Source: a virus
Virus record (IMG/VR): IMGVR_UViG_3300032299_001137
Location: 1-39,914 of that record
DNA length: 39,914 nt
Reading direction: 5' to 3' (one strand)
The translations under genes were made by a program, and so were the position numbers. The stretch's first letter is position 1. Every line of letters begins with the position of its first letter. The notes under the pieces were generated by a model. That model was not told the origin of the DNA, did not search any database, and saw only the letters and a list, made by a program, of their open reading frames with translations. This document shows, piece after piece, positions 1 to 39,914 of this stretch.

Positions 1-2476
1 AATTGAACGTAATTTTATAAAATTCAAAAGATTGATCTGAATCAAGAACTAAATATTTTAAAGTGTCGGCAGTAAATTCATTTCTTGCAAAAGTAAATGT
101 TTTGATTTGAGTAAAAGAACTTGATGAATTTCCGCCAGAAATTGTTATAGAAGTTGGAACCCATTCCATCCCGTCAGGATACGGTGTGGCACCGTCAATT
201 ATAATTATACCAAGTGCTCTTACTGGTTCATTTACAAGTCTTTGTACAATTAGATTTGCGCCATCATTGAAAGTATAATAATTTGAACCATAAAGATTCC
301 ATCCGGCAGTTTCGCTTGTAGCAACTTCTTGCCAACTTACACTTAAAAAAGAAGATGGGACAGGTTCTGTTATATAAGATTCCGTAACTACAGAATTACC
401 TATAGTCCTTACAGAAGGATACGCAGTAAATGATGTTGATGCAGCACTATAAATTTGAACATCATTTAGGTAATGCGTAATAGTTGTGCCAACTCTTTTT
501 AACCTATAAGTATTGACACCGCTTAGTAATGTCTGAGTAGTTCCTCCGACAGATGAACCATTATGCCAAAGAAAGGCTGTGTCTGGATTATTACCGTTAC
601 CATAAATACAAGTTAAGTTAGGATAAAAAGAAAGCCCAGATGTTACGTTATTTCCAGTAACACCTGCAAACATATCAACTACGCTTGTTGCCGCAGACCA
701 ATCAAATTTAAAGGTGTAATCAAAATCACCAGTGGCTTTATCAGCGTCTGATTTCACTGCAACATCGTTACCAGCTAAGGAAATACCCCCGGAAACGCCT
801 GACGTTGGAGTAATAGTAAGGGAACCTGCTTGGTAGCCTGTTAAGAGATCCCAGTTAATGTAATTGGTAGCGGATATTATTTCCACGTAAGCAGAATCTA
901 ATGCTCTCACATTCCAAGGTCTAACTGCTGGAACAGTTAATTGCTCAGTATAGTCTGTTTTACTTAGCACTACAGTATTGTTTAAAGTGAAAGTGAGGTT
1001 TGTTCCCGTTTTCTCAATTACCAGAGTATTTTCTCCGGGGGAATTTAGTATAGACAAAGATTGGTTTGGCTGCTGTACTCCTCTATAATAACTAATGAGA
1101 AAACTTTGTTGGTAAGTAAGTCCAGTAAAATTAAACTGGCTCTGTGATTCTTCAGTTAGAACACTAGAAATACCATGAACCCAGTCTGCCACAAGATCTG
1201 TAAACTTATACGTTATTTTAAAATCTGCACCGTTAGCTATTTTACTAGCATTTGATTTAGTAAAGCTATAAGCAGCAGTAGAAGCCCCTATTAGTCCACC
1301 ATCAGCTTCTGTAGTAGCACCGTTCAAGAATAAATCCCATATAATAGGATCGCCAACCGGAACTTCTGCAGATTCCACTGTAATATTGTCTACGCCTGTT
1401 CCAGTAGTGGATAAGGAGATAGACGCTTTTAATGGGTTAGTATTATTTATGGTTACTTGTGTTTTTATGACATCGTTTATTTTAATATAATACTCAGTTC
1501 CAATTCTACCAATTCTCACAATATCGTTAGGATTCGTAACAGAAATAATGCTACTTATTGAGCCATTTACCACCCTCTCCCAATTATTACTAACTGTAAA
1601 TGCTCCTAGTATAATATTTTGGAATCCGCCATTAGGACTTGTTTGTTCAGCCAATCCAATTACTGATACTCCATAGTTACCTATGTTTAAAAGAGAACTA
1701 TTGGGAAATTCAATATATCCGTCGCCAGTTATTGTTTCTAGAGAAAGTACATTTACATCATATGATCCCCCTCCGCTAGTTTTTGTAATAAGTCTATTAG
1801 CACCTACGGATACTGTACCTACTCCGGATTTATTAGCCACATCCCAGAATTCGTCGGAAACCCCAGACTCTACTGTAATATTAATAGTAGCAGTGGTGGG
1901 ACCTCCAGAATTAGAAGCTGTTACTATGTAGTTTGCTGCAGCGACTGCCACAGTCGGAGTTCCTGATATTACTCCCGTAGTAGGATCTATTGTCAGTCCA
2001 GTTGGAAGTGCTGGAGATATAGAGTAAGAATTAACTGTTCCAATTACACTTGGAACATTATTCGTTATTGTTTCATTTTGAGTATAAATGACTGGAGTTG
2101 TGTAGCTAAGAGAACTGGGAGGAGTTACAAATATTACATCAAAATCCACAATTACCAATTCACTTCTTGGTACTATAAAAATACCACCATCGAAGTCTAT
2201 TATCTTTATTACTTGTATTTCAAAAAAGTTTCTCGCTGTAAGAGATACATCAAAAAACCCTGTTGGGGAAGAAAGAGTAGCGTTAAACTCAACTATTTCT
2301 TGTTGATTGCCATCAAAGCTTTTATAGCTTAATATTACTTTATTCCAGTTTGTAGTTACTGAAAAATAACTGTCTGCGGAAACTGATGCTAAAGCCGATA
2401 ATTCTGATTTGTTTAAGGTTATAGTTGCCGGAACTCCTTTAAAAATTCCGCCTACTGGTTTTGTAATTATCGCCAT
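1..2476 (-). CDS. Large tail adhesin, C-terminus beyond the window
   Basis: An open frame runs from ATG at 2476 (SD AAAGGA) through the left edge without a stop, giving at least 825 residues. The first ~115 residues match the N-terminus of the next gene upstream (2527-3213), both beginning MAIITKP and both holding IDFDGGIF or VDFDGGIF. Residues ~125-205 look like an Ig-like putative cadherin/He_PIG domain (SPALPTGLTIDPTTGVISGT). Three later segments, near residues 325, 490 and 660, repeat a pattern seen in lectin-like jelly rolls: IGRIGTEYYIKIND, IEKTGTNLTFTLNN, LKRVGTTITHYLND. I infer a virion-distal receptor-binding protein with an attachment domain followed by Ig and three lectin-like domains. 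Specificity is unknown, and the true end lies outside the window. Confidence 0.75.
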   Translation of the reverse strand, partial: MAIITKPVGGIFKGVPATITLNKSELSALASVSADSYFSVTTNWNKVILSYKSFDGNQQEIVEFNATLSSPTGFFDVSLTARNFFEIQVIKIIDFDGGIFIVPRSELVIVDFDVIFVTPPSSLSYTTPVIYTQNETITNNVPSVIGTVNSYSISPALPTGLTIDPTTGVISGTPTVAVAAANYIVTASNSGGPTTATINITVESGVSDEFWDVANKSGVGTVSVGANRLITKTSGGGSYDVNVLSLETITGDGYIEFPNSSLLNIGNYGVSVIGLAEQTSPNGGFQNIILGAFTVSNNWERVVNGSISSIISVTNPNDIVRIGRIGTEYYIKINDVIKTQVTINNTNPLKASISLSTTGTGVDNITVESAEVPVGDPIIWDLFLNGATTEADGGLIGASTAAYSFTKSNASKIANGADFKITYKFTDLVADWVHGISSVLTEESQSQFNFTGLTYQQSFLISYYRGVQQPNQSLSILNSPGENTLVIEKTGTNLTFTLNNTVVLSKTDYTEQLTVPAVRPWNVRALDSAYVEIISATNYINWDLLTGYQAGSLTITPTSGVSGGISLAGNDVAVKSDADKATGDFDYTFKFDWSAATSVVDMFAGVTGNNVTSGLSFYPNLTCIYGNGNNPDTAFLWHNGSSVGGTTQTLLSGVNTYRLKRVGTTITHYLNDVQIYSAASTSFTAYPSVRTIGNSVVTESYITEPVPSSFLSVSWQEVATSETAGWNLYGSNYYTFNDGANLIVQRLVNEPVRALGIIIIDGATPYPDGMEWVPTSITISGGNSSSSFTQIKTFTFARNEFTADTLKYLVLDSDQSFEFYKITFN

Positions 2477-2491
2477 ACAGTTCCTTTAGTT

Positions 2492-2518
2492 AAAAAAGGG
2501 CAGTCTTTCGACTGCCCC
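2492..2518 (-). terminator. Rho-independent terminator after the poly-Gly tail protein
   Basis: Read leftward, GGGCAGTC pairs with GACTGCCC around a GAAA tetraloop, followed by TTTTTT. It lies between the stop of 2527-3213 and the SD of the next gene, so it should reduce rather than abolish transcription of the terminal adhesin, unless that gene has its own promoter. I did not see one. Confidence 0.8.
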
Positions 2519-2526
2519 CATTGTAG

Positions 2527-3213
2527 TTACGATGCTGGAGAAAAAGTTATCATAAATCCAAAAAATCCATTCAAAGGATCGGTAAAGGTTATTTTAAGCA
2601 ACCCTCCCATCTCTTCCCCACCAAGATCTTCTTTCGAAGCCAGAGTAGTTATAAACGGATCTCCTTGTTGTGAGGCAGGATACATAACGATATTATCACC
2701 TACTTGTAGCTGTGAAAACTGTTCAGGACTCATGTGCCAAGCTTGGAAAGAAGGATCTTTACCATAAGTTACATAAGTATTTCCATCCCAAGTCCAAAAA
2801 CTACTTAAAGTAAAAGGTGAATAGCTTCCGCCTCCGCCTCCACCGCCTCCGCCACCGTCGCCAGCGTTGAAATCAACGTCGAAATCGGCTGTAGTGAGGG
2901 AACCTCTTCCTATTGTAAATATTCCTCCATCGAAATCAACAATTTGAATTGTTTGAACTTCAAACAAATCTAAAGCTCTTGTTGATACATTAAAGTTTGC
3001 TGTCGGATTTGCATCAGAAGCGTTAAATTTTAACACCTCATACTGATTACCGTTAGAACTTTTGTACTTAACTAAAACTGATTGCCAATTTTGCATATCT
3101 GAGTAATATGCATTTGAAGAAACTTCATTTAAAGCTGCCAGATCCGACTTGCTTAAAGAAAAACTCATAGGAGTTCCTTTTGTCAGAGTTGCTGGTTTTG
3201 TAATTATTGCCAT
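2527..3213 (-). CDS. Tail-associated protein with poly-glycine linker
   Basis: This 228-residue protein has three parts: an N-terminal ~115-residue module shared with the following adhesin gene, a linker of about ten consecutive glycines near residue 125, and a ~95-residue C-terminal domain rich in aromatic residues that I do not recognise. The shared module probably docks both proteins to the same virion site. The glycine run would make a flexible hinge. The start at 3213 is supported by an AAAAGGAAAA SD. Hairpin terminators flank the gene on both sides, so its transcript level may differ from its neighbours. A minor tail protein or short fibre is most likely (inference from position and domain sharing). 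Confidence 0.65.
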   Translation of the reverse strand: MAIITKPATLTKGTPMSFSLSKSDLAALNEVSSNAYYSDMQNWQSVLVKYKSSNGNQYEVLKFNASDANPTANFNVSTRALDLFEVQTIQIVDFDGGIFTIGRGSLTTADFDVDFNAGDGGGGGGGGGGSYSPFTLSSFWTWDGNTYVTYGKDPSFQAWHMSPEQFSQLQVGDNIVMYPASQQGDPFITTLASKEDLGGEEMGGLLKITFTDPLNGFFGFMITFSPAS

Positions 3214-3235
3214 ATATATTTTCCTTTTATGTTTT

Positions 3236-3259
3236 AAAAGGAGGGAGCCATCTCCCTCC
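3236..3259 (-). terminator. Rho-independent terminator after the coiled-coil fibre gene
   Basis: Read leftward, GGAGGGAG pairs with CTCCCTCC around ATGG and is followed by TTTT. It sits directly after the stop of 3276-6017 and just upstream of the next gene's SD. Confidence 0.8.
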
Positions 3260-3275
3260 GTTTGTGTTACACTTA

Positions 3276-6017
3276 TTAATAATAATAAGTTACTTTTACT
3301 ACATCGCCTTCAGCAGCAGCAATTTCATCTTCGCTATCGTGAGCAAAATCTCCGATGAAAGTTACAACATTACCGCTAATACTGTAATCTAAACCTTCGT
3401 GGAGAGCTAAACGACCTACGAACATTACTGTAGACTTAGCTTTTGGAGAATGAGCAAGAGTTACACCAGTAGGATTTACTCCTAAAGTGAAAGATTCTTT
3501 TTCAAAAGCAAGAGCTTCAAGAACATCAAGTCTTCCATCAAGTAGACCTTCAGCAGTTTCAGCACGAGACTGCTCTGCATCAACGTCAGCGATTCTATCA
3601 GAGATTTCCTGAGTTAACTGAGACTGTAGAGAAGACTCTACGCCCATAGCTCTTGACTCTTCAGCATCTACATCAGCTTGACGATCTGAGATTTCTTGAT
3701 CAATTTGATCTTGTAGATCAGACTCTACTCCCATAGCACGAGACATTTCTTCGTCTACATCTGATTGACGATCTGAAATCTCTTGAGTAAGTTGAGTCTG
3801 TAGAGACTCTTCTACGCCCATAGCTCTTGACATTTCCTCGTCAACATCAGCTTGTCTGTCAGAAATTTCTTGTGTAATCTGACTCTGTAAAGAAGCTTCT
3901 ACACCTTCAGCACGAGACTGCTCTGCAGCAATTGCATTGCTAGAATTCTGAGCTAAAGTAGTAATTGCGTCATTGATGTCAGAATCGGCATCTTGGAACG
4001 CAGCTACGATTTCAGTCAATGAATCTAGAGCAACTGGATCAATATTACTTAGAACATTATCGATTTGAGACTGGAGAGACTGCTCAACAGACATAGCTCT
4101 TGACTCTTCAGCACTTACAGCAGAAATTCTATTAGAGATTTCCTGATCAAGTTGAGACTGAAGAGATGAATCTGCTGCAATACGAGCAGATGCTTCTGCC
4201 TGATCGCCTTCATTTCTGTTCTGAGTTTCAAGTATTAATCCACCATTAAGCGTATTAAATTCATTTTTTAGATTGGCATCTAAAATTTTAGTAGCGTCGT
4301 GTATAGAAGTAGCATTCATAATATAATGAACACCATTCTGATTAAACGCTGTAATCTGAGGCTCAGATATGTATGAACCGTCTGATTCTAATCCTACACC
4401 AACTTGAGTGGCATCTAATTCTGATTGTAAAGAACTTTCAACACCCATAGCTCTTGATTCTTCAGCATCAACGTCAGCAATGCGATCGGAAACTTCCTGA
4501 GAAAGATCAGATTCAAGAGAATCAATATCATTTTCAGCAGTAGTTAAACGAGCATCTACACCACTAACATCAGATCCAGTATTAAAAATTTGAGACTGAA
4601 GTACAGCTATATCTGACTCAGCTCCATCCATTCTTACTTCTAGGAAGCCGATATCACTTTCAGCAGTTGTAAGTCTAGAATCTAATCCAGATTCAACACC
4701 CATAGCTCTTGACTCTTCAGCGTCTACATCAGCGATTCTATCAGAAATTTCCTGAGTAAGTTGAGACTGTAAACTAGATTCAACAGACATAGCTCTTGAT
4801 TCTTCTTCGTTTACGTCAGCAATTCTATCAGAAATCTCTTGTGTTAACTGAGATTGTAAACTAGATTCAACACCCATAGCACGAGACATTTCTTCATTTA
4901 CGTCTGCAATTCTATCAGAAACTTCCTGAGTTAATTGAGACTGAAGATTAGAGTCTCCAGCAACACGATCAGAGATTTCTTGAGTAAGTTGAGATTGTAA
5001 GCTAGATTCTACGCCAGTAGCTCTAGTTATTTCTGAATCAAGTTGGGACTGAAGACTAGAATCGCCAGCAATTCTGTCCGATACTTCTTGAGTTAGTTGA
5101 GACTGGAGAGATCCTTCTACACCCATAGCACGAGATTCTTCTGCATCAACATCAGCTTGACGGTCAGAAATTTCTTGTGTAATTTGGGATTGTAAGCTAG
5201 ACTCAACACCTTCCGCACGAGATTGCTCTTCATTTACGTCTGCAATTCTGTCTGAAATTTCTTGAGTGATTTGAGCTTGTAAAGAAGCTTCAGCAGCCAT
5301 AGCACGAGATTCTTCTGCTTCAATGTTTCCAGAAGAGTTACCTGCTAAAGTAGAGATAGCTCCTTGAAGAGAACCGTCTGCAGCTTGAAAAGCAGCAACG
5401 ATTTCTGTAAGAGAATCTAAAGCTGTAGGATCGATATTGCTTAGTACGTTATCGATTTGATTTTGAAGATTCAAATCTCCAGCAATACGAGCTGATTCTT
5501 CTGTAGAAAGAAGACCTTCAACACGAGTTACTTCAGATTGTCTTGTTGAAACTTCAGAATTAATTTGAGACTGTAAAGAATCCTCAACGCCCATAGCACG
5601 AGATTCTTCAGAGTTTACATCAGCAATTCTGTCAGAGATTTCTTGAGTAAGTTGTGATTGTAAAGACTGATCTCCTGCAATACGGTCAGAAACTTCTTGA
5701 GTTAGTTGAGACTGCAATGAGCCTTCAACAGCCACAGCTCTTGACTCTTCTTCATTCACATCAGCAATACGAGCAGATTGCTCTGTATCGATGTTAGACT
5801 GAAGTACTGATCTTACAGATTCTACATGAGCTTCGATATCGCCTTTAAACGATAATTCGTCGCCTTCCGAAATAAGTTTTCCATCAGCGTCTTTTTTAAG
5901 AAGCTCTACCTCTCCGGTTGGAGTTTGAAGACGAAGTGCTTCGCCATTCAAGAGTTTAAGCTTCGATCCGTCAATCGAATCAGGAGCTATAAACTTCTTT
6001 TTAATTTGTTGTGCCAT
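3276..6017 (-). CDS. Coiled-coil repeat tail fibre
   Basis: This 913-residue protein has a ~70-residue N-terminal virion-binding head (MAQQIKKKFIAPDSIDG), a long repeat shaft (about residues 80-820), and a globular C-terminal domain. The shaft alternates a 29-residue unit (SSLQSQLTQEISDRIADV plus EEESRAMSVE) and an 18-residue unit lacking the last 11, as expected of a trimeric coiled coil mixing heptads and hendecads. Two insertions carry ALDSLTEIVAAFQ, a motif I know from marine T4-like tail fibres. The last ~75 residues, ending VVKVTYYY, match the C-terminus of the next gene upstream (6030-6422, ending NVIYFHY). SD AGGAGGT supports the start. It is probably a side fibre; the receptor is unknown. 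Confidence 0.8.
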   Translation of the reverse strand: MAQQIKKKFIAPDSIDGSKLKLLNGEALRLQTPTGEVELLKKDADGKLISEGDELSFKGDIEAHVESVRSVLQSNIDTEQSARIADVNEEESRAVAVEGSLQSQLTQEVSDRIAGDQSLQSQLTQEISDRIADVNSEESRAMGVEDSLQSQINSEVSTRQSEVTRVEGLLSTEESARIAGDLNLQNQIDNVLSNIDPTALDSLTEIVAAFQAADGSLQGAISTLAGNSSGNIEAEESRAMAAEASLQAQITQEISDRIADVNEEQSRAEGVESSLQSQITQEISDRQADVDAEESRAMGVEGSLQSQLTQEVSDRIAGDSSLQSQLDSEITRATGVESSLQSQLTQEISDRVAGDSNLQSQLTQEVSDRIADVNEEMSRAMGVESSLQSQLTQEISDRIADVNEEESRAMSVESSLQSQLTQEISDRIADVDAEESRAMGVESGLDSRLTTAESDIGFLEVRMDGAESDIAVLQSQIFNTGSDVSGVDARLTTAENDIDSLESDLSQEVSDRIADVDAEESRAMGVESSLQSELDATQVGVGLESDGSYISEPQITAFNQNGVHYIMNATSIHDATKILDANLKNEFNTLNGGLILETQNRNEGDQAEASARIAADSSLQSQLDQEISNRISAVSAEESRAMSVEQSLQSQIDNVLSNIDPVALDSLTEIVAAFQDADSDINDAITTLAQNSSNAIAAEQSRAEGVEASLQSQITQEISDRQADVDEEMSRAMGVEESLQTQLTQEISDRQSDVDEEMSRAMGVESDLQDQIDQEISDRQADVDAEESRAMGVESSLQSQLTQEISDRIADVDAEQSRAETAEGLLDGRLDVLEALAFEKESFTLGVNPTGVTLAHSPKAKSTVMFVGRLALHEGLDYSISGNVVTFIGDFAHDSEDEIAAAEGDVVKVTYYY
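3570..5790 (-). repeat. In-frame tandem repeats of 87 and 54 bases in the fibre shaft
   Basis: Imperfect tandem copies encode the 29- and 18-residue coiled-coil units of the fibre. Copies differ mostly at synonymous positions but keep frame throughout, so the repeat is maintained as protein. Copy-number change by recombination would lengthen or shorten the shaft without breaking the gene. Confidence 0.8.
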
Positions 6018-6029
6018 AATGATTACCTC

Positions 6030-6422
6030 CTAGTAATGAAAATATATGACGTTAATAATATCATCTACTTCTAAAAATCCATCCAATCCTAAATTTGCCC
6101 AAGATAGTTCGTTCTGAACCACAGTAAAGTCTATACCAAAATTTTGCTCGATTCCCCCTTCTGGTATAAGTCTTACATTTTGTACACTCTCTGGCAAGTA
6201 AGTCAAATAGACTTTCTTTTCAATGACGTTCCCTATTTCTAGGGAAAATGTTTCTTTCTTCATTTTTAATCCGGCAGTTTTTCCTATTTCAAAACCACCC
6301 ACTACTGATCCATCTCCTCCAAAATAAGCACTACGATCTAAATCGTAAACTATTTCTGAAGCTGATAGAACTAACTGAGTTCTCTGATCACTTGTTATCT
6401 TTGGTACTCGAAATATAGCCAT
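6030..6422 (-). CDS. Small tail protein with N-terminal fibre-head domain
   Basis: This 130-residue protein starts MAIFRVPKITSDQRTQL and continues SASEIVYDLDRSAYFGGDGS, an N-terminal pattern common in phage fibre and tail-hub proteins (recognised from memory). Its C-terminal ~75 residues (from KKETFSLEIG to VIYFHY) are homologous to the C-terminal domain of the coiled-coil fibre next to it, as though the same tip domain were present with and without the long shaft. SD GGAAAGGG lies within the end of the preceding 59-residue gene. A short fibre or a connector for the long fibre is likely. Confidence 0.6.
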   Translation of the reverse strand: MAIFRVPKITSDQRTQLVLSASEIVYDLDRSAYFGGDGSVVGGFEIGKTAGLKMKKETFSLEIGNVIEKKVYLTYLPESVQNVRLIPEGGIEQNFGIDFTVVQNELSWANLGLDGFLEVDDIINVIYFHY

Positions 6423-6424
6423 AA

Positions 6425-6604
6425 CTACACCCTTTCCTGTAAGTCTATAACGCTGTCATCAGCATTTCTAAATCCAGTGTCCAGTATAATATCTCCCTCT
6501 AAACTTCTATTGCCGAAATCGACAAAGCCGGGACTTGGAGATTCATCTACTCCGAGTGGATTTATATAATTAATCCTTCCTGTAAAAAAATCAAAGTAAA
6601 TCAT
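6425..6604 (-). CDS. 59-residue hypothetical tail-region protein
   Basis: A short frame starts at ATG 6604, overlapping the stop of the preceding gene as ATGA, and ends TAG at 6425. It fills an otherwise unexplained 178-base gap in a tightly packed operon. The product starts MIYFDFFTGRINYINPLG and is acidic, with no cysteines or membrane segment. I do not recognise it. The start overlap and reading through to the SD of the following gene support translation. Confidence 0.55.
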   Translation of the reverse strand: MIYFDFFTGRINYINPLGVDESPSPGFVDFGNRSLEGDIILDTGFRNADDSVIDLQERV

Positions 6605-7596
6605 AATCGTTCTATAGAGTTAATTTTTCCATTAATATCGTAACCAAATACTAATGTTGCTAAAACTTCTCTATCCTCTCCATATTTAGTTGTAAATATA
6701 GTAAACGGACAAGTGCCTTCGCTCGCTTCATCCGTAGATCCGATTAGATCATTCACAATAATTAATTTGTTCTCATTTACTATATTTGTTAAAAACTTTC
6801 CGGTCATGCTTATTGCCAGCTTAGTAGCCTGAGTTACTTGCGATGCACTAGCTCCTAAGTTAAGTGAAACCATAATTCCGGTTCTACCTGCAATATTAGG
6901 ATTTACTCCACTATTCGCTATGTTGTACCATATGTAATATCTGTTTTCATTTTCTGCAGAGTTTAATAACCAATATCTATTGTTTAGACTATTAGAATCT
7001 CTTCCTGTAGTGTTTTTTATAATAAGTCCAGTGTTGTAATCTTCTGAACTTTGTTTTTCACCTATTGTAGAACTTGATATTACTACGTAGTCTAATGTAG
7101 AAATAGCTATGAATTCTTCGTCTAGATTTAGAGTTTGAGATACTCTTTGAGCTATTGTTTCTGAGTTATTTGAAGCAAATAAATTTACTTCAATGCTCCT
7201 ATCGTAATTAACTCCAGTAGGGATACTGTTATCAAAATCAACATTAAACCATACCAAGACTTTGCCAAAGTTGTCATAAATGATAAATCCTTTTCCGCCT
7301 AATGAACTAGCAGATCTCCCTGAGAACTTTATAGATGTTTTATGTGCAGTACCTACTATATCCTCAGTAAGGTCTATTGAAGTCTCTTGATACACTCCAT
7401 TAGAGAGGTATCTGGCGTTTCTTACTTTACCAGTACCATAGCCAGACTGAACGTAGTCAAATTCAACCTTCCCAAATCTAATAGGGACTAAGCTACTAAC
7501 ATCTACAACGTCCATGGCTTTTGCATTTTCGTTATGTGAGTTAGTTAATGCATTCGTATAGTCAGTAGAATTAGGTTTTTGATTTTTTATAAACAT
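6601..7596 (-). CDS. Virion protein with duplicated internal domain
   Basis: This 331-residue protein lies between the long tail fibre and the 59-residue gene. Residues ~102-198 and ~207-305 are diverged copies of one ~95-residue unit. Each has an aromatic strand ending in WFN or WYN, then a GVNYDRSIEVNL or GRTGIMVSLNL segment, then an alternating strand region ending in a threonine/glycine turn. I have seen this repeat type in phage tail proteins, but cannot give it a firm name. The N-terminal ~95 residues are a separate domain. No enzyme motifs are visible. The SD is weak, and translation may be coupled to the upstream fibre gene, whose stop is 3 bases away. Confidence 0.6.
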   Translation of the reverse strand: MFIKNQKPNSTDYTNALTNSHNENAKAMDVVDVSSLVPIRFGKVEFDYVQSGYGTGKVRNARYLSNGVYQETSIDLTEDIVGTAHKTSIKFSGRSASSLGGKGFIIYDNFGKVLVWFNVDFDNSIPTGVNYDRSIEVNLFASNNSETIAQRVSQTLNLDEEFIAISTLDYVVISSSTIGEKQSSEDYNTGLIIKNTTGRDSNSLNNRYWLLNSAENENRYYIWYNIANSGVNPNIAGRTGIMVSLNLGASASQVTQATKLAISMTGKFLTNIVNENKLIIVNDLIGSTDEASEGTCPFTIFTTKYGEDREVLATLVFGYDINGKINSIERL

Positions 7597-7598
7597 AA

Positions 7599-10500
7599 TT
7601 AAACACTCGTGGTTAATGCTCTAAATTTAATCACTCCGCTAACAAAACCAGAATATGTAGGAGAAGTATATAAAACTTGTCCTGAAGAGTTTATGGTAAA
7701 ATAAACTCCAGAGTTATCTCCAATGGAACTTATAGAGATGAACCAATTAGATCCTTTTTGTATTCCTTTTATTGTAAACTCTTCGTATAGTGATGCAGTG
7801 GCAGTTATGCTAACGGAGGCTATTGCTTCAAACGATCTAACTATTGCGTTATTAAAAGAAAATCCTAACACTGTCTGAGTTAATTGATTTTGAGTAATAG
7901 AAAAAGAAGTTTCGCTTATATCTCCAGAAGATTTTAGGTTGTATCTAGCATCTCCTCTTTCGTCTGTATGATACTGAATATGATCATCCCCAGCTAAACC
8001 AGACAATAAACTGTGAGTAGTGGCTTCTCCTGCTGGAGTGTAAAGTTGAGTTCCTCTGAAGTCAACGTAATCTGCTCCATTTATATTCACAATTCTAGCA
8101 TCTATAGCATTAGCGTAGGTGTTAGTCTGGAATATTACTGTACCAATTGGCACAAATTCTGCAAAAGGAAGATCTGACAATGTGGTTATTTCAGTACTTG
8201 CGGCATTTCTCGCTGCAGAAACGCTATTATATTGATTTATACCTTGAATACCTATAATTTTATTTTCTATATCATTAGTAGCAAATAAATGTACTAGTAC
8301 GAAGTCGTTAGAAGAAACTTGGGTTAACTGCCAAGCCCCGCCTGTATATTGGTTATAAGGAAGTCTACCGTTAGCTCCAGTATATCCAGCAGAGCCGCTG
8401 TAAATAACAGGAAAATTATCAGCAGATTTCTTTCTCCACAATTGTCCTTGCCTAAATAATATTGGTATTTGTGTTTGAGCATTTATAACATGTAAAATAT
8501 CTTCATCTCTTATCGAACCAGAATCAGCCGTAAATTGAGCATGGGAATCTAGAGAACCATTCCCTATGGTAAATCCTTGTAGAGCTAATCCTGATAGATA
8601 TCTAGCACCAAGAACTGTATGTAGATAAGCTTGTGTAGCTCCGTCCATAGTTAAACCGTGGCGTTCTTCTGCAAAGTAAATGTAGCTATTAGTGTCCGTA
8701 TTCCAATAAAATAAAGAAACAAGAGCACTGTCTTCAAATAACGATGTATTAAAAATAGTAGTGTGGGATAAAACTCCTGTACTATTGTAGTATAAATAAT
8801 GAATACCTGCAGTAGGAGATGCTATCTGAATAGATTCTGCGGAAGATTTTGTATATTTTGTTCCCTTAACGTAAAACTGAAAGTTAGTTACTACTGGAGT
8901 TATAGTAAAGGTTACTGTATTTGTTCCCGAATTGTAAGACAAACCAAGTGTTGAATCTGTTCTATTTAAGAACCCTGTAGGCTCTTTCATGTCCTCGAAA
9001 GCATCTAAAGAAACACCAGATCCGCTTTGTAGTCTATCAGCTAGTTGATCAAGAGCTTCCTTTATGTCATCTGGAACAGGAGAAATCCAATCTAATGTGT
9101 CTGCCGGAGTATAATCTAAAATTGCATTTAATTGAGATACGTTGACAGCATCATTACTATCTGTGCCGTTTGCTACGTTTTTAATTTGATTAAAGTTTAC
9201 AGTAATGTAATCTCCATCTAAAGACAGCTTACCTCTAGTTCCAGTACCTTGTGGATTTCCGGTAGTTATGGAGATATCTCCAGAATCTGCAGCAACACCA
9301 GTACCTTTGATAAACGCATTAGCAGTTTTTATTGTAATATCACCAGAACTTATTTCTAAGTTAGTGGCAGTGTCCATATCTCCAGATTGACCTCTTGTTT
9401 CAAGATATACTTGTCCAGAAGTAAAACTCCCGTTAGTATTTCCGACAACCATAGGACCGTGAAAATGTATAGTCCCTCCACTTTGCCCTTCAGAAGCCCA
9501 CGATCCTATATTTCCTTGAGTTGAAGTAGTAGAACGGGATGGAACATATAAACTAGCATAGTTATCGTTAGCAGTATATTGCAAATGGATAAAATTTGTT
9601 AAGCTAGGATTTCTAACTTCTAATGAAGATTTTACTGAAGTGTTAGGCTCTCCTGTACCATTGTCAAATATACTAACCGCATCATTAACAGTTTCAGATG
9701 CAATATTAATTCTTTTAGCAGAAATATTTACATTACCTCTATCACCACTTCCTTCTGGATTTCCTGTTGTAATATTGATATCGCCAGTATCAGCGTTTGC
9801 ACCAGTTCCAGATACATAAGCATCTTCAGTCGAAATATTCACATTACCAGAATTAATTTCTGCATTTACAGAAGGGGTGATATAGTCTGTGCTATGAGCA
9901 ATAATATTAAAATCCCCACCACTAAATGATCCACCAGTTGATGTATATGCTTTTGTAGACTTTAAATTAAATGGACCACCGTTTTGATTATCTTGTCCCC
10001 AACCATTTATCGAAAATCCGTTCGTAGGACTTCCCTGAAAAATTCTTATTCCTACAGAATTATTTGCCTCTTCAGCATCATGAAGAACTTGAAAGGATGA
10101 TAAGCCTTGAGTATTTTGAACATTAAATACAGAAAACTGTCCTGAAGCAGCAGTAGTTGTAAGAAAAACTGTCGTATTTTGACCATTAAGTTCAATTGAT
10201 CCTCTACTACCAGTAGTACCACCTGTCTCTATTGTAATATTACCAGAGTTTCCTGCTGGTTGATATTTAGTTCTAATTGCAAAATTCGAAGTACTAACCG
10301 ATTCTAAGCTAACTCCCTCTGGAATTGCAGTTGCTACTAAATTATCTAGATTGGTATTAGCTTTATTGTCTACATTGACAGATACATAGTCCGTAACTTG
10401 AAGCCAACTACCCGGATAAGCTGGAGGTGGATAACCAGCTGCGCCAATGAAATTAATCATTCTAAACGAAGCACCATTATACATAACACCGTCACCGACA

Positions 10501-12272
10501 TTATAGGTTACTCCATTATTATAATCCCCTGTCCAATTTACATCAGTAATTAAATCCAAAGCTGCTTGTGTAGCATCGCTAATTGGTTTATCAGCATCAC
10601 TAGTATTGTCTACGTTTTCTAAACCAATGTCATACTTGTCTAAAATTACGTTTCCAGTCTGTTGATTTACCGAAATTACCGGAGCTTGAGCTGAGGTAAT
10701 ATAGCCAGCCGGATTTGATGCGTCATATTTTAAATCTAAAGCATCTTGAGTATCGTCGCTAATAGGCTTATCTGCATCGCTTGTATTATCTACATTACCA
10801 AGTCCAATGTCTGTTTTATCTAAAACCACATCACCAGTTTTAGTGTTAACAGATGTTACTGGAGGTATTGCTCCGGGAGATATCTCTACATAGGCAGATC
10901 CAGACCAACGATATATTTTATTAGTATCTAATGTTACATAAATTTTACCAGTTTCCCCAATTGTTGGAAAAGCTGCTAAATTAGCATATTCTAAAACATC
11001 GTCTACGTAAGATGGTAAGTATATTGAATCAATTTTTGAAGCAGAGTTAAGCGGAACTGTTCTGATTCTTAGTTCCATCTCTTGCTTACGAGTTGGAGAA
11101 AATACTCCTAAACTTTCCACCATCCAACTTACTTCTCCAGCAGGTTCTGCAGAGCTTGAGTTTAAAGCTGCGGTTAAAATAATCTCTGATGGATTTTTAT
11201 CACCAATAGATTGAACCGGAACTAAATCAAGAACAATGTGTTGAAGTTCTGGGTGTACAGGAGGGTTAGTGCCAATATAAAATAAGTATTTAGTGCCAGC
11301 AGACAACGGAGATAAGGCAGCTGTAGAAAGTTCATAAACCCATCTAGAGTGTGCAAATCCAAATAAGGCATCTCCAGTCCCAGTTGGCAAAGAGTATAGG
11401 GCTATTATTGGCTTAGAGTTTTTATTATCTAAAGTCATTACTATATAAGCATTAAAATTTGCTTGAGTAATAGCACCTTGATAATTCGAACTTAGTGGAT
11501 TACCATCAAAAAAATACCAATTGATTTTTTGACCTGTTGCATTTTGAAAGTACCATCCATCTCTTATTAGAGTAGAAGTATCTCTTATACCCGGCATTCC
11601 ATCCGCATATATTGAAGCGTTATTTTCAAATACGTGAAACCTTATAACTTCTGAAGTGTCTTCTAAGGCTTCAATTCTAGTATCTAATCCGTCTAAAGCG
11701 TCTTGAGTATCGTCACTAATAGGCTTATCTGCGTCACTTGTGTTATCTACGTTGCCTAGTCCTATGTCTGTTTTGTCTAGTACAACGTGTCCAGTTTTAG
11801 TGTTGACAGATAATACTGGAAAATCAGGTATAGCTACACTAAAATCTATAGACTTATTTGTATTATCACCTGTTATAGTTACTGAGCCATTATCTGAAGT
11901 AAAGGTAAGTACCTCTATATCAGTTAAATCTGTGCCGGAAGGAACACCTATAGACTCTATAGCAGACCCTCCGGCTTCCTTAAAAGACGCAGCCAGTAAT
12001 TTTACACCAGCGTTAGAGAGTGCGCTAAAAACTGTACACTCTATTTTTATTTCTTCATAGGTAGATACGTTTACTACCTCATTAGATGATCCTGTTATGG
12101 TTTTTAAAGGCACAAAGCTAGATTGACCTGTTATCCTACCGCTAACTACTATGGTATTTCCAGATCCAGCATTTTCTACAACCACCCTAACTTTGTCTTC
12201 GTCGTTTATATCAAAAATACCAAGATCTTTTGTAGATGTCAGTATTTGATTAATTCTCATTTTAATGTCCAT
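7599..12272 (-). CDS. Long tail fibre (1557 residues)
   Basis: The hallmark is three copies of a tail-fibre repeat around residues 156-194, ~474-512 and ~531-570, each holding DIGLGNVDNTSDADKPIS or a close variant (the third reads DIGLENVDNTSDADKPIS). This repeat is widespread in phage tail fibres and forms trimeric shaft segments. The middle contains two GDINITTGNP units, likely beta-helical. Near residue ~1430 there is a GLAGDDHIQYHTDERGD element of the DHxQY type common in fibres. The last ~85 residues are homologous to the C-terminal part of the 160-residue protein at 19029-19511. SD AAGGAT supports ATG 12272. It is the largest gene in the window and probably the main fibre; host specificity should lie in its non-repeated C-terminal half. 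Confidence 0.85.
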   Translation of the reverse strand: MDIKMRINQILTSTKDLGIFDINDEDKVRVVVENAGSGNTIVVSGRITGQSSFVPLKTITGSSNEVVNVSTYEEIKIECTVFSALSNAGVKLLAASFKEAGGSAIESIGVPSGTDLTDIEVLTFTSDNGSVTITGDNTNKSIDFSVAIPDFPVLSVNTKTGHVVLDKTDIGLGNVDNTSDADKPISDDTQDALDGLDTRIEALEDTSEVIRFHVFENNASIYADGMPGIRDTSTLIRDGWYFQNATGQKINWYFFDGNPLSSNYQGAITQANFNAYIVMTLDNKNSKPIIALYSLPTGTGDALFGFAHSRWVYELSTAALSPLSAGTKYLFYIGTNPPVHPELQHIVLDLVPVQSIGDKNPSEIILTAALNSSSAEPAGEVSWMVESLGVFSPTRKQEMELRIRTVPLNSASKIDSIYLPSYVDDVLEYANLAAFPTIGETGKIYVTLDTNKIYRWSGSAYVEISPGAIPPVTSVNTKTGDVVLDKTDIGLGNVDNTSDADKPISDDTQDALDLKYDASNPAGYITSAQAPVISVNQQTGNVILDKYDIGLENVDNTSDADKPISDATQAALDLITDVNWTGDYNNGVTYNVGDGVMYNGASFRMINFIGAAGYPPPAYPGSWLQVTDYVSVNVDNKANTNLDNLVATAIPEGVSLESVSTSNFAIRTKYQPAGNSGNITIETGGTTGSRGSIELNGQNTTVFLTTTAASGQFSVFNVQNTQGLSSFQVLHDAEEANNSVGIRIFQGSPTNGFSINGWGQDNQNGGPFNLKSTKAYTSTGGSFSGGDFNIIAHSTDYITPSVNAEINSGNVNISTEDAYVSGTGANADTGDINITTGNPEGSGDRGNVNISAKRINIASETVNDAVSIFDNGTGEPNTSVKSSLEVRNPSLTNFIHLQYTANDNYASLYVPSRSTTSTQGNIGSWASEGQSGGTIHFHGPMVVGNTNGSFTSGQVYLETRGQSGDMDTATNLEISSGDITIKTANAFIKGTGVAADSGDISITTGNPQGTGTRGKLSLDGDYITVNFNQIKNVANGTDSNDAVNVSQLNAILDYTPADTLDWISPVPDDIKEALDQLADRLQSGSGVSLDAFEDMKEPTGFLNRTDSTLGLSYNSGTNTVTFTITPVVTNFQFYVKGTKYTKSSAESIQIASPTAGIHYLYYNSTGVLSHTTIFNTSLFEDSALVSLFYWNTDTNSYIYFAEERHGLTMDGATQAYLHTVLGARYLSGLALQGFTIGNGSLDSHAQFTADSGSIRDEDILHVINAQTQIPILFRQGQLWRKKSADNFPVIYSGSAGYTGANGRLPYNQYTGGAWQLTQVSSNDFVLVHLFATNDIENKIIGIQGINQYNSVSAARNAASTEITTLSDLPFAEFVPIGTVIFQTNTYANAIDARIVNINGADYVDFRGTQLYTPAGEATTHSLLSGLAGDDHIQYHTDERGDARYNLKSSGDISETSFSITQNQLTQTVLGFSFNNAIVRSFEAIASVSITATASLYEEFTIKGIQKGSNWFISISSIGDNSGVYFTINSSGQVLYTSPTYSGFVSGVIKFRALTTSV

Positions 12273-12274
12273 AA

Positions 12275-12538
12275 TTAATCCTTATTTACTTTTTTTGAAA
12301 AAGCCCTGCCAAAATATAAAGAGGCACAAATTATTAATAATTCAAGAGTATTATCCACATCTACTCCATCTACTATCTTAGTAAATTTGTTTATTAGCGA
12401 AAAAAAAGACAAGAAAAAAGATAACAATAATAGCGTTAAGGAAACACTAGGTTGCTTAGTTACAGGATCTCTTACGAATATTATAGGAAATCCGCTATCT
12501 TGCAGTTCTTTTAGCTTCTTTTTGAGTTTATTTACCAT
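12275..12538 (-). CDS. Small membrane protein, holin candidate
   Basis: This 87-residue protein has a basic N-terminus (MVNKLKKKLKEL), a conserved-looking FVRDPVTKQPSVSLT segment, a hydrophobic helix (about 32-48) and a second, weaker helix (about 64-79), then a basic tail. Size, two membrane helices and late-operon position suit a holin, but no experimentally defined holin family is recognised. ATG 12538 overlaps the previous stop. Its N-terminus resembles the RFxKLRxxL peptide of neighbouring proteins, without the Arg-Phe. Confidence 0.55.
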   Translation of the reverse strand: MVNKLKKKLKELQDSGFPIIFVRDPVTKQPSVSLTLLLLSFFLSFFSLINKFTKIVDGVDVDNTLELLIICASLYFGRAFSKKVNKD

Positions 12539-12777
12539 TTTTTACAGCTCCAGTATCGGGCTGAAAGTTTAGTATTATCTTGATCGCATTTGTGCCTAGC
12601 ACGAAAAGATTTACGCCTTGCTGGTATGTGTTTCTTTATCTTCATGTTTGGATCACCAAACCTTACAATCTTTTCCTGACCGTTTTCACAAGCTTTAACT
12701 ACGAATTTTTTACGTTCTCCGGGAGTTCTTCTAGGACTGTTACATCCTAAAGTGTCTCGTAATTTCTTAAATCTCAT
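12532..12777 (-). CDS. Small basic late protein, RRKSFRARHKCD family
   Basis: This 81-residue, strongly basic protein starts MRFKKLRDTLG. Its core, KKFVVKACENG...VRFGDPNMKIKKHIP then ARRKSFRARHKCD, and its C-terminus ARYWSCKKW, form a pattern I recall as recurrent in aquatic phages and unassigned in function. Three of its cysteines, with the nearby histidine, could bind a metal. The first nine residues match the start of the 13670-13858 product and the ends of two other small proteins here. I infer a capsid-interior or DNA-associated virion component from its charge and late position. Confidence 0.65.
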   Translation of the reverse strand: MRFKKLRDTLGCNSPRRTPGERKKFVVKACENGQEKIVRFGDPNMKIKKHIPARRKSFRARHKCDQDNTKLSARYWSCKKW

Positions 12778-13031
12778 TTTAAGCTTTTCCTTAATTTATT
12801 AAACCTAATCTTACTATATTGTCTGCCTTCTCTTGTTGCTTTATTTTTATCAGCTATTGCTCGTTTTTTTTGGGATGGTGTTAGTTCTGACCAAGTTTTA
12901 GGAGTATCTTTTGTAATACGTTTAGATGGACGGCATTTTGCATCATCTTTACCTTTATCGGAACCACATTCTACATATTTATTTCCGACTTTTTTTGTCC
13001 ATTTTTCTGAAAACCAGCGTTTAAGACTCAT
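12774..13031 (-). CDS. Small basic late protein, KRWFxEKW family
   Basis: This 85-residue basic protein begins MSLKRWFSEKWTKKVG, then has a YVECGS and DAKCRPSKR segment with two cysteines, a lysine-rich helix and the C-terminal peptide KIRFNKLRKSLK. The KRWFxEKW start is one I associate with small proteins of phages and large algal viruses, function unknown. The C-terminal peptide matches the N-terminal peptide of the next gene (MRFKKLRDTLG). SD GGAGATG lies at the very end of the HNH gene, which therefore sits exactly between two late genes without damaging expression of this one. Confidence 0.65.
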   Translation of the reverse strand: MSLKRWFSEKWTKKVGNKYVECGSDKGKDDAKCRPSKRITKDTPKTWSELTPSQKKRAIADKNKATREGRQYSKIRFNKLRKSLK

Positions 13032-13673
13032 TTATACATCTCCATTAATTTTAAAATGAGCACTTATTTTACTAATTTTTTTAAAAAACTCAGATACAGA
13101 ATATGTATTTTTCATAGAATTACACCAAGAACAACAAGGCACAGAATTTTCTAAAGTATATCCTTTATTATTATCAAGTCTATCTATTCCGTTGCAATTA
13201 TAAGTAAACTGAGAATATTTTTTATGCATTATTTTTATACTATCTTTATCTCCGCAATAATAGCATGAATTTTCTGAAATAGATTTAAAATCCGAATAAG
13301 ATAAAGAAAATTCTATTTTTCTTTTTTTAGCACTTGTTTTATATCTGCTAAACACTGAATTTTCCAAACTATTTTGAAGTTCTTTTCTGACATAGCATCC
13401 ACAAGATTTAGTTTTATTGTTGTTTAAATTAGCAACACAAACTTCTACTCGATTTCCGCATTTACAATCACAAGTATATTTTTTAGTTTGTTTGTTGTAA
13501 GCAACCACAGTTAAATATTCAATTGTTTTTCCTATCCATTTTGGAATGTTATTTTTATTCCTAAGTTTTTTTCTACAATCAATGCACTCATCACATTTAC
13601 CATCTGGTTTATTTTTATTGTTGTAAAATAAACTAGAGTCTTTATCAAATTTACAAACATAACAATGTTTCAT
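13032..13673 (-). CDS. HNH homing endonuclease
   Basis: This 213-residue protein carries CxxC knuckles near residues 4-7 (CYVC) and 30-33 (CDEC), a CDCKCG...SCGCY cluster near 68-92, a CYYCG knuckle near 137, and a C-terminal HNH-type core (GIDRLDNNKGYTLENS then CCSWCNSMK). Such proteins cut DNA at a recognition site and spread by repair copying; phages commonly carry free-standing forms between genes. It interrupts a run of very small basic late genes, starts with an ATGA overlap on the gene before it, and ends within the SD of the gene after it. It looks more AT-rich than its neighbours, consistent with recent arrival. No intron borders are visible. Confidence 0.85.
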   Translation of the reverse strand: MKHCYVCKFDKDSSLFYNNKNKPDGKCDECIDCRKKLRNKNNIPKWIGKTIEYLTVVAYNKQTKKYTCDCKCGNRVEVCVANLNNNKTKSCGCYVRKELQNSLENSVFSRYKTSAKKRKIEFSLSYSDFKSISENSCYYCGDKDSIKIMHKKYSQFTYNCNGIDRLDNNKGYTLENSVPCCSWCNSMKNTYSVSEFFKKISKISAHFKINGDV

Positions 13674-13858
13674 TTGTATTTTCCGCCTCTTTTCTTAAAT
13701 TGCCTAACAATCCATGCTGAGGAATATGCACTCGGATAATCATTGCCAAACTTAGCCCTCGCTTCTGACTTAACTCTTGAGTAGAGATTTTGATCTGCTG
13801 GAACTGATCCGTTAGAAGTCCTCCCTTGTAGTTTATCACGAAGTTTTTTAAATCTCAT
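13670..13858 (-). CDS. Small basic late protein, YPSAYxxAWIV family
   Basis: I start this gene at ATG 13858 (MRFKKLRDKLQG), not at an in-frame ATG at 13888, because GAGGAA is well placed before 13858 and the longer form would overlap the previous gene. The 62-residue product has a central LYSRVKSEARAKF segment, then YPSAYSSAWIVRQFKKRGGK, a pattern I know from small phage proteins (possibly the family called DUF5872, not certain). The RFKKLRDKL start is shared with 12532-12777. Function unknown; a DNA-binding or internal virion role is inferred from charge and context. Confidence 0.65.
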   Translation of the reverse strand: MRFKKLRDKLQGRTSNGSVPADQNLYSRVKSEARAKFGNDYPSAYSSAWIVRQFKKRGGKYK

Positions 13859-13859
13859 T

Positions 13860-14036
13860 TTATTCCTCAGAGCACTCTTTGCAGCCAAGTTTCTTTTTAA
13901 GCTTTTTAAAGCGTTTTTTACCCACGTTACCTTTAGTGTATTCTTTTGCTTTTTCTGGAGATAATCCGGGTACTTTTAAAGAACCTGACTCTACTGCTTT
14001 CATAAATTTAAATTGTTGTTGTGATTTAGCAGGAAT
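13860..14036 (-). CDS. Small DUF3008-like protein using an ATT start
   Basis: The frame encodes PAKSQQQFKFMKAVESGSL, close to the conserved N-terminus MPAKSKAQQRF of DUF3008-type phage and bacterial proteins (recalled). No ATG, GTG or TTG exists between an upstream in-frame TAG and this conserved segment. ATT at 14036 lies 6 bases after a perfect AGGAGG, so I take it as the start, giving 58 residues. The C-terminus GKKRFKKLKKKLGCKEC carries the RFKKL peptide shared with neighbours. Alternative: the internal ATG at residue 12, which would lose the conserved part. Confidence 0.6.
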   Translation of the reverse strand: MPAKSQQQFKFMKAVESGSLKVPGLSPEKAKEYTKGNVGKKRFKKLKKKLGCKECSEE

Positions 14037-14049
14037 ACCCCACCTCCTG

Positions 14050-14340
14050 TTATTCTATAATATTAGATTCTAATAAAGCTTTTAATTCTTCCAAACTTGG
14101 GCAGGAGATATTTTTAAATCTCCATCCAGACTGATCTCCAGCTTCTACTAAAGCCGGATTCCAGTTATCTCCAGAATCTAAAAGCTCTTGCTTATCTTGT
14201 AAAAACAAGCTAACTGCAAGTGCAATATCTGAAAGCTTTGGTAATTCTGGAATAATAGGCAATTCTTCGGCTAGTGCTGGAGTTTGCTCCGACACAAGCG
14301 TAAATTCTGCTTCAATATCTGGTTTAATTTCTTCGTTCAT
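14050..14340 (-). CDS. Acidic late protein of unknown function
   Basis: This 96-residue acidic protein has a proline-rich segment (EELPIIPELPKLSD), a helical stretch, and a C-terminus GWRFKNISCPSLEELKALLE. The CPSLEEL ending resembles small phage tail-assembly or fibre-chaperone-like proteins, but the match is weak. SD AGGGAT supports ATG 14340. It lies between the 802-residue tail protein and the small basic cluster. Its negative charge contrasts with the basic neighbours and could suit a chaperone role, which is speculative. Confidence 0.55.
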   Translation of the reverse strand: MNEEIKPDIEAEFTLVSEQTPALAEELPIIPELPKLSDIALAVSLFLQDKQELLDSGDNWNPALVEAGDQSGWRFKNISCPSLEELKALLESNIIE

Positions 14341-14348
14341 ACTAATCC

Positions 14349-16757
14349 CTATTTAATTTTTTGAATTGATCCAGTTAAATAAACTTCATTATCTCCGAAC
14401 GAAGATACTACACCTAACGGCTCTCCAGCAGCATTTGCCCTTTGCTGTACTTCAATTGTAGTTTGTGATGCTACAGTAAATACTCCACTAACTCTACAAG
14501 TAGATAAGTCATTTTGACCTCCGCTTGTATTATTATCTTGTGCAGTAGTCCCAACTACAAGAGTTGTTGAGTTTGTAACATCATAAATTCTAATTTTAGA
14601 TATAAGATTTCCTGTTGTATTTGATCTAATTATTCCACCACTAAAATCAGTTTGATATGTACCGGCTGATAAAACTATTTGACTATTAGTTCCTCCAGCT
14701 CCAGTAAAGGATGCAGAATTTAAAATAATACCAGAAAAATCATTTAGTGTATTTAATCTTCTAGCTGCATATACTGAACTAGTATTTTGTGGAGATGTTC
14801 CACTTGCGTACTGCTCGCTTAGCGTTGCAATTCTAGGCTGAAGCAAAGGAACGCCAGTTAAAGCTGGATTCTTGCTTGCGTTGATTACGAGGTAGCCTGA
14901 TGATTGTGCTCCACCGTCGGAAAAATTAAATCTAGATTGAGAAATTGCAGTTCCATCCGTAAGACCGGCATCTACAATCAAAACCCCTGTATTTTCATTA
15001 TAATCTTTAAATTGAGCACCTTTTGATTCAGCAGAAGAAACAAGATAGTAATCTAAATTACCAGCAGTTACTTTTCCAGCACTCTTATACAAGTCTAAAG
15101 TTCTACCCTTCAATCCCTTACCAATCTGAATAGCAACCACCGCTGGCTGAGCTGCTGTACTAGCTGCGTTATATGCTCTAGCATAAAGCAAGATACCATT
15201 CGTATTCATATTCTCTGTAGATTGAGTTGGAGCTGTCGTTGTCTGCGTTCTCGTATTTGTGTTAGCAGCATACGTAAACGTAATGAAAGTTCCAACAGGA
15301 GCATTTTGCAATGTGCTGAGCGTGTAAGCTGAGCTTGAGGCATACGTTAAGGATGCTGTATCTGTGCTAAAAGTTTCTGGAGCTGTAAGTATTTGGTCGG
15401 AGAGTGCTGTGGCTGTACAATATACAGATACATTGTTTATTCCATTAGAGTCTGTTCTAAATTCAAAAAAATCACCCACAGACACTTGTTCGCTGTAGCT
15501 GATAGCTGCTGTGTAACTATTTGCTTGCATTGTAGTACTGGCTACTGTCGTTGTTCCATTTTTAATTAATTGTATGTCCCTAACACCACTTGCATTACTT
15601 CTGGCTGTATAGTTTACATCAATAATACAAGTTTTTAATGCTGTAATTCTACCACTAGAATAAGAAAGAATTCCTTTATTTGTATTTTTACTTACTGTAA
15701 AGTTAGTTATAATAGCCGCTGCTGCTATTGAACCGTTAGTTAAGGAAATATTTTCATAATCAGGTTGAGGATTGTATAATGAAGTTTGTCCTAGTTGAAT
15801 ATCGTCAAAGTTTAATACTTTAGTAGAATTTGATACAGCGACTTTAAATCCAATTCTAATAGAAGAACACGTAGTTGGTATAGTTACATATCCTTTAAAT
15901 ACTTTTGTACTAGAAGATCCTTCTAAGAAAAAACTAGTTGGTATTACTGTAGAGTTTGTTACATTATACACAACCACTTCTATATCATTATTATTCCCAT
16001 TATAATTAAAAGGAAAACTTAAAATACAATCTTGACCTCTAAATCTATTAGCTACTGGTTGAGCTGGAGATGCAAAGTAATCGTTTAAGGAACCAGTTGC
16101 TTGAGTATATTTATATGAAGACAATCCATTAAGAGGAGATACAGTTTCTTTTGCAAAAGTTCCAGAGATAGTTCCTCCTCCTAAAAAAGAAGAATTATTT
16201 CCAGTAGACCAATTAGATATCAATTCTGTACCATCTAATACAAATACAGTATCTGAGGTTGCAGAACCAGATCCGACACTAACTAGATTTCCATCTACTA
16301 CTTGATACATTGACTTAGTATCTGTTGCAAAACATAATTGTCCATTACCATTAGGAGGGGTAAAAGAAGCCGCATATGATAATAAGTTAGTATAAGTATT
16401 TTGCTTAACATCTAATCTAGCTGGAGTAATCACAGAACCATTGGTTAATGTACCTCCAGACTCATCAACTTTTGTATTTGCATTACTCTGTATTTCTTCT
16501 AAAGCCAAGTCTAATTCAGTAGCAGTAACTCCAGTAGCAGACACTTGTATAGTGTTCTCTGCAGTAGAGATAGTCTTATTCGTCAAGTATTGACCTTGAG
16601 AACTAGTGATTACTTCCCTAACGGCTCCTTCCACGTACGTTTTAATTCTAGCAGAAGACGAGTTAAGGAATAGTGATCCTTCTTCGTTGTCCGAAACGTC
16701 AGAGGATTCTCCTCTGAGTATTATGCCTTTTGTAAAACGATTTGGTATGTTTGACAT
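14349..16757 (-). CDS. Large virion/tail protein (802 residues)
   Basis: Residues ~1-100 form a module shared with the 624-residue protein at 17145-19019: both have LxNKTIST or VITNKTIST followed by NTIQVSA and TELDxALxEI. After it come beta-rich segments: a carbohydrate-module-like domain near 165-330, containing FAKETVSPLNG and VLNFDDIQLGQ, and a C1q-like stretch near 340-450 (IQLIKNGTTTVAST, GDFFEFRTDS). The rest is threonine/serine-rich. No enzyme motif is visible. The shared N-terminus suggests that two different proteins attach to the same virion site. SD AAGG supports ATG 16757. Fibre or appendage protein is my best reading. Confidence 0.7.
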   Translation of the reverse strand: MSNIPNRFTKGIILRGESSDVSDNEEGSLFLNSSSARIKTYVEGAVREVITSSQGQYLTNKTISTAENTIQVSATGVTATELDLALEEIQSNANTKVDESGGTLTNGSVITPARLDVKQNTYTNLLSYAASFTPPNGNGQLCFATDTKSMYQVVDGNLVSVGSGSATSDTVFVLDGTELISNWSTGNNSSFLGGGTISGTFAKETVSPLNGLSSYKYTQATGSLNDYFASPAQPVANRFRGQDCILSFPFNYNGNNNDIEVVVYNVTNSTVIPTSFFLEGSSSTKVFKGYVTIPTTCSSIRIGFKVAVSNSTKVLNFDDIQLGQTSLYNPQPDYENISLTNGSIAAAAIITNFTVSKNTNKGILSYSSGRITALKTCIIDVNYTARSNASGVRDIQLIKNGTTTVASTTMQANSYTAAISYSEQVSVGDFFEFRTDSNGINNVSVYCTATALSDQILTAPETFSTDTASLTYASSSAYTLSTLQNAPVGTFITFTYAANTNTRTQTTTAPTQSTENMNTNGILLYARAYNAASTAAQPAVVAIQIGKGLKGRTLDLYKSAGKVTAGNLDYYLVSSAESKGAQFKDYNENTGVLIVDAGLTDGTAISQSRFNFSDGGAQSSGYLVINASKNPALTGVPLLQPRIATLSEQYASGTSPQNTSSVYAARRLNTLNDFSGIILNSASFTGAGGTNSQIVLSAGTYQTDFSGGIIRSNTTGNLISKIRIYDVTNSTTLVVGTTAQDNNTSGGQNDLSTCRVSGVFTVASQTTIEVQQRANAAGEPLGVVSSFGDNEVYLTGSIQKIK

Positions 16758-16764
16758 AAGTACC

Positions 16765-17148
16765 TTATGATATTGCGTTATATTCCATTACAACAGCTCT
16801 CCAAGTTCCAGTGCCATTTATAACAGTACCGGAGGGGAGCCAAAGCTCAGCAATTGTAGTTTTTTGATCATTAGTTTCAGTAAATGCAGCTCCAGCTGTA
16901 CCGGGATCAGAAGCAGTAGTAGTAACTAGAGCATTAGATAAGGAAGTGTTGGTTTTTAAATTATCACTAGCTAAAACTGAATTTTGAGTTCCTCTTATTG
17001 CAGTAACTCCTCCTATTGTGAAAGTTGCTGATCCTTCTAAATTTATCAGAACTCTAGCAAATCTTCCTGTAGGTATAGTGTATGAAGCAGTTTTAACTGA
17101 TACCGCTAAAGGATTGTTATCAAAGGGTACAAATACTCTTGAACTCAT
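16765..17148 (-). CDS. Small beta-rich virion protein
   Basis: This 127-residue protein (MSSRVFVPFDNNPLAVSV...) is rich in threonine, alanine and alternating strands and has no charged clusters, cysteines or membrane segment. It starts with a 4-base overlap on the preceding 624-residue gene and is followed closely by the 802-residue gene, so all three are probably made together. Size and composition suit a capsid or tail decoration protein. I do not recognise the family. Confidence 0.55.
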   Translation of the reverse strand: MSSRVFVPFDNNPLAVSVKTASYTIPTGRFARVLINLEGSATFTIGGVTAIRGTQNSVLASDNLKTNTSLSNALVTTTASDPGTAGAAFTETNDQKTTIAELWLPSGTVINGTGTWRAVVMEYNAIS

Positions 17149-19019
17149 AAAATTTTAACTCCTGTCAATACTACTTGTATAGTACCGACATATCCTGTTG
17201 GTATATTACTAATGTCTAAACGTACAAATTGACCGTCATTTATAGTAGAGATAACAAAGCCATCTTCGTTTGTTCTTGTAGCTTGCATGTATTCGTTATA
17301 TCTTTCTGGGTAGTTTATTACTTTTTTTAGAAATTGTCCACCTAAAAGTATCCCATCAGACTGTATCCAGAACATTAAATCTCCAAAAACGAAAGGCACT
17401 GAATAAATTAAATTAAAATTAGTTTTAGCAAAAAAATTAAATGCCTTATCTTCACTACCGTTTGCGTTTAATCTATAAACACCATTTACGGAATTGTATT
17501 GTCCTTGTAACAAAATTTTGTTATCGTATTGTAAATTTATAGCAGAAGGTGCGGTGACTTTATTTAATATATTATCTTTAAACTCGGAATCCACGGTAAG
17601 ATCTGAATTTAATCTTAATATTCGATTTAGTCCGGTTACGGTGTTGTAGTTAGTAAAAGATCCAGAAAATAATATTTTACCATCTGACTGTACTCTTATT
17701 CTATTAACACTACTGTTGAATTTATTTGTAGTTGCCGCTGTAAAATTCCCATCTATAGATCCGTTTCCTATATTGAATCTTGCAGCATTATTTAATCCAG
17801 AAGATCCCCCGTAATTTAAAAATGTTCCACCAATATAAACATGTGTTGAAGTTAGAGCAAAATCAGTAATAGAGCTTGAATTTGGAACACTAATCTCTAC
17901 AAAAATAATATCTGTAATTCCAGAGTTGTTGCACTTTATAATATTTTGGGAGTAATTGTTTAGAGAAATATATTTAAATTTTTTATAAAAAATATTACTA
18001 TCTATGCTTTTTACTTGTCTACAATTTTCTTGAATAGATGCTCCTACGTCTATTGTAAATTTTCCCACCATATTGACATTAAATGGATCATTAGGATTAA
18101 AAGATCCGTCAGCATTAAGTCTAATTAAGCAGTTAACTCCAGATGCCTTGAAATTACTGAAATCTCCTGCAACTAATAAAGTTCCACTATCTTCTAGTAA
18201 AATATCATATATTGCTGAATTAAAGTTTGGACTGTTTAGTGTTCTTGTTGCATTTTCTGTAAAAGTAGTATCTTCTGAACCATCTGAGTTTATTCTGATG
18301 ATATTCTGTTTAGTAACGTCTCCTTTAAAAGAGAATGATCCAATTACTATATATTTTTTTTCACTTCCAATAGTCTGTTCAATGACTTTAGATATAAGAG
18401 ATATTGCTGGAAAGTAAGTACTTACTGCAGAGTTGAATACCGTATCATTTTCTGCTACTACAAACTTTACGGTAGGAGTTGTAGTTGGTGAGAATATACT
18501 CTGCATGGACTCGTCTGGAAGACTTCCAACCTTACAGTCCATTTGAAGAACACCATCATATACTTCATTTTTACCAAAGATTTGTATATTAGCTTTTTTA
18601 AAAGCTATATCGTCTGTAGCTTTATGATACATGATTCCGGTTACAGAGGGAGCTGTGGAACCTATAGTTATAGTGCTGTTAAAAATCTCTACTTCTGCAC
18701 CACTAGTGTCATCTATTAACATTCTAATTTCAGCTAATGCCGCATCTAATTCAGTAGATACAACTCCGCTGGCTGAAACTTGAATAGTATTGTCATTTGT
18801 GGATATAGTTTTATTTGTTATTACTTGAGATTGAGAAGTAGTTAATATTTGTCTTTCTTGGTTTTCGATTTGAATTTTTAATCTTTGATCAGAAGAATCT
18901 ATAAAGATTAGACCATTAATTAGATTGCCATTTTTTAATTTATCTAATGAAGAAATACTACTAGCACTACATGGTTTTAATAGCAATCCGTTTTGTAATC
19001 TTTTAGTTCTTATTGCCAT
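17145..19019 (-). CDS. Tail protein with delta-60 beta-propeller repeats
   Basis: The N-terminal ~95 residues match the start of the 802-residue protein (VITNKTISTNDNTIQVSASG). From about residue 160 to 560 there are repeats of the delta-60 type: segments reading IRLNADGSFN, LRLNSDLTVDSEF, YRLNANGSEDKAFN follow strands such as LVAGDFSNF, ILFSGSFTNY and ILLQGQYNSV. This repeat family forms propeller-like domains in secreted bacterial proteins and also occurs in phages. I infer an adhesive or structural disc joined to an attachment module. The C-terminal ~60 residues are a separate small beta domain. The SD is weak. Confidence 0.7.
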   Translation of the reverse strand: MAIRTKRLQNGLLLKPCSASSISSLDKLKNGNLINGLIFIDSSDQRLKIQIENQERQILTTSQSQVITNKTISTNDNTIQVSASGVVSTELDAALAEIRMLIDDTSGAEVEIFNSTITIGSTAPSVTGIMYHKATDDIAFKKANIQIFGKNEVYDGVLQMDCKVGSLPDESMQSIFSPTTTPTVKFVVAENDTVFNSAVSTYFPAISLISKVIEQTIGSEKKYIVIGSFSFKGDVTKQNIIRINSDGSEDTTFTENATRTLNSPNFNSAIYDILLEDSGTLLVAGDFSNFKASGVNCLIRLNADGSFNPNDPFNVNMVGKFTIDVGASIQENCRQVKSIDSNIFYKKFKYISLNNYSQNIIKCNNSGITDIIFVEISVPNSSSITDFALTSTHVYIGGTFLNYGGSSGLNNAARFNIGNGSIDGNFTAATTNKFNSSVNRIRVQSDGKILFSGSFTNYNTVTGLNRILRLNSDLTVDSEFKDNILNKVTAPSAINLQYDNKILLQGQYNSVNGVYRLNANGSEDKAFNFFAKTNFNLIYSVPFVFGDLMFWIQSDGILLGGQFLKKVINYPERYNEYMQATRTNEDGFVISTINDGQFVRLDISNIPTGYVGTIQVVLTGVKIL

Positions 19020-19028
19020 AGTATGTAA

Positions 19029-19511
19029 TTAGGTTCTAAGAACCCCAATCCCTCTAAATTTTATTATACCACTACTTCCGTTAATATCTGTAGTAGTATA
19101 CTTTACTTGACCTGTAGAATCTATACTGAAAGTTATTTCAGCATCTCCAATACCTTCTACTTGAATATCCCAAGGATCTAATAAACTTCCGTTATTCAAT
19201 CCTGAAATTCTAAATTCTTCTGAATATTGAGTTATGGGCGCAGATGAAGTTCCTGTATATCTCCAAACATTCCCTTGAACATAAAAAGATCTCACTTCTG
19301 CTACTGAAAAAAAGAATCCGTCGATTGGTTGATTTTGTACATTATTTAAGATTATGTCCGAAGTTTCGAGAATATCATTCGGACCTTTAATAGAATTGAG
19401 AACATTTGTTACAGCTACTGCCCAACCTGTGGCAGATTCACCCCAAGGTTGCTGCTCTCCTTGCTCTGGATAATCAAAGGGAATATTATTTACCGTTAAA
19501 GTAATTGCCAT
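19029..19511 (-). CDS. Small virion structural protein
   Basis: This 160-residue protein starts MAITLTVNNIPFDYPEQGEQ and continues PWGESATGWAVAVTNVLN, an N-terminal module I associate with virion proteins of many aquatic phages. Its second half (SEEFRISGLNNGS to KFRGIGVL) is homologous to the last ~85 residues of the 1557-residue tail fibre. It is the first gene after the capsid terminator and has its own late-promoter motif at 19526-19537, whose downstream bases run straight into SD GAGGTG. It may be a short fibre or attachment protein sharing the fibre's tip domain. Confidence 0.65.
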   Translation of the reverse strand: MAITLTVNNIPFDYPEQGEQQPWGESATGWAVAVTNVLNSIKGPNDILETSDIILNNVQNQPIDGFFFSVAEVRSFYVQGNVWRYTGTSSAPITQYSEEFRISGLNNGSLLDPWDIQVEGIGDAEITFSIDSTGQVKYTTTDINGSSGIIKFRGIGVLRT

Positions 19512-19525
19512 ATCAGCACCTCTGT

Positions 19526-19537
19526 ATATATTTGTTA
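19526..19537 (-). promoter_or_regulatory. Late-promoter motif before the post-capsid tail genes
   Basis: Read leftward: TAACAAATATAT, then ACAGAGGTG (SD) and ATG at 19511. It lies just downstream of the capsid terminator, where a new promoter is needed. The SD begins about 9 bases after TAACAAAT, so transcription must start very close to it. Confidence 0.6.
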
Positions 19538-19544
19538 TTTAAGT

Positions 19545-19582
19545 ACAAAGAAAGAAGGGGAAAGTTTTAGCTTTCCCCTTCT
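19545..19582 (-). terminator. Strong terminator after the major capsid gene
   Basis: Read leftward, AGAAGGGGAAAG pairs perfectly (12 base pairs) with CTTTCCCCTTCT around a 6-base loop, followed by TTCTTTGT. It separates the highly expressed capsid unit from the tail genes. Confidence 0.85.
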
Positions 19583-19608
19583 GTGTTACGTAATGTAACT
19601 TGTTGAAA

Positions 19609-20823
19609 TTAAGCAATTCCAGTATAGACTAATTGATGACCGATCTTGATACAGAATAGAGCTTGGTTAGTATAACAACGGATACCAACACCAGCGTTAT
19701 TCTCAAGAAGATGGAAGAAATCTTCATTGCTAAGAGGGTTTTTGAAAGTAAGGTCAGTAGAACCAACACGAACAAACTGCTCATGATTAATAGCATAAGC
19801 ATAACCTTCTTTTACGAAGATAGAAGCTATGATTGTCATTTTACCGTTTTGAGAAAAGAACTCAAGAGCTTCTGAGCCATTTTCTGCTTTAGAAGACTTA
19901 TAAGATACATCAAAACGACGAGAACCAGCCTGTTCTGTCATAAGATCAGACCAAGTTTTTGGAGATACATACACAGTAACGTCAGACTGAAGACCTTTTG
20001 CAACTGGCTTAGCAAGACCTGTAGCTAGTTTTTTAAAGTCAAGAGCACCACCTACTGAATGAGAGTTACCCTTCCATAGAGAATATTGAGAAGCAGAGAT
20101 ACCGAATAGAGATCCAGTATTAGTGATGATCTTATGAAGACCAGCCATTTCCTTACCTTTAGATCCGTATTCAAATACACTTACTGTACCAGCAGCAGAA
20201 GCACCGGCTGGCATAGCATCAACAGTTACTGTCTTAGCATCGAAATCAACAGTAACTACTTTACAATCTCCAAGAGACTGATCAGCAGAATTGAAAAGCT
20301 CAATTCTCATATTTTCAGCTCCTCCCCATACTCCAGATGACCACTCACCTGCAGAGATAGAAAGAACATTACCGGAAGCTGTAGCAGTAGCAAGTCCAGA
20401 CTGTCCGTAGAAAAGACGGATTTCAAGTTTTTTAGCCATAGAATCCATCATAGCTTGGAAGATATACTTAGTAGCTTCTTCAAAAGCTCTTTCACCAGCA
20501 GAATCAGAAGCAAACATTGTATCAAAAGCCAATGCTGATCTGAGTACCATCTGATAACCACGAATTGAAGCTTGCTTAATTACACCAGAAATAGGTGGGT
20601 TAAGAGCAAAAGCTCCTTCATCTGGCTCAGCAAAGCTTACGCCATGCTCCATACCAAGAATTACTGATTGGTTATAATCAGCACCCGGACGCTTTTCTTT
20701 CTTAACGAATTTAATAGCGTTAAGAAGTTTTGTTCCATCTGGGATTAAGTTTTCAAGTTTACCATCGTAAACTTTTTTGTACAAACCGTTAAGGTTGTCT
20801 AATGTGTTAGCTGTTCCACTCAT
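19609..20823 (-). CDS. Major capsid protein
   Basis: This 404-residue protein lies where a major capsid protein is expected, after portal and scaffold genes, and is followed by a strong terminator. Features typical of HK97-fold capsid proteins include the helical N-terminal arm, an ASIRGYQMVLRSALAF segment near residue 85, a long helix (ERAFEEATKYIFQAMMDSM) near 110-130, and a C-terminal domain with VTVYVSPKTWSDL and FVKEGYAYAINHEQFV. An Ig-like or insertion segment may lie near 150-220. Its codon use is less AT-biased and more regular than neighbours, as expected for the most abundant virion protein. SD AAAGGA supports ATG 20823. Confidence 0.85.
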   Translation of the reverse strand: MSGTANTLDNLNGLYKKVYDGKLENLIPDGTKLLNAIKFVKKEKRPGADYNQSVILGMEHGVSFAEPDEGAFALNPPISGVIKQASIRGYQMVLRSALAFDTMFASDSAGERAFEEATKYIFQAMMDSMAKKLEIRLFYGQSGLATATASGNVLSISAGEWSSGVWGGAENMRIELFNSADQSLGDCKVVTVDFDAKTVTVDAMPAGASAAGTVSVFEYGSKGKEMAGLHKIITNTGSLFGISASQYSLWKGNSHSVGGALDFKKLATGLAKPVAKGLQSDVTVYVSPKTWSDLMTEQAGSRRFDVSYKSSKAENGSEALEFFSQNGKMTIIASIFVKEGYAYAINHEQFVRVGSTDLTFKNPLSNEDFFHLLENNAGVGIRCYTNQALFCIKIGHQLVYTGIA

Positions 20824-20844
20824 AAAAATTTTCCTTTATTTTAA

Positions 20845-21165
20845 TTATTTTCTAAAACTTACAACAATACAAACGTCTGTTAGTCCAGTAGCATCCAATG
20901 TTACAGAAACAATGTTTCCTGAAACAACAGGAGCTGCAGAAATTCCAGCATTTGATCCAGTAGCACGATTTACAATTTGAACTTTTTCGCATGATTTAAT
21001 TGGTTCTTTTAAATCAATAGAAACTGTTCTAGTAGCTAGTACTCCAGAAAAAGATACTAGAGAAGGGGCTTCAGATGTTTGAGCAACAAGATTAGCCTTA
21101 AGTAGTAGCTCGTCTTGGTCGATTCTTAATTCTTCAATTTTTGAATCTTTAGAAAGTGTTGACAT
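20845..21165 (-). CDS. Small head protein next to the capsid gene
   Basis: This 106-residue protein has a charged helical N-terminus (MSTLSKDSKIEELRIDQDE) and a beta-rich C-terminal domain (VVSGNIVSVTLDATGLTDV). It lies directly upstream of the capsid gene in the same unit, downstream of a late-promoter motif, so it should be made in amounts close to capsid protein. A decoration or head-completion protein is plausible. No family recognised. SD AAAAGGAAAA supports ATG 21165. Confidence 0.6.
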   Translation of the reverse strand: MSTLSKDSKIEELRIDQDELLLKANLVAQTSEAPSLVSFSGVLATRTVSIDLKEPIKSCEKVQIVNRATGSNAGISAAPVVSGNIVSVTLDATGLTDVCIVVSFRK

Positions 21166-21280
21166 AATTTTTCCTTTTATACATTATTATTTTATTTTTT
21201 TTTGAATATTACTACTACAGTGTTGATGTCTTAAGGGCTATTTGCTTGCTTAAGAGTCGTAACAGTTCGCAATTACTCAA
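21166..21280 (-). other. Structured leader of the capsid transcript
   Basis: A leader of about 115 bases lies between the late motif and the first ATG. TCTTAAG (21229-21235) and CTTAAGA (21249-21255) form a 7-base-pair stem around a 13-base loop. An A-rich stretch precedes the SD. It could protect or tune the capsid mRNA (inference). Confidence 0.4.
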
Positions 21281-21292
21281 ATATATTTGTTA
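21281..21292 (-). promoter_or_regulatory. Late-promoter motif before the capsid unit
   Basis: Read leftward: TAACAAATATAT followed by TTGAG, the same continuation as the motif before the terminase unit. The first TAA is the stop codon of the scaffold gene, so the promoter and the end of the gene share bases. Confidence 0.6.
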
Positions 21293-22213
21293 AACACCTA
21301 GAGATTTAAAAAAGTCCTTAGCTTTGATTTTTTTAACTTCGTCACTTTTTTTACTGGAAGAACCAGTGTCTTGTGTTTTAAGTGGTGCTTTTGGAGCACT
21401 ATCTTTAGGCTTAACTGATTGAATTTGCTTGTTTCTTATTTGACGAATTCTTTCTTTAGAAACTAACATTTCTACTTCGTCGTCATTTAGTACACCAAGC
21501 ATTTCAGATAGATCTTTCTTATATTGCTGTTTTACAAAAGGAATTATATCATTAATCGATAGATTGATCCCATTAGCGTAAGCTATATAAGCTAAGTCTG
21601 CTATTTTCTTAGAAATATAAGTAGATTTTGGTAGTTGACCAATTTCAATTGCTTGTACAATTTCATTTTCTAATTCAATAGCGGCTTCTTGTTCAAGTCT
21701 AGCCTGTTCTTGTTCTCTTCTTTCTTCTTCTATAGCAGCTTTTTCAGCAAGAAGTGCTTCGTACTTTTTAGCCAGTTCTTCTTTTTCTTTTTGCTCTGGA
21801 GTTTTCTGACTCTCTTCTAAATCTTCTTTTAGAATAGCTTCAGCCAATTGTCTTTTTTGTTCTTTACTAAGATTAAACTCAGGATTCATTATTACCGAAA
21901 GAGGATTGCTAGTAAACTGCTCTAAAAATTCAGAAACATCTTCTTGAATTTCTTGTAATTGTTTTGCAGTAATTGCTCTTTCTTGAAAAGCTTGATGAGC
22001 AGCTTTTTCCATTTGTAAAGCTTTTGAGATTCTTTCTTTGTCTCTAAGATTTACTTTTTCTTTAATTTCTTTACCGTTTACTTTAAGTACGAACTCTTCA
22101 ATCTGCTCTTCCGTAGGACTAGCAGATGCTTCTGTTTCCATAGATTCTTGATCTAAATTTACGTCTTGAGAATCTGTTGATAAATCGCCTACTTCTGATG
22201 TGTTTTCTGACAT
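21290..22213 (-). CDS. Scaffolding protein
   Basis: This 307-residue protein is very acidic at its start and lysine/glutamate-rich and helical in the middle (about residues 130-190, with EEERREQEQARLEQEAAIEL), and has a basic C-terminus ending KKIKAKDFFKSLGV. Long charged coiled coil, low aromatic content and position directly before the capsid unit are typical of phage scaffolding proteins; the basic C-terminal helix is where many scaffolds bind capsid protein. No protease motif is visible. SD AAAGG supports ATG 22213. Its stop codon is the first triplet of the next late-promoter motif. Confidence 0.75.
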   Translation of the reverse strand: MSENTSEVGDLSTDSQDVNLDQESMETEASASPTEEQIEEFVLKVNGKEIKEKVNLRDKERISKALQMEKAAHQAFQERAITAKQLQEIQEDVSEFLEQFTSNPLSVIMNPEFNLSKEQKRQLAEAILKEDLEESQKTPEQKEKEELAKKYEALLAEKAAIEEERREQEQARLEQEAAIELENEIVQAIEIGQLPKSTYISKKIADLAYIAYANGINLSINDIIPFVKQQYKKDLSEMLGVLNDDEVEMLVSKERIRQIRNKQIQSVKPKDSAPKAPLKTQDTGSSSKKSDEVKKIKAKDFFKSLGV

Positions 22214-22278
22214 ATAATACCTTTTACGCCCCTAAGGGTAGCTTAAAGTTAAAGCATCGCATCATTGCGGTAGCTTTT
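22214..22278 (-). other. Structured leader of the scaffold transcript
   Basis: The ~65-base leader holds two direct copies of AAGCTACC (on this strand; 22237-22244 and 22269-22276), a small hairpin CGCA-loop-TGCG between them, and CCC/GGG pairing near the SD. Alternative pairings could regulate translation; this is speculative. Confidence 0.35.
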
Positions 22279-22293
22279 TATGTACATTTGTTA
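22279..22293 (-). promoter_or_regulatory. Late-promoter motif before the scaffold unit
   Basis: Read leftward: TAACAAATGTACATA, identical over 15 bases to the motif before the isolated zinc-ribbon gene at 32919-32933. Its first TAA is the stop codon of the preceding gene (22291-22983). Confidence 0.65.
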
Positions 22294-22983
22294 TTTGTAA
22301 CCCATTATTTTCTTTCTTCTTTCCATTTCATTTCTGTAGTCAAATTTGTTGTCACCTAACTCTACATCTGGAGATTCTTGCTCTCCTAAATTATCTTTTT
22401 CATTTAGTATTTCATATACATCTTTTCCAGCTAGAGCTATATCAGACAAAGGAGTAGGATCTACTGCGGAAGCTGCTTCTAATGCTGCTCCAACCTTATC
22501 TCCTCTTTCTAAAGCCTCTGCGGAAGATGCTGCACCTAGCCCAGCTCCTATAATTGGAATAGCCTTTGTAGCTCTTTTGCCCAGTGCTCCAAGTATTCTT
22601 TTAAATTTACCCATTCTCTGCATTTTTGCTACTTCTTTACCAACTGGAGAATTTGGGGAGTGTAGATTAGTAACTTTCTCATCAAACATTATTGGAGCAT
22701 TTGGTGGATATTTTTTCATCATTTGTTTATTTTTTACAAAATCCTCTCCCGACATATCATCGGTAGGATTTGAAGCTAAATTAGGCTTCATGTCTATAAC
22801 TTTAGTCTTATTGTCATCTTTTTCTTGTAAATGCTTTTCTAACATTTCAGCAAAATCGTCCATTCCTTCGTCAAACTCTGACGCTCCTTCTGCATCCCTG
22901 AGAGGTTGATCTTTATATTTTTCAGACATTGATGCACTGGCTTTTTTAGAGATTATTCTACTAGGGTTTATAGACGTTTTCAT
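22291..22983 (-). CDS. Probable internal head protein
   Basis: This 230-residue protein is charged and probably disordered over its first 125 residues. A hydrophobic glycine/alanine-rich module follows (about 127-190: FKRILGALGKRATKAIPIIG, GDKVGAALEAASAVDPTPLS), then a charged tail. The same module ends the next gene upstream (22992-23903: FRRLLSILG, GDAMGAGLNLASAIDPTG). Amphipathic glycine-rich helices of this kind could cross or disturb membranes. Between portal and scaffold, an internal or ejected virion protein is likely (inference). SD AAAGGAAC supports ATG 22983. Confidence 0.6.
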   Translation of the reverse strand: MKTSINPSRIISKKASASMSEKYKDQPLRDAEGASEFDEGMDDFAEMLEKHLQEKDDNKTKVIDMKPNLASNPTDDMSGEDFVKNKQMMKKYPPNAPIMFDEKVTNLHSPNSPVGKEVAKMQRMGKFKRILGALGKRATKAIPIIGAGLGAASSAEALERGDKVGAALEAASAVDPTPLSDIALAGKDVYEILNEKDNLGEQESPDVELGDNKFDYRNEMERRKKIMGYK

Positions 22984-22991
22984 AAGTTCCT

Positions 22992-23903
22992 TTATTTTTT
23001 CTTTTTGTAGTTTTTTAATTGATCTAACATTATATCCGAAGGACTTGGACCACCGGGCATGGCAGAGTATTTATCTTCTAACATTAACTTTTCAATTTCT
23101 TCTGGATCTTTTATAGCTAATCTATTCTTTACTTCTAAGGCAGTGTCTGATATTCCTGTAGGATCTATAGCAGAAGCTAAATTCAAACCAGCACCCATTG
23201 CATCGCCAGATTTCAGAGAATATCCTGCAGCAATTGAAGTCCCTACTGGACCTAGTATAGACAATAATCTTCTGAATGGACTTGGGGCTTTTAGATTCAA
23301 TTTTTTACTTTGTTTTTTAATTTCTTTAATAACTTTGTCATTTTCTGGTAAATCTTTTACTTCCCTAGCTAACTCGGAGGTTTCGTAAATATCTCCATAA
23401 TGATGCCCGGGTTTAAAAGGATCGTCAGTTTTGGAATAAAATCCGGGTCTAATTAAATCGTCTACTGAGTGCTTAAGCTCATGTCCAGCAGAGCTAATTC
23501 CTTGTAATTTACCTAAATCGTCCCACTTATTCCTTACTACAACTTCTTTAGGGTTTTTTCTACTTTTTCCCGTATCTACGTTAGTTTGATATCCTAACAA
23601 CCCTCTTAGATTTTTTGCAAATTCTTTTGATTTTGGATATCTTGTTTCTCCGGGATCTACTACGTATCTGTCTCCGGGAGTTGGATCATTTTGATATACG
23701 TCATTTAATATATCTTCTAGATTTTTAGAAAGATTAGCTCCTGACTTTTCGTATTTTACGGAACCTAATGCTTTATCAATTAAATCACCCGGTTCATACC
23801 CTAATTCGATTGCTTTTCTTAGCATCTCTTCTGATGTTACGGTAGGATTATTTGCTACATAAGTTATTAATTTAGAAATCCCTGCCGCATCTGCTTTTTT
23901 CAT
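22992..23903 (-). CDS. Probable internal head protein with zincin motif
   Basis: This 303-residue protein contains AGHELKHSVDDLI (HELKH at 141-145), which fits the HExxH zinc-protease signature; candidates for a third ligand are H167, H168 or E174 downstream. The C-terminal part (about 210-265) is the hydrophobic module shared with the neighbouring 230-residue protein. Lying between portal and scaffold, it could be a prohead protease, or a virion protease delivered with the DNA. The usual phage prohead proteases are serine enzymes (U9/U35 or ClpP type), so a zincin here would be unusual. Activity is not proven: the motif is short and the third ligand uncertain. Confidence 0.6.
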   Translation of the reverse strand: MKKADAAGISKLITYVANNPTVTSEEMLRKAIELGYEPGDLIDKALGSVKYEKSGANLSKNLEDILNDVYQNDPTPGDRYVVDPGETRYPKSKEFAKNLRGLLGYQTNVDTGKSRKNPKEVVVRNKWDDLGKLQGISSAGHELKHSVDDLIRPGFYSKTDDPFKPGHHYGDIYETSELAREVKDLPENDKVIKEIKKQSKKLNLKAPSPFRRLLSILGPVGTSIAAGYSLKSGDAMGAGLNLASAIDPTGISDTALEVKNRLAIKDPEEIEKLMLEDKYSAMPGGPSPSDIMLDQLKNYKKKK

Positions 23904-23905
23904 AT

Positions 23906-25918
23906 CTATTGATTAGGCACTGAGGTGGTTGGTAAATTTTCAAAAGGTTCTGGTGGAGTTGCTGGTTTAGGAACTCCCGGCATCATTTGACCTTGAGTTT
24001 GTTCCGACCCTTCTGCTACCTGAGCTATAGGAGACTGACCCTCTGAATTTTGTTGTGGTTGATTTACAGTTTCCGGAGCTGGAGCCATTGCCGGATTTGG
24101 AGGAAGTTGTTGTTGATTTGTCATAATTAATACAGCAGGATCTGTACTTCTTGCAAATTCAATATGCTCTTGTAAGTGCGCAAATATCACAGCACTTTTT
24201 TCTTCATCTAATCTGATATCTATATCATTTAATATAGTTCTATGCCTTAATATATGCTCTTTGTGATCGTCAATTACCAATGCTGGAACTGCTGTTCCTT
24301 TCATAAGCCTTTCATTTTCAGCTTGTATTAAGTTTGACTGATCTACTGGACTTTCCATCATCCCATCTAATCTTCCAGTATTAATAACCTGAGCATATTG
24401 CTGTATCGAGAATTCTTCAGGCTTCATTTGCATTAACTGTTCTGCCATCTGCACTCTTCCGGCAGTGGTACGAGCTAGAGGATTGCCAACATCTACAATT
24501 ACTCTATTAATCTGATCTATGTCAGTGCCTTTAAACTCTACTAAGTATTGCTTATTATTAACACCTACAATAGATGCAACTCTTGGTGCAGTAGCATAGT
24601 CTTGTAGTATTTCTAACACAGCTACTCCCAAATCCTCTACTAATTGAACATATTGATTTTGAAGACCTGATTGAAATTGGATAGCCATGGACTGAACTAA
24701 AGCTAGAGAGTTTCCTGATCTTAGATTTTGTGCTGGATCTGGTGTTCCTCTTGTTACGGAGTTAATACCAGATAATTGTTCCATCTTACCTTCTAGAATA
24801 CTTAAAAAACTAAAAGTCTCTTGAGAGGTTCCTAGTAGATTTAATGGTTCTGGTTTTTCTGTTCCCTGAATAATATTTAATCCACCACCAAGATTCGTAA
24901 TGTCTATATTAGAGCCTGATCTTACAAATAAGTTCTGTGTTGCAAAAGCTATATTGTTTGACATTATGGCAGAATATAGATGGTTGATACCTTCCTGCAA
25001 AGGTAGTAAGTCAAATAGATTAGAATAGCCAAAAGCTGTTCCTAATATCTCATTTGGACTCATTCTAAAAATAGGAATTCTTCTATATGGCAAAGCTTGA
25101 TCGTGAATAATTATGTCTTCTGCTAAAAATACAAGTTCTCTGCCTTCTGGCATAGCGTCTGTTTTTTTATGATACATTGTCCACACTTCAACGTCATCAG
25201 ATTCCACTTTTCTAAATACTTGCAAAGAGTATCTATCTTTTGAAGTTTTAGTATCTAACGCTAGTATTTTTTCTTCAAATTCTGGGTACTTAGCAGCCAA
25301 GTCAAACTTATTCTTGTAAGTTCTTATTAGTAACCAATCGTGATTATTATCTTCTCTATTAACGTCAAATACTACGTCGAAAGGTGACAAGTTTGTAAAC
25401 TTCAAATCCCCTTCGTGTATTTTTTCTCCAGTTTCCTCATCTTCGTCTACGCTTTTTCCAGCAGTAGCGTCCCATTCAATCTTTACATAACCAGCACCTA
25501 GTACTACCGCTAGTTCTACTGCCTTATTTATGTATCGTTCTAGACGTTTTTCACGCATGTAATAGTCTAATAGACCATTCGCTAGAGTTACTTGTGCGTT
25601 TGTCTTATAATCTCCATTAGCAGCTCTAGCCTCCATAGAAGGACGACTGGAAGTAGTCATAACGTACATGTGTTGTGCTAAGTTTCTTATATGGTTTACT
25701 GGTAATTGAGCAAGTTCTCCTTGTTCTCCAGCAAAAGTGATAGTATGTCCGGAATTTGTGTCGGTATAATATGCACCGTGGTAGGTTGACCAGCACGTTC
25801 TTAGTTTTTCTAAGTAGCCATTTGTGGTAAGAGTATCTTTCCAGTCCGTAGCTTTCTCTAACAGGACTGAAGCTGTATCTTTTCCATCTCTAGCTGCAAA
25901 ATATGTTAACTTAGCCAT
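23906..25918 (-). CDS. Portal protein
   Basis: This 670-residue protein follows the large terminase and precedes head genes, as portals do. The N-terminal half contains LPVNHIRNLAQHMYVMTTSSRP and the segment ELAVVLGAGYVKIEWDATAG, typical of portals of podovirus-like or large-portal type; the middle has NEILGTAFGYSNLFDLLPLQ and the LSGINSVTRGTPDPAQNLRSG stretch common in this family. The C-terminal ~70 residues are proline/glutamine-rich and low in complexity. It forms the dodecameric ring for DNA entry and exit. SD GAGGG supports ATG 25918. Confidence 0.85.
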   Translation of the reverse strand: MAKLTYFAARDGKDTASVLLEKATDWKDTLTTNGYLEKLRTCWSTYHGAYYTDTNSGHTITFAGEQGELAQLPVNHIRNLAQHMYVMTTSSRPSMEARAANGDYKTNAQVTLANGLLDYYMREKRLERYINKAVELAVVLGAGYVKIEWDATAGKSVDEDEETGEKIHEGDLKFTNLSPFDVVFDVNREDNNHDWLLIRTYKNKFDLAAKYPEFEEKILALDTKTSKDRYSLQVFRKVESDDVEVWTMYHKKTDAMPEGRELVFLAEDIIIHDQALPYRRIPIFRMSPNEILGTAFGYSNLFDLLPLQEGINHLYSAIMSNNIAFATQNLFVRSGSNIDITNLGGGLNIIQGTEKPEPLNLLGTSQETFSFLSILEGKMEQLSGINSVTRGTPDPAQNLRSGNSLALVQSMAIQFQSGLQNQYVQLVEDLGVAVLEILQDYATAPRVASIVGVNNKQYLVEFKGTDIDQINRVIVDVGNPLARTTAGRVQMAEQLMQMKPEEFSIQQYAQVINTGRLDGMMESPVDQSNLIQAENERLMKGTAVPALVIDDHKEHILRHRTILNDIDIRLDEEKSAVIFAHLQEHIEFARSTDPAVLIMTNQQQLPPNPAMAPAPETVNQPQQNSEGQSPIAQVAEGSEQTQGQMMPGVPKPATPPEPFENLPTTSVPNQ

Positions 25919-25940
25919 TTAACCCTCTACCATTATTTGT

Positions 25941-27377
25941 TTAATTCTTCTTGTAACTAAACATACTTATAAGATGATCCTCAAATTTAGTCCTATCAGA
26001 TCCATTCATTCTAAAAGAAGAGTCTCCATTAATCATACCATATCCTTTAGGATAAGGATTACGAGTATACGCTATGTTACGTACTAAGTAAGCTAGTGAA
26101 TCAATTAAATCGTAGTGACCGCCATCTAAAGAACGGTCATACTCTGTTTTATTTTTATTCCATGTGGCATTTTTTAAATGAAAAATCAACTGTTTACACT
26201 TTGGATTAATAACTAGTCGTTCTTCAGCTATTAATATTCTTATCTGGTTTATCCAAGCATGTTTGTTATCTTTAGCTGTTGGTATAAAGTTTATACCATA
26301 ATCTATATTAAGGTCATTAAGTAAAATCAAGTTGTTATTATCAGAAACTCTTAAAAATGGTTTTTTTAATCCCCACAATTCAGTTTCTGTTTTTTTAACC
26401 GAAGCTGCTAAATTAGCCGTAGTGAAAGACTTTCCTCTAAATGTTGCCTCATCCTCTATCACGATCTTGCCAGTAATAAAATCATAATAAGCATATAAAA
26501 TACCTGTCAAATCTTTAACTCCGATATCCATAGAAACATAACAATCGTAATACGGAGGTTTTTGGTAGTTTTTTACTATATGTTTGAGAGTTTCGTCATT
26601 AGCTTCTGGTATAACCGCATGGTCTTCATCGGTTATCATTATATTCAGATACTCTCTTTTAAAGTCTACAGAATCATATCCACCAACTTCTTCAGCAAAT
26701 CCATCGATATCTTCTTTTGTATATCTAGGACATTGGTAAATATCTCTATTTATTAGTGTTTCTTTGAATTCAGCTTCTTTAACTATTGACCAAAACTCAT
26801 GACCTTGGGATCTTGGTAGAGTTGATATCAAAAGCATTGGTCCTTTTGTGGAGTTTAGCTTAGGATATAAAACTGATTTTAAACCGTACTTTAAATCGTT
26901 CATGAATCCGCACTCGTCGATTATTATCATGTGAGCTTTTGGACCTCGGGCAGACTCTATTTCTTCAGCATTAAATCCGTACAGTTCTAATTTACTTTTA
27001 GTAGATGGGAATATATATGAAGAAGAATCTCTATCGAACTTGGGTTTTAAATCTTGAGGACATGATTTGAATATTTCTTCGAAAGTGGACTTTACGATCT
27101 TTTTGCCCTGTTTAAGTCTTGGAGCAACATAACATATAGTGATGTTGTTACGACACATTAACTCTTCTACTGCTATACCTAATGCACCGAAACTTTTTCC
27201 AGACTGTCTGGAGAATAGTGCTACGTGAGTTTTTCTTTTTTTACTTTTTAACTGATCTCTGAGTATTTTTTGATTAGAATCCAATAGAAAATCGGTAATT
27301 TTACCTTTTCTCCAAAGTATTTCTCTAGCTTGTTGTGGTGTTATTGAAAGAGGTAGATCATTGTTCTGCATTGTCAT
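25941..27377 (-). CDS. terL: Terminase large subunit
   Basis: This 478-residue packaging motor has a Walker A-type loop FSRQSGKS (55-62), Walker B MIIIDECGF (150-158), coupling motif STLPRS (185-190), and a C-terminal nuclease with MDIGVKD (283-289; first catalytic aspartate D284) and a distal GGHYDLIDSLAYL segment carrying the last acidic residues. It couples ATP hydrolysis to DNA translocation into the prohead and cuts concatemers. ATG 27377 is preceded by AGG at a good distance and overlaps the end of the small-subunit gene by 20 bases, indicating translational coupling. Identification is firm. Confidence 0.93.
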   Translation of the reverse strand: MTMQNNDLPLSITPQQAREILWRKGKITDFLLDSNQKILRDQLKSKKRKTHVALFSRQSGKSFGALGIAVEELMCRNNITICYVAPRLKQGKKIVKSTFEEIFKSCPQDLKPKFDRDSSSYIFPSTKSKLELYGFNAEEIESARGPKAHMIIIDECGFMNDLKYGLKSVLYPKLNSTKGPMLLISTLPRSQGHEFWSIVKEAEFKETLINRDIYQCPRYTKEDIDGFAEEVGGYDSVDFKREYLNIMITDEDHAVIPEANDETLKHIVKNYQKPPYYDCYVSMDIGVKDLTGILYAYYDFITGKIVIEDEATFRGKSFTTANLAASVKKTETELWGLKKPFLRVSDNNNLILLNDLNIDYGINFIPTAKDNKHAWINQIRILIAEERLVINPKCKQLIFHLKNATWNKNKTEYDRSLDGGHYDLIDSLAYLVRNIAYTRNPYPKGYGMINGDSSFRMNGSDRTKFEDHLISMFSYKKN

Positions 27378-27777
27378 CTACAACCTGTAAAGCAAGCTGT
27401 AACAATTGATCATTTGTCAACTTGGATTCTTTTTTAGAAGACTTTTTATCCTCTACTACAGATTTCCCTCTTATTAACATTAAGCTCTTAACGTATATCT
27501 CAAAAGCTTTAACTTCATTAAACTCTAGTGGTGCTCTTTTAGCTGCTTGATACAGTCTACTAATCTCTAGTTTACAAAGTTCTTCTTCGTTAGTCCCTAC
27601 TGCAATCGGGCTTTCAGTAAACTTAGCGATGTCTTCCAGATGTCTTAGTTTACTCTTAGTAACCTCTAAGTCTTCCTGTAGTTTTAGATTAGTTGATGTG
27701 AGTTTAGAGGCGTACTCTCTGAGTTCTTTGTTTTCGTTAACTATATCTTTAATATCGTCAGCAGAGTATAGTTTCAT
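27358..27777 (-). CDS. terS: Terminase small subunit (probable)
   Basis: I start at ATG 27777 (MKLYSADDIKDIVNENKE), preceded by AGAAGG, rather than an in-frame start at 27792. The 139-residue helical protein has an N-terminal coiled coil, a central EEELCKLEISRLYQAAKRAP segment and a LEFNEVKAFEIYVKSL helix, then a lysine-rich, glutamine-rich tail. Size and position directly before the large terminase indicate the DNA-recognition subunit, which forms a ring on the packaging site. No classical HTH is obvious. The nearby palindromic region at 28238-28305 is a candidate site for it. Confidence 0.7.
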   Translation of the reverse strand: MKLYSADDIKDIVNENKELREYASKLTSTNLKLQEDLEVTKSKLRHLEDIAKFTESPIAVGTNEEELCKLEISRLYQAAKRAPLEFNEVKAFEIYVKSLMLIRGKSVVEDKKSSKKESKLTNDQLLQLALQVVDDNAEQ

Positions 27778-27778
27778 A

Positions 27779-28063
27779 TTACCTTCTAGCAAATCCTACA
27801 GCGGCTTTTATAGAGTCATTCTGCTTTTGGACATTTTCTACGTCAGAAGTAAGTGATTTAATCTTACCTTCTAACTCTTTGGTAGACTTATTTAGTATTT
27901 CTATCATCTCTTTGTTAATTTGCTTCTGTTCGATTACTTTTAGACATAGTAAATAGGCTAAGATAGCGATAAGACATAGCGCATCTGCAAAGGAACCTGA
28001 AAATGCTATTATTCGTGTTATGAAGAGACAAAGGAGTACGAAGATAAGCTGTAAACTTTTCAT
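27779..28063 (-). CDS. Small membrane protein with coiled coil
   Basis: This 94-residue protein has two closely spaced hydrophobic helices (about 5-21 and 26-42) followed by a charged coiled coil (KEMIEILNKSTKELEGKIKS...) and a basic end GFARR. It is the first gene of the leftward arm, about 90 bases after a late-promoter motif, with SD AGGTGAT. Two-helix membrane proteins next to terminase genes are sometimes holins; an anchoring role in packaging is another option. Family not recognised. Confidence 0.55.
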   Translation of the reverse strand: MKSLQLIFVLLCLFITRIIAFSGSFADALCLIAILAYLLCLKVIEQKQINKEMIEILNKSTKELEGKIKSLTSDVENVQKQNDSIKAAVGFARR

Positions 28064-28153
28064 TAATCACCTATGTAAAAAGAGACATTGTGTTAATTGC
28101 TCGTTCTATTATAACATGCTCCACTAGGAGTAGCCAAACTTACGTTGTCTCAA

Positions 28154-28165
28154 GTATATTTGTTA
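28154..28165 (-). promoter_or_regulatory. Late-promoter motif before the terminase unit
   Basis: Read leftward: TAACAAATATAC followed by TTGAG, matching the capsid-unit motif over 17 positions with one difference (C versus T). It is about 90 bases before the first leftward gene. Confidence 0.6.
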
Positions 28166-28180
28166 CTTTTAAAAAATAAT

Positions 28181-28210
28181 TTGCAGCTTTTTAAAACTTA
28201 AGTGTATAAT
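28181..28210 (+). promoter_or_regulatory. Sigma70-like promoter, rightward
   Basis: TTGCAG (28181-28186) and TATAAT (28205-28210) are separated by 18 bases. This is a plausible early promoter for the rightward arm, read by host RNA polymerase, and it would transcribe through the palindromes before the endolysin. Confidence 0.45.
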
Positions 28211-28237
28211 ACAATTACTATACAGTATACGCAATTT

Positions 28238-28263
28238 TCGCAGCGAGATTAAACGAGCTGCGA
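28238..28263. repeat. Perfect 7-base inverted repeat
   Basis: TCGCAGC (28238-28244) is repeated inverted as GCTGCGA (28257-28263) with a 12-base spacer. It is GC-rich against a very AT-rich background. It could be an operator, an RNA hairpin in the early transcript, or a terminase site. Confidence 0.55.
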
Positions 28264-28305
28264 TACGTATATTAGTATAACTCAATAGTATACTAATCTT
28301 CGTAT
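28263..28305. repeat. 17-base imperfect inverted repeat
   Basis: Arms at 28263-28279 and 28289-28305 match at 14 of 17 positions, including a perfect 9-base core ATTAGTATA/TATACTAAT around a 9-base spacer. It lies between the early promoter and the rightward late motif, a suitable place for a regulator or packaging protein. Confidence 0.55.
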
Positions 28306-28377
28306 ATTTATGTTTTCTACCCCATTACTAAATAGTTAATTTTATTGGTGACGCAAAGCATCTTTAAAGATAAATAA

Positions 28378-28392
28378 TAACAACTGTACATA
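28378..28392 (+). promoter_or_regulatory. Late-promoter motif before the endolysin
   Basis: TAACAACTGTACATA differs at one base from the 15-base motif before the scaffold gene, but lies on the opposite strand. It is followed at once by ATGGAGG (SD) and the endolysin start at 28408. This links lysis to virion genes in timing. Confidence 0.6.
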
Positions 28393-28407
28393 ATGGAGGT
28401 TTTTTTT

Positions 28408-28809
28408 ATGATAACATTTAAAAGAAACGAAAACAAGCAATTAAGCAAGCATTTTAACAGTAAAGAATTTGAGTGTAAATGTGGAAAATGCGACAACCAG
28501 ATAATTTCCGAAAAACTAATAGAAAAACTTGAGCAAATTAGAACACAATATGGTCAACCTTTGGTTATAAACTCTGGCTATAGATGTCCAGATCACAATA
28601 AGGCTATCGGGAGCCACCCTTCAAGTACTCACACGCAAGGATTAGCTGCTGATATTGCTCCAAAAATAATTACAGTAGACAGCTTGGATGCAGTATATGA
28701 ATTGTGTTATGATATATTTGATAACATTGGTGATGGTAGATCTAAAAGGTTCATTCACGTAGATGTGAGAGATCCTAAACCAAATGGCAAAAGAAAGTGG
28801 TTATACTAA
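28408..28809 (+). CDS. Peptidase M15 endolysin
   Basis: I start at ATG 28408, 8 bases after GGAGG; an earlier in-frame ATG at 28393 overlaps that SD. The 133-residue protein is a zinc peptidase of the M15A type (D-Ala-D-Ala carboxypeptidase-like): INSGYRCPDHNKAIGS (54-69), zinc ligands H75 and D82 in STHTQGLAADI, and H117 in FIHVDVR. A CKCGKCD cluster near residue 23 is common in this phage subfamily. It cleaves peptidoglycan cross-links for host lysis. No signal peptide is present, so it needs a holin. The late motif just upstream explains late expression from the otherwise early strand. Confidence 0.9.
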   Translation: MITFKRNENKQLSKHFNSKEFECKCGKCDNQIISEKLIEKLEQIRTQYGQPLVINSGYRCPDHNKAIGSHPSSTHTQGLAADIAPKIITVDSLDAVYELCYDIFDNIGDGRSKRFIHVDVRDPKPNGKRKWLY

Positions 28810-29078
28810 TGAAAAAAGGTAGAATGAATAACCTGTATGAAAAAATAGCAAAGAAAACAGGCTTGAGTAAACACGATATAAATGGTATACTCAAAGTTAC
28901 TAGTTACGAATTAGTAGAAATCTTAAAAGAAGAACAAAGATTTTACTGGGATGGACTTGGTTTATTCTTTGTAAACATAAAAGATACTGGACTATCTGTT
29001 AGAATAAAGCTTTCCGAAGAAACGTATGAACGATTAAATATTAAGAAGGAAAAATCTGATGAAATTATATTTGAATGA
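28809..29078 (+). CDS. HU/IHF-like DNA-binding protein
   Basis: ATG 28809 overlaps the endolysin stop (TAATG). The 89-residue product has the HU dimer core: TGLSKHDINGILKVTSYELV resembles the two HU N-terminal helices, and FYWDGLGLFFVNI resembles the strand with the glycine-loop (GLG.F). The DNA-gripping arm with its RNPxTG motif is missing; the C-terminus is short (SVRIKLSEETYERLNI). Phage-encoded HU-like proteins of this kind are known. It may organise phage DNA or act only through protein contacts. A later ATG at 28824 is possible. Confidence 0.7.
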   Translation: MKKGRMNNLYEKIAKKTGLSKHDINGILKVTSYELVEILKEEQRFYWDGLGLFFVNIKDTGLSVRIKLSEETYERLNIKKEKSDEIIFE

Positions 29079-29421
29079 TAAACAAAAATCTTACTTATTA
29101 GAAATCCTTAGAGCTTCAGAGAATAACGCTGTAAATGGTAAAGATCTGGAGTTAGCACAAGCTTTTAATAACCTATATACAAAAATAAAACCCGATAACG
29201 CTGCTTTTGTTTCTCTAAAAAGAGATGAAGCAGATACAGTGGTTGAATTTTGTGAAATTGTTAGACAATCCCTCGATAAAGCCGCTAATTTCTTAGAAAG
29301 CAATGCAGACAAAACAGAAGAAGAAAAAGAAGAATTAAGAGGACAGATAAATACTGCTAGAGAAGAAATAGATGGTATAATTACTCAATTGATGGAAAAA
29401 ATTAGGAGTAATCCTGTATGA
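29059..29421 (+). CDS. Helical hypothetical protein
   Basis: This 120-residue protein overlaps the HU-like gene by 20 bases and the AAA+ gene by 4, so it belongs to the same operon. The whole chain is predicted helical by composition: an N-terminal half with SYLLEILRASENNAV and a charged C-terminal coiled coil (TEEEKEELRGQINTAREEID). Five residues from its end the gene is coupled to the ATPase, which suggests a partner or adaptor of that enzyme. No recognised family. Confidence 0.55.
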   Translation: MKLYLNDKQKSYLLEILRASENNAVNGKDLELAQAFNNLYTKIKPDNAAFVSLKRDEADTVVEFCEIVRQSLDKAANFLESNADKTEEEKEELRGQINTAREEIDGIITQLMEKIRSNPV

Positions 29422-30443
29422 TATCTTTAAACAGGTTTATAGCAGACCGTGAATCAGAAGATTCTGAGACAATTGAAAACTCTGCAGATAAAATTTGGTT
29501 TAAATTTGAAAGTCCGTCCGGATTTTTCTACAGTCCTTTTATAAAAAGTAAACAAGTAGTTAAATATTTTGAAAATGCAGAAGTTTTAGCTAATTCATTA
29601 GGTAAAAAAGATGACTATGAAATACAAACGAATAATCTTGCTTTAGTTTATGAGAAAAATAATCCGAACTCCTCACCGGAAATTCTTCCAAATGGAGTAT
29701 ATTTTCATGAATATGGAGGAGGAGGGCTTCCTGAAAGATTGTCTCCAATGGATTTAAGAGATGATAATTATGTAAATATAATGAATAGTTTAGATTCTTT
29801 AGATGAAAGCATCGAGGATTTTTCTAACAATAAAGAACTATATGAAGACACTAAAACTAACTATAAACTAGGAGTCTTATTATTTGGTCCTCCGGGAACT
29901 GGAAAAACCAGCTACATGAGAGAATTTATTAGAAAGAAAAAAGATGCTGTAGTTATTTTCATGGATGCGGTTCCTTCTAGAAAATTCTTACAAAAATTAG
30001 AGTCTTCCACTAAGAATAGATTAAAAATATTAGTATTCGAAGAAGCAGTTTCTTTGCTAGAAGACAGTGATGACATTAGAAGTATGTTAGATTTCCTAGA
30101 CGGATCTAAGTCAATTTCCAATGCTATATACTTCTTATCTACTAACTACCCAGAAGCTATTCCTGAAAACGTAGTTAGAAATGGAAGGATTGATTTGTTT
30201 GTAAGAGTTGACTTTCCAAATATAGAAGCAAGAAAAAAACTAATTAACTTATATTTAAAAAGAGAAGCTACTGAAGATGAGCTTAAATTGACAGAAAATA
30301 TGCCAATTGTTGATATTCGTGAAATTTGTTTTTGTCATAAGAAAACCTTTAAATCTCTACCAGAGTGTGCTAAAATAATTGAAGAAAAAAACAAAATGCT
30401 GAAAAAACATTTTGGTAAATCGAGAGAAATTAGACTTAATTAA
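29418..30443 (+). CDS. AAA+ ATPase, Bcs1/FtsH-like core
   Basis: This 341-residue protein has a phage-specific N-terminal domain (1-145) and one AAA+ core: Walker A GPPGTGKT (157-164), Walker B ILVFEE (204-209), sensor 1 asparagine in STNYPEAIPE (N243), and an arginine-finger region NVVRNGRIDLFVRV (251-264). The Walker B first acidic residue is glutamate (E208) in place of the usual aspartate. The C-terminus is a basic helix. The family is an unfoldase/remodelling type; the substrate is unknown. It lies before the ribonucleotide reductase and after a helical protein to which it is translationally coupled. Confidence 0.8.
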   Translation: MISLNRFIADRESEDSETIENSADKIWFKFESPSGFFYSPFIKSKQVVKYFENAEVLANSLGKKDDYEIQTNNLALVYEKNNPNSSPEILPNGVYFHEYGGGGLPERLSPMDLRDDNYVNIMNSLDSLDESIEDFSNNKELYEDTKTNYKLGVLLFGPPGTGKTSYMREFIRKKKDAVVIFMDAVPSRKFLQKLESSTKNRLKILVFEEAVSLLEDSDDIRSMLDFLDGSKSISNAIYFLSTNYPEAIPENVVRNGRIDLFVRVDFPNIEARKKLINLYLKREATEDELKLTENMPIVDIREICFCHKKTFKSLPECAKIIEEKNKMLKKHFGKSREIRLN

Positions 30444-30461
30444 TATCTAAAGGTGGTGGAA

Positions 30462-32312
30462 GTGAATAAGTCGAATAAACTATTATCCGAAATAGTTGCC
30501 TATAGAACCTATGCTAAGCACTTAAAGGCGATAAATAGAAGAGAAAGTTTAGAAGAGACTATAAACAGAAACCTTACCATGTACTTAGAAAAATATCCAA
30601 AGTTAAGCAGGGATATAATTAAAGCATTTAAACAGGTCCACGACTTTAATGTAATGCCATCAATGAGATCATTACAATTTGGAGGAGAGGCTATTCTAAG
30701 AAACAATGTAAGATTATTCAATTGCTCCTTTGCCAACATCACATATCCTAGAATTTTCGCAGAATCGTTATTTCTATTACTATCTGGAACAGGATTTGGA
30801 TATTCTGTACAGAAGCATCATATTGAGCAATTACCAAGCATTAGAACTCCAAAAGAAGAAGGAATTTACGTAGTTCACGATTCTATTGAAGGATGGGCGG
30901 AAGCACTTAATCAACTCATGTCTGCTTATTTTTTTGGAGCAATTAGACCTATTTTTGATTTTTCTAGAGTTAGACAAAAAGGATCATATTTAGTAACTAC
31001 TGGAGCAAAAGCCCCCGGACCAGAACCTCTTAAAAATATGCTTGTTAAGGTTGAGGAGATGTTAAGATCTTCTCAAGGTAGAAAATTAAAATCTTTAGAA
31101 GTTCATGATGTTATATGTTTAGTTGCTGATTGTGTTCTATCTGGAGGAATTCGTAGAGCCGCTTTAATATCTCTTTTTGATAGAAATGATACAGCAATGT
31201 TAACTTCTAAACATGGCAACTGGTGGGAAAAGCACCCTCACAGAGCTAGGGCTAATAATTCAGCAGTACTTCCTAGACAAGATACGACTTTTGAAGAGTT
31301 TAAAAATGTATACGACATGTGTATTGCTTCAAATGCTGGGGAACCCGGATTTTTTTGGACCAATAATGTAGAATGGGGAACAAATCCTTGCGCAGAAATC
31401 GGGTTACAATCAAATCAATTTTGTAACCTAACAACTACTAATCTAACAGGTATAAAAAATGAAAAAGACTTTGAGAATAGAGTCTACGCTGCTTCTTTGC
31501 TTGGAACGTTGCAAGCAGGTTTCACAGATTTCCCATATCTCTCCGAGAAATGGAGAACTGTTACGGAAAACGAGGCACTTATTGGGTGTAGCTTCACAGG
31601 AATTGCAGACGCTAGTGGACTCACAGGAGATCAATTACAAAAGGCAGCGAAACTCGTACTCGAAGTCAATGAAAAATATTCAAAAAAAATTGGAATTAAT
31701 CAAGCAGCAAGAGCAACAGCAATTAAACCAGAAGGAACAGCCAGTTGTGTACTCGGGTCCAGTTCAGGAATTCACGCTAGACATTCAGAGTATTATCTCA
31801 GACGAGTCAGAATGAATAAAGATGATGAACTTACTAGATACTTATCTAGAACAATACCGGAATTGATAGAAAATGATATTTTTTCTTCAAGTGGCGTAGT
31901 AGTTACTATTCCTCAAGAATCCCCAGCAGGAGCCATAACTAGACATAAAGAAACTGCCACAAATCTTTTCGAAAGAGTCAAACACTATTACAATAATTGG
32001 GTATTACCGGGGCATAGGACTGGGGATAATACTCATAATATTAGCTGCACTATAAATTACAAACCAGAAGAAGCTGCTTTGTTATTAGAGCAATTATGGA
32101 GAGATAGATTTGAGTATGCTGCGGTAAGTCTATTGCCGTTTTCAGATGCTGTATATCAACAAGCTCCTTTTGAAGATTGTAATAGAGAGACATTTGATAA
32201 ATACAATAAAATAGTACAAGATATTGATTTGACTAAAATTCTAGAATTAGAAGATAATACTAATAGAGTAGAACAAGTCGCTTGCAGTGGCGGTCTTTGT
32301 GAAATTACCTAA
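30462..32312 (+). CDS. nrdJ: B12-dependent ribonucleoside-triphosphate reductase (class II)
   Basis: It reduces ribonucleotides to deoxyribonucleotides using adenosylcobalamin. GTG 30462 after AAAGGTGG is the likely start (in-frame GTG 30453 is the alternative); numbering below is from 30453. The cysteine pattern matches Lactobacillus leichmannii RTPR: FNCSF (C91), NPCAE (radical C313, with N311 and E315), QFCN (C324, 11 residues on, as in C408/C419), and the C-terminal redox pair C611/C616 in ACSGGLCEIT. At ~616 residues it is shorter than the ~740-residue bacterial enzyme, so some peripheral segments are lost. It supplies DNA precursors independent of oxygen; dUTPase lies downstream in the same arm. 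Confidence 0.92.
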   Translation: MNKSNKLLSEIVAYRTYAKHLKAINRRESLEETINRNLTMYLEKYPKLSRDIIKAFKQVHDFNVMPSMRSLQFGGEAILRNNVRLFNCSFANITYPRIFAESLFLLLSGTGFGYSVQKHHIEQLPSIRTPKEEGIYVVHDSIEGWAEALNQLMSAYFFGAIRPIFDFSRVRQKGSYLVTTGAKAPGPEPLKNMLVKVEEMLRSSQGRKLKSLEVHDVICLVADCVLSGGIRRAALISLFDRNDTAMLTSKHGNWWEKHPHRARANNSAVLPRQDTTFEEFKNVYDMCIASNAGEPGFFWTNNVEWGTNPCAEIGLQSNQFCNLTTTNLTGIKNEKDFENRVYAASLLGTLQAGFTDFPYLSEKWRTVTENEALIGCSFTGIADASGLTGDQLQKAAKLVLEVNEKYSKKIGINQAARATAIKPEGTASCVLGSSSGIHARHSEYYLRRVRMNKDDELTRYLSRTIPELIENDIFSSSGVVVTIPQESPAGAITRHKETATNLFERVKHYYNNWVLPGHRTGDNTHNISCTINYKPEEAALLLEQLWRDRFEYAAVSLLPFSDAVYQQAPFEDCNRETFDKYNKIVQDIDLTKILELEDNTNRVEQVACSGGLCEIT

Positions 32313-32323
32313 AAGGATGTATA

Positions 32324-32503
32324 ATGAAATTGTGGGTATTGGTTCTAACTTTAGGAAAATACAATATAGAGCATAAGTATCTATTTTTATATAAGAAAAA
32401 CTGTGAAACTGTAGGTAAAACTTTTTTAAATAAAAGAAATACAAATAAATACAGATGTTATCAGAAAGAAGTTAAAATAAATGAACAAAAAAAGTATCGT
32501 TAA
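32324..32503 (+). CDS. Small cysteine protein with hydrophobic start (59 residues)
   Basis: ATG 32324 follows AAAAGGATG. The product starts MKLWVLVLTLG, then has FLYKKNCETVGKTFLNKRN and a second cysteine in KYRCYQK. A short hydrophobic start, an aromatic residue four or five positions before the first cysteine, and a second cysteine ~18 later resemble the small DUF1482-like proteins of coliphages (recalled, weak). Two similar small genes lie at 39173-39361 and 39644-39808. Export with a disulphide is possible. It overlaps the next gene by 23 bases. Confidence 0.55.
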   Translation: MKLWVLVLTLGKYNIEHKYLFLYKKNCETVGKTFLNKRNTNKYRCYQKEVKINEQKKYR

Positions 32504-32735
32504 ACTTACTCAAGAATCAGAAAACTTAGTATACACCTGCTTAGAGGACGTTGAGTACCTCATACAGCTACATGCGGAACTTGGTTATTACGAAATGGAA
32601 GCATTTTTAGAAAAATCAATAGCAAATAAAGTGCAGCGAAGTTTAGATAAGAGAGGATTCTATTGTAATATAATGAAATTTAAAGCACTACCTAACGAAG
32701 TAAGGATATACGTATCATGGATATCAAGTCTTTGA
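32481..32735 (+). CDS. Hypothetical protein (84 residues)
   Basis: The product (MNKKSIVKLTQESENLVYTC...) is mostly helical, with an acidic LEDVEYLIQLHAELGYYEMEA stretch and a C-terminal strand region EVRIYVSWISSL. No family recognised. It starts inside the preceding gene and its last 12 bases overlap, tail to tail, the oppositely oriented zinc-ribbon gene. The SD is weak, so translation may be coupled to the 59-residue gene. Confidence 0.5.
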   Translation: MNKKSIVKLTQESENLVYTCLEDVEYLIQLHAELGYYEMEAFLEKSIANKVQRSLDKRGFYCNIMKFKALPNEVRIYVSWISSL

Positions 32736-32906
32736 TTCTTTTTGCGCTTTTCTTTTTGAGCGCATTCTTTGTCGATTATATTCCTTATAACAATCCGGAC
32801 ACTGCTTTCCATTCCACATTCTTCCAGACTCATCAACAAATCTTGTTGTATCTTTTCTGATCACTGGCTCTTTAGCCTTATCACTATTACAAATTTTACA
32901 AATCAT
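32724..32906 (-). CDS. Small zinc-ribbon protein on the opposite strand
   Basis: I start at ATG 32906 (MICKICNSDKAKEP), preceded by AGGAGAT; an earlier ATG at 32927 lies inside the promoter motif. The 60-residue product has C3, C6, C36 and C39 (CKIC, CPDC), spaced as in a zinc ribbon, followed by a basic helix (YKEYNRQRMRSKRKAQKESK). It is the only leftward gene in the rightward arm and has its own late motif. A nucleic-acid-binding role in the late phase is likely (inference), for example in transcription or packaging. Confidence 0.65.
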   Translation of the reverse strand: MICKICNSDKAKEPVIRKDTTRFVDESGRMWNGKQCPDCYKEYNRQRMRSKRKAQKESKT

Positions 32907-32918
32907 ACTTGTATCTCC

Positions 32919-32933
32919 TATGTACATTTGTTA
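32919..32933 (-). promoter_or_regulatory. Late-promoter motif before the zinc-ribbon gene
   Basis: Read leftward: TAACAAATGTACATA followed immediately by GGAGAT (SD) and ATG 32906. The leader can be only about 20 bases, which places the transcription start within or next to the motif. A single isolated gene with the full motif is strong support that the motif drives transcription. Confidence 0.65.
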
Positions 32934-32963
32934 TACTACTAATGGGGGTAAATGGGGGATATT

Positions 32964-33092
32964 ATGGTTAATGTTTTAAAGTATAAATCAGCAAAAACTA
33001 GAAGTTTAGGAATAATATTATATATAAATAACCCAAATGGATTTTTTCTAGAAATAAAACTAGGCAAAACTACTTGGATTTTAGGATTTTAA
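32964..33092 (+). CDS. Very small hypothetical protein (42 residues)
   Basis: ATG 32964 follows GGGGGAT; the frame ends directly at the next gene's ATG (33093). The basic product (MVNVLKYKSAKTRSLGIILY) ends in alternating hydrophobic strands (FFLEIKLGKTTWILGF). It fills the space between the divergent zinc-ribbon gene and 33093. Upstream bases hold a tandem AATGGGGG(T/A) repeat of unknown meaning. The seamless junction argues that it is real. Confidence 0.45.
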   Translation: MVNVLKYKSAKTRSLGIILYINNPNGFFLEIKLGKTTWILGF

Positions 33093-33353
33093 ATGTTTGA
33101 TAGAAAATTCTTAACATTTAGAATAAAAACAGGAACTACTTACGTGGTAGTACCTGATGTAGAATTAGTGTATTGGATAGATTACGATGAGTACAGTTTC
33201 AATAGTCTATATGATATAGAAAGTTTTCAGTTAAGCGAACTAATAGTACCAGCTTGGGCGAATTGTTTTAAAGAAAAAATAAAAGAATTTATATTTAACA
33301 ATACTTTACTAATCAGCAATAAAAGAACAAAGTCGGTGGTAGATGTTGACTAA
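33093..33353 (+). CDS. Hypothetical protein (86 residues)
   Basis: The product (MFDRKFLTFRIKTGTTYVVV) starts with strands and contains VELVYWIDYDEYSFNSLYDI, then a basic helix FKEKIKEFIFNN. It is acidic in the middle and has one cysteine. No family recognised. It is flanked without gaps by the 42-residue gene and a cysteine-rich small frame, as usual in this arm. Confidence 0.5.
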   Translation: MFDRKFLTFRIKTGTTYVVVPDVELVYWIDYDEYSFNSLYDIESFQLSELIVPAWANCFKEKIKEFIFNNTLLISNKRTKSVVDVD

Positions 33354-33498
33354 TGGTTGTAAGTTCTGCAGCACTATCTGCGGAATGCCTCACTGTCCTT
33401 ACAAAAAGGAGACACTTAATGGTAAACATGTTGATAACTTTATACTCAGCTTTTTATGGAATAAACTCAGAGTTATCTTTTCAAGTAGCAAGAATTGA
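33343..33498 (+). CDS. Candidate cysteine-rich small protein (51 residues)
   Basis: A frame from ATG 33343 (GGTGG just upstream) encodes C6, C9, C13 and C18 in GCKFCSTICGMPHCPYK, a tight cluster that could bind one zinc ion. It overlaps the end of 33093-33353 by 11 bases and the start of the transglycosylase by 80. It would fill the gap 33354-33418 left by choosing the better transglycosylase start. Accept with caution, because the C-terminal half reads in another frame of a real gene. Confidence 0.4.
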   Translation: MLTNGCKFCSTICGMPHCPYKKETLNGKHVDNFILSFLWNKLRVIFSSSKN

Positions 33499-33781
33499 AA
33501 GTGGAATGAATCCTCTGGCAATATCCAGAACAAACGATGGAGGACTTTACCAGCTAAATAGAAAATATCACAAATTTCATAATCCGGACCTAATATTTGA
33601 CATTAATTATAATATACCAAAAGCATTGTACACTTTAAAGGAACTTAAAAAAGGATGTTCTCATAAATTAAATAATACTTATGTTCTGTGTTATAATATG
33701 GGAATTAGAGGTGCTAAGAATATAAAGCATCCTCTAAAACACAGATACTACAAAAAAACCAATTTATTTTGGAGATTATAA
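33419..33781 (+). CDS. Lytic transglycosylase (SLT-like)
   Basis: I start at ATG 33419, 7 bases after AAGGAG; the longer in-frame form from 33353 lacks an SD. The 120-residue product has the SLT core: catalytic glutamate E27 in ARIESGMNP, then ISRTNDGGLYQLN (the usual GLMQ motif here is GLYQ), a repeat-length helix IPKALYTLKELKK, and VLCYNMGIRG (the AYNxG motif of the family). It cleaves glycan strands of peptidoglycan. A short hydrophobic start (MLITLYSAFYG) is not a clear signal peptide. Besides the M15 endolysin it gives the phage a second wall-cutting activity, for lysis or for DNA entry. Confidence 0.8.
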   Translation: MVNMLITLYSAFYGINSELSFQVARIESGMNPLAISRTNDGGLYQLNRKYHKFHNPDLIFDINYNIPKALYTLKELKKGCSHKLNNTYVLCYNMGIRGAKNIKHPLKHRYYKKTNLFWRL

Positions 33782-33975
33782 TGAAAGTGTATGTAGCATG
33801 TTTAGTTGATTTAGATAATACTCACATAGTCGGAGTTTATACGAGCGAAGATGTAGCCTTATCTAAACTGGATAAGGCGATGGACGAATTATTTTTTACC
33901 AACGATGACTTCGGAGTGCAACCATTTATACAAGAAGCATATGTAGACGATATTGAAAATGACAATTACTTATAG
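33781..33975 (+). CDS. Small acidic hypothetical protein
   Basis: ATG 33781 overlaps the transglycosylase stop; GGAG precedes it. The 64-residue product (MKVYVACLVDLDNTHIVGVY) has a strand-helix pattern (TSEDVALSKLDKAMDEL) that I recall in small phage proteins of the type VYVxxxDxxxxxxVxGVFxxEExA, function unknown. Strongly acidic C-terminus. Confidence 0.55.
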   Translation: MKVYVACLVDLDNTHIVGVYTSEDVALSKLDKAMDELFFTNDDFGVQPFIQEAYVDDIENDNYL

Positions 33976-33986
33976 AGGAAAATAAA

Positions 33987-34925
33987 ATGTTTTTTGCTAA
34001 ACTGAAAACACCTGAACAAATTAAAAAAGAACTTGACGAGTATGTCATTGGGCATGACAAAGCTAAGAAATCATTAGCCGTTGCTGCCTATAATCATTTC
34101 AAAAGAATGAACGGTAGTAAGATCAAAAAAAGTAACGTAATTTTAATAGGTCCCACAGGATGCGGAAAAACGTATCTTGTTTCTAATCTGGCAAAGATAT
34201 TAGACGTACACTTTCTATCCTCAGATGCTACACAATTTACTGCATCTGGCTACACTGGAAGAAGTGTAGAATCTCTATTATCTGATATGTACGATCTTTG
34301 TGAAAATAGCAAAAAGAAAGCTCAGCAATCTATTATCTATATTGATGAGATAGATAAAATTAAAAAGAACTCTACGGCATCTGGACCTGATATAAATGGG
34401 TTAGGGGTACAACAATCGTTACTAAAGCTACTAGAAGGATCGGATGTTTCTTTTGCTTCGAAAGGCTCTTTAAGTGAAGAATATGATAACACAATAAATA
34501 CTTCTAATATAATGTTTATATGCTCTGGAGCTTTTGTTGGACTACAAGATACTACGATTAAAAGTTTAGTGGATTTTGGTATGATACCTGAGTTCTTAGG
34601 AAGATTCAGCATAATAACTCAATTACAAGATCTGACTTTGCCAGACTATAAGAAAATCCTTACAGATTCTAAAGGATCTATTTTAAATTCTTATAAAGAA
34701 TGGTTTTTAAGTGAAGGTATAGAATTTGTAATAGAAGATTCTGCTATAAATATGGTGGCTCATAAGGCTATAGAAAAAGGATTAGGAGCCAGAGGATTAC
34801 ATAGTATATTAGACGAAACTTTAATAAATGCACAATTTCAAGCACCCAGTTTAGAAAAAAGACCAAAACAGTTTATACTAAATGCAGACGTAGTAATAAC
34901 TGGAAAACCTAAGTGGATTTTATGA
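33987..34925 (+). CDS. ClpX-like AAA+ unfoldase lacking zinc domain and ClpP loop
   Basis: This 312-residue protein matches the ClpX ATPase core: Walker A GPTGCGKT (55-62), pore loop GYTG (88-91; GYVG in ClpX), Walker B IIYIDEID (116-123), GLGVQQSLLKLLEG (138-151), arginine finger in PEFLGRF (R206), sensor 2 GLGARGLHSI (266-275). It lacks the N-terminal zinc-binding domain. Only ~14 residues separate GAFVGL from PEFLGR, where E. coli ClpX has ~48 including the IGF loop that docks ClpP. It should therefore remodel or unfold proteins without handing them to ClpP. SD GAGGAAA. The downstream gene overlaps by ATGA. Confidence 0.85.
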   Translation: MFFAKLKTPEQIKKELDEYVIGHDKAKKSLAVAAYNHFKRMNGSKIKKSNVILIGPTGCGKTYLVSNLAKILDVHFLSSDATQFTASGYTGRSVESLLSDMYDLCENSKKKAQQSIIYIDEIDKIKKNSTASGPDINGLGVQQSLLKLLEGSDVSFASKGSLSEEYDNTINTSNIMFICSGAFVGLQDTTIKSLVDFGMIPEFLGRFSIITQLQDLTLPDYKKILTDSKGSILNSYKEWFLSEGIEFVIEDSAINMVAHKAIEKGLGARGLHSILDETLINAQFQAPSLEKRPKQFILNADVVITGKPKWIL

Positions 34926-35476
34926 ACAATGCTAACCTACCTCCAATTTATGTATATGTCTGGGATTACTTCCTCTTTGACTGCGATAGCTCAAAAGAAG
35001 GTAAGACTGGAGGTCATTTAGTATCTGTTAGAGCTAGATCAAATCAAGCCCTTCAATTTACCGTCTTGTTGGACAATGGTGCTCTTTTTACTGGACTACC
35101 TGCACATGCTATAACTTTTTGCGAAGACCTTACTAATGGCAAATTACAGCTTTCTGATGCTCAGATGTGGGATTGTGTAAGCGATGATATTGATGTATTT
35201 TGTATGGAAAGTTTAAGATATGCTGAGTGTGAAGTAATACCTAATATGATTGAGCCAAAAAGTGGGATATACTTATTCACAATAGATTTTGTTGGAGAAG
35301 GGTATTCTAGGCATCCAACTCATTGGAAACAACTACATGCAGTACAGACTATAGACGGGTATTTCATGTTATACCCACAGTACAGAGTTAGGTTTATAGA
35401 CGATGCTTTATCTGAAGATATTGACATACTTCCTAAATATAAAGCAAACACAAAACAATGGATAGTAGGCTCATGA
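34922..35476 (+). CDS. Conserved phage protein of unknown function
   Basis: ATG 34922 overlaps the ClpX-like stop (ATGA). The 184-residue product has GKTGGHLVSVRARSNQALQF and TVLLDNGALFTGLPAHAI near residues 30-70, a pattern I remember from aquatic phage hypotheticals. A second half with GEGYSRHPTHWKQLHAVQTI and YRVRFID is histidine- and aromatic-rich. No catalytic motif is recognised. Tight coupling suggests co-production with the unfoldase, but a functional link is only inferred. Confidence 0.65.
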   Translation: MNNANLPPIYVYVWDYFLFDCDSSKEGKTGGHLVSVRARSNQALQFTVLLDNGALFTGLPAHAITFCEDLTNGKLQLSDAQMWDCVSDDIDVFCMESLRYAECEVIPNMIEPKSGIYLFTIDFVGEGYSRHPTHWKQLHAVQTIDGYFMLYPQYRVRFIDDALSEDIDILPKYKANTKQWIVGS

Positions 35477-35595
35477 AAGACTTTACTCTTGGAACTTTAA
35501 TTGCTTGTTTATCTTTAGCATTTTTGGCTGGGTTTATAACCTGTCACAAACTATATACAAACAACCAAGATGGTATTCTTAGGATTAAAAAATGA
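35473..35595 (+). CDS. Tiny single-helix membrane protein (40 residues)
   Basis: The start overlaps the previous stop as ATGA (35473) and the end overlaps the next start as ATGA (35592). The product is one hydrophobic helix (FTLGTLIACLSLAFLAGFIT) with a basic end. Such overlaps on both sides are strong evidence of translation. It may be a membrane partner of a neighbour; no family recognised. Confidence 0.6.
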   Translation: MKDFTLGTLIACLSLAFLAGFITCHKLYTNNQDGILRIKK

Positions 35596-35996
35596 TATCT
35601 ATAATGTTGGGAGGCTTAACTCACCACTATGTAGGATCTAACTTGAATTACTGCAACAAAATAAACAATTTTGGCTCAATTGCAAACCCATATGTGGTAG
35701 TAATGGCTGGGAATAAGAATTCAAAAATAGGCTTAATCACTGGAAAAGATTCAGTTTGTGCGAACATAGTAGGTCCCATAAGTTCTTTTTATATAAAAGA
35801 AAATTTAGATGTCATTGTAGGGGGATACAATGTCAATCGTGCAGAGTTTAAAGAAAGGGAAATCCAACCCTTCTCTATAAGTGGATTTACTCCAGTACTA
35901 GGTATAAATTATAAAATACCTATTACTAAGAATATATCTGTAAATAACTTAGTTTCTTTTGGAATAATAACACAATCAATTGGAATAAATTTTTGA
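35592..35996 (+). CDS. Beta-barrel-like hypothetical protein
   Basis: The 134-residue product (MISIMLGGLTHHYVGSNLNY) alternates hydrophobic and polar residues throughout and ends in an aromatic residue (SIGINF), like small outer-membrane barrels. Near the end, GFTPVLGINYKIPI and NNLVSFGIITQSIGI look like paired strands. No cleavable signal peptide is seen. It precedes a GT9 glycosyltransferase and could act on the envelope, but the reaction is unknown. Confidence 0.5.
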   Translation: MISIMLGGLTHHYVGSNLNYCNKINNFGSIANPYVVVMAGNKNSKIGLITGKDSVCANIVGPISSFYIKENLDVIVGGYNVNRAEFKEREIQPFSISGFTPVLGINYKIPITKNISVNNLVSFGIITQSIGINF

Positions 35997-36002
35997 GGTT
36001 TT

Positions 36003-36926
36003 ATGATTGGAGATTCTACTGTATACTGCTTAAATAGTGCAGCGGTTGGAGATTTGATAGCAGCAGCTCCTAGTGTTAAATACGCTATAGATAATTTCCA
36101 TAAAAAATCTGATTACAGGGTTGCAATTTATGATGATTTTAAATGCCTATATCCATTTGTTTCAGCAGAAAAATTTATAGAAGTAAAAGCTGAATATGAT
36201 AAAAATTTTACCGTTAGACACTTAAACATGTTATCAGTTGGAGGAAGAGTATGTAAGCTTACTCCTTCTAGATTAAAATTAACATCATATGCTTCTGTTG
36301 GGTTATTAGGTAGAGTTCTAAAAGATTATGAAGCAAAATATATAGCACTACCAGAAGTTCCAATTTACGGTTATGGAGTAGACTTCTCTAAAGCTGTAAT
36401 ATTAATAACTACTTATAGAGATAAACAAAGAACTATACTTGCACCAGAACTAACAAAAATTGCTGAGTATATTCAGTCAAGAGGTTTAATACCTGTTTAC
36501 GTTGGTAAGGTTGGTGCTATTAGTATTTGGAAAAATAACTTAGCTAAAACAGATTTTGAATATCCGGGATTTGGAGTTGACTTAAGAGATAAAACTACTT
36601 TTTTAGAATTAGCAACAATTATGAAGAATTCTAGAGCAGTAGTTGGAATGGACTCAGGACCTATACATTTAGCATATACCACCGATGTCCCTGTCGCATG
36701 TGGATATACTACCGTTTCTCCAGAATATAGAATACCATACAGGGGAACTGTAAGAACAGAGGCTATTACTCCAGAAGTTAAGTGTAGGTTTTGCGAATCT
36801 GATTGGTCTTTAAATACTTGGAATTTCAATCATTGTCCTAGAAAATTGGAACTAGCAGAATGTGTTACTGAAATGAGTGCTGGTAAATTTATAGATGCGT
36901 TACACCGACTAGGAGTATTTTTATGA
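36003..36926 (+). CDS. Glycosyltransferase family 9 (heptosyltransferase-like)
   Basis: This 307-residue GT-B enzyme has the GT9 N-terminal motif GDLIAAAPSVKYAI (16-29; GD(I/L)(L/I)xxxP) and the donor-site region LELATIMKNSRAVVGMDSGP then IHLAYTTDVPVACGY (about 201-235). A C-terminal cysteine group (KCRFCESDW ... HCP ... ECV) is an extra that may bind a metal. GT9 enzymes add heptose or related sugars to lipopolysaccharide; phages may use one to alter the host surface and block further infection, or to modify phage products. SD GAGG. It is followed with overlap by a SemiSWEET-like transporter. Confidence 0.8.
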   Translation: MIGDSTVYCLNSAAVGDLIAAAPSVKYAIDNFHKKSDYRVAIYDDFKCLYPFVSAEKFIEVKAEYDKNFTVRHLNMLSVGGRVCKLTPSRLKLTSYASVGLLGRVLKDYEAKYIALPEVPIYGYGVDFSKAVILITTYRDKQRTILAPELTKIAEYIQSRGLIPVYVGKVGAISIWKNNLAKTDFEYPGFGVDLRDKTTFLELATIMKNSRAVVGMDSGPIHLAYTTDVPVACGYTTVSPEYRIPYRGTVRTEAITPEVKCRFCESDWSLNTWNFNHCPRKLELAECVTEMSAGKFIDALHRLGVFL

Positions 36927-37165
36927 TTGGTTACATCGGTAGTATATTGCTTGCAGTGTGTGGAGCACCTCAAGCTATACTCTCAATAAAACAAGGACAT
37001 AGCAAGGGTATTTCTTTTTACTTCTTATTACTGTGGAGTTTGGGTGAAGTTTTTACACTAATGTATATTCTACCAAAAGAAGATAAGCCATTGCTTTTGA
37101 ACTATGTTTCTAATATAATATTCTTAGCAGTAATATGGAAGTACAAATTATTTCCGAGGAATTAG
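36923..37165 (+). CDS. PQ-loop SemiSWEET-like transporter
   Basis: The 80-residue product has three hydrophobic helices (about 2-19, 31-50, 57-75), the PQ motif in CGAPQAILSIKQGHSKGIS (P16-Q17), a tryptophan in helix 2 (LLWSLGE) and an asparagine in LLLNYVSN at the position that lines the substrate pocket in SemiSWEETs. Bacterial SemiSWEETs dimerise to carry sugars. ATGA overlap with the GT9 gene suggests a joint role in sugar handling. Substrate unknown. It could also affect membrane state in another way. Confidence 0.75.
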   Translation: MIGYIGSILLAVCGAPQAILSIKQGHSKGISFYFLLLWSLGEVFTLMYILPKEDKPLLLNYVSNIIFLAVIWKYKLFPRN

Positions 37166-37166
37166 C

Positions 37167-37619
37167 ATGGATTTTTTAAAAAAAATTAGAACACCTTTAC
37201 TAGTAGGAATATTAGCATTCTTAGCCGGTAGATTTTTAACTGAACCTAAAACTAAGATAGTAGAGAAAGAAAAAATAGTATACAAAGAGAAAAAAGAAGA
37301 AAAGACAGATACGAGAATTGTTACTAGGAGAAGAGAAGAAAAAAAACCAGACGGAACAGTTATAACAGATACTACTACCAGTGAAGAATCTAAAACAGAA
37401 ACAAAGACTGACATTATAGTATCTAAAGAGAAATCTAAGACCTCAGAGCGTGGATCTGGAGTAATTGTCGGTGCTATGATTATGGATGACTTAGATGACA
37501 TTAATAGTAAAGATCATTATGGAGTTATGGTAGCAGTGCCATTAAGTAATAGGTCCTATATATTTAGTACAGTAGACTTAGAAAAAAGGTTTGGAATAGG
37601 TTTAGCATTGGAGTTTTAA
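37167..37619 (+). CDS. Membrane-anchored charged stalk protein, spanin-like
   Basis: The 150-residue product has an N-terminal membrane helix (about 8-24), a long stalk of lysine/glutamate/threonine repeats (KIVEKEKIVYKEKKEEKTDT...), and a C-terminal beta domain (HYGVMVAVPLSNRSYIF to GLALEF). An inner-membrane anchor with a periplasmic stalk and an end that could sit in the outer membrane resembles a spanin, though the C-terminal strand domain is atypical and no lipobox is present. SD GAGGAA. Adjacent to other membrane genes. Confidence 0.5.
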   Translation: MDFLKKIRTPLLVGILAFLAGRFLTEPKTKIVEKEKIVYKEKKEEKTDTRIVTRRREEKKPDGTVITDTTTSEESKTETKTDIIVSKEKSKTSERGSGVIVGAMIMDDLDDINSKDHYGVMVAVPLSNRSYIFSTVDLEKRFGIGLALEF

Positions 37620-38236
37620 TGAGTAAGTATTTTGACAAATGGGGAAGACTTCACCATAAGCCATGTATTAATGGTACGCCAAGTGGTAACAATGGGTGGA
37701 TTTATTCTGCTTATGCTGATAAAATGGGAATTGCTTTAGATAAAGATAAGTTAGAGGTATGTTTTTTAGATTGTATTAGAAATAATAAATTTCATAGACA
37801 TCCACTTACTGTAAATTCAAGCGTTCCAATGTCTAGAGATGAGATACTTGGAGCCGCTGGATTAAAATTATTAAAGAAGCAAGATTTAGTTGGTTGGAAC
37901 TTTAGTCCGTACCCAATTCCACGATTTTCTTTGTTAACTACAATAAGACAACTATTAGAACTTAGAGGTAAACATAGAAATTATTTGTGGCAAAATAATA
38001 TGAATCAAGTATATAGATTTGCTTTTTCTGTGCCTTTACAAGACCGAGCTTTTTTGCTAGAATGTTGGGGCGAGACAAATAGCTTGCGTTATTTATTTTA
38101 TAAAGGAATTGCTAAATTAGATGCTAAATTTGCAAAGCCTAAGAATGGAATTCATTGGTTAAAATATGGCGGAGAAGAAAGAAAGAAAATAATGCAGGAA
38201 GAGTTTCCAGAAGATCATCCTTTGAGATGTGTATAA
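37619..38236 (+). CDS. Conserved phage protein with PSGNNGW motif
   Basis: TAATG overlap with the preceding gene. The 205-residue product begins MSKYFDKWGRLHHKPCINGT, then PSGNNGWIYSAYADKMG, RHPLTVNSS and MSRDEILGAAGL. Histidines, acidic residues and aromatic residues are many, as in an enzyme, but I cannot name a family. I remember similar DKWGRLHH starts in phage hypotheticals. It is the last gene before a separate HTH transcription unit. Confidence 0.6.
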   Translation: MSKYFDKWGRLHHKPCINGTPSGNNGWIYSAYADKMGIALDKDKLEVCFLDCIRNNKFHRHPLTVNSSVPMSRDEILGAAGLKLLKKQDLVGWNFSPYPIPRFSLLTTIRQLLELRGKHRNYLWQNNMNQVYRFAFSVPLQDRAFLLECWGETNSLRYLFYKGIAKLDAKFAKPKNGIHWLKYGGEERKKIMQEEFPEDHPLRCV

Positions 38237-38250
38237 TTTTATGATATAAT
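38222..38250 (+). promoter_or_regulatory. Sigma70-like promoter for the HTH gene
   Basis: TTGAGA (38222-38227), a 17-base spacer and TATAAT (38245-38250) give a near-consensus promoter overlapping the end of the preceding gene. The transcript would start about 38257, just before SD AGAGGTG. Confidence 0.7.
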
Positions 38251-38270
38251 AATGTTAAGAGAGGTGTTAT

Positions 38271-38462
38271 ATGAAAAAATTTTCAAAAATTAATGGAAAA
38301 GCGACTAGACTAAAAAAACCATTAACATTCGGAACAGTGGATTTTATTTTAAAAAATGCAGGTAAACTAACTTCTAAAAGTATAGCTGCAATTATACATA
38401 GACCAATTAAGACAGTACAAAGCGTAGCCTCCCGCTTTAAAGTAAGTCTTAAAACGCTATAA
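38271..38462 (+). CDS. Small HTH DNA-binding protein
   Basis: The 63-residue basic product has a helix-turn-helix-like segment: LTFGTVDFILKNAGKLTSKS then IAAIIHRPIKTVQSVASRFK, the second half fitting a recognition helix of the sigma-region-4 or resolvase type. It has its own near-consensus promoter, SD AGAGGTG and a hairpin downstream, so it forms a one-gene unit under host polymerase control. An early regulator, possibly of the divergent region or of the switch to late genes, is my inference. Confidence 0.65.
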   Translation: MKKFSKINGKATRLKKPLTFGTVDFILKNAGKLTSKSIAAIIHRPIKTVQSVASRFKVSLKTL

Positions 38463-38546
38463 CCTCCTAGGTCTGGTGTCACATACCTTGCTTACGTCTG
38501 AGCGTAGGCTTACTAGTAAAAGTTGTGAGGTGGCGGCTCGCTTTTT
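38463..38546 (+). ncRNA. Candidate structured RNA downstream of the HTH gene
   Basis: These ~85 bases have no gene and are visibly richer in G and C than their surroundings. GCTTACG and CGTAGGC form a hairpin (one G-U pair) around TCTGAG, GGTGT and ATACC may pair, and ACCTC at the start can pair with GAGGT near the end. An ACCTCCT at 38462-38468 copies the 16S anti-Shine-Dalgarno. A terminator-like hairpin closes the segment. It may be only a long 3' end. Confidence 0.35.
38525..38546 (+). terminator. Probable terminator of the HTH unit
   Basis: GTGAG pairs with CTCGC (one G-U pair) around GTGGCGG, followed directly by TTTTT. The stem is short, so efficiency is uncertain. Confidence 0.45.
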
Positions 38547-38563
38547 ATAATATGGGAGTAATT

Positions 38564-39016
38564 ATGGCTAGGGGATTTACAATAAGAAAAGGTCCTGTTT
38601 CAGTAGATATTAAATTGCTAGAAAAAAATGCAAAAATTCCAGAATACTCTAAAGATGGAGATGCTGGTTTAGATCTAACCGCTACAAGAATGTTTTCAGA
38701 AAATAATCTAATTTGCTACGGAACAGGAATAGCTCTTAAAATACCTTTTGGTCATGTAGGATTTGTATATCCAAGATCAAGTTTATCTAAATACGACTTA
38801 GTATTATGCAACCATGTTGGAGTTATTGACTCTAACTATATCGGAGAAATTATTCTTAAGTTTAGAAAAACTAAAGAGTCTCCAAATATATTCCTAGTAG
38901 GGGAGCGTATAGCTCAATTAATAATAATGCCATACCCTCAGATTAAATTTGAAGAAGTAAACTCTCTTCCAGAAACCAATAGAGGAACTGATGGCTTTGG
39001 AAGCTCTGGAGCTTAA
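38564..39016 (+). CDS. dut: dUTPase
   Basis: I start at ATG 38564 after GGGAG, not at an in-frame GTG at 38525 inside the terminator. The 150-residue trimeric dUTPase has all five motifs: DAGLDL (33-38), PRSSLSK (70-76), GVIDSNYIGE (86-95), GERIAQLII (113-121) and RGTDGFGSSG (140-149). It hydrolyses dUTP to dUMP and diphosphate, keeps uracil out of phage DNA and feeds dTMP synthesis, complementing the class II reductase upstream. Length is normal for the family. Confidence 0.95.
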   Translation: MARGFTIRKGPVSVDIKLLEKNAKIPEYSKDGDAGLDLTATRMFSENNLICYGTGIALKIPFGHVGFVYPRSSLSKYDLVLCNHVGVIDSNYIGEIILKFRKTKESPNIFLVGERIAQLIIMPYPQIKFEEVNSLPETNRGTDGFGSSGA

Positions 39017-39018
39017 TT

Positions 39019-39171
39019 ATGTTTGAAAAAAAAATCAAATTAACTCTATCTGGATATCTATTTACTATGTTGAACATCTACATGACAACTAATGGTAAAA
39101 CTTTATTCGGAATAGGTTTTGGACTAGTAGCTTGTTATTTTTTTATAAAGTCATTATTAGTAAAGGAGTAA
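39019..39171 (+). CDS. Small two-helix membrane protein (50 residues)
   Basis: ATG 39019 lies 3 bases after the dUTPase stop. The product has a basic start (MFEKKIKL) and two hydrophobic segments (LSGYLFTMLNIYM and LFGIGFGLVACYFFIKSLL) with a short NGK turn: a hairpin topology facing the cytoplasm at both ends. The stop overlaps the SD of the next gene. Possible holin-type or membrane-modifying protein; not recognised. Confidence 0.5.
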   Translation: MFEKKIKLTLSGYLFTMLNIYMTTNGKTLFGIGFGLVACYFFIKSLLVKE

Positions 39172-39172
39172 T

Positions 39173-39361
39173 ATGGAGATTGTAAGAACTATCGTATTGT
39201 TATGCCAATTAAATGGGGCGGGAGCTGATTCCGCATCTTTAATAGAGTTTACTGAAAAAAAACAACTTCGGTGTCAACAATATTATACGAAGTGTCTAGA
39301 TGGTGGATTTCTTGGGGATTATAAGAATTTATCAAAATGCATACTACAAAGAAAATTATAG
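39173..39361 (+). CDS. Small cysteine protein with hydrophobic start (62 residues)
   Basis: AAAGGAG precedes ATG 39173. The product starts MEIVRTIVLLCQLNGAG and has LIEFTEKKQLRC, QQYYTKCL and NLSKCIL. The layout (hydrophobic start, xIxFxxxxxxxC, more cysteines near the end) resembles 39644-39808 and, less clearly, 32324-32503, so the phage carries a small diverged family. I think of DUF1482-like phage proteins; function unknown. Export with disulphides is possible. Confidence 0.5.
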   Translation: MEIVRTIVLLCQLNGAGADSASLIEFTEKKQLRCQQYYTKCLDGGFLGDYKNLSKCILQRKL

Positions 39362-39492
39362 AATTTATTAAAGCTGATTTATTGAGAATGTCTTCTTATG
39401 AAAGATGGAGATTGTGTTTCCAGATAGTTCATATCATAATAACTATAGGGATACCATTTTTAGCTGTATGGTTAAACAAAAATTGGAATTAA
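39337..39492 (+). CDS. Small membrane protein (51 residues)
   Basis: ATG 39337 overlaps the end of the preceding gene by 25 bases. The product is a basic amphipathic helix (TTKKIIEFIKADLLRM) followed by one membrane helix (IVHIIITIGIPFLAVWL). Weak SD; the frame is clean and fits the overlapping style of this arm. Not recognised. Confidence 0.45.
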   Translation: MHTTKKIIEFIKADLLRMSSYERWRLCFQIVHIIITIGIPFLAVWLNKNWN

Positions 39493-39644
39493 GCTTTACT
39501 CAAGGATTTTTAATTGGAGCATTATTTAGCGTATTGTTTATGTCAGTAATTATAGACAAGCTATTTATAAGTAAAGAGTTATTTTCTGAAACAAAACGTA
39601 TTTATGTAGATGGTAGAATTTATAAACTTTGCAGGGACAATTAA
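39468..39644 (+). CDS. Small membrane protein (58 residues)
   Basis: I choose ATG 39468 (MVKQKLELSFTQGFLIGALF), not the longer in-frame start at 39405, whose extra residues come from the overlapping gene. One membrane helix (GFLIGALFSVLFMSVIIDKL) is followed by a charged C-terminus ending RIYKLCRDN. A TTG 18 bases downstream is another possible start. No family recognised. Confidence 0.45.
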   Translation: MVKQKLELSFTQGFLIGALFSVLFMSVIIDKLFISKELFSETKRIYVDGRIYKLCRDN

Positions 39645-39808
39645 TGTATATACTACTTTTAGTAATTTTAAATTCATCCGGAAGTTCAGTGACTACAACT
39701 TCTATAAAGTTTAATTCAGAAACAAATTGCTTAATGGCGATAAACGAGCTATTAAAATTAGAAGATCGTAATAAACTTAAAGTACAAGCAAGGTGTTTAA
39801 GGGAATGA
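39644..39808 (+). CDS. Small cysteine protein with hydrophobic start (54 residues)
   Basis: SD AGGGA precedes ATG 39644, which overlaps the previous stop. The product starts MYILLLVILNSSGSSVTTTS and has IKFNSETNCLMAINELL and VQARCLRE. It is the clearest member of the small cysteine family of this phage (see 39173 and 32324): hydrophobic start, FNxxxxC, C-terminal RCL. It ends with an ATGA overlap onto the next gene. Confidence 0.55.
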   Translation: MYILLLVILNSSGSSVTTTSIKFNSETNCLMAINELLKLEDRNKLKVQARCLRE

Positions 39809-39914
39809 GTTATATACTGGACTCCAAAATTTCTAACCAGTCTCCTAGTGTAAAATTAGATTTTACAGTTCGATGTGAAAGATGCTCTAATATTTTCACC
39901 CCTCCAAAAAAGGG
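39805..39914 (+). CDS. Partial gene with CxxC knuckle, runs off the window
   Basis: Starts as ATGA overlap on the previous stop. The visible 36 residues (MSYILDSKISNQSPSV...) contain FTVRCERCSNIF, a CxxC that may be half of a zinc ribbon. The rest lies beyond the right edge. Confidence 0.5.
   Translation, partial: MSYILDSKISNQSPSVKLDFTVRCERCSNIFTPPKK

Follow-up and report, generated by a model that had tools for sequence, protein, structure and literature searches.

We describe a short basic peptide, [KR]-F-x-[KR]-[LI]-[KR]-x-x-[LVI], that is probably a portable address tag, functioning at either protein end, by which one clade of phages loads proteins into the prohead. Comparisons of sequences establish that the peptide recurs, that it occupies protein ends, that it is portable between cores and that its carriers are located in the head module. 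The window, by which we mean the whole stretch of DNA analyzed, is a 39.9-kb IMG/VR virus record. Four of its small basic proteins, designated M1 to M4, carry the peptide; they are listed here with their tags, as read from the sequence, and with one intervening gene.

13860-14036, (-) strand: M1, small basic MPAKSK-family protein of 58 aa with an ATT start (phrog_16759)
13887-13913, (-) strand: tag RFKKLKKKL, M1 residues 42-50 of 58, near the C-terminus
13670-13858, (-) strand: M3, N-terminal half of DUF5872 with an N-terminal tag (PF19197 positions 1-39, 2.3e-9)
13829-13855, (-) strand: tag RFKKLRDKL, M3 residues 2-10
13032-13673, (-) strand: HNH/endonuclease VII-like gene between M3 and M2 (phrog_1035, 1.5e-15)
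12774-13031, (-) strand: M2, C-terminal half of DUF5872 with a C-terminal tag (PF19197 positions 55-114, 3e-14)
12780-12806, (-) strand: tag RFNKLRKSL, M2 residues 76-84 of 85
12532-12777, (-) strand: M4, Tlr6F/DUF5754-like, its tag a separate N-terminal helix (phrog_7595, 5.3e-20; DUF5754 weak, 0.069; model helix 2-9)
12748-12774, (-) strand: tag RFKKLRDTL, M4 residues 2-10

The sequence-only reading had placed RFKKLRDTL and RFKKLRDKL at N-termini and RFNKLRKSL and RFKKLKKKL at C-termini, and it was right on all four. RFxKL[RK]xxL occurs in exactly these proteins, is terminal in each, and is found in none of the other window proteins. Across 20,000 shuffles of the four basic proteins it appeared once, in one protein; its recurrence in the window is beyond chance. 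The four had been described as lying in a row. They do form a set of small basic tagged genes, but the HNH/endonuclease VII-like gene at 13032-13673, which is outside the tag system, intervenes. The further claim that the cores belong to different families holds for M1 and M4 and fails for M2 and M3, which are the two halves of one family, DUF5872. Both score above the curated cut-off of PF19197 (27.5), with 54 bits for M2 and 38.3 bits for M3, and they cover different halves of the profile. M4 scores below the curated cut-off of PF19058 (Tlr6F/DUF5754; 13.6 bits versus 27.4) and matches phrog_7595 strongly, and we infer from its conserved residues and from phrog_7595 that it belongs to the Tlr6F/DUF5754 group. 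The M1 module also opens phage proteins annotated as virion structural (phrog_22033/25121, “virion structural protein”). M1 has no ATG, GTG or TTG at its proper start; it has ATT behind an AGGAGGT site. This start after a strong ribosome-binding site is seen in the window (AGGAGGTGGGGT-ATT, 13860-14036) and in L128/G002 near 25048 (CGGAGGTGGGTT-ATT). G002 shares it though its capsid protein is only 43% identical, and other relatives have ATG; the conserved rare start may hold down expression of M1.

Three looser versions of the peptide had been suggested, and we set all of them aside. The membrane protein at 12275-12538 begins NKLKKKLKE, which we do not regard as a tag because the aromatic residue is missing and relatives do not retain the stretch. 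FKRILGALG and FRRLLSILG, from two proteins at 22-24 kb, are both internal, and FRRLLSILG aligns as internal sequence among the relatives of 22992-23903.

We compared 17 related contigs and another 80 loci, the latter identified through a capsid-protein profile; gene calls were simple ORFs. Relatives found with M1-M4 mostly share the capsid protein of the window, at 39-88% identity, and stretches from 24 of them were compared. M1-M4 keep the peptide at their own end in all relatives, and its sequence drifts around [KR]-aromatic-x-[KR]-[LI]-[KR]-x-x-[LVI]. Examples are KKRFAKLKEKV at the C-terminus of M1, VRFSKLKKRL and similar strings at the C-terminus of M2, MAFEKLKKKV and MSKFKRLKKTL at the N-terminus of M3, and MRFKKLRDTL and MKKRWSRLKEKL at the N-terminus of M4. 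No isolate of the clade was found among the phage records searched with M1, M2 and M4. A scan for the pattern MRFKKLRD returned one real match, the others being a dUTPase-like protein and a 14-residue stretch; the dUTPase-like protein (L181, 5709-6125), whose contig is unrelated, has the N-terminus MRFKKLRDV by chance or convergence. A scan of viral contigs for RFxKLKEKV found, beyond the M1 family, mainly one prophage-borne family (MSDLETKAKENK...) with the string near the C-terminus, which we judged a coincidence.

The late gene block of the window lies on the (-) strand and comprises the portal, IP1, IP2, scaffold candidate and capsid protein genes, tail genes and the small basic genes. Its head genes, with one further peptide, are as follows.

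23906-25918, (-) strand: portal protein (phrog_156, 4.4e-22)
22992-23903, (-) strand: IP1, putative internal head protein with HExxH, untagged in the window (a 55% identical homologue in L250 is tagged)
22291-22983, (-) strand: IP2, putative internal head protein
22294-22320, (-) strand: RRKKIMGYK of IP2, a second shared C-terminal peptide (subclade peptide RKKxxGY[EK])
21290-22213, (-) strand: scaffold candidate, from its position before the capsid gene (C-terminus KDFFKSLGV)
19609-20823, (-) strand: major capsid protein, used to define the clade (phrog_14242, 1.6e-12)

Contigs of the G002, G005 and G007 type have M1, M3 and M2 between the portal and scaffold genes, and M1 is there in others too; in the window and its closest relatives, by contrast, tail genes surround the small tagged genes, which are outside the portal-capsid block. 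We built a position weight matrix from the M1-M4 tags only and then applied it to other genes. Among the 17 contigs, terminal matches scoring ≥8 were present in 17 of 163 head-region genes and in 25 of 922 genes elsewhere (P=3.8e-5). In the 80 loci, after removal of M1-M4-like genes, terminal matches scoring ≥10 were present in 42 of 555 head-region genes and 8 of 579 downstream genes (P=2.9e-7). Shuffling gave an expectation of 2.1 head-region and 0.8 downstream matches for these loci, so that the head-region excess is about twenty-fold. The two sets partly overlap and the loci share descent, and because related loci are not independent these P-values overstate the case. Beyond M1-M4, a tagged head gene is present in only 32 of the 80 loci. 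With M1-M4 set aside, the tag is concentrated between the portal and capsid genes. The sequence-only reading asked whether the peptide stays terminal on unrelated cores in related genomes; it does, and this block is its main location.

Taking the 17 contigs and 80 loci together, some 20-30 different cores bear the tag at one terminus or the other. Clustering with phmmer gave 30 clusters, an upper bound; because remote homologues may be split among them, we consider 20-30 the fair statement. The tagged cores include Tlr6F/DUF5754, both DUF5872 halves, DUF6321, HExxH proteins, an ADP-ribosyltransferase and lysozyme-like proteins. Within the portal-capsid block, the tag is carried by the DUF6321 protein (PF19846, 3e-30), a GLWDNIRANK protein and an LKGIAF protein, and larger proteins carry it C-terminally. 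A 433-residue protein of G013 is a polyvalent-type ADP-ribosyltransferase (ART-PolyVal, PF18760, 1.5e-12) and ends RSFKKLKKLFEEN. HExxH proteins have the tag at the C-terminus in L247, L250, L251, L254, L278 and L279 and at the N-terminus in L302 and L320. Lysozyme-like proteins have it at the C-terminus in L253, L299 and L320 and at the N-terminus in L264, a weaker example because the C-terminus of that protein is also tag-like. The block also encodes 36-41-residue proteins made up of sequence like the capsid protein N-arm (SNTFQSLKPIYKESYSD) and, after it, the tag (G008 64029-64139, G009 46916-47029, L302 6673-6795, L320 3780-3902 and L323 7437-7544); they could be adaptors that join cargo to the capsid.

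The peptide has been gained or exchanged on a single core between close relatives. IP1 of L250 is 55% identical to IP1 of the window along its length and then continues with NKFKKIKEKVR, whereas KKKK is the end of the window protein. In L248 this core has the ending KRKKRLGYE and in L249 KMKKRMGYE, a second type of ending that it has in common with the neighboring IP2 proteins (RRKKIMGYK in the window). The subclade therefore uses two C-terminal peptides, exchanged on one core. Neither IP1 nor IP2 of the window has a tag of the RFxKLRxxL type, and the second peptide, RKKxxGY(E/K), is found on IP2 of the window (22294-22320) and on IP1 and IP2 proteins of its nearest relatives L248, L249 and L252. 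M1 of L294 adds the tag HKFKRLKKMW after the normal M1 ending KGKKLPEKV; the M1 tag could be partly derived from the native KLPEKV end. Terminal placement on many unrelated cores, together with addition and exchange on one core, gives good support to the original idea of a sorting tag moved between proteins. As the AlphaFold model of IP1 reaches a mean pLDDT of only 55, its putative metallopeptidase assignment comes from the HExxH motif, which is invariant across eight relatives.

Outside the clade, homologues of the same cores do not carry the tag. M1 of phage 201phi2-1 has KKKLPEHV at the tag position and M1 of 121Q has KLPNKV. Cyanophage P-SCSP2 encodes M3, M2 and DUF6321 proteins between its scaffold and capsid genes, all untagged; its M3 and M2 homologues (Prochlorococcus phage P-SCSP2, L240, 5573-5743 and 6001-6261) end alike, in RKSLRVA and RSSLKIA, which is perhaps the label of another lineage. 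In L040, five neighboring proteins start with MKLLLENWREYLNEE or nearly so, and in one of the five the M2, M3 and M4 cores are fused, with linkers that are acidic. M3 or M4 proteins of L006, L008 and L010 start MESTGKFExLFLKLLE. These two types of N-terminus resemble the capsid-targeting sequence (CTS) of T4, and gene content suggests that the contigs bearing them are T4-like; CTS-like peptides are present on the same cores in L039, L040 and L006-L010. MRxYYKxGGK opens M4 and another core in L041, L043, L051, L054, L056 and L068, immediately downstream of the gene for a putative head protein. Other candidate shared labels, by group, are MRxYYKxGGK, MKLLLENWREYL and RKKxxGY. The sequence-only reading held that unrelated peptides at these ends of homologues would speak against a tag. 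Such peptides do exist outside the clade, and within it the peptide keeps its end; we do not count them against the tag, since a lineage-specific tag on shared cargo predicts them.

Across 52 distinct tag sequences the codons vary, with five codons for Leu5 and six for Arg1. This free synonymous variation rules out a DNA or RNA element, and selection therefore acts on the peptide. Its hydrophobic moment is high for a helix (z=3.4) and not for a strand (-0.5), and in the M4 model (pLDDT 86) the tag forms its own helix ahead of the core. A fold search with that model found nothing below E 1 in the PDB. We propose that the tag is a short basic amphipathic helix that has an aromatic residue at position 2, Leu at 5 and Leu/Val at 9 and a flexible connection to one end of its cargo. 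Its docking site would be a component unique to assembling heads, with the scaffold or the inner face of the capsid protein as the likeliest candidates and the portal as a possible one. Docked cargo would then be trapped inside the head and delivered with the DNA. Such cargo would combine enzymes of several hundred residues (ADP-ribosyltransferase, HExxH and lysozyme-like) with a small basic pool (Tlr6F, DUF5872 halves, DUF6321 and MPAKSK). We favor the scaffold or capsid protein as the docking partner because T4 provides a precedent for CTS-driven loading. The C-terminus of the scaffold candidate, in which DFF is conserved in most of the clade, may serve as a model for the same site ([DE]FF, often with SLG), this being a resemblance only. 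Processing of the tag appears unlikely. A Peptidase_S78 search whose control worked had no match in 12 contigs; Peptidase_S77 was also found in none of the 12, in a search whose control was silent; and the ClpP-like genes present in five of the 12 are all outside the head block.

Other readings of the peptide account for part of these observations. Instead of labeling capsid cargo in general, it might signal docking or ejection at the portal vertex or injection apparatus, or act as a membrane-active helix during entry; we consider this unlikely. The tag is a basic amphipathic helix, and tagged lysozyme-like, HExxH and glycine-rich hydrophobic-segment proteins, typical of ejection, are encoded beside the portal gene. 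However, it is also carried by many small basic proteins, a type abundant in T4 heads (PMC9026906), and contigs that seem T4-like fuse the same cores behind CTS-like peptides. The strong positive charge of the window proteins (net +10 to +18 for the four) would suit a nucleic-acid-binding tail, with packaging through DNA contact and no sorting receptor. We find this rather improbable: the conserved positions are hydrophobic (F2, L5 and L/V/I9) and helically spaced, tags are also found on larger proteins with glutamate-rich C-terminal regions (L247 and L251), and a tail of this kind would not need a fixed sequence.

ClpX degrons can be located at either protein end. Because the window encodes ClpX and some relatives encode ClpP, a degron or adaptor signal for a phage ClpX/ClpP-type unfoldase-protease is worth considering, if very improbable. 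ClpX homologues are present in the window (33987-34925) and in G001, G017, G020 and G023, and ClpP-like proteases are present in five relatives. Neither ClpX nor ClpP was found in the large tag-bearing contigs G015 (63 kb) and G026 (71 kb), records that may be incomplete and in which host ClpXP could serve. A degron would also serve little purpose in the late head-module genes in which the tag is concentrated. The window ClpX homologue has no evident zinc domain; Clp sites in relatives, with the ClpP-like genes outside the head block, are G001 8274-8777, G008 30243-30620, G009 14111-14575, G017 52246-52740 and G023 47750-48238. Chance or shared ancestry, as basic low-complexity ends or as one ancestral protein split in four, is barely credible. 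In its favor are the small size and basic character of the four window proteins, the division of a single family between M2 and M3, and the partial similarity of the native M1-family end KKLPEKV. It is already contradicted by the shuffles, the opposite ends, the roughly 30 core clusters, the gain or exchange on one core and the free synonymous codon variation.

A tag that directs cargo into the prohead has its closest parallel in the CTS of T4 IPI-IPIII and Alt, also a short terminal peptide common to different cargo that includes small basic proteins and an ADP-ribosyltransferase (PMC9026906). For IPIII, ten N-terminal residues are enough to carry a protein into the core, and the cargo of T4 heads comprises Alt and small basic proteins in hundreds of copies (PMC9026906). 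The T4 signal differs in being an N-terminal propeptide of 10-19 residues that is removed by gp21. Like the T4 signal, the clade tag is a short peptide on otherwise different cargo (about 30 core clusters), but it is N- or C-terminal depending on the protein. Its basic RFxKLRxxL sequence is also unlike that of the T4 internal-protein propeptides. Because position and sequence both differ, we do not regard the tag as a member of the T4 kind. The best reading of these sequences is that it works like a capsid-targeting sequence in an unrelated setting, apparently uncleaved. P1 DarB likewise has a terminal signal sufficient for head entry, and P1 internal proteins are delivered to the host (PMC9024508); that case concerns one 250-kDa protein, with no consensus among Dar N-termini (PMC9024508), whereas the clade tag is one consensus on many families. 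Polyvalent phage proteins have ADP-ribosyltransferase, metallopeptidase and lysozyme domains predicted to be head-packaged, which recalls the ART-PolyVal protein of G013 and the HExxH and lysozyme-like cargo; they are defined by domain fusions, and the available portions of that account describe no shared terminal sorting peptide (PMC5512222). We found no description in the open-access literature of a consensus tag at either end of many cargo families.

The Tlr6F/DUF5754, DUF5872 and DUF6321 proteins of giant viruses, polinton-like viruses and phages are of the same core families as the clade cargo. Tlr6F is widely conserved, with a function that is not known (PMC4642659). In this clade the three families are tied to a head-cargo tag, which suggests a packaged role. 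On balance slightly doubtful, though close to even, is the broader proposal that many tailed phages share one pool of head cargo (Tlr6F, DUF5872, DUF6321, MPAKSK, ADP-ribosyltransferases and metallopeptidases) to which each lineage adds its own terminal label, here one that is uncleaved and used at either end. If it is true, the same cores in giant and polinton-like viruses would be packaged internal proteins too. Capsid-targeting peptides have already been demonstrated in T4 and P1; an apparently uncleaved tag used at either end on dozens of families would provide a sequence rule that predicts packaged or injected phage proteins. It would also offer a first functional handle on Tlr6F, DUF5872 and DUF6321 in phages, giant viruses and polinton-like viruses. 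The short peptide itself is a candidate means of loading proteins into phage heads.

Two features of gene organization were noted in the clade. Putative homing endonucleases of differing type lie between the two DUF5872 halves in the window (13032-13673), G005 (12507-13163) and G007 (29517-30209); those of the window and G005 are HNH-type and that of G007 looks like GIY-YIG. The capsid protein gene is in two pieces in G007, G008, G009, G011, G012, G013 and G015, split near the same point in most of them, and endonuclease-like ORFs often lie between the pieces, as introns would give.
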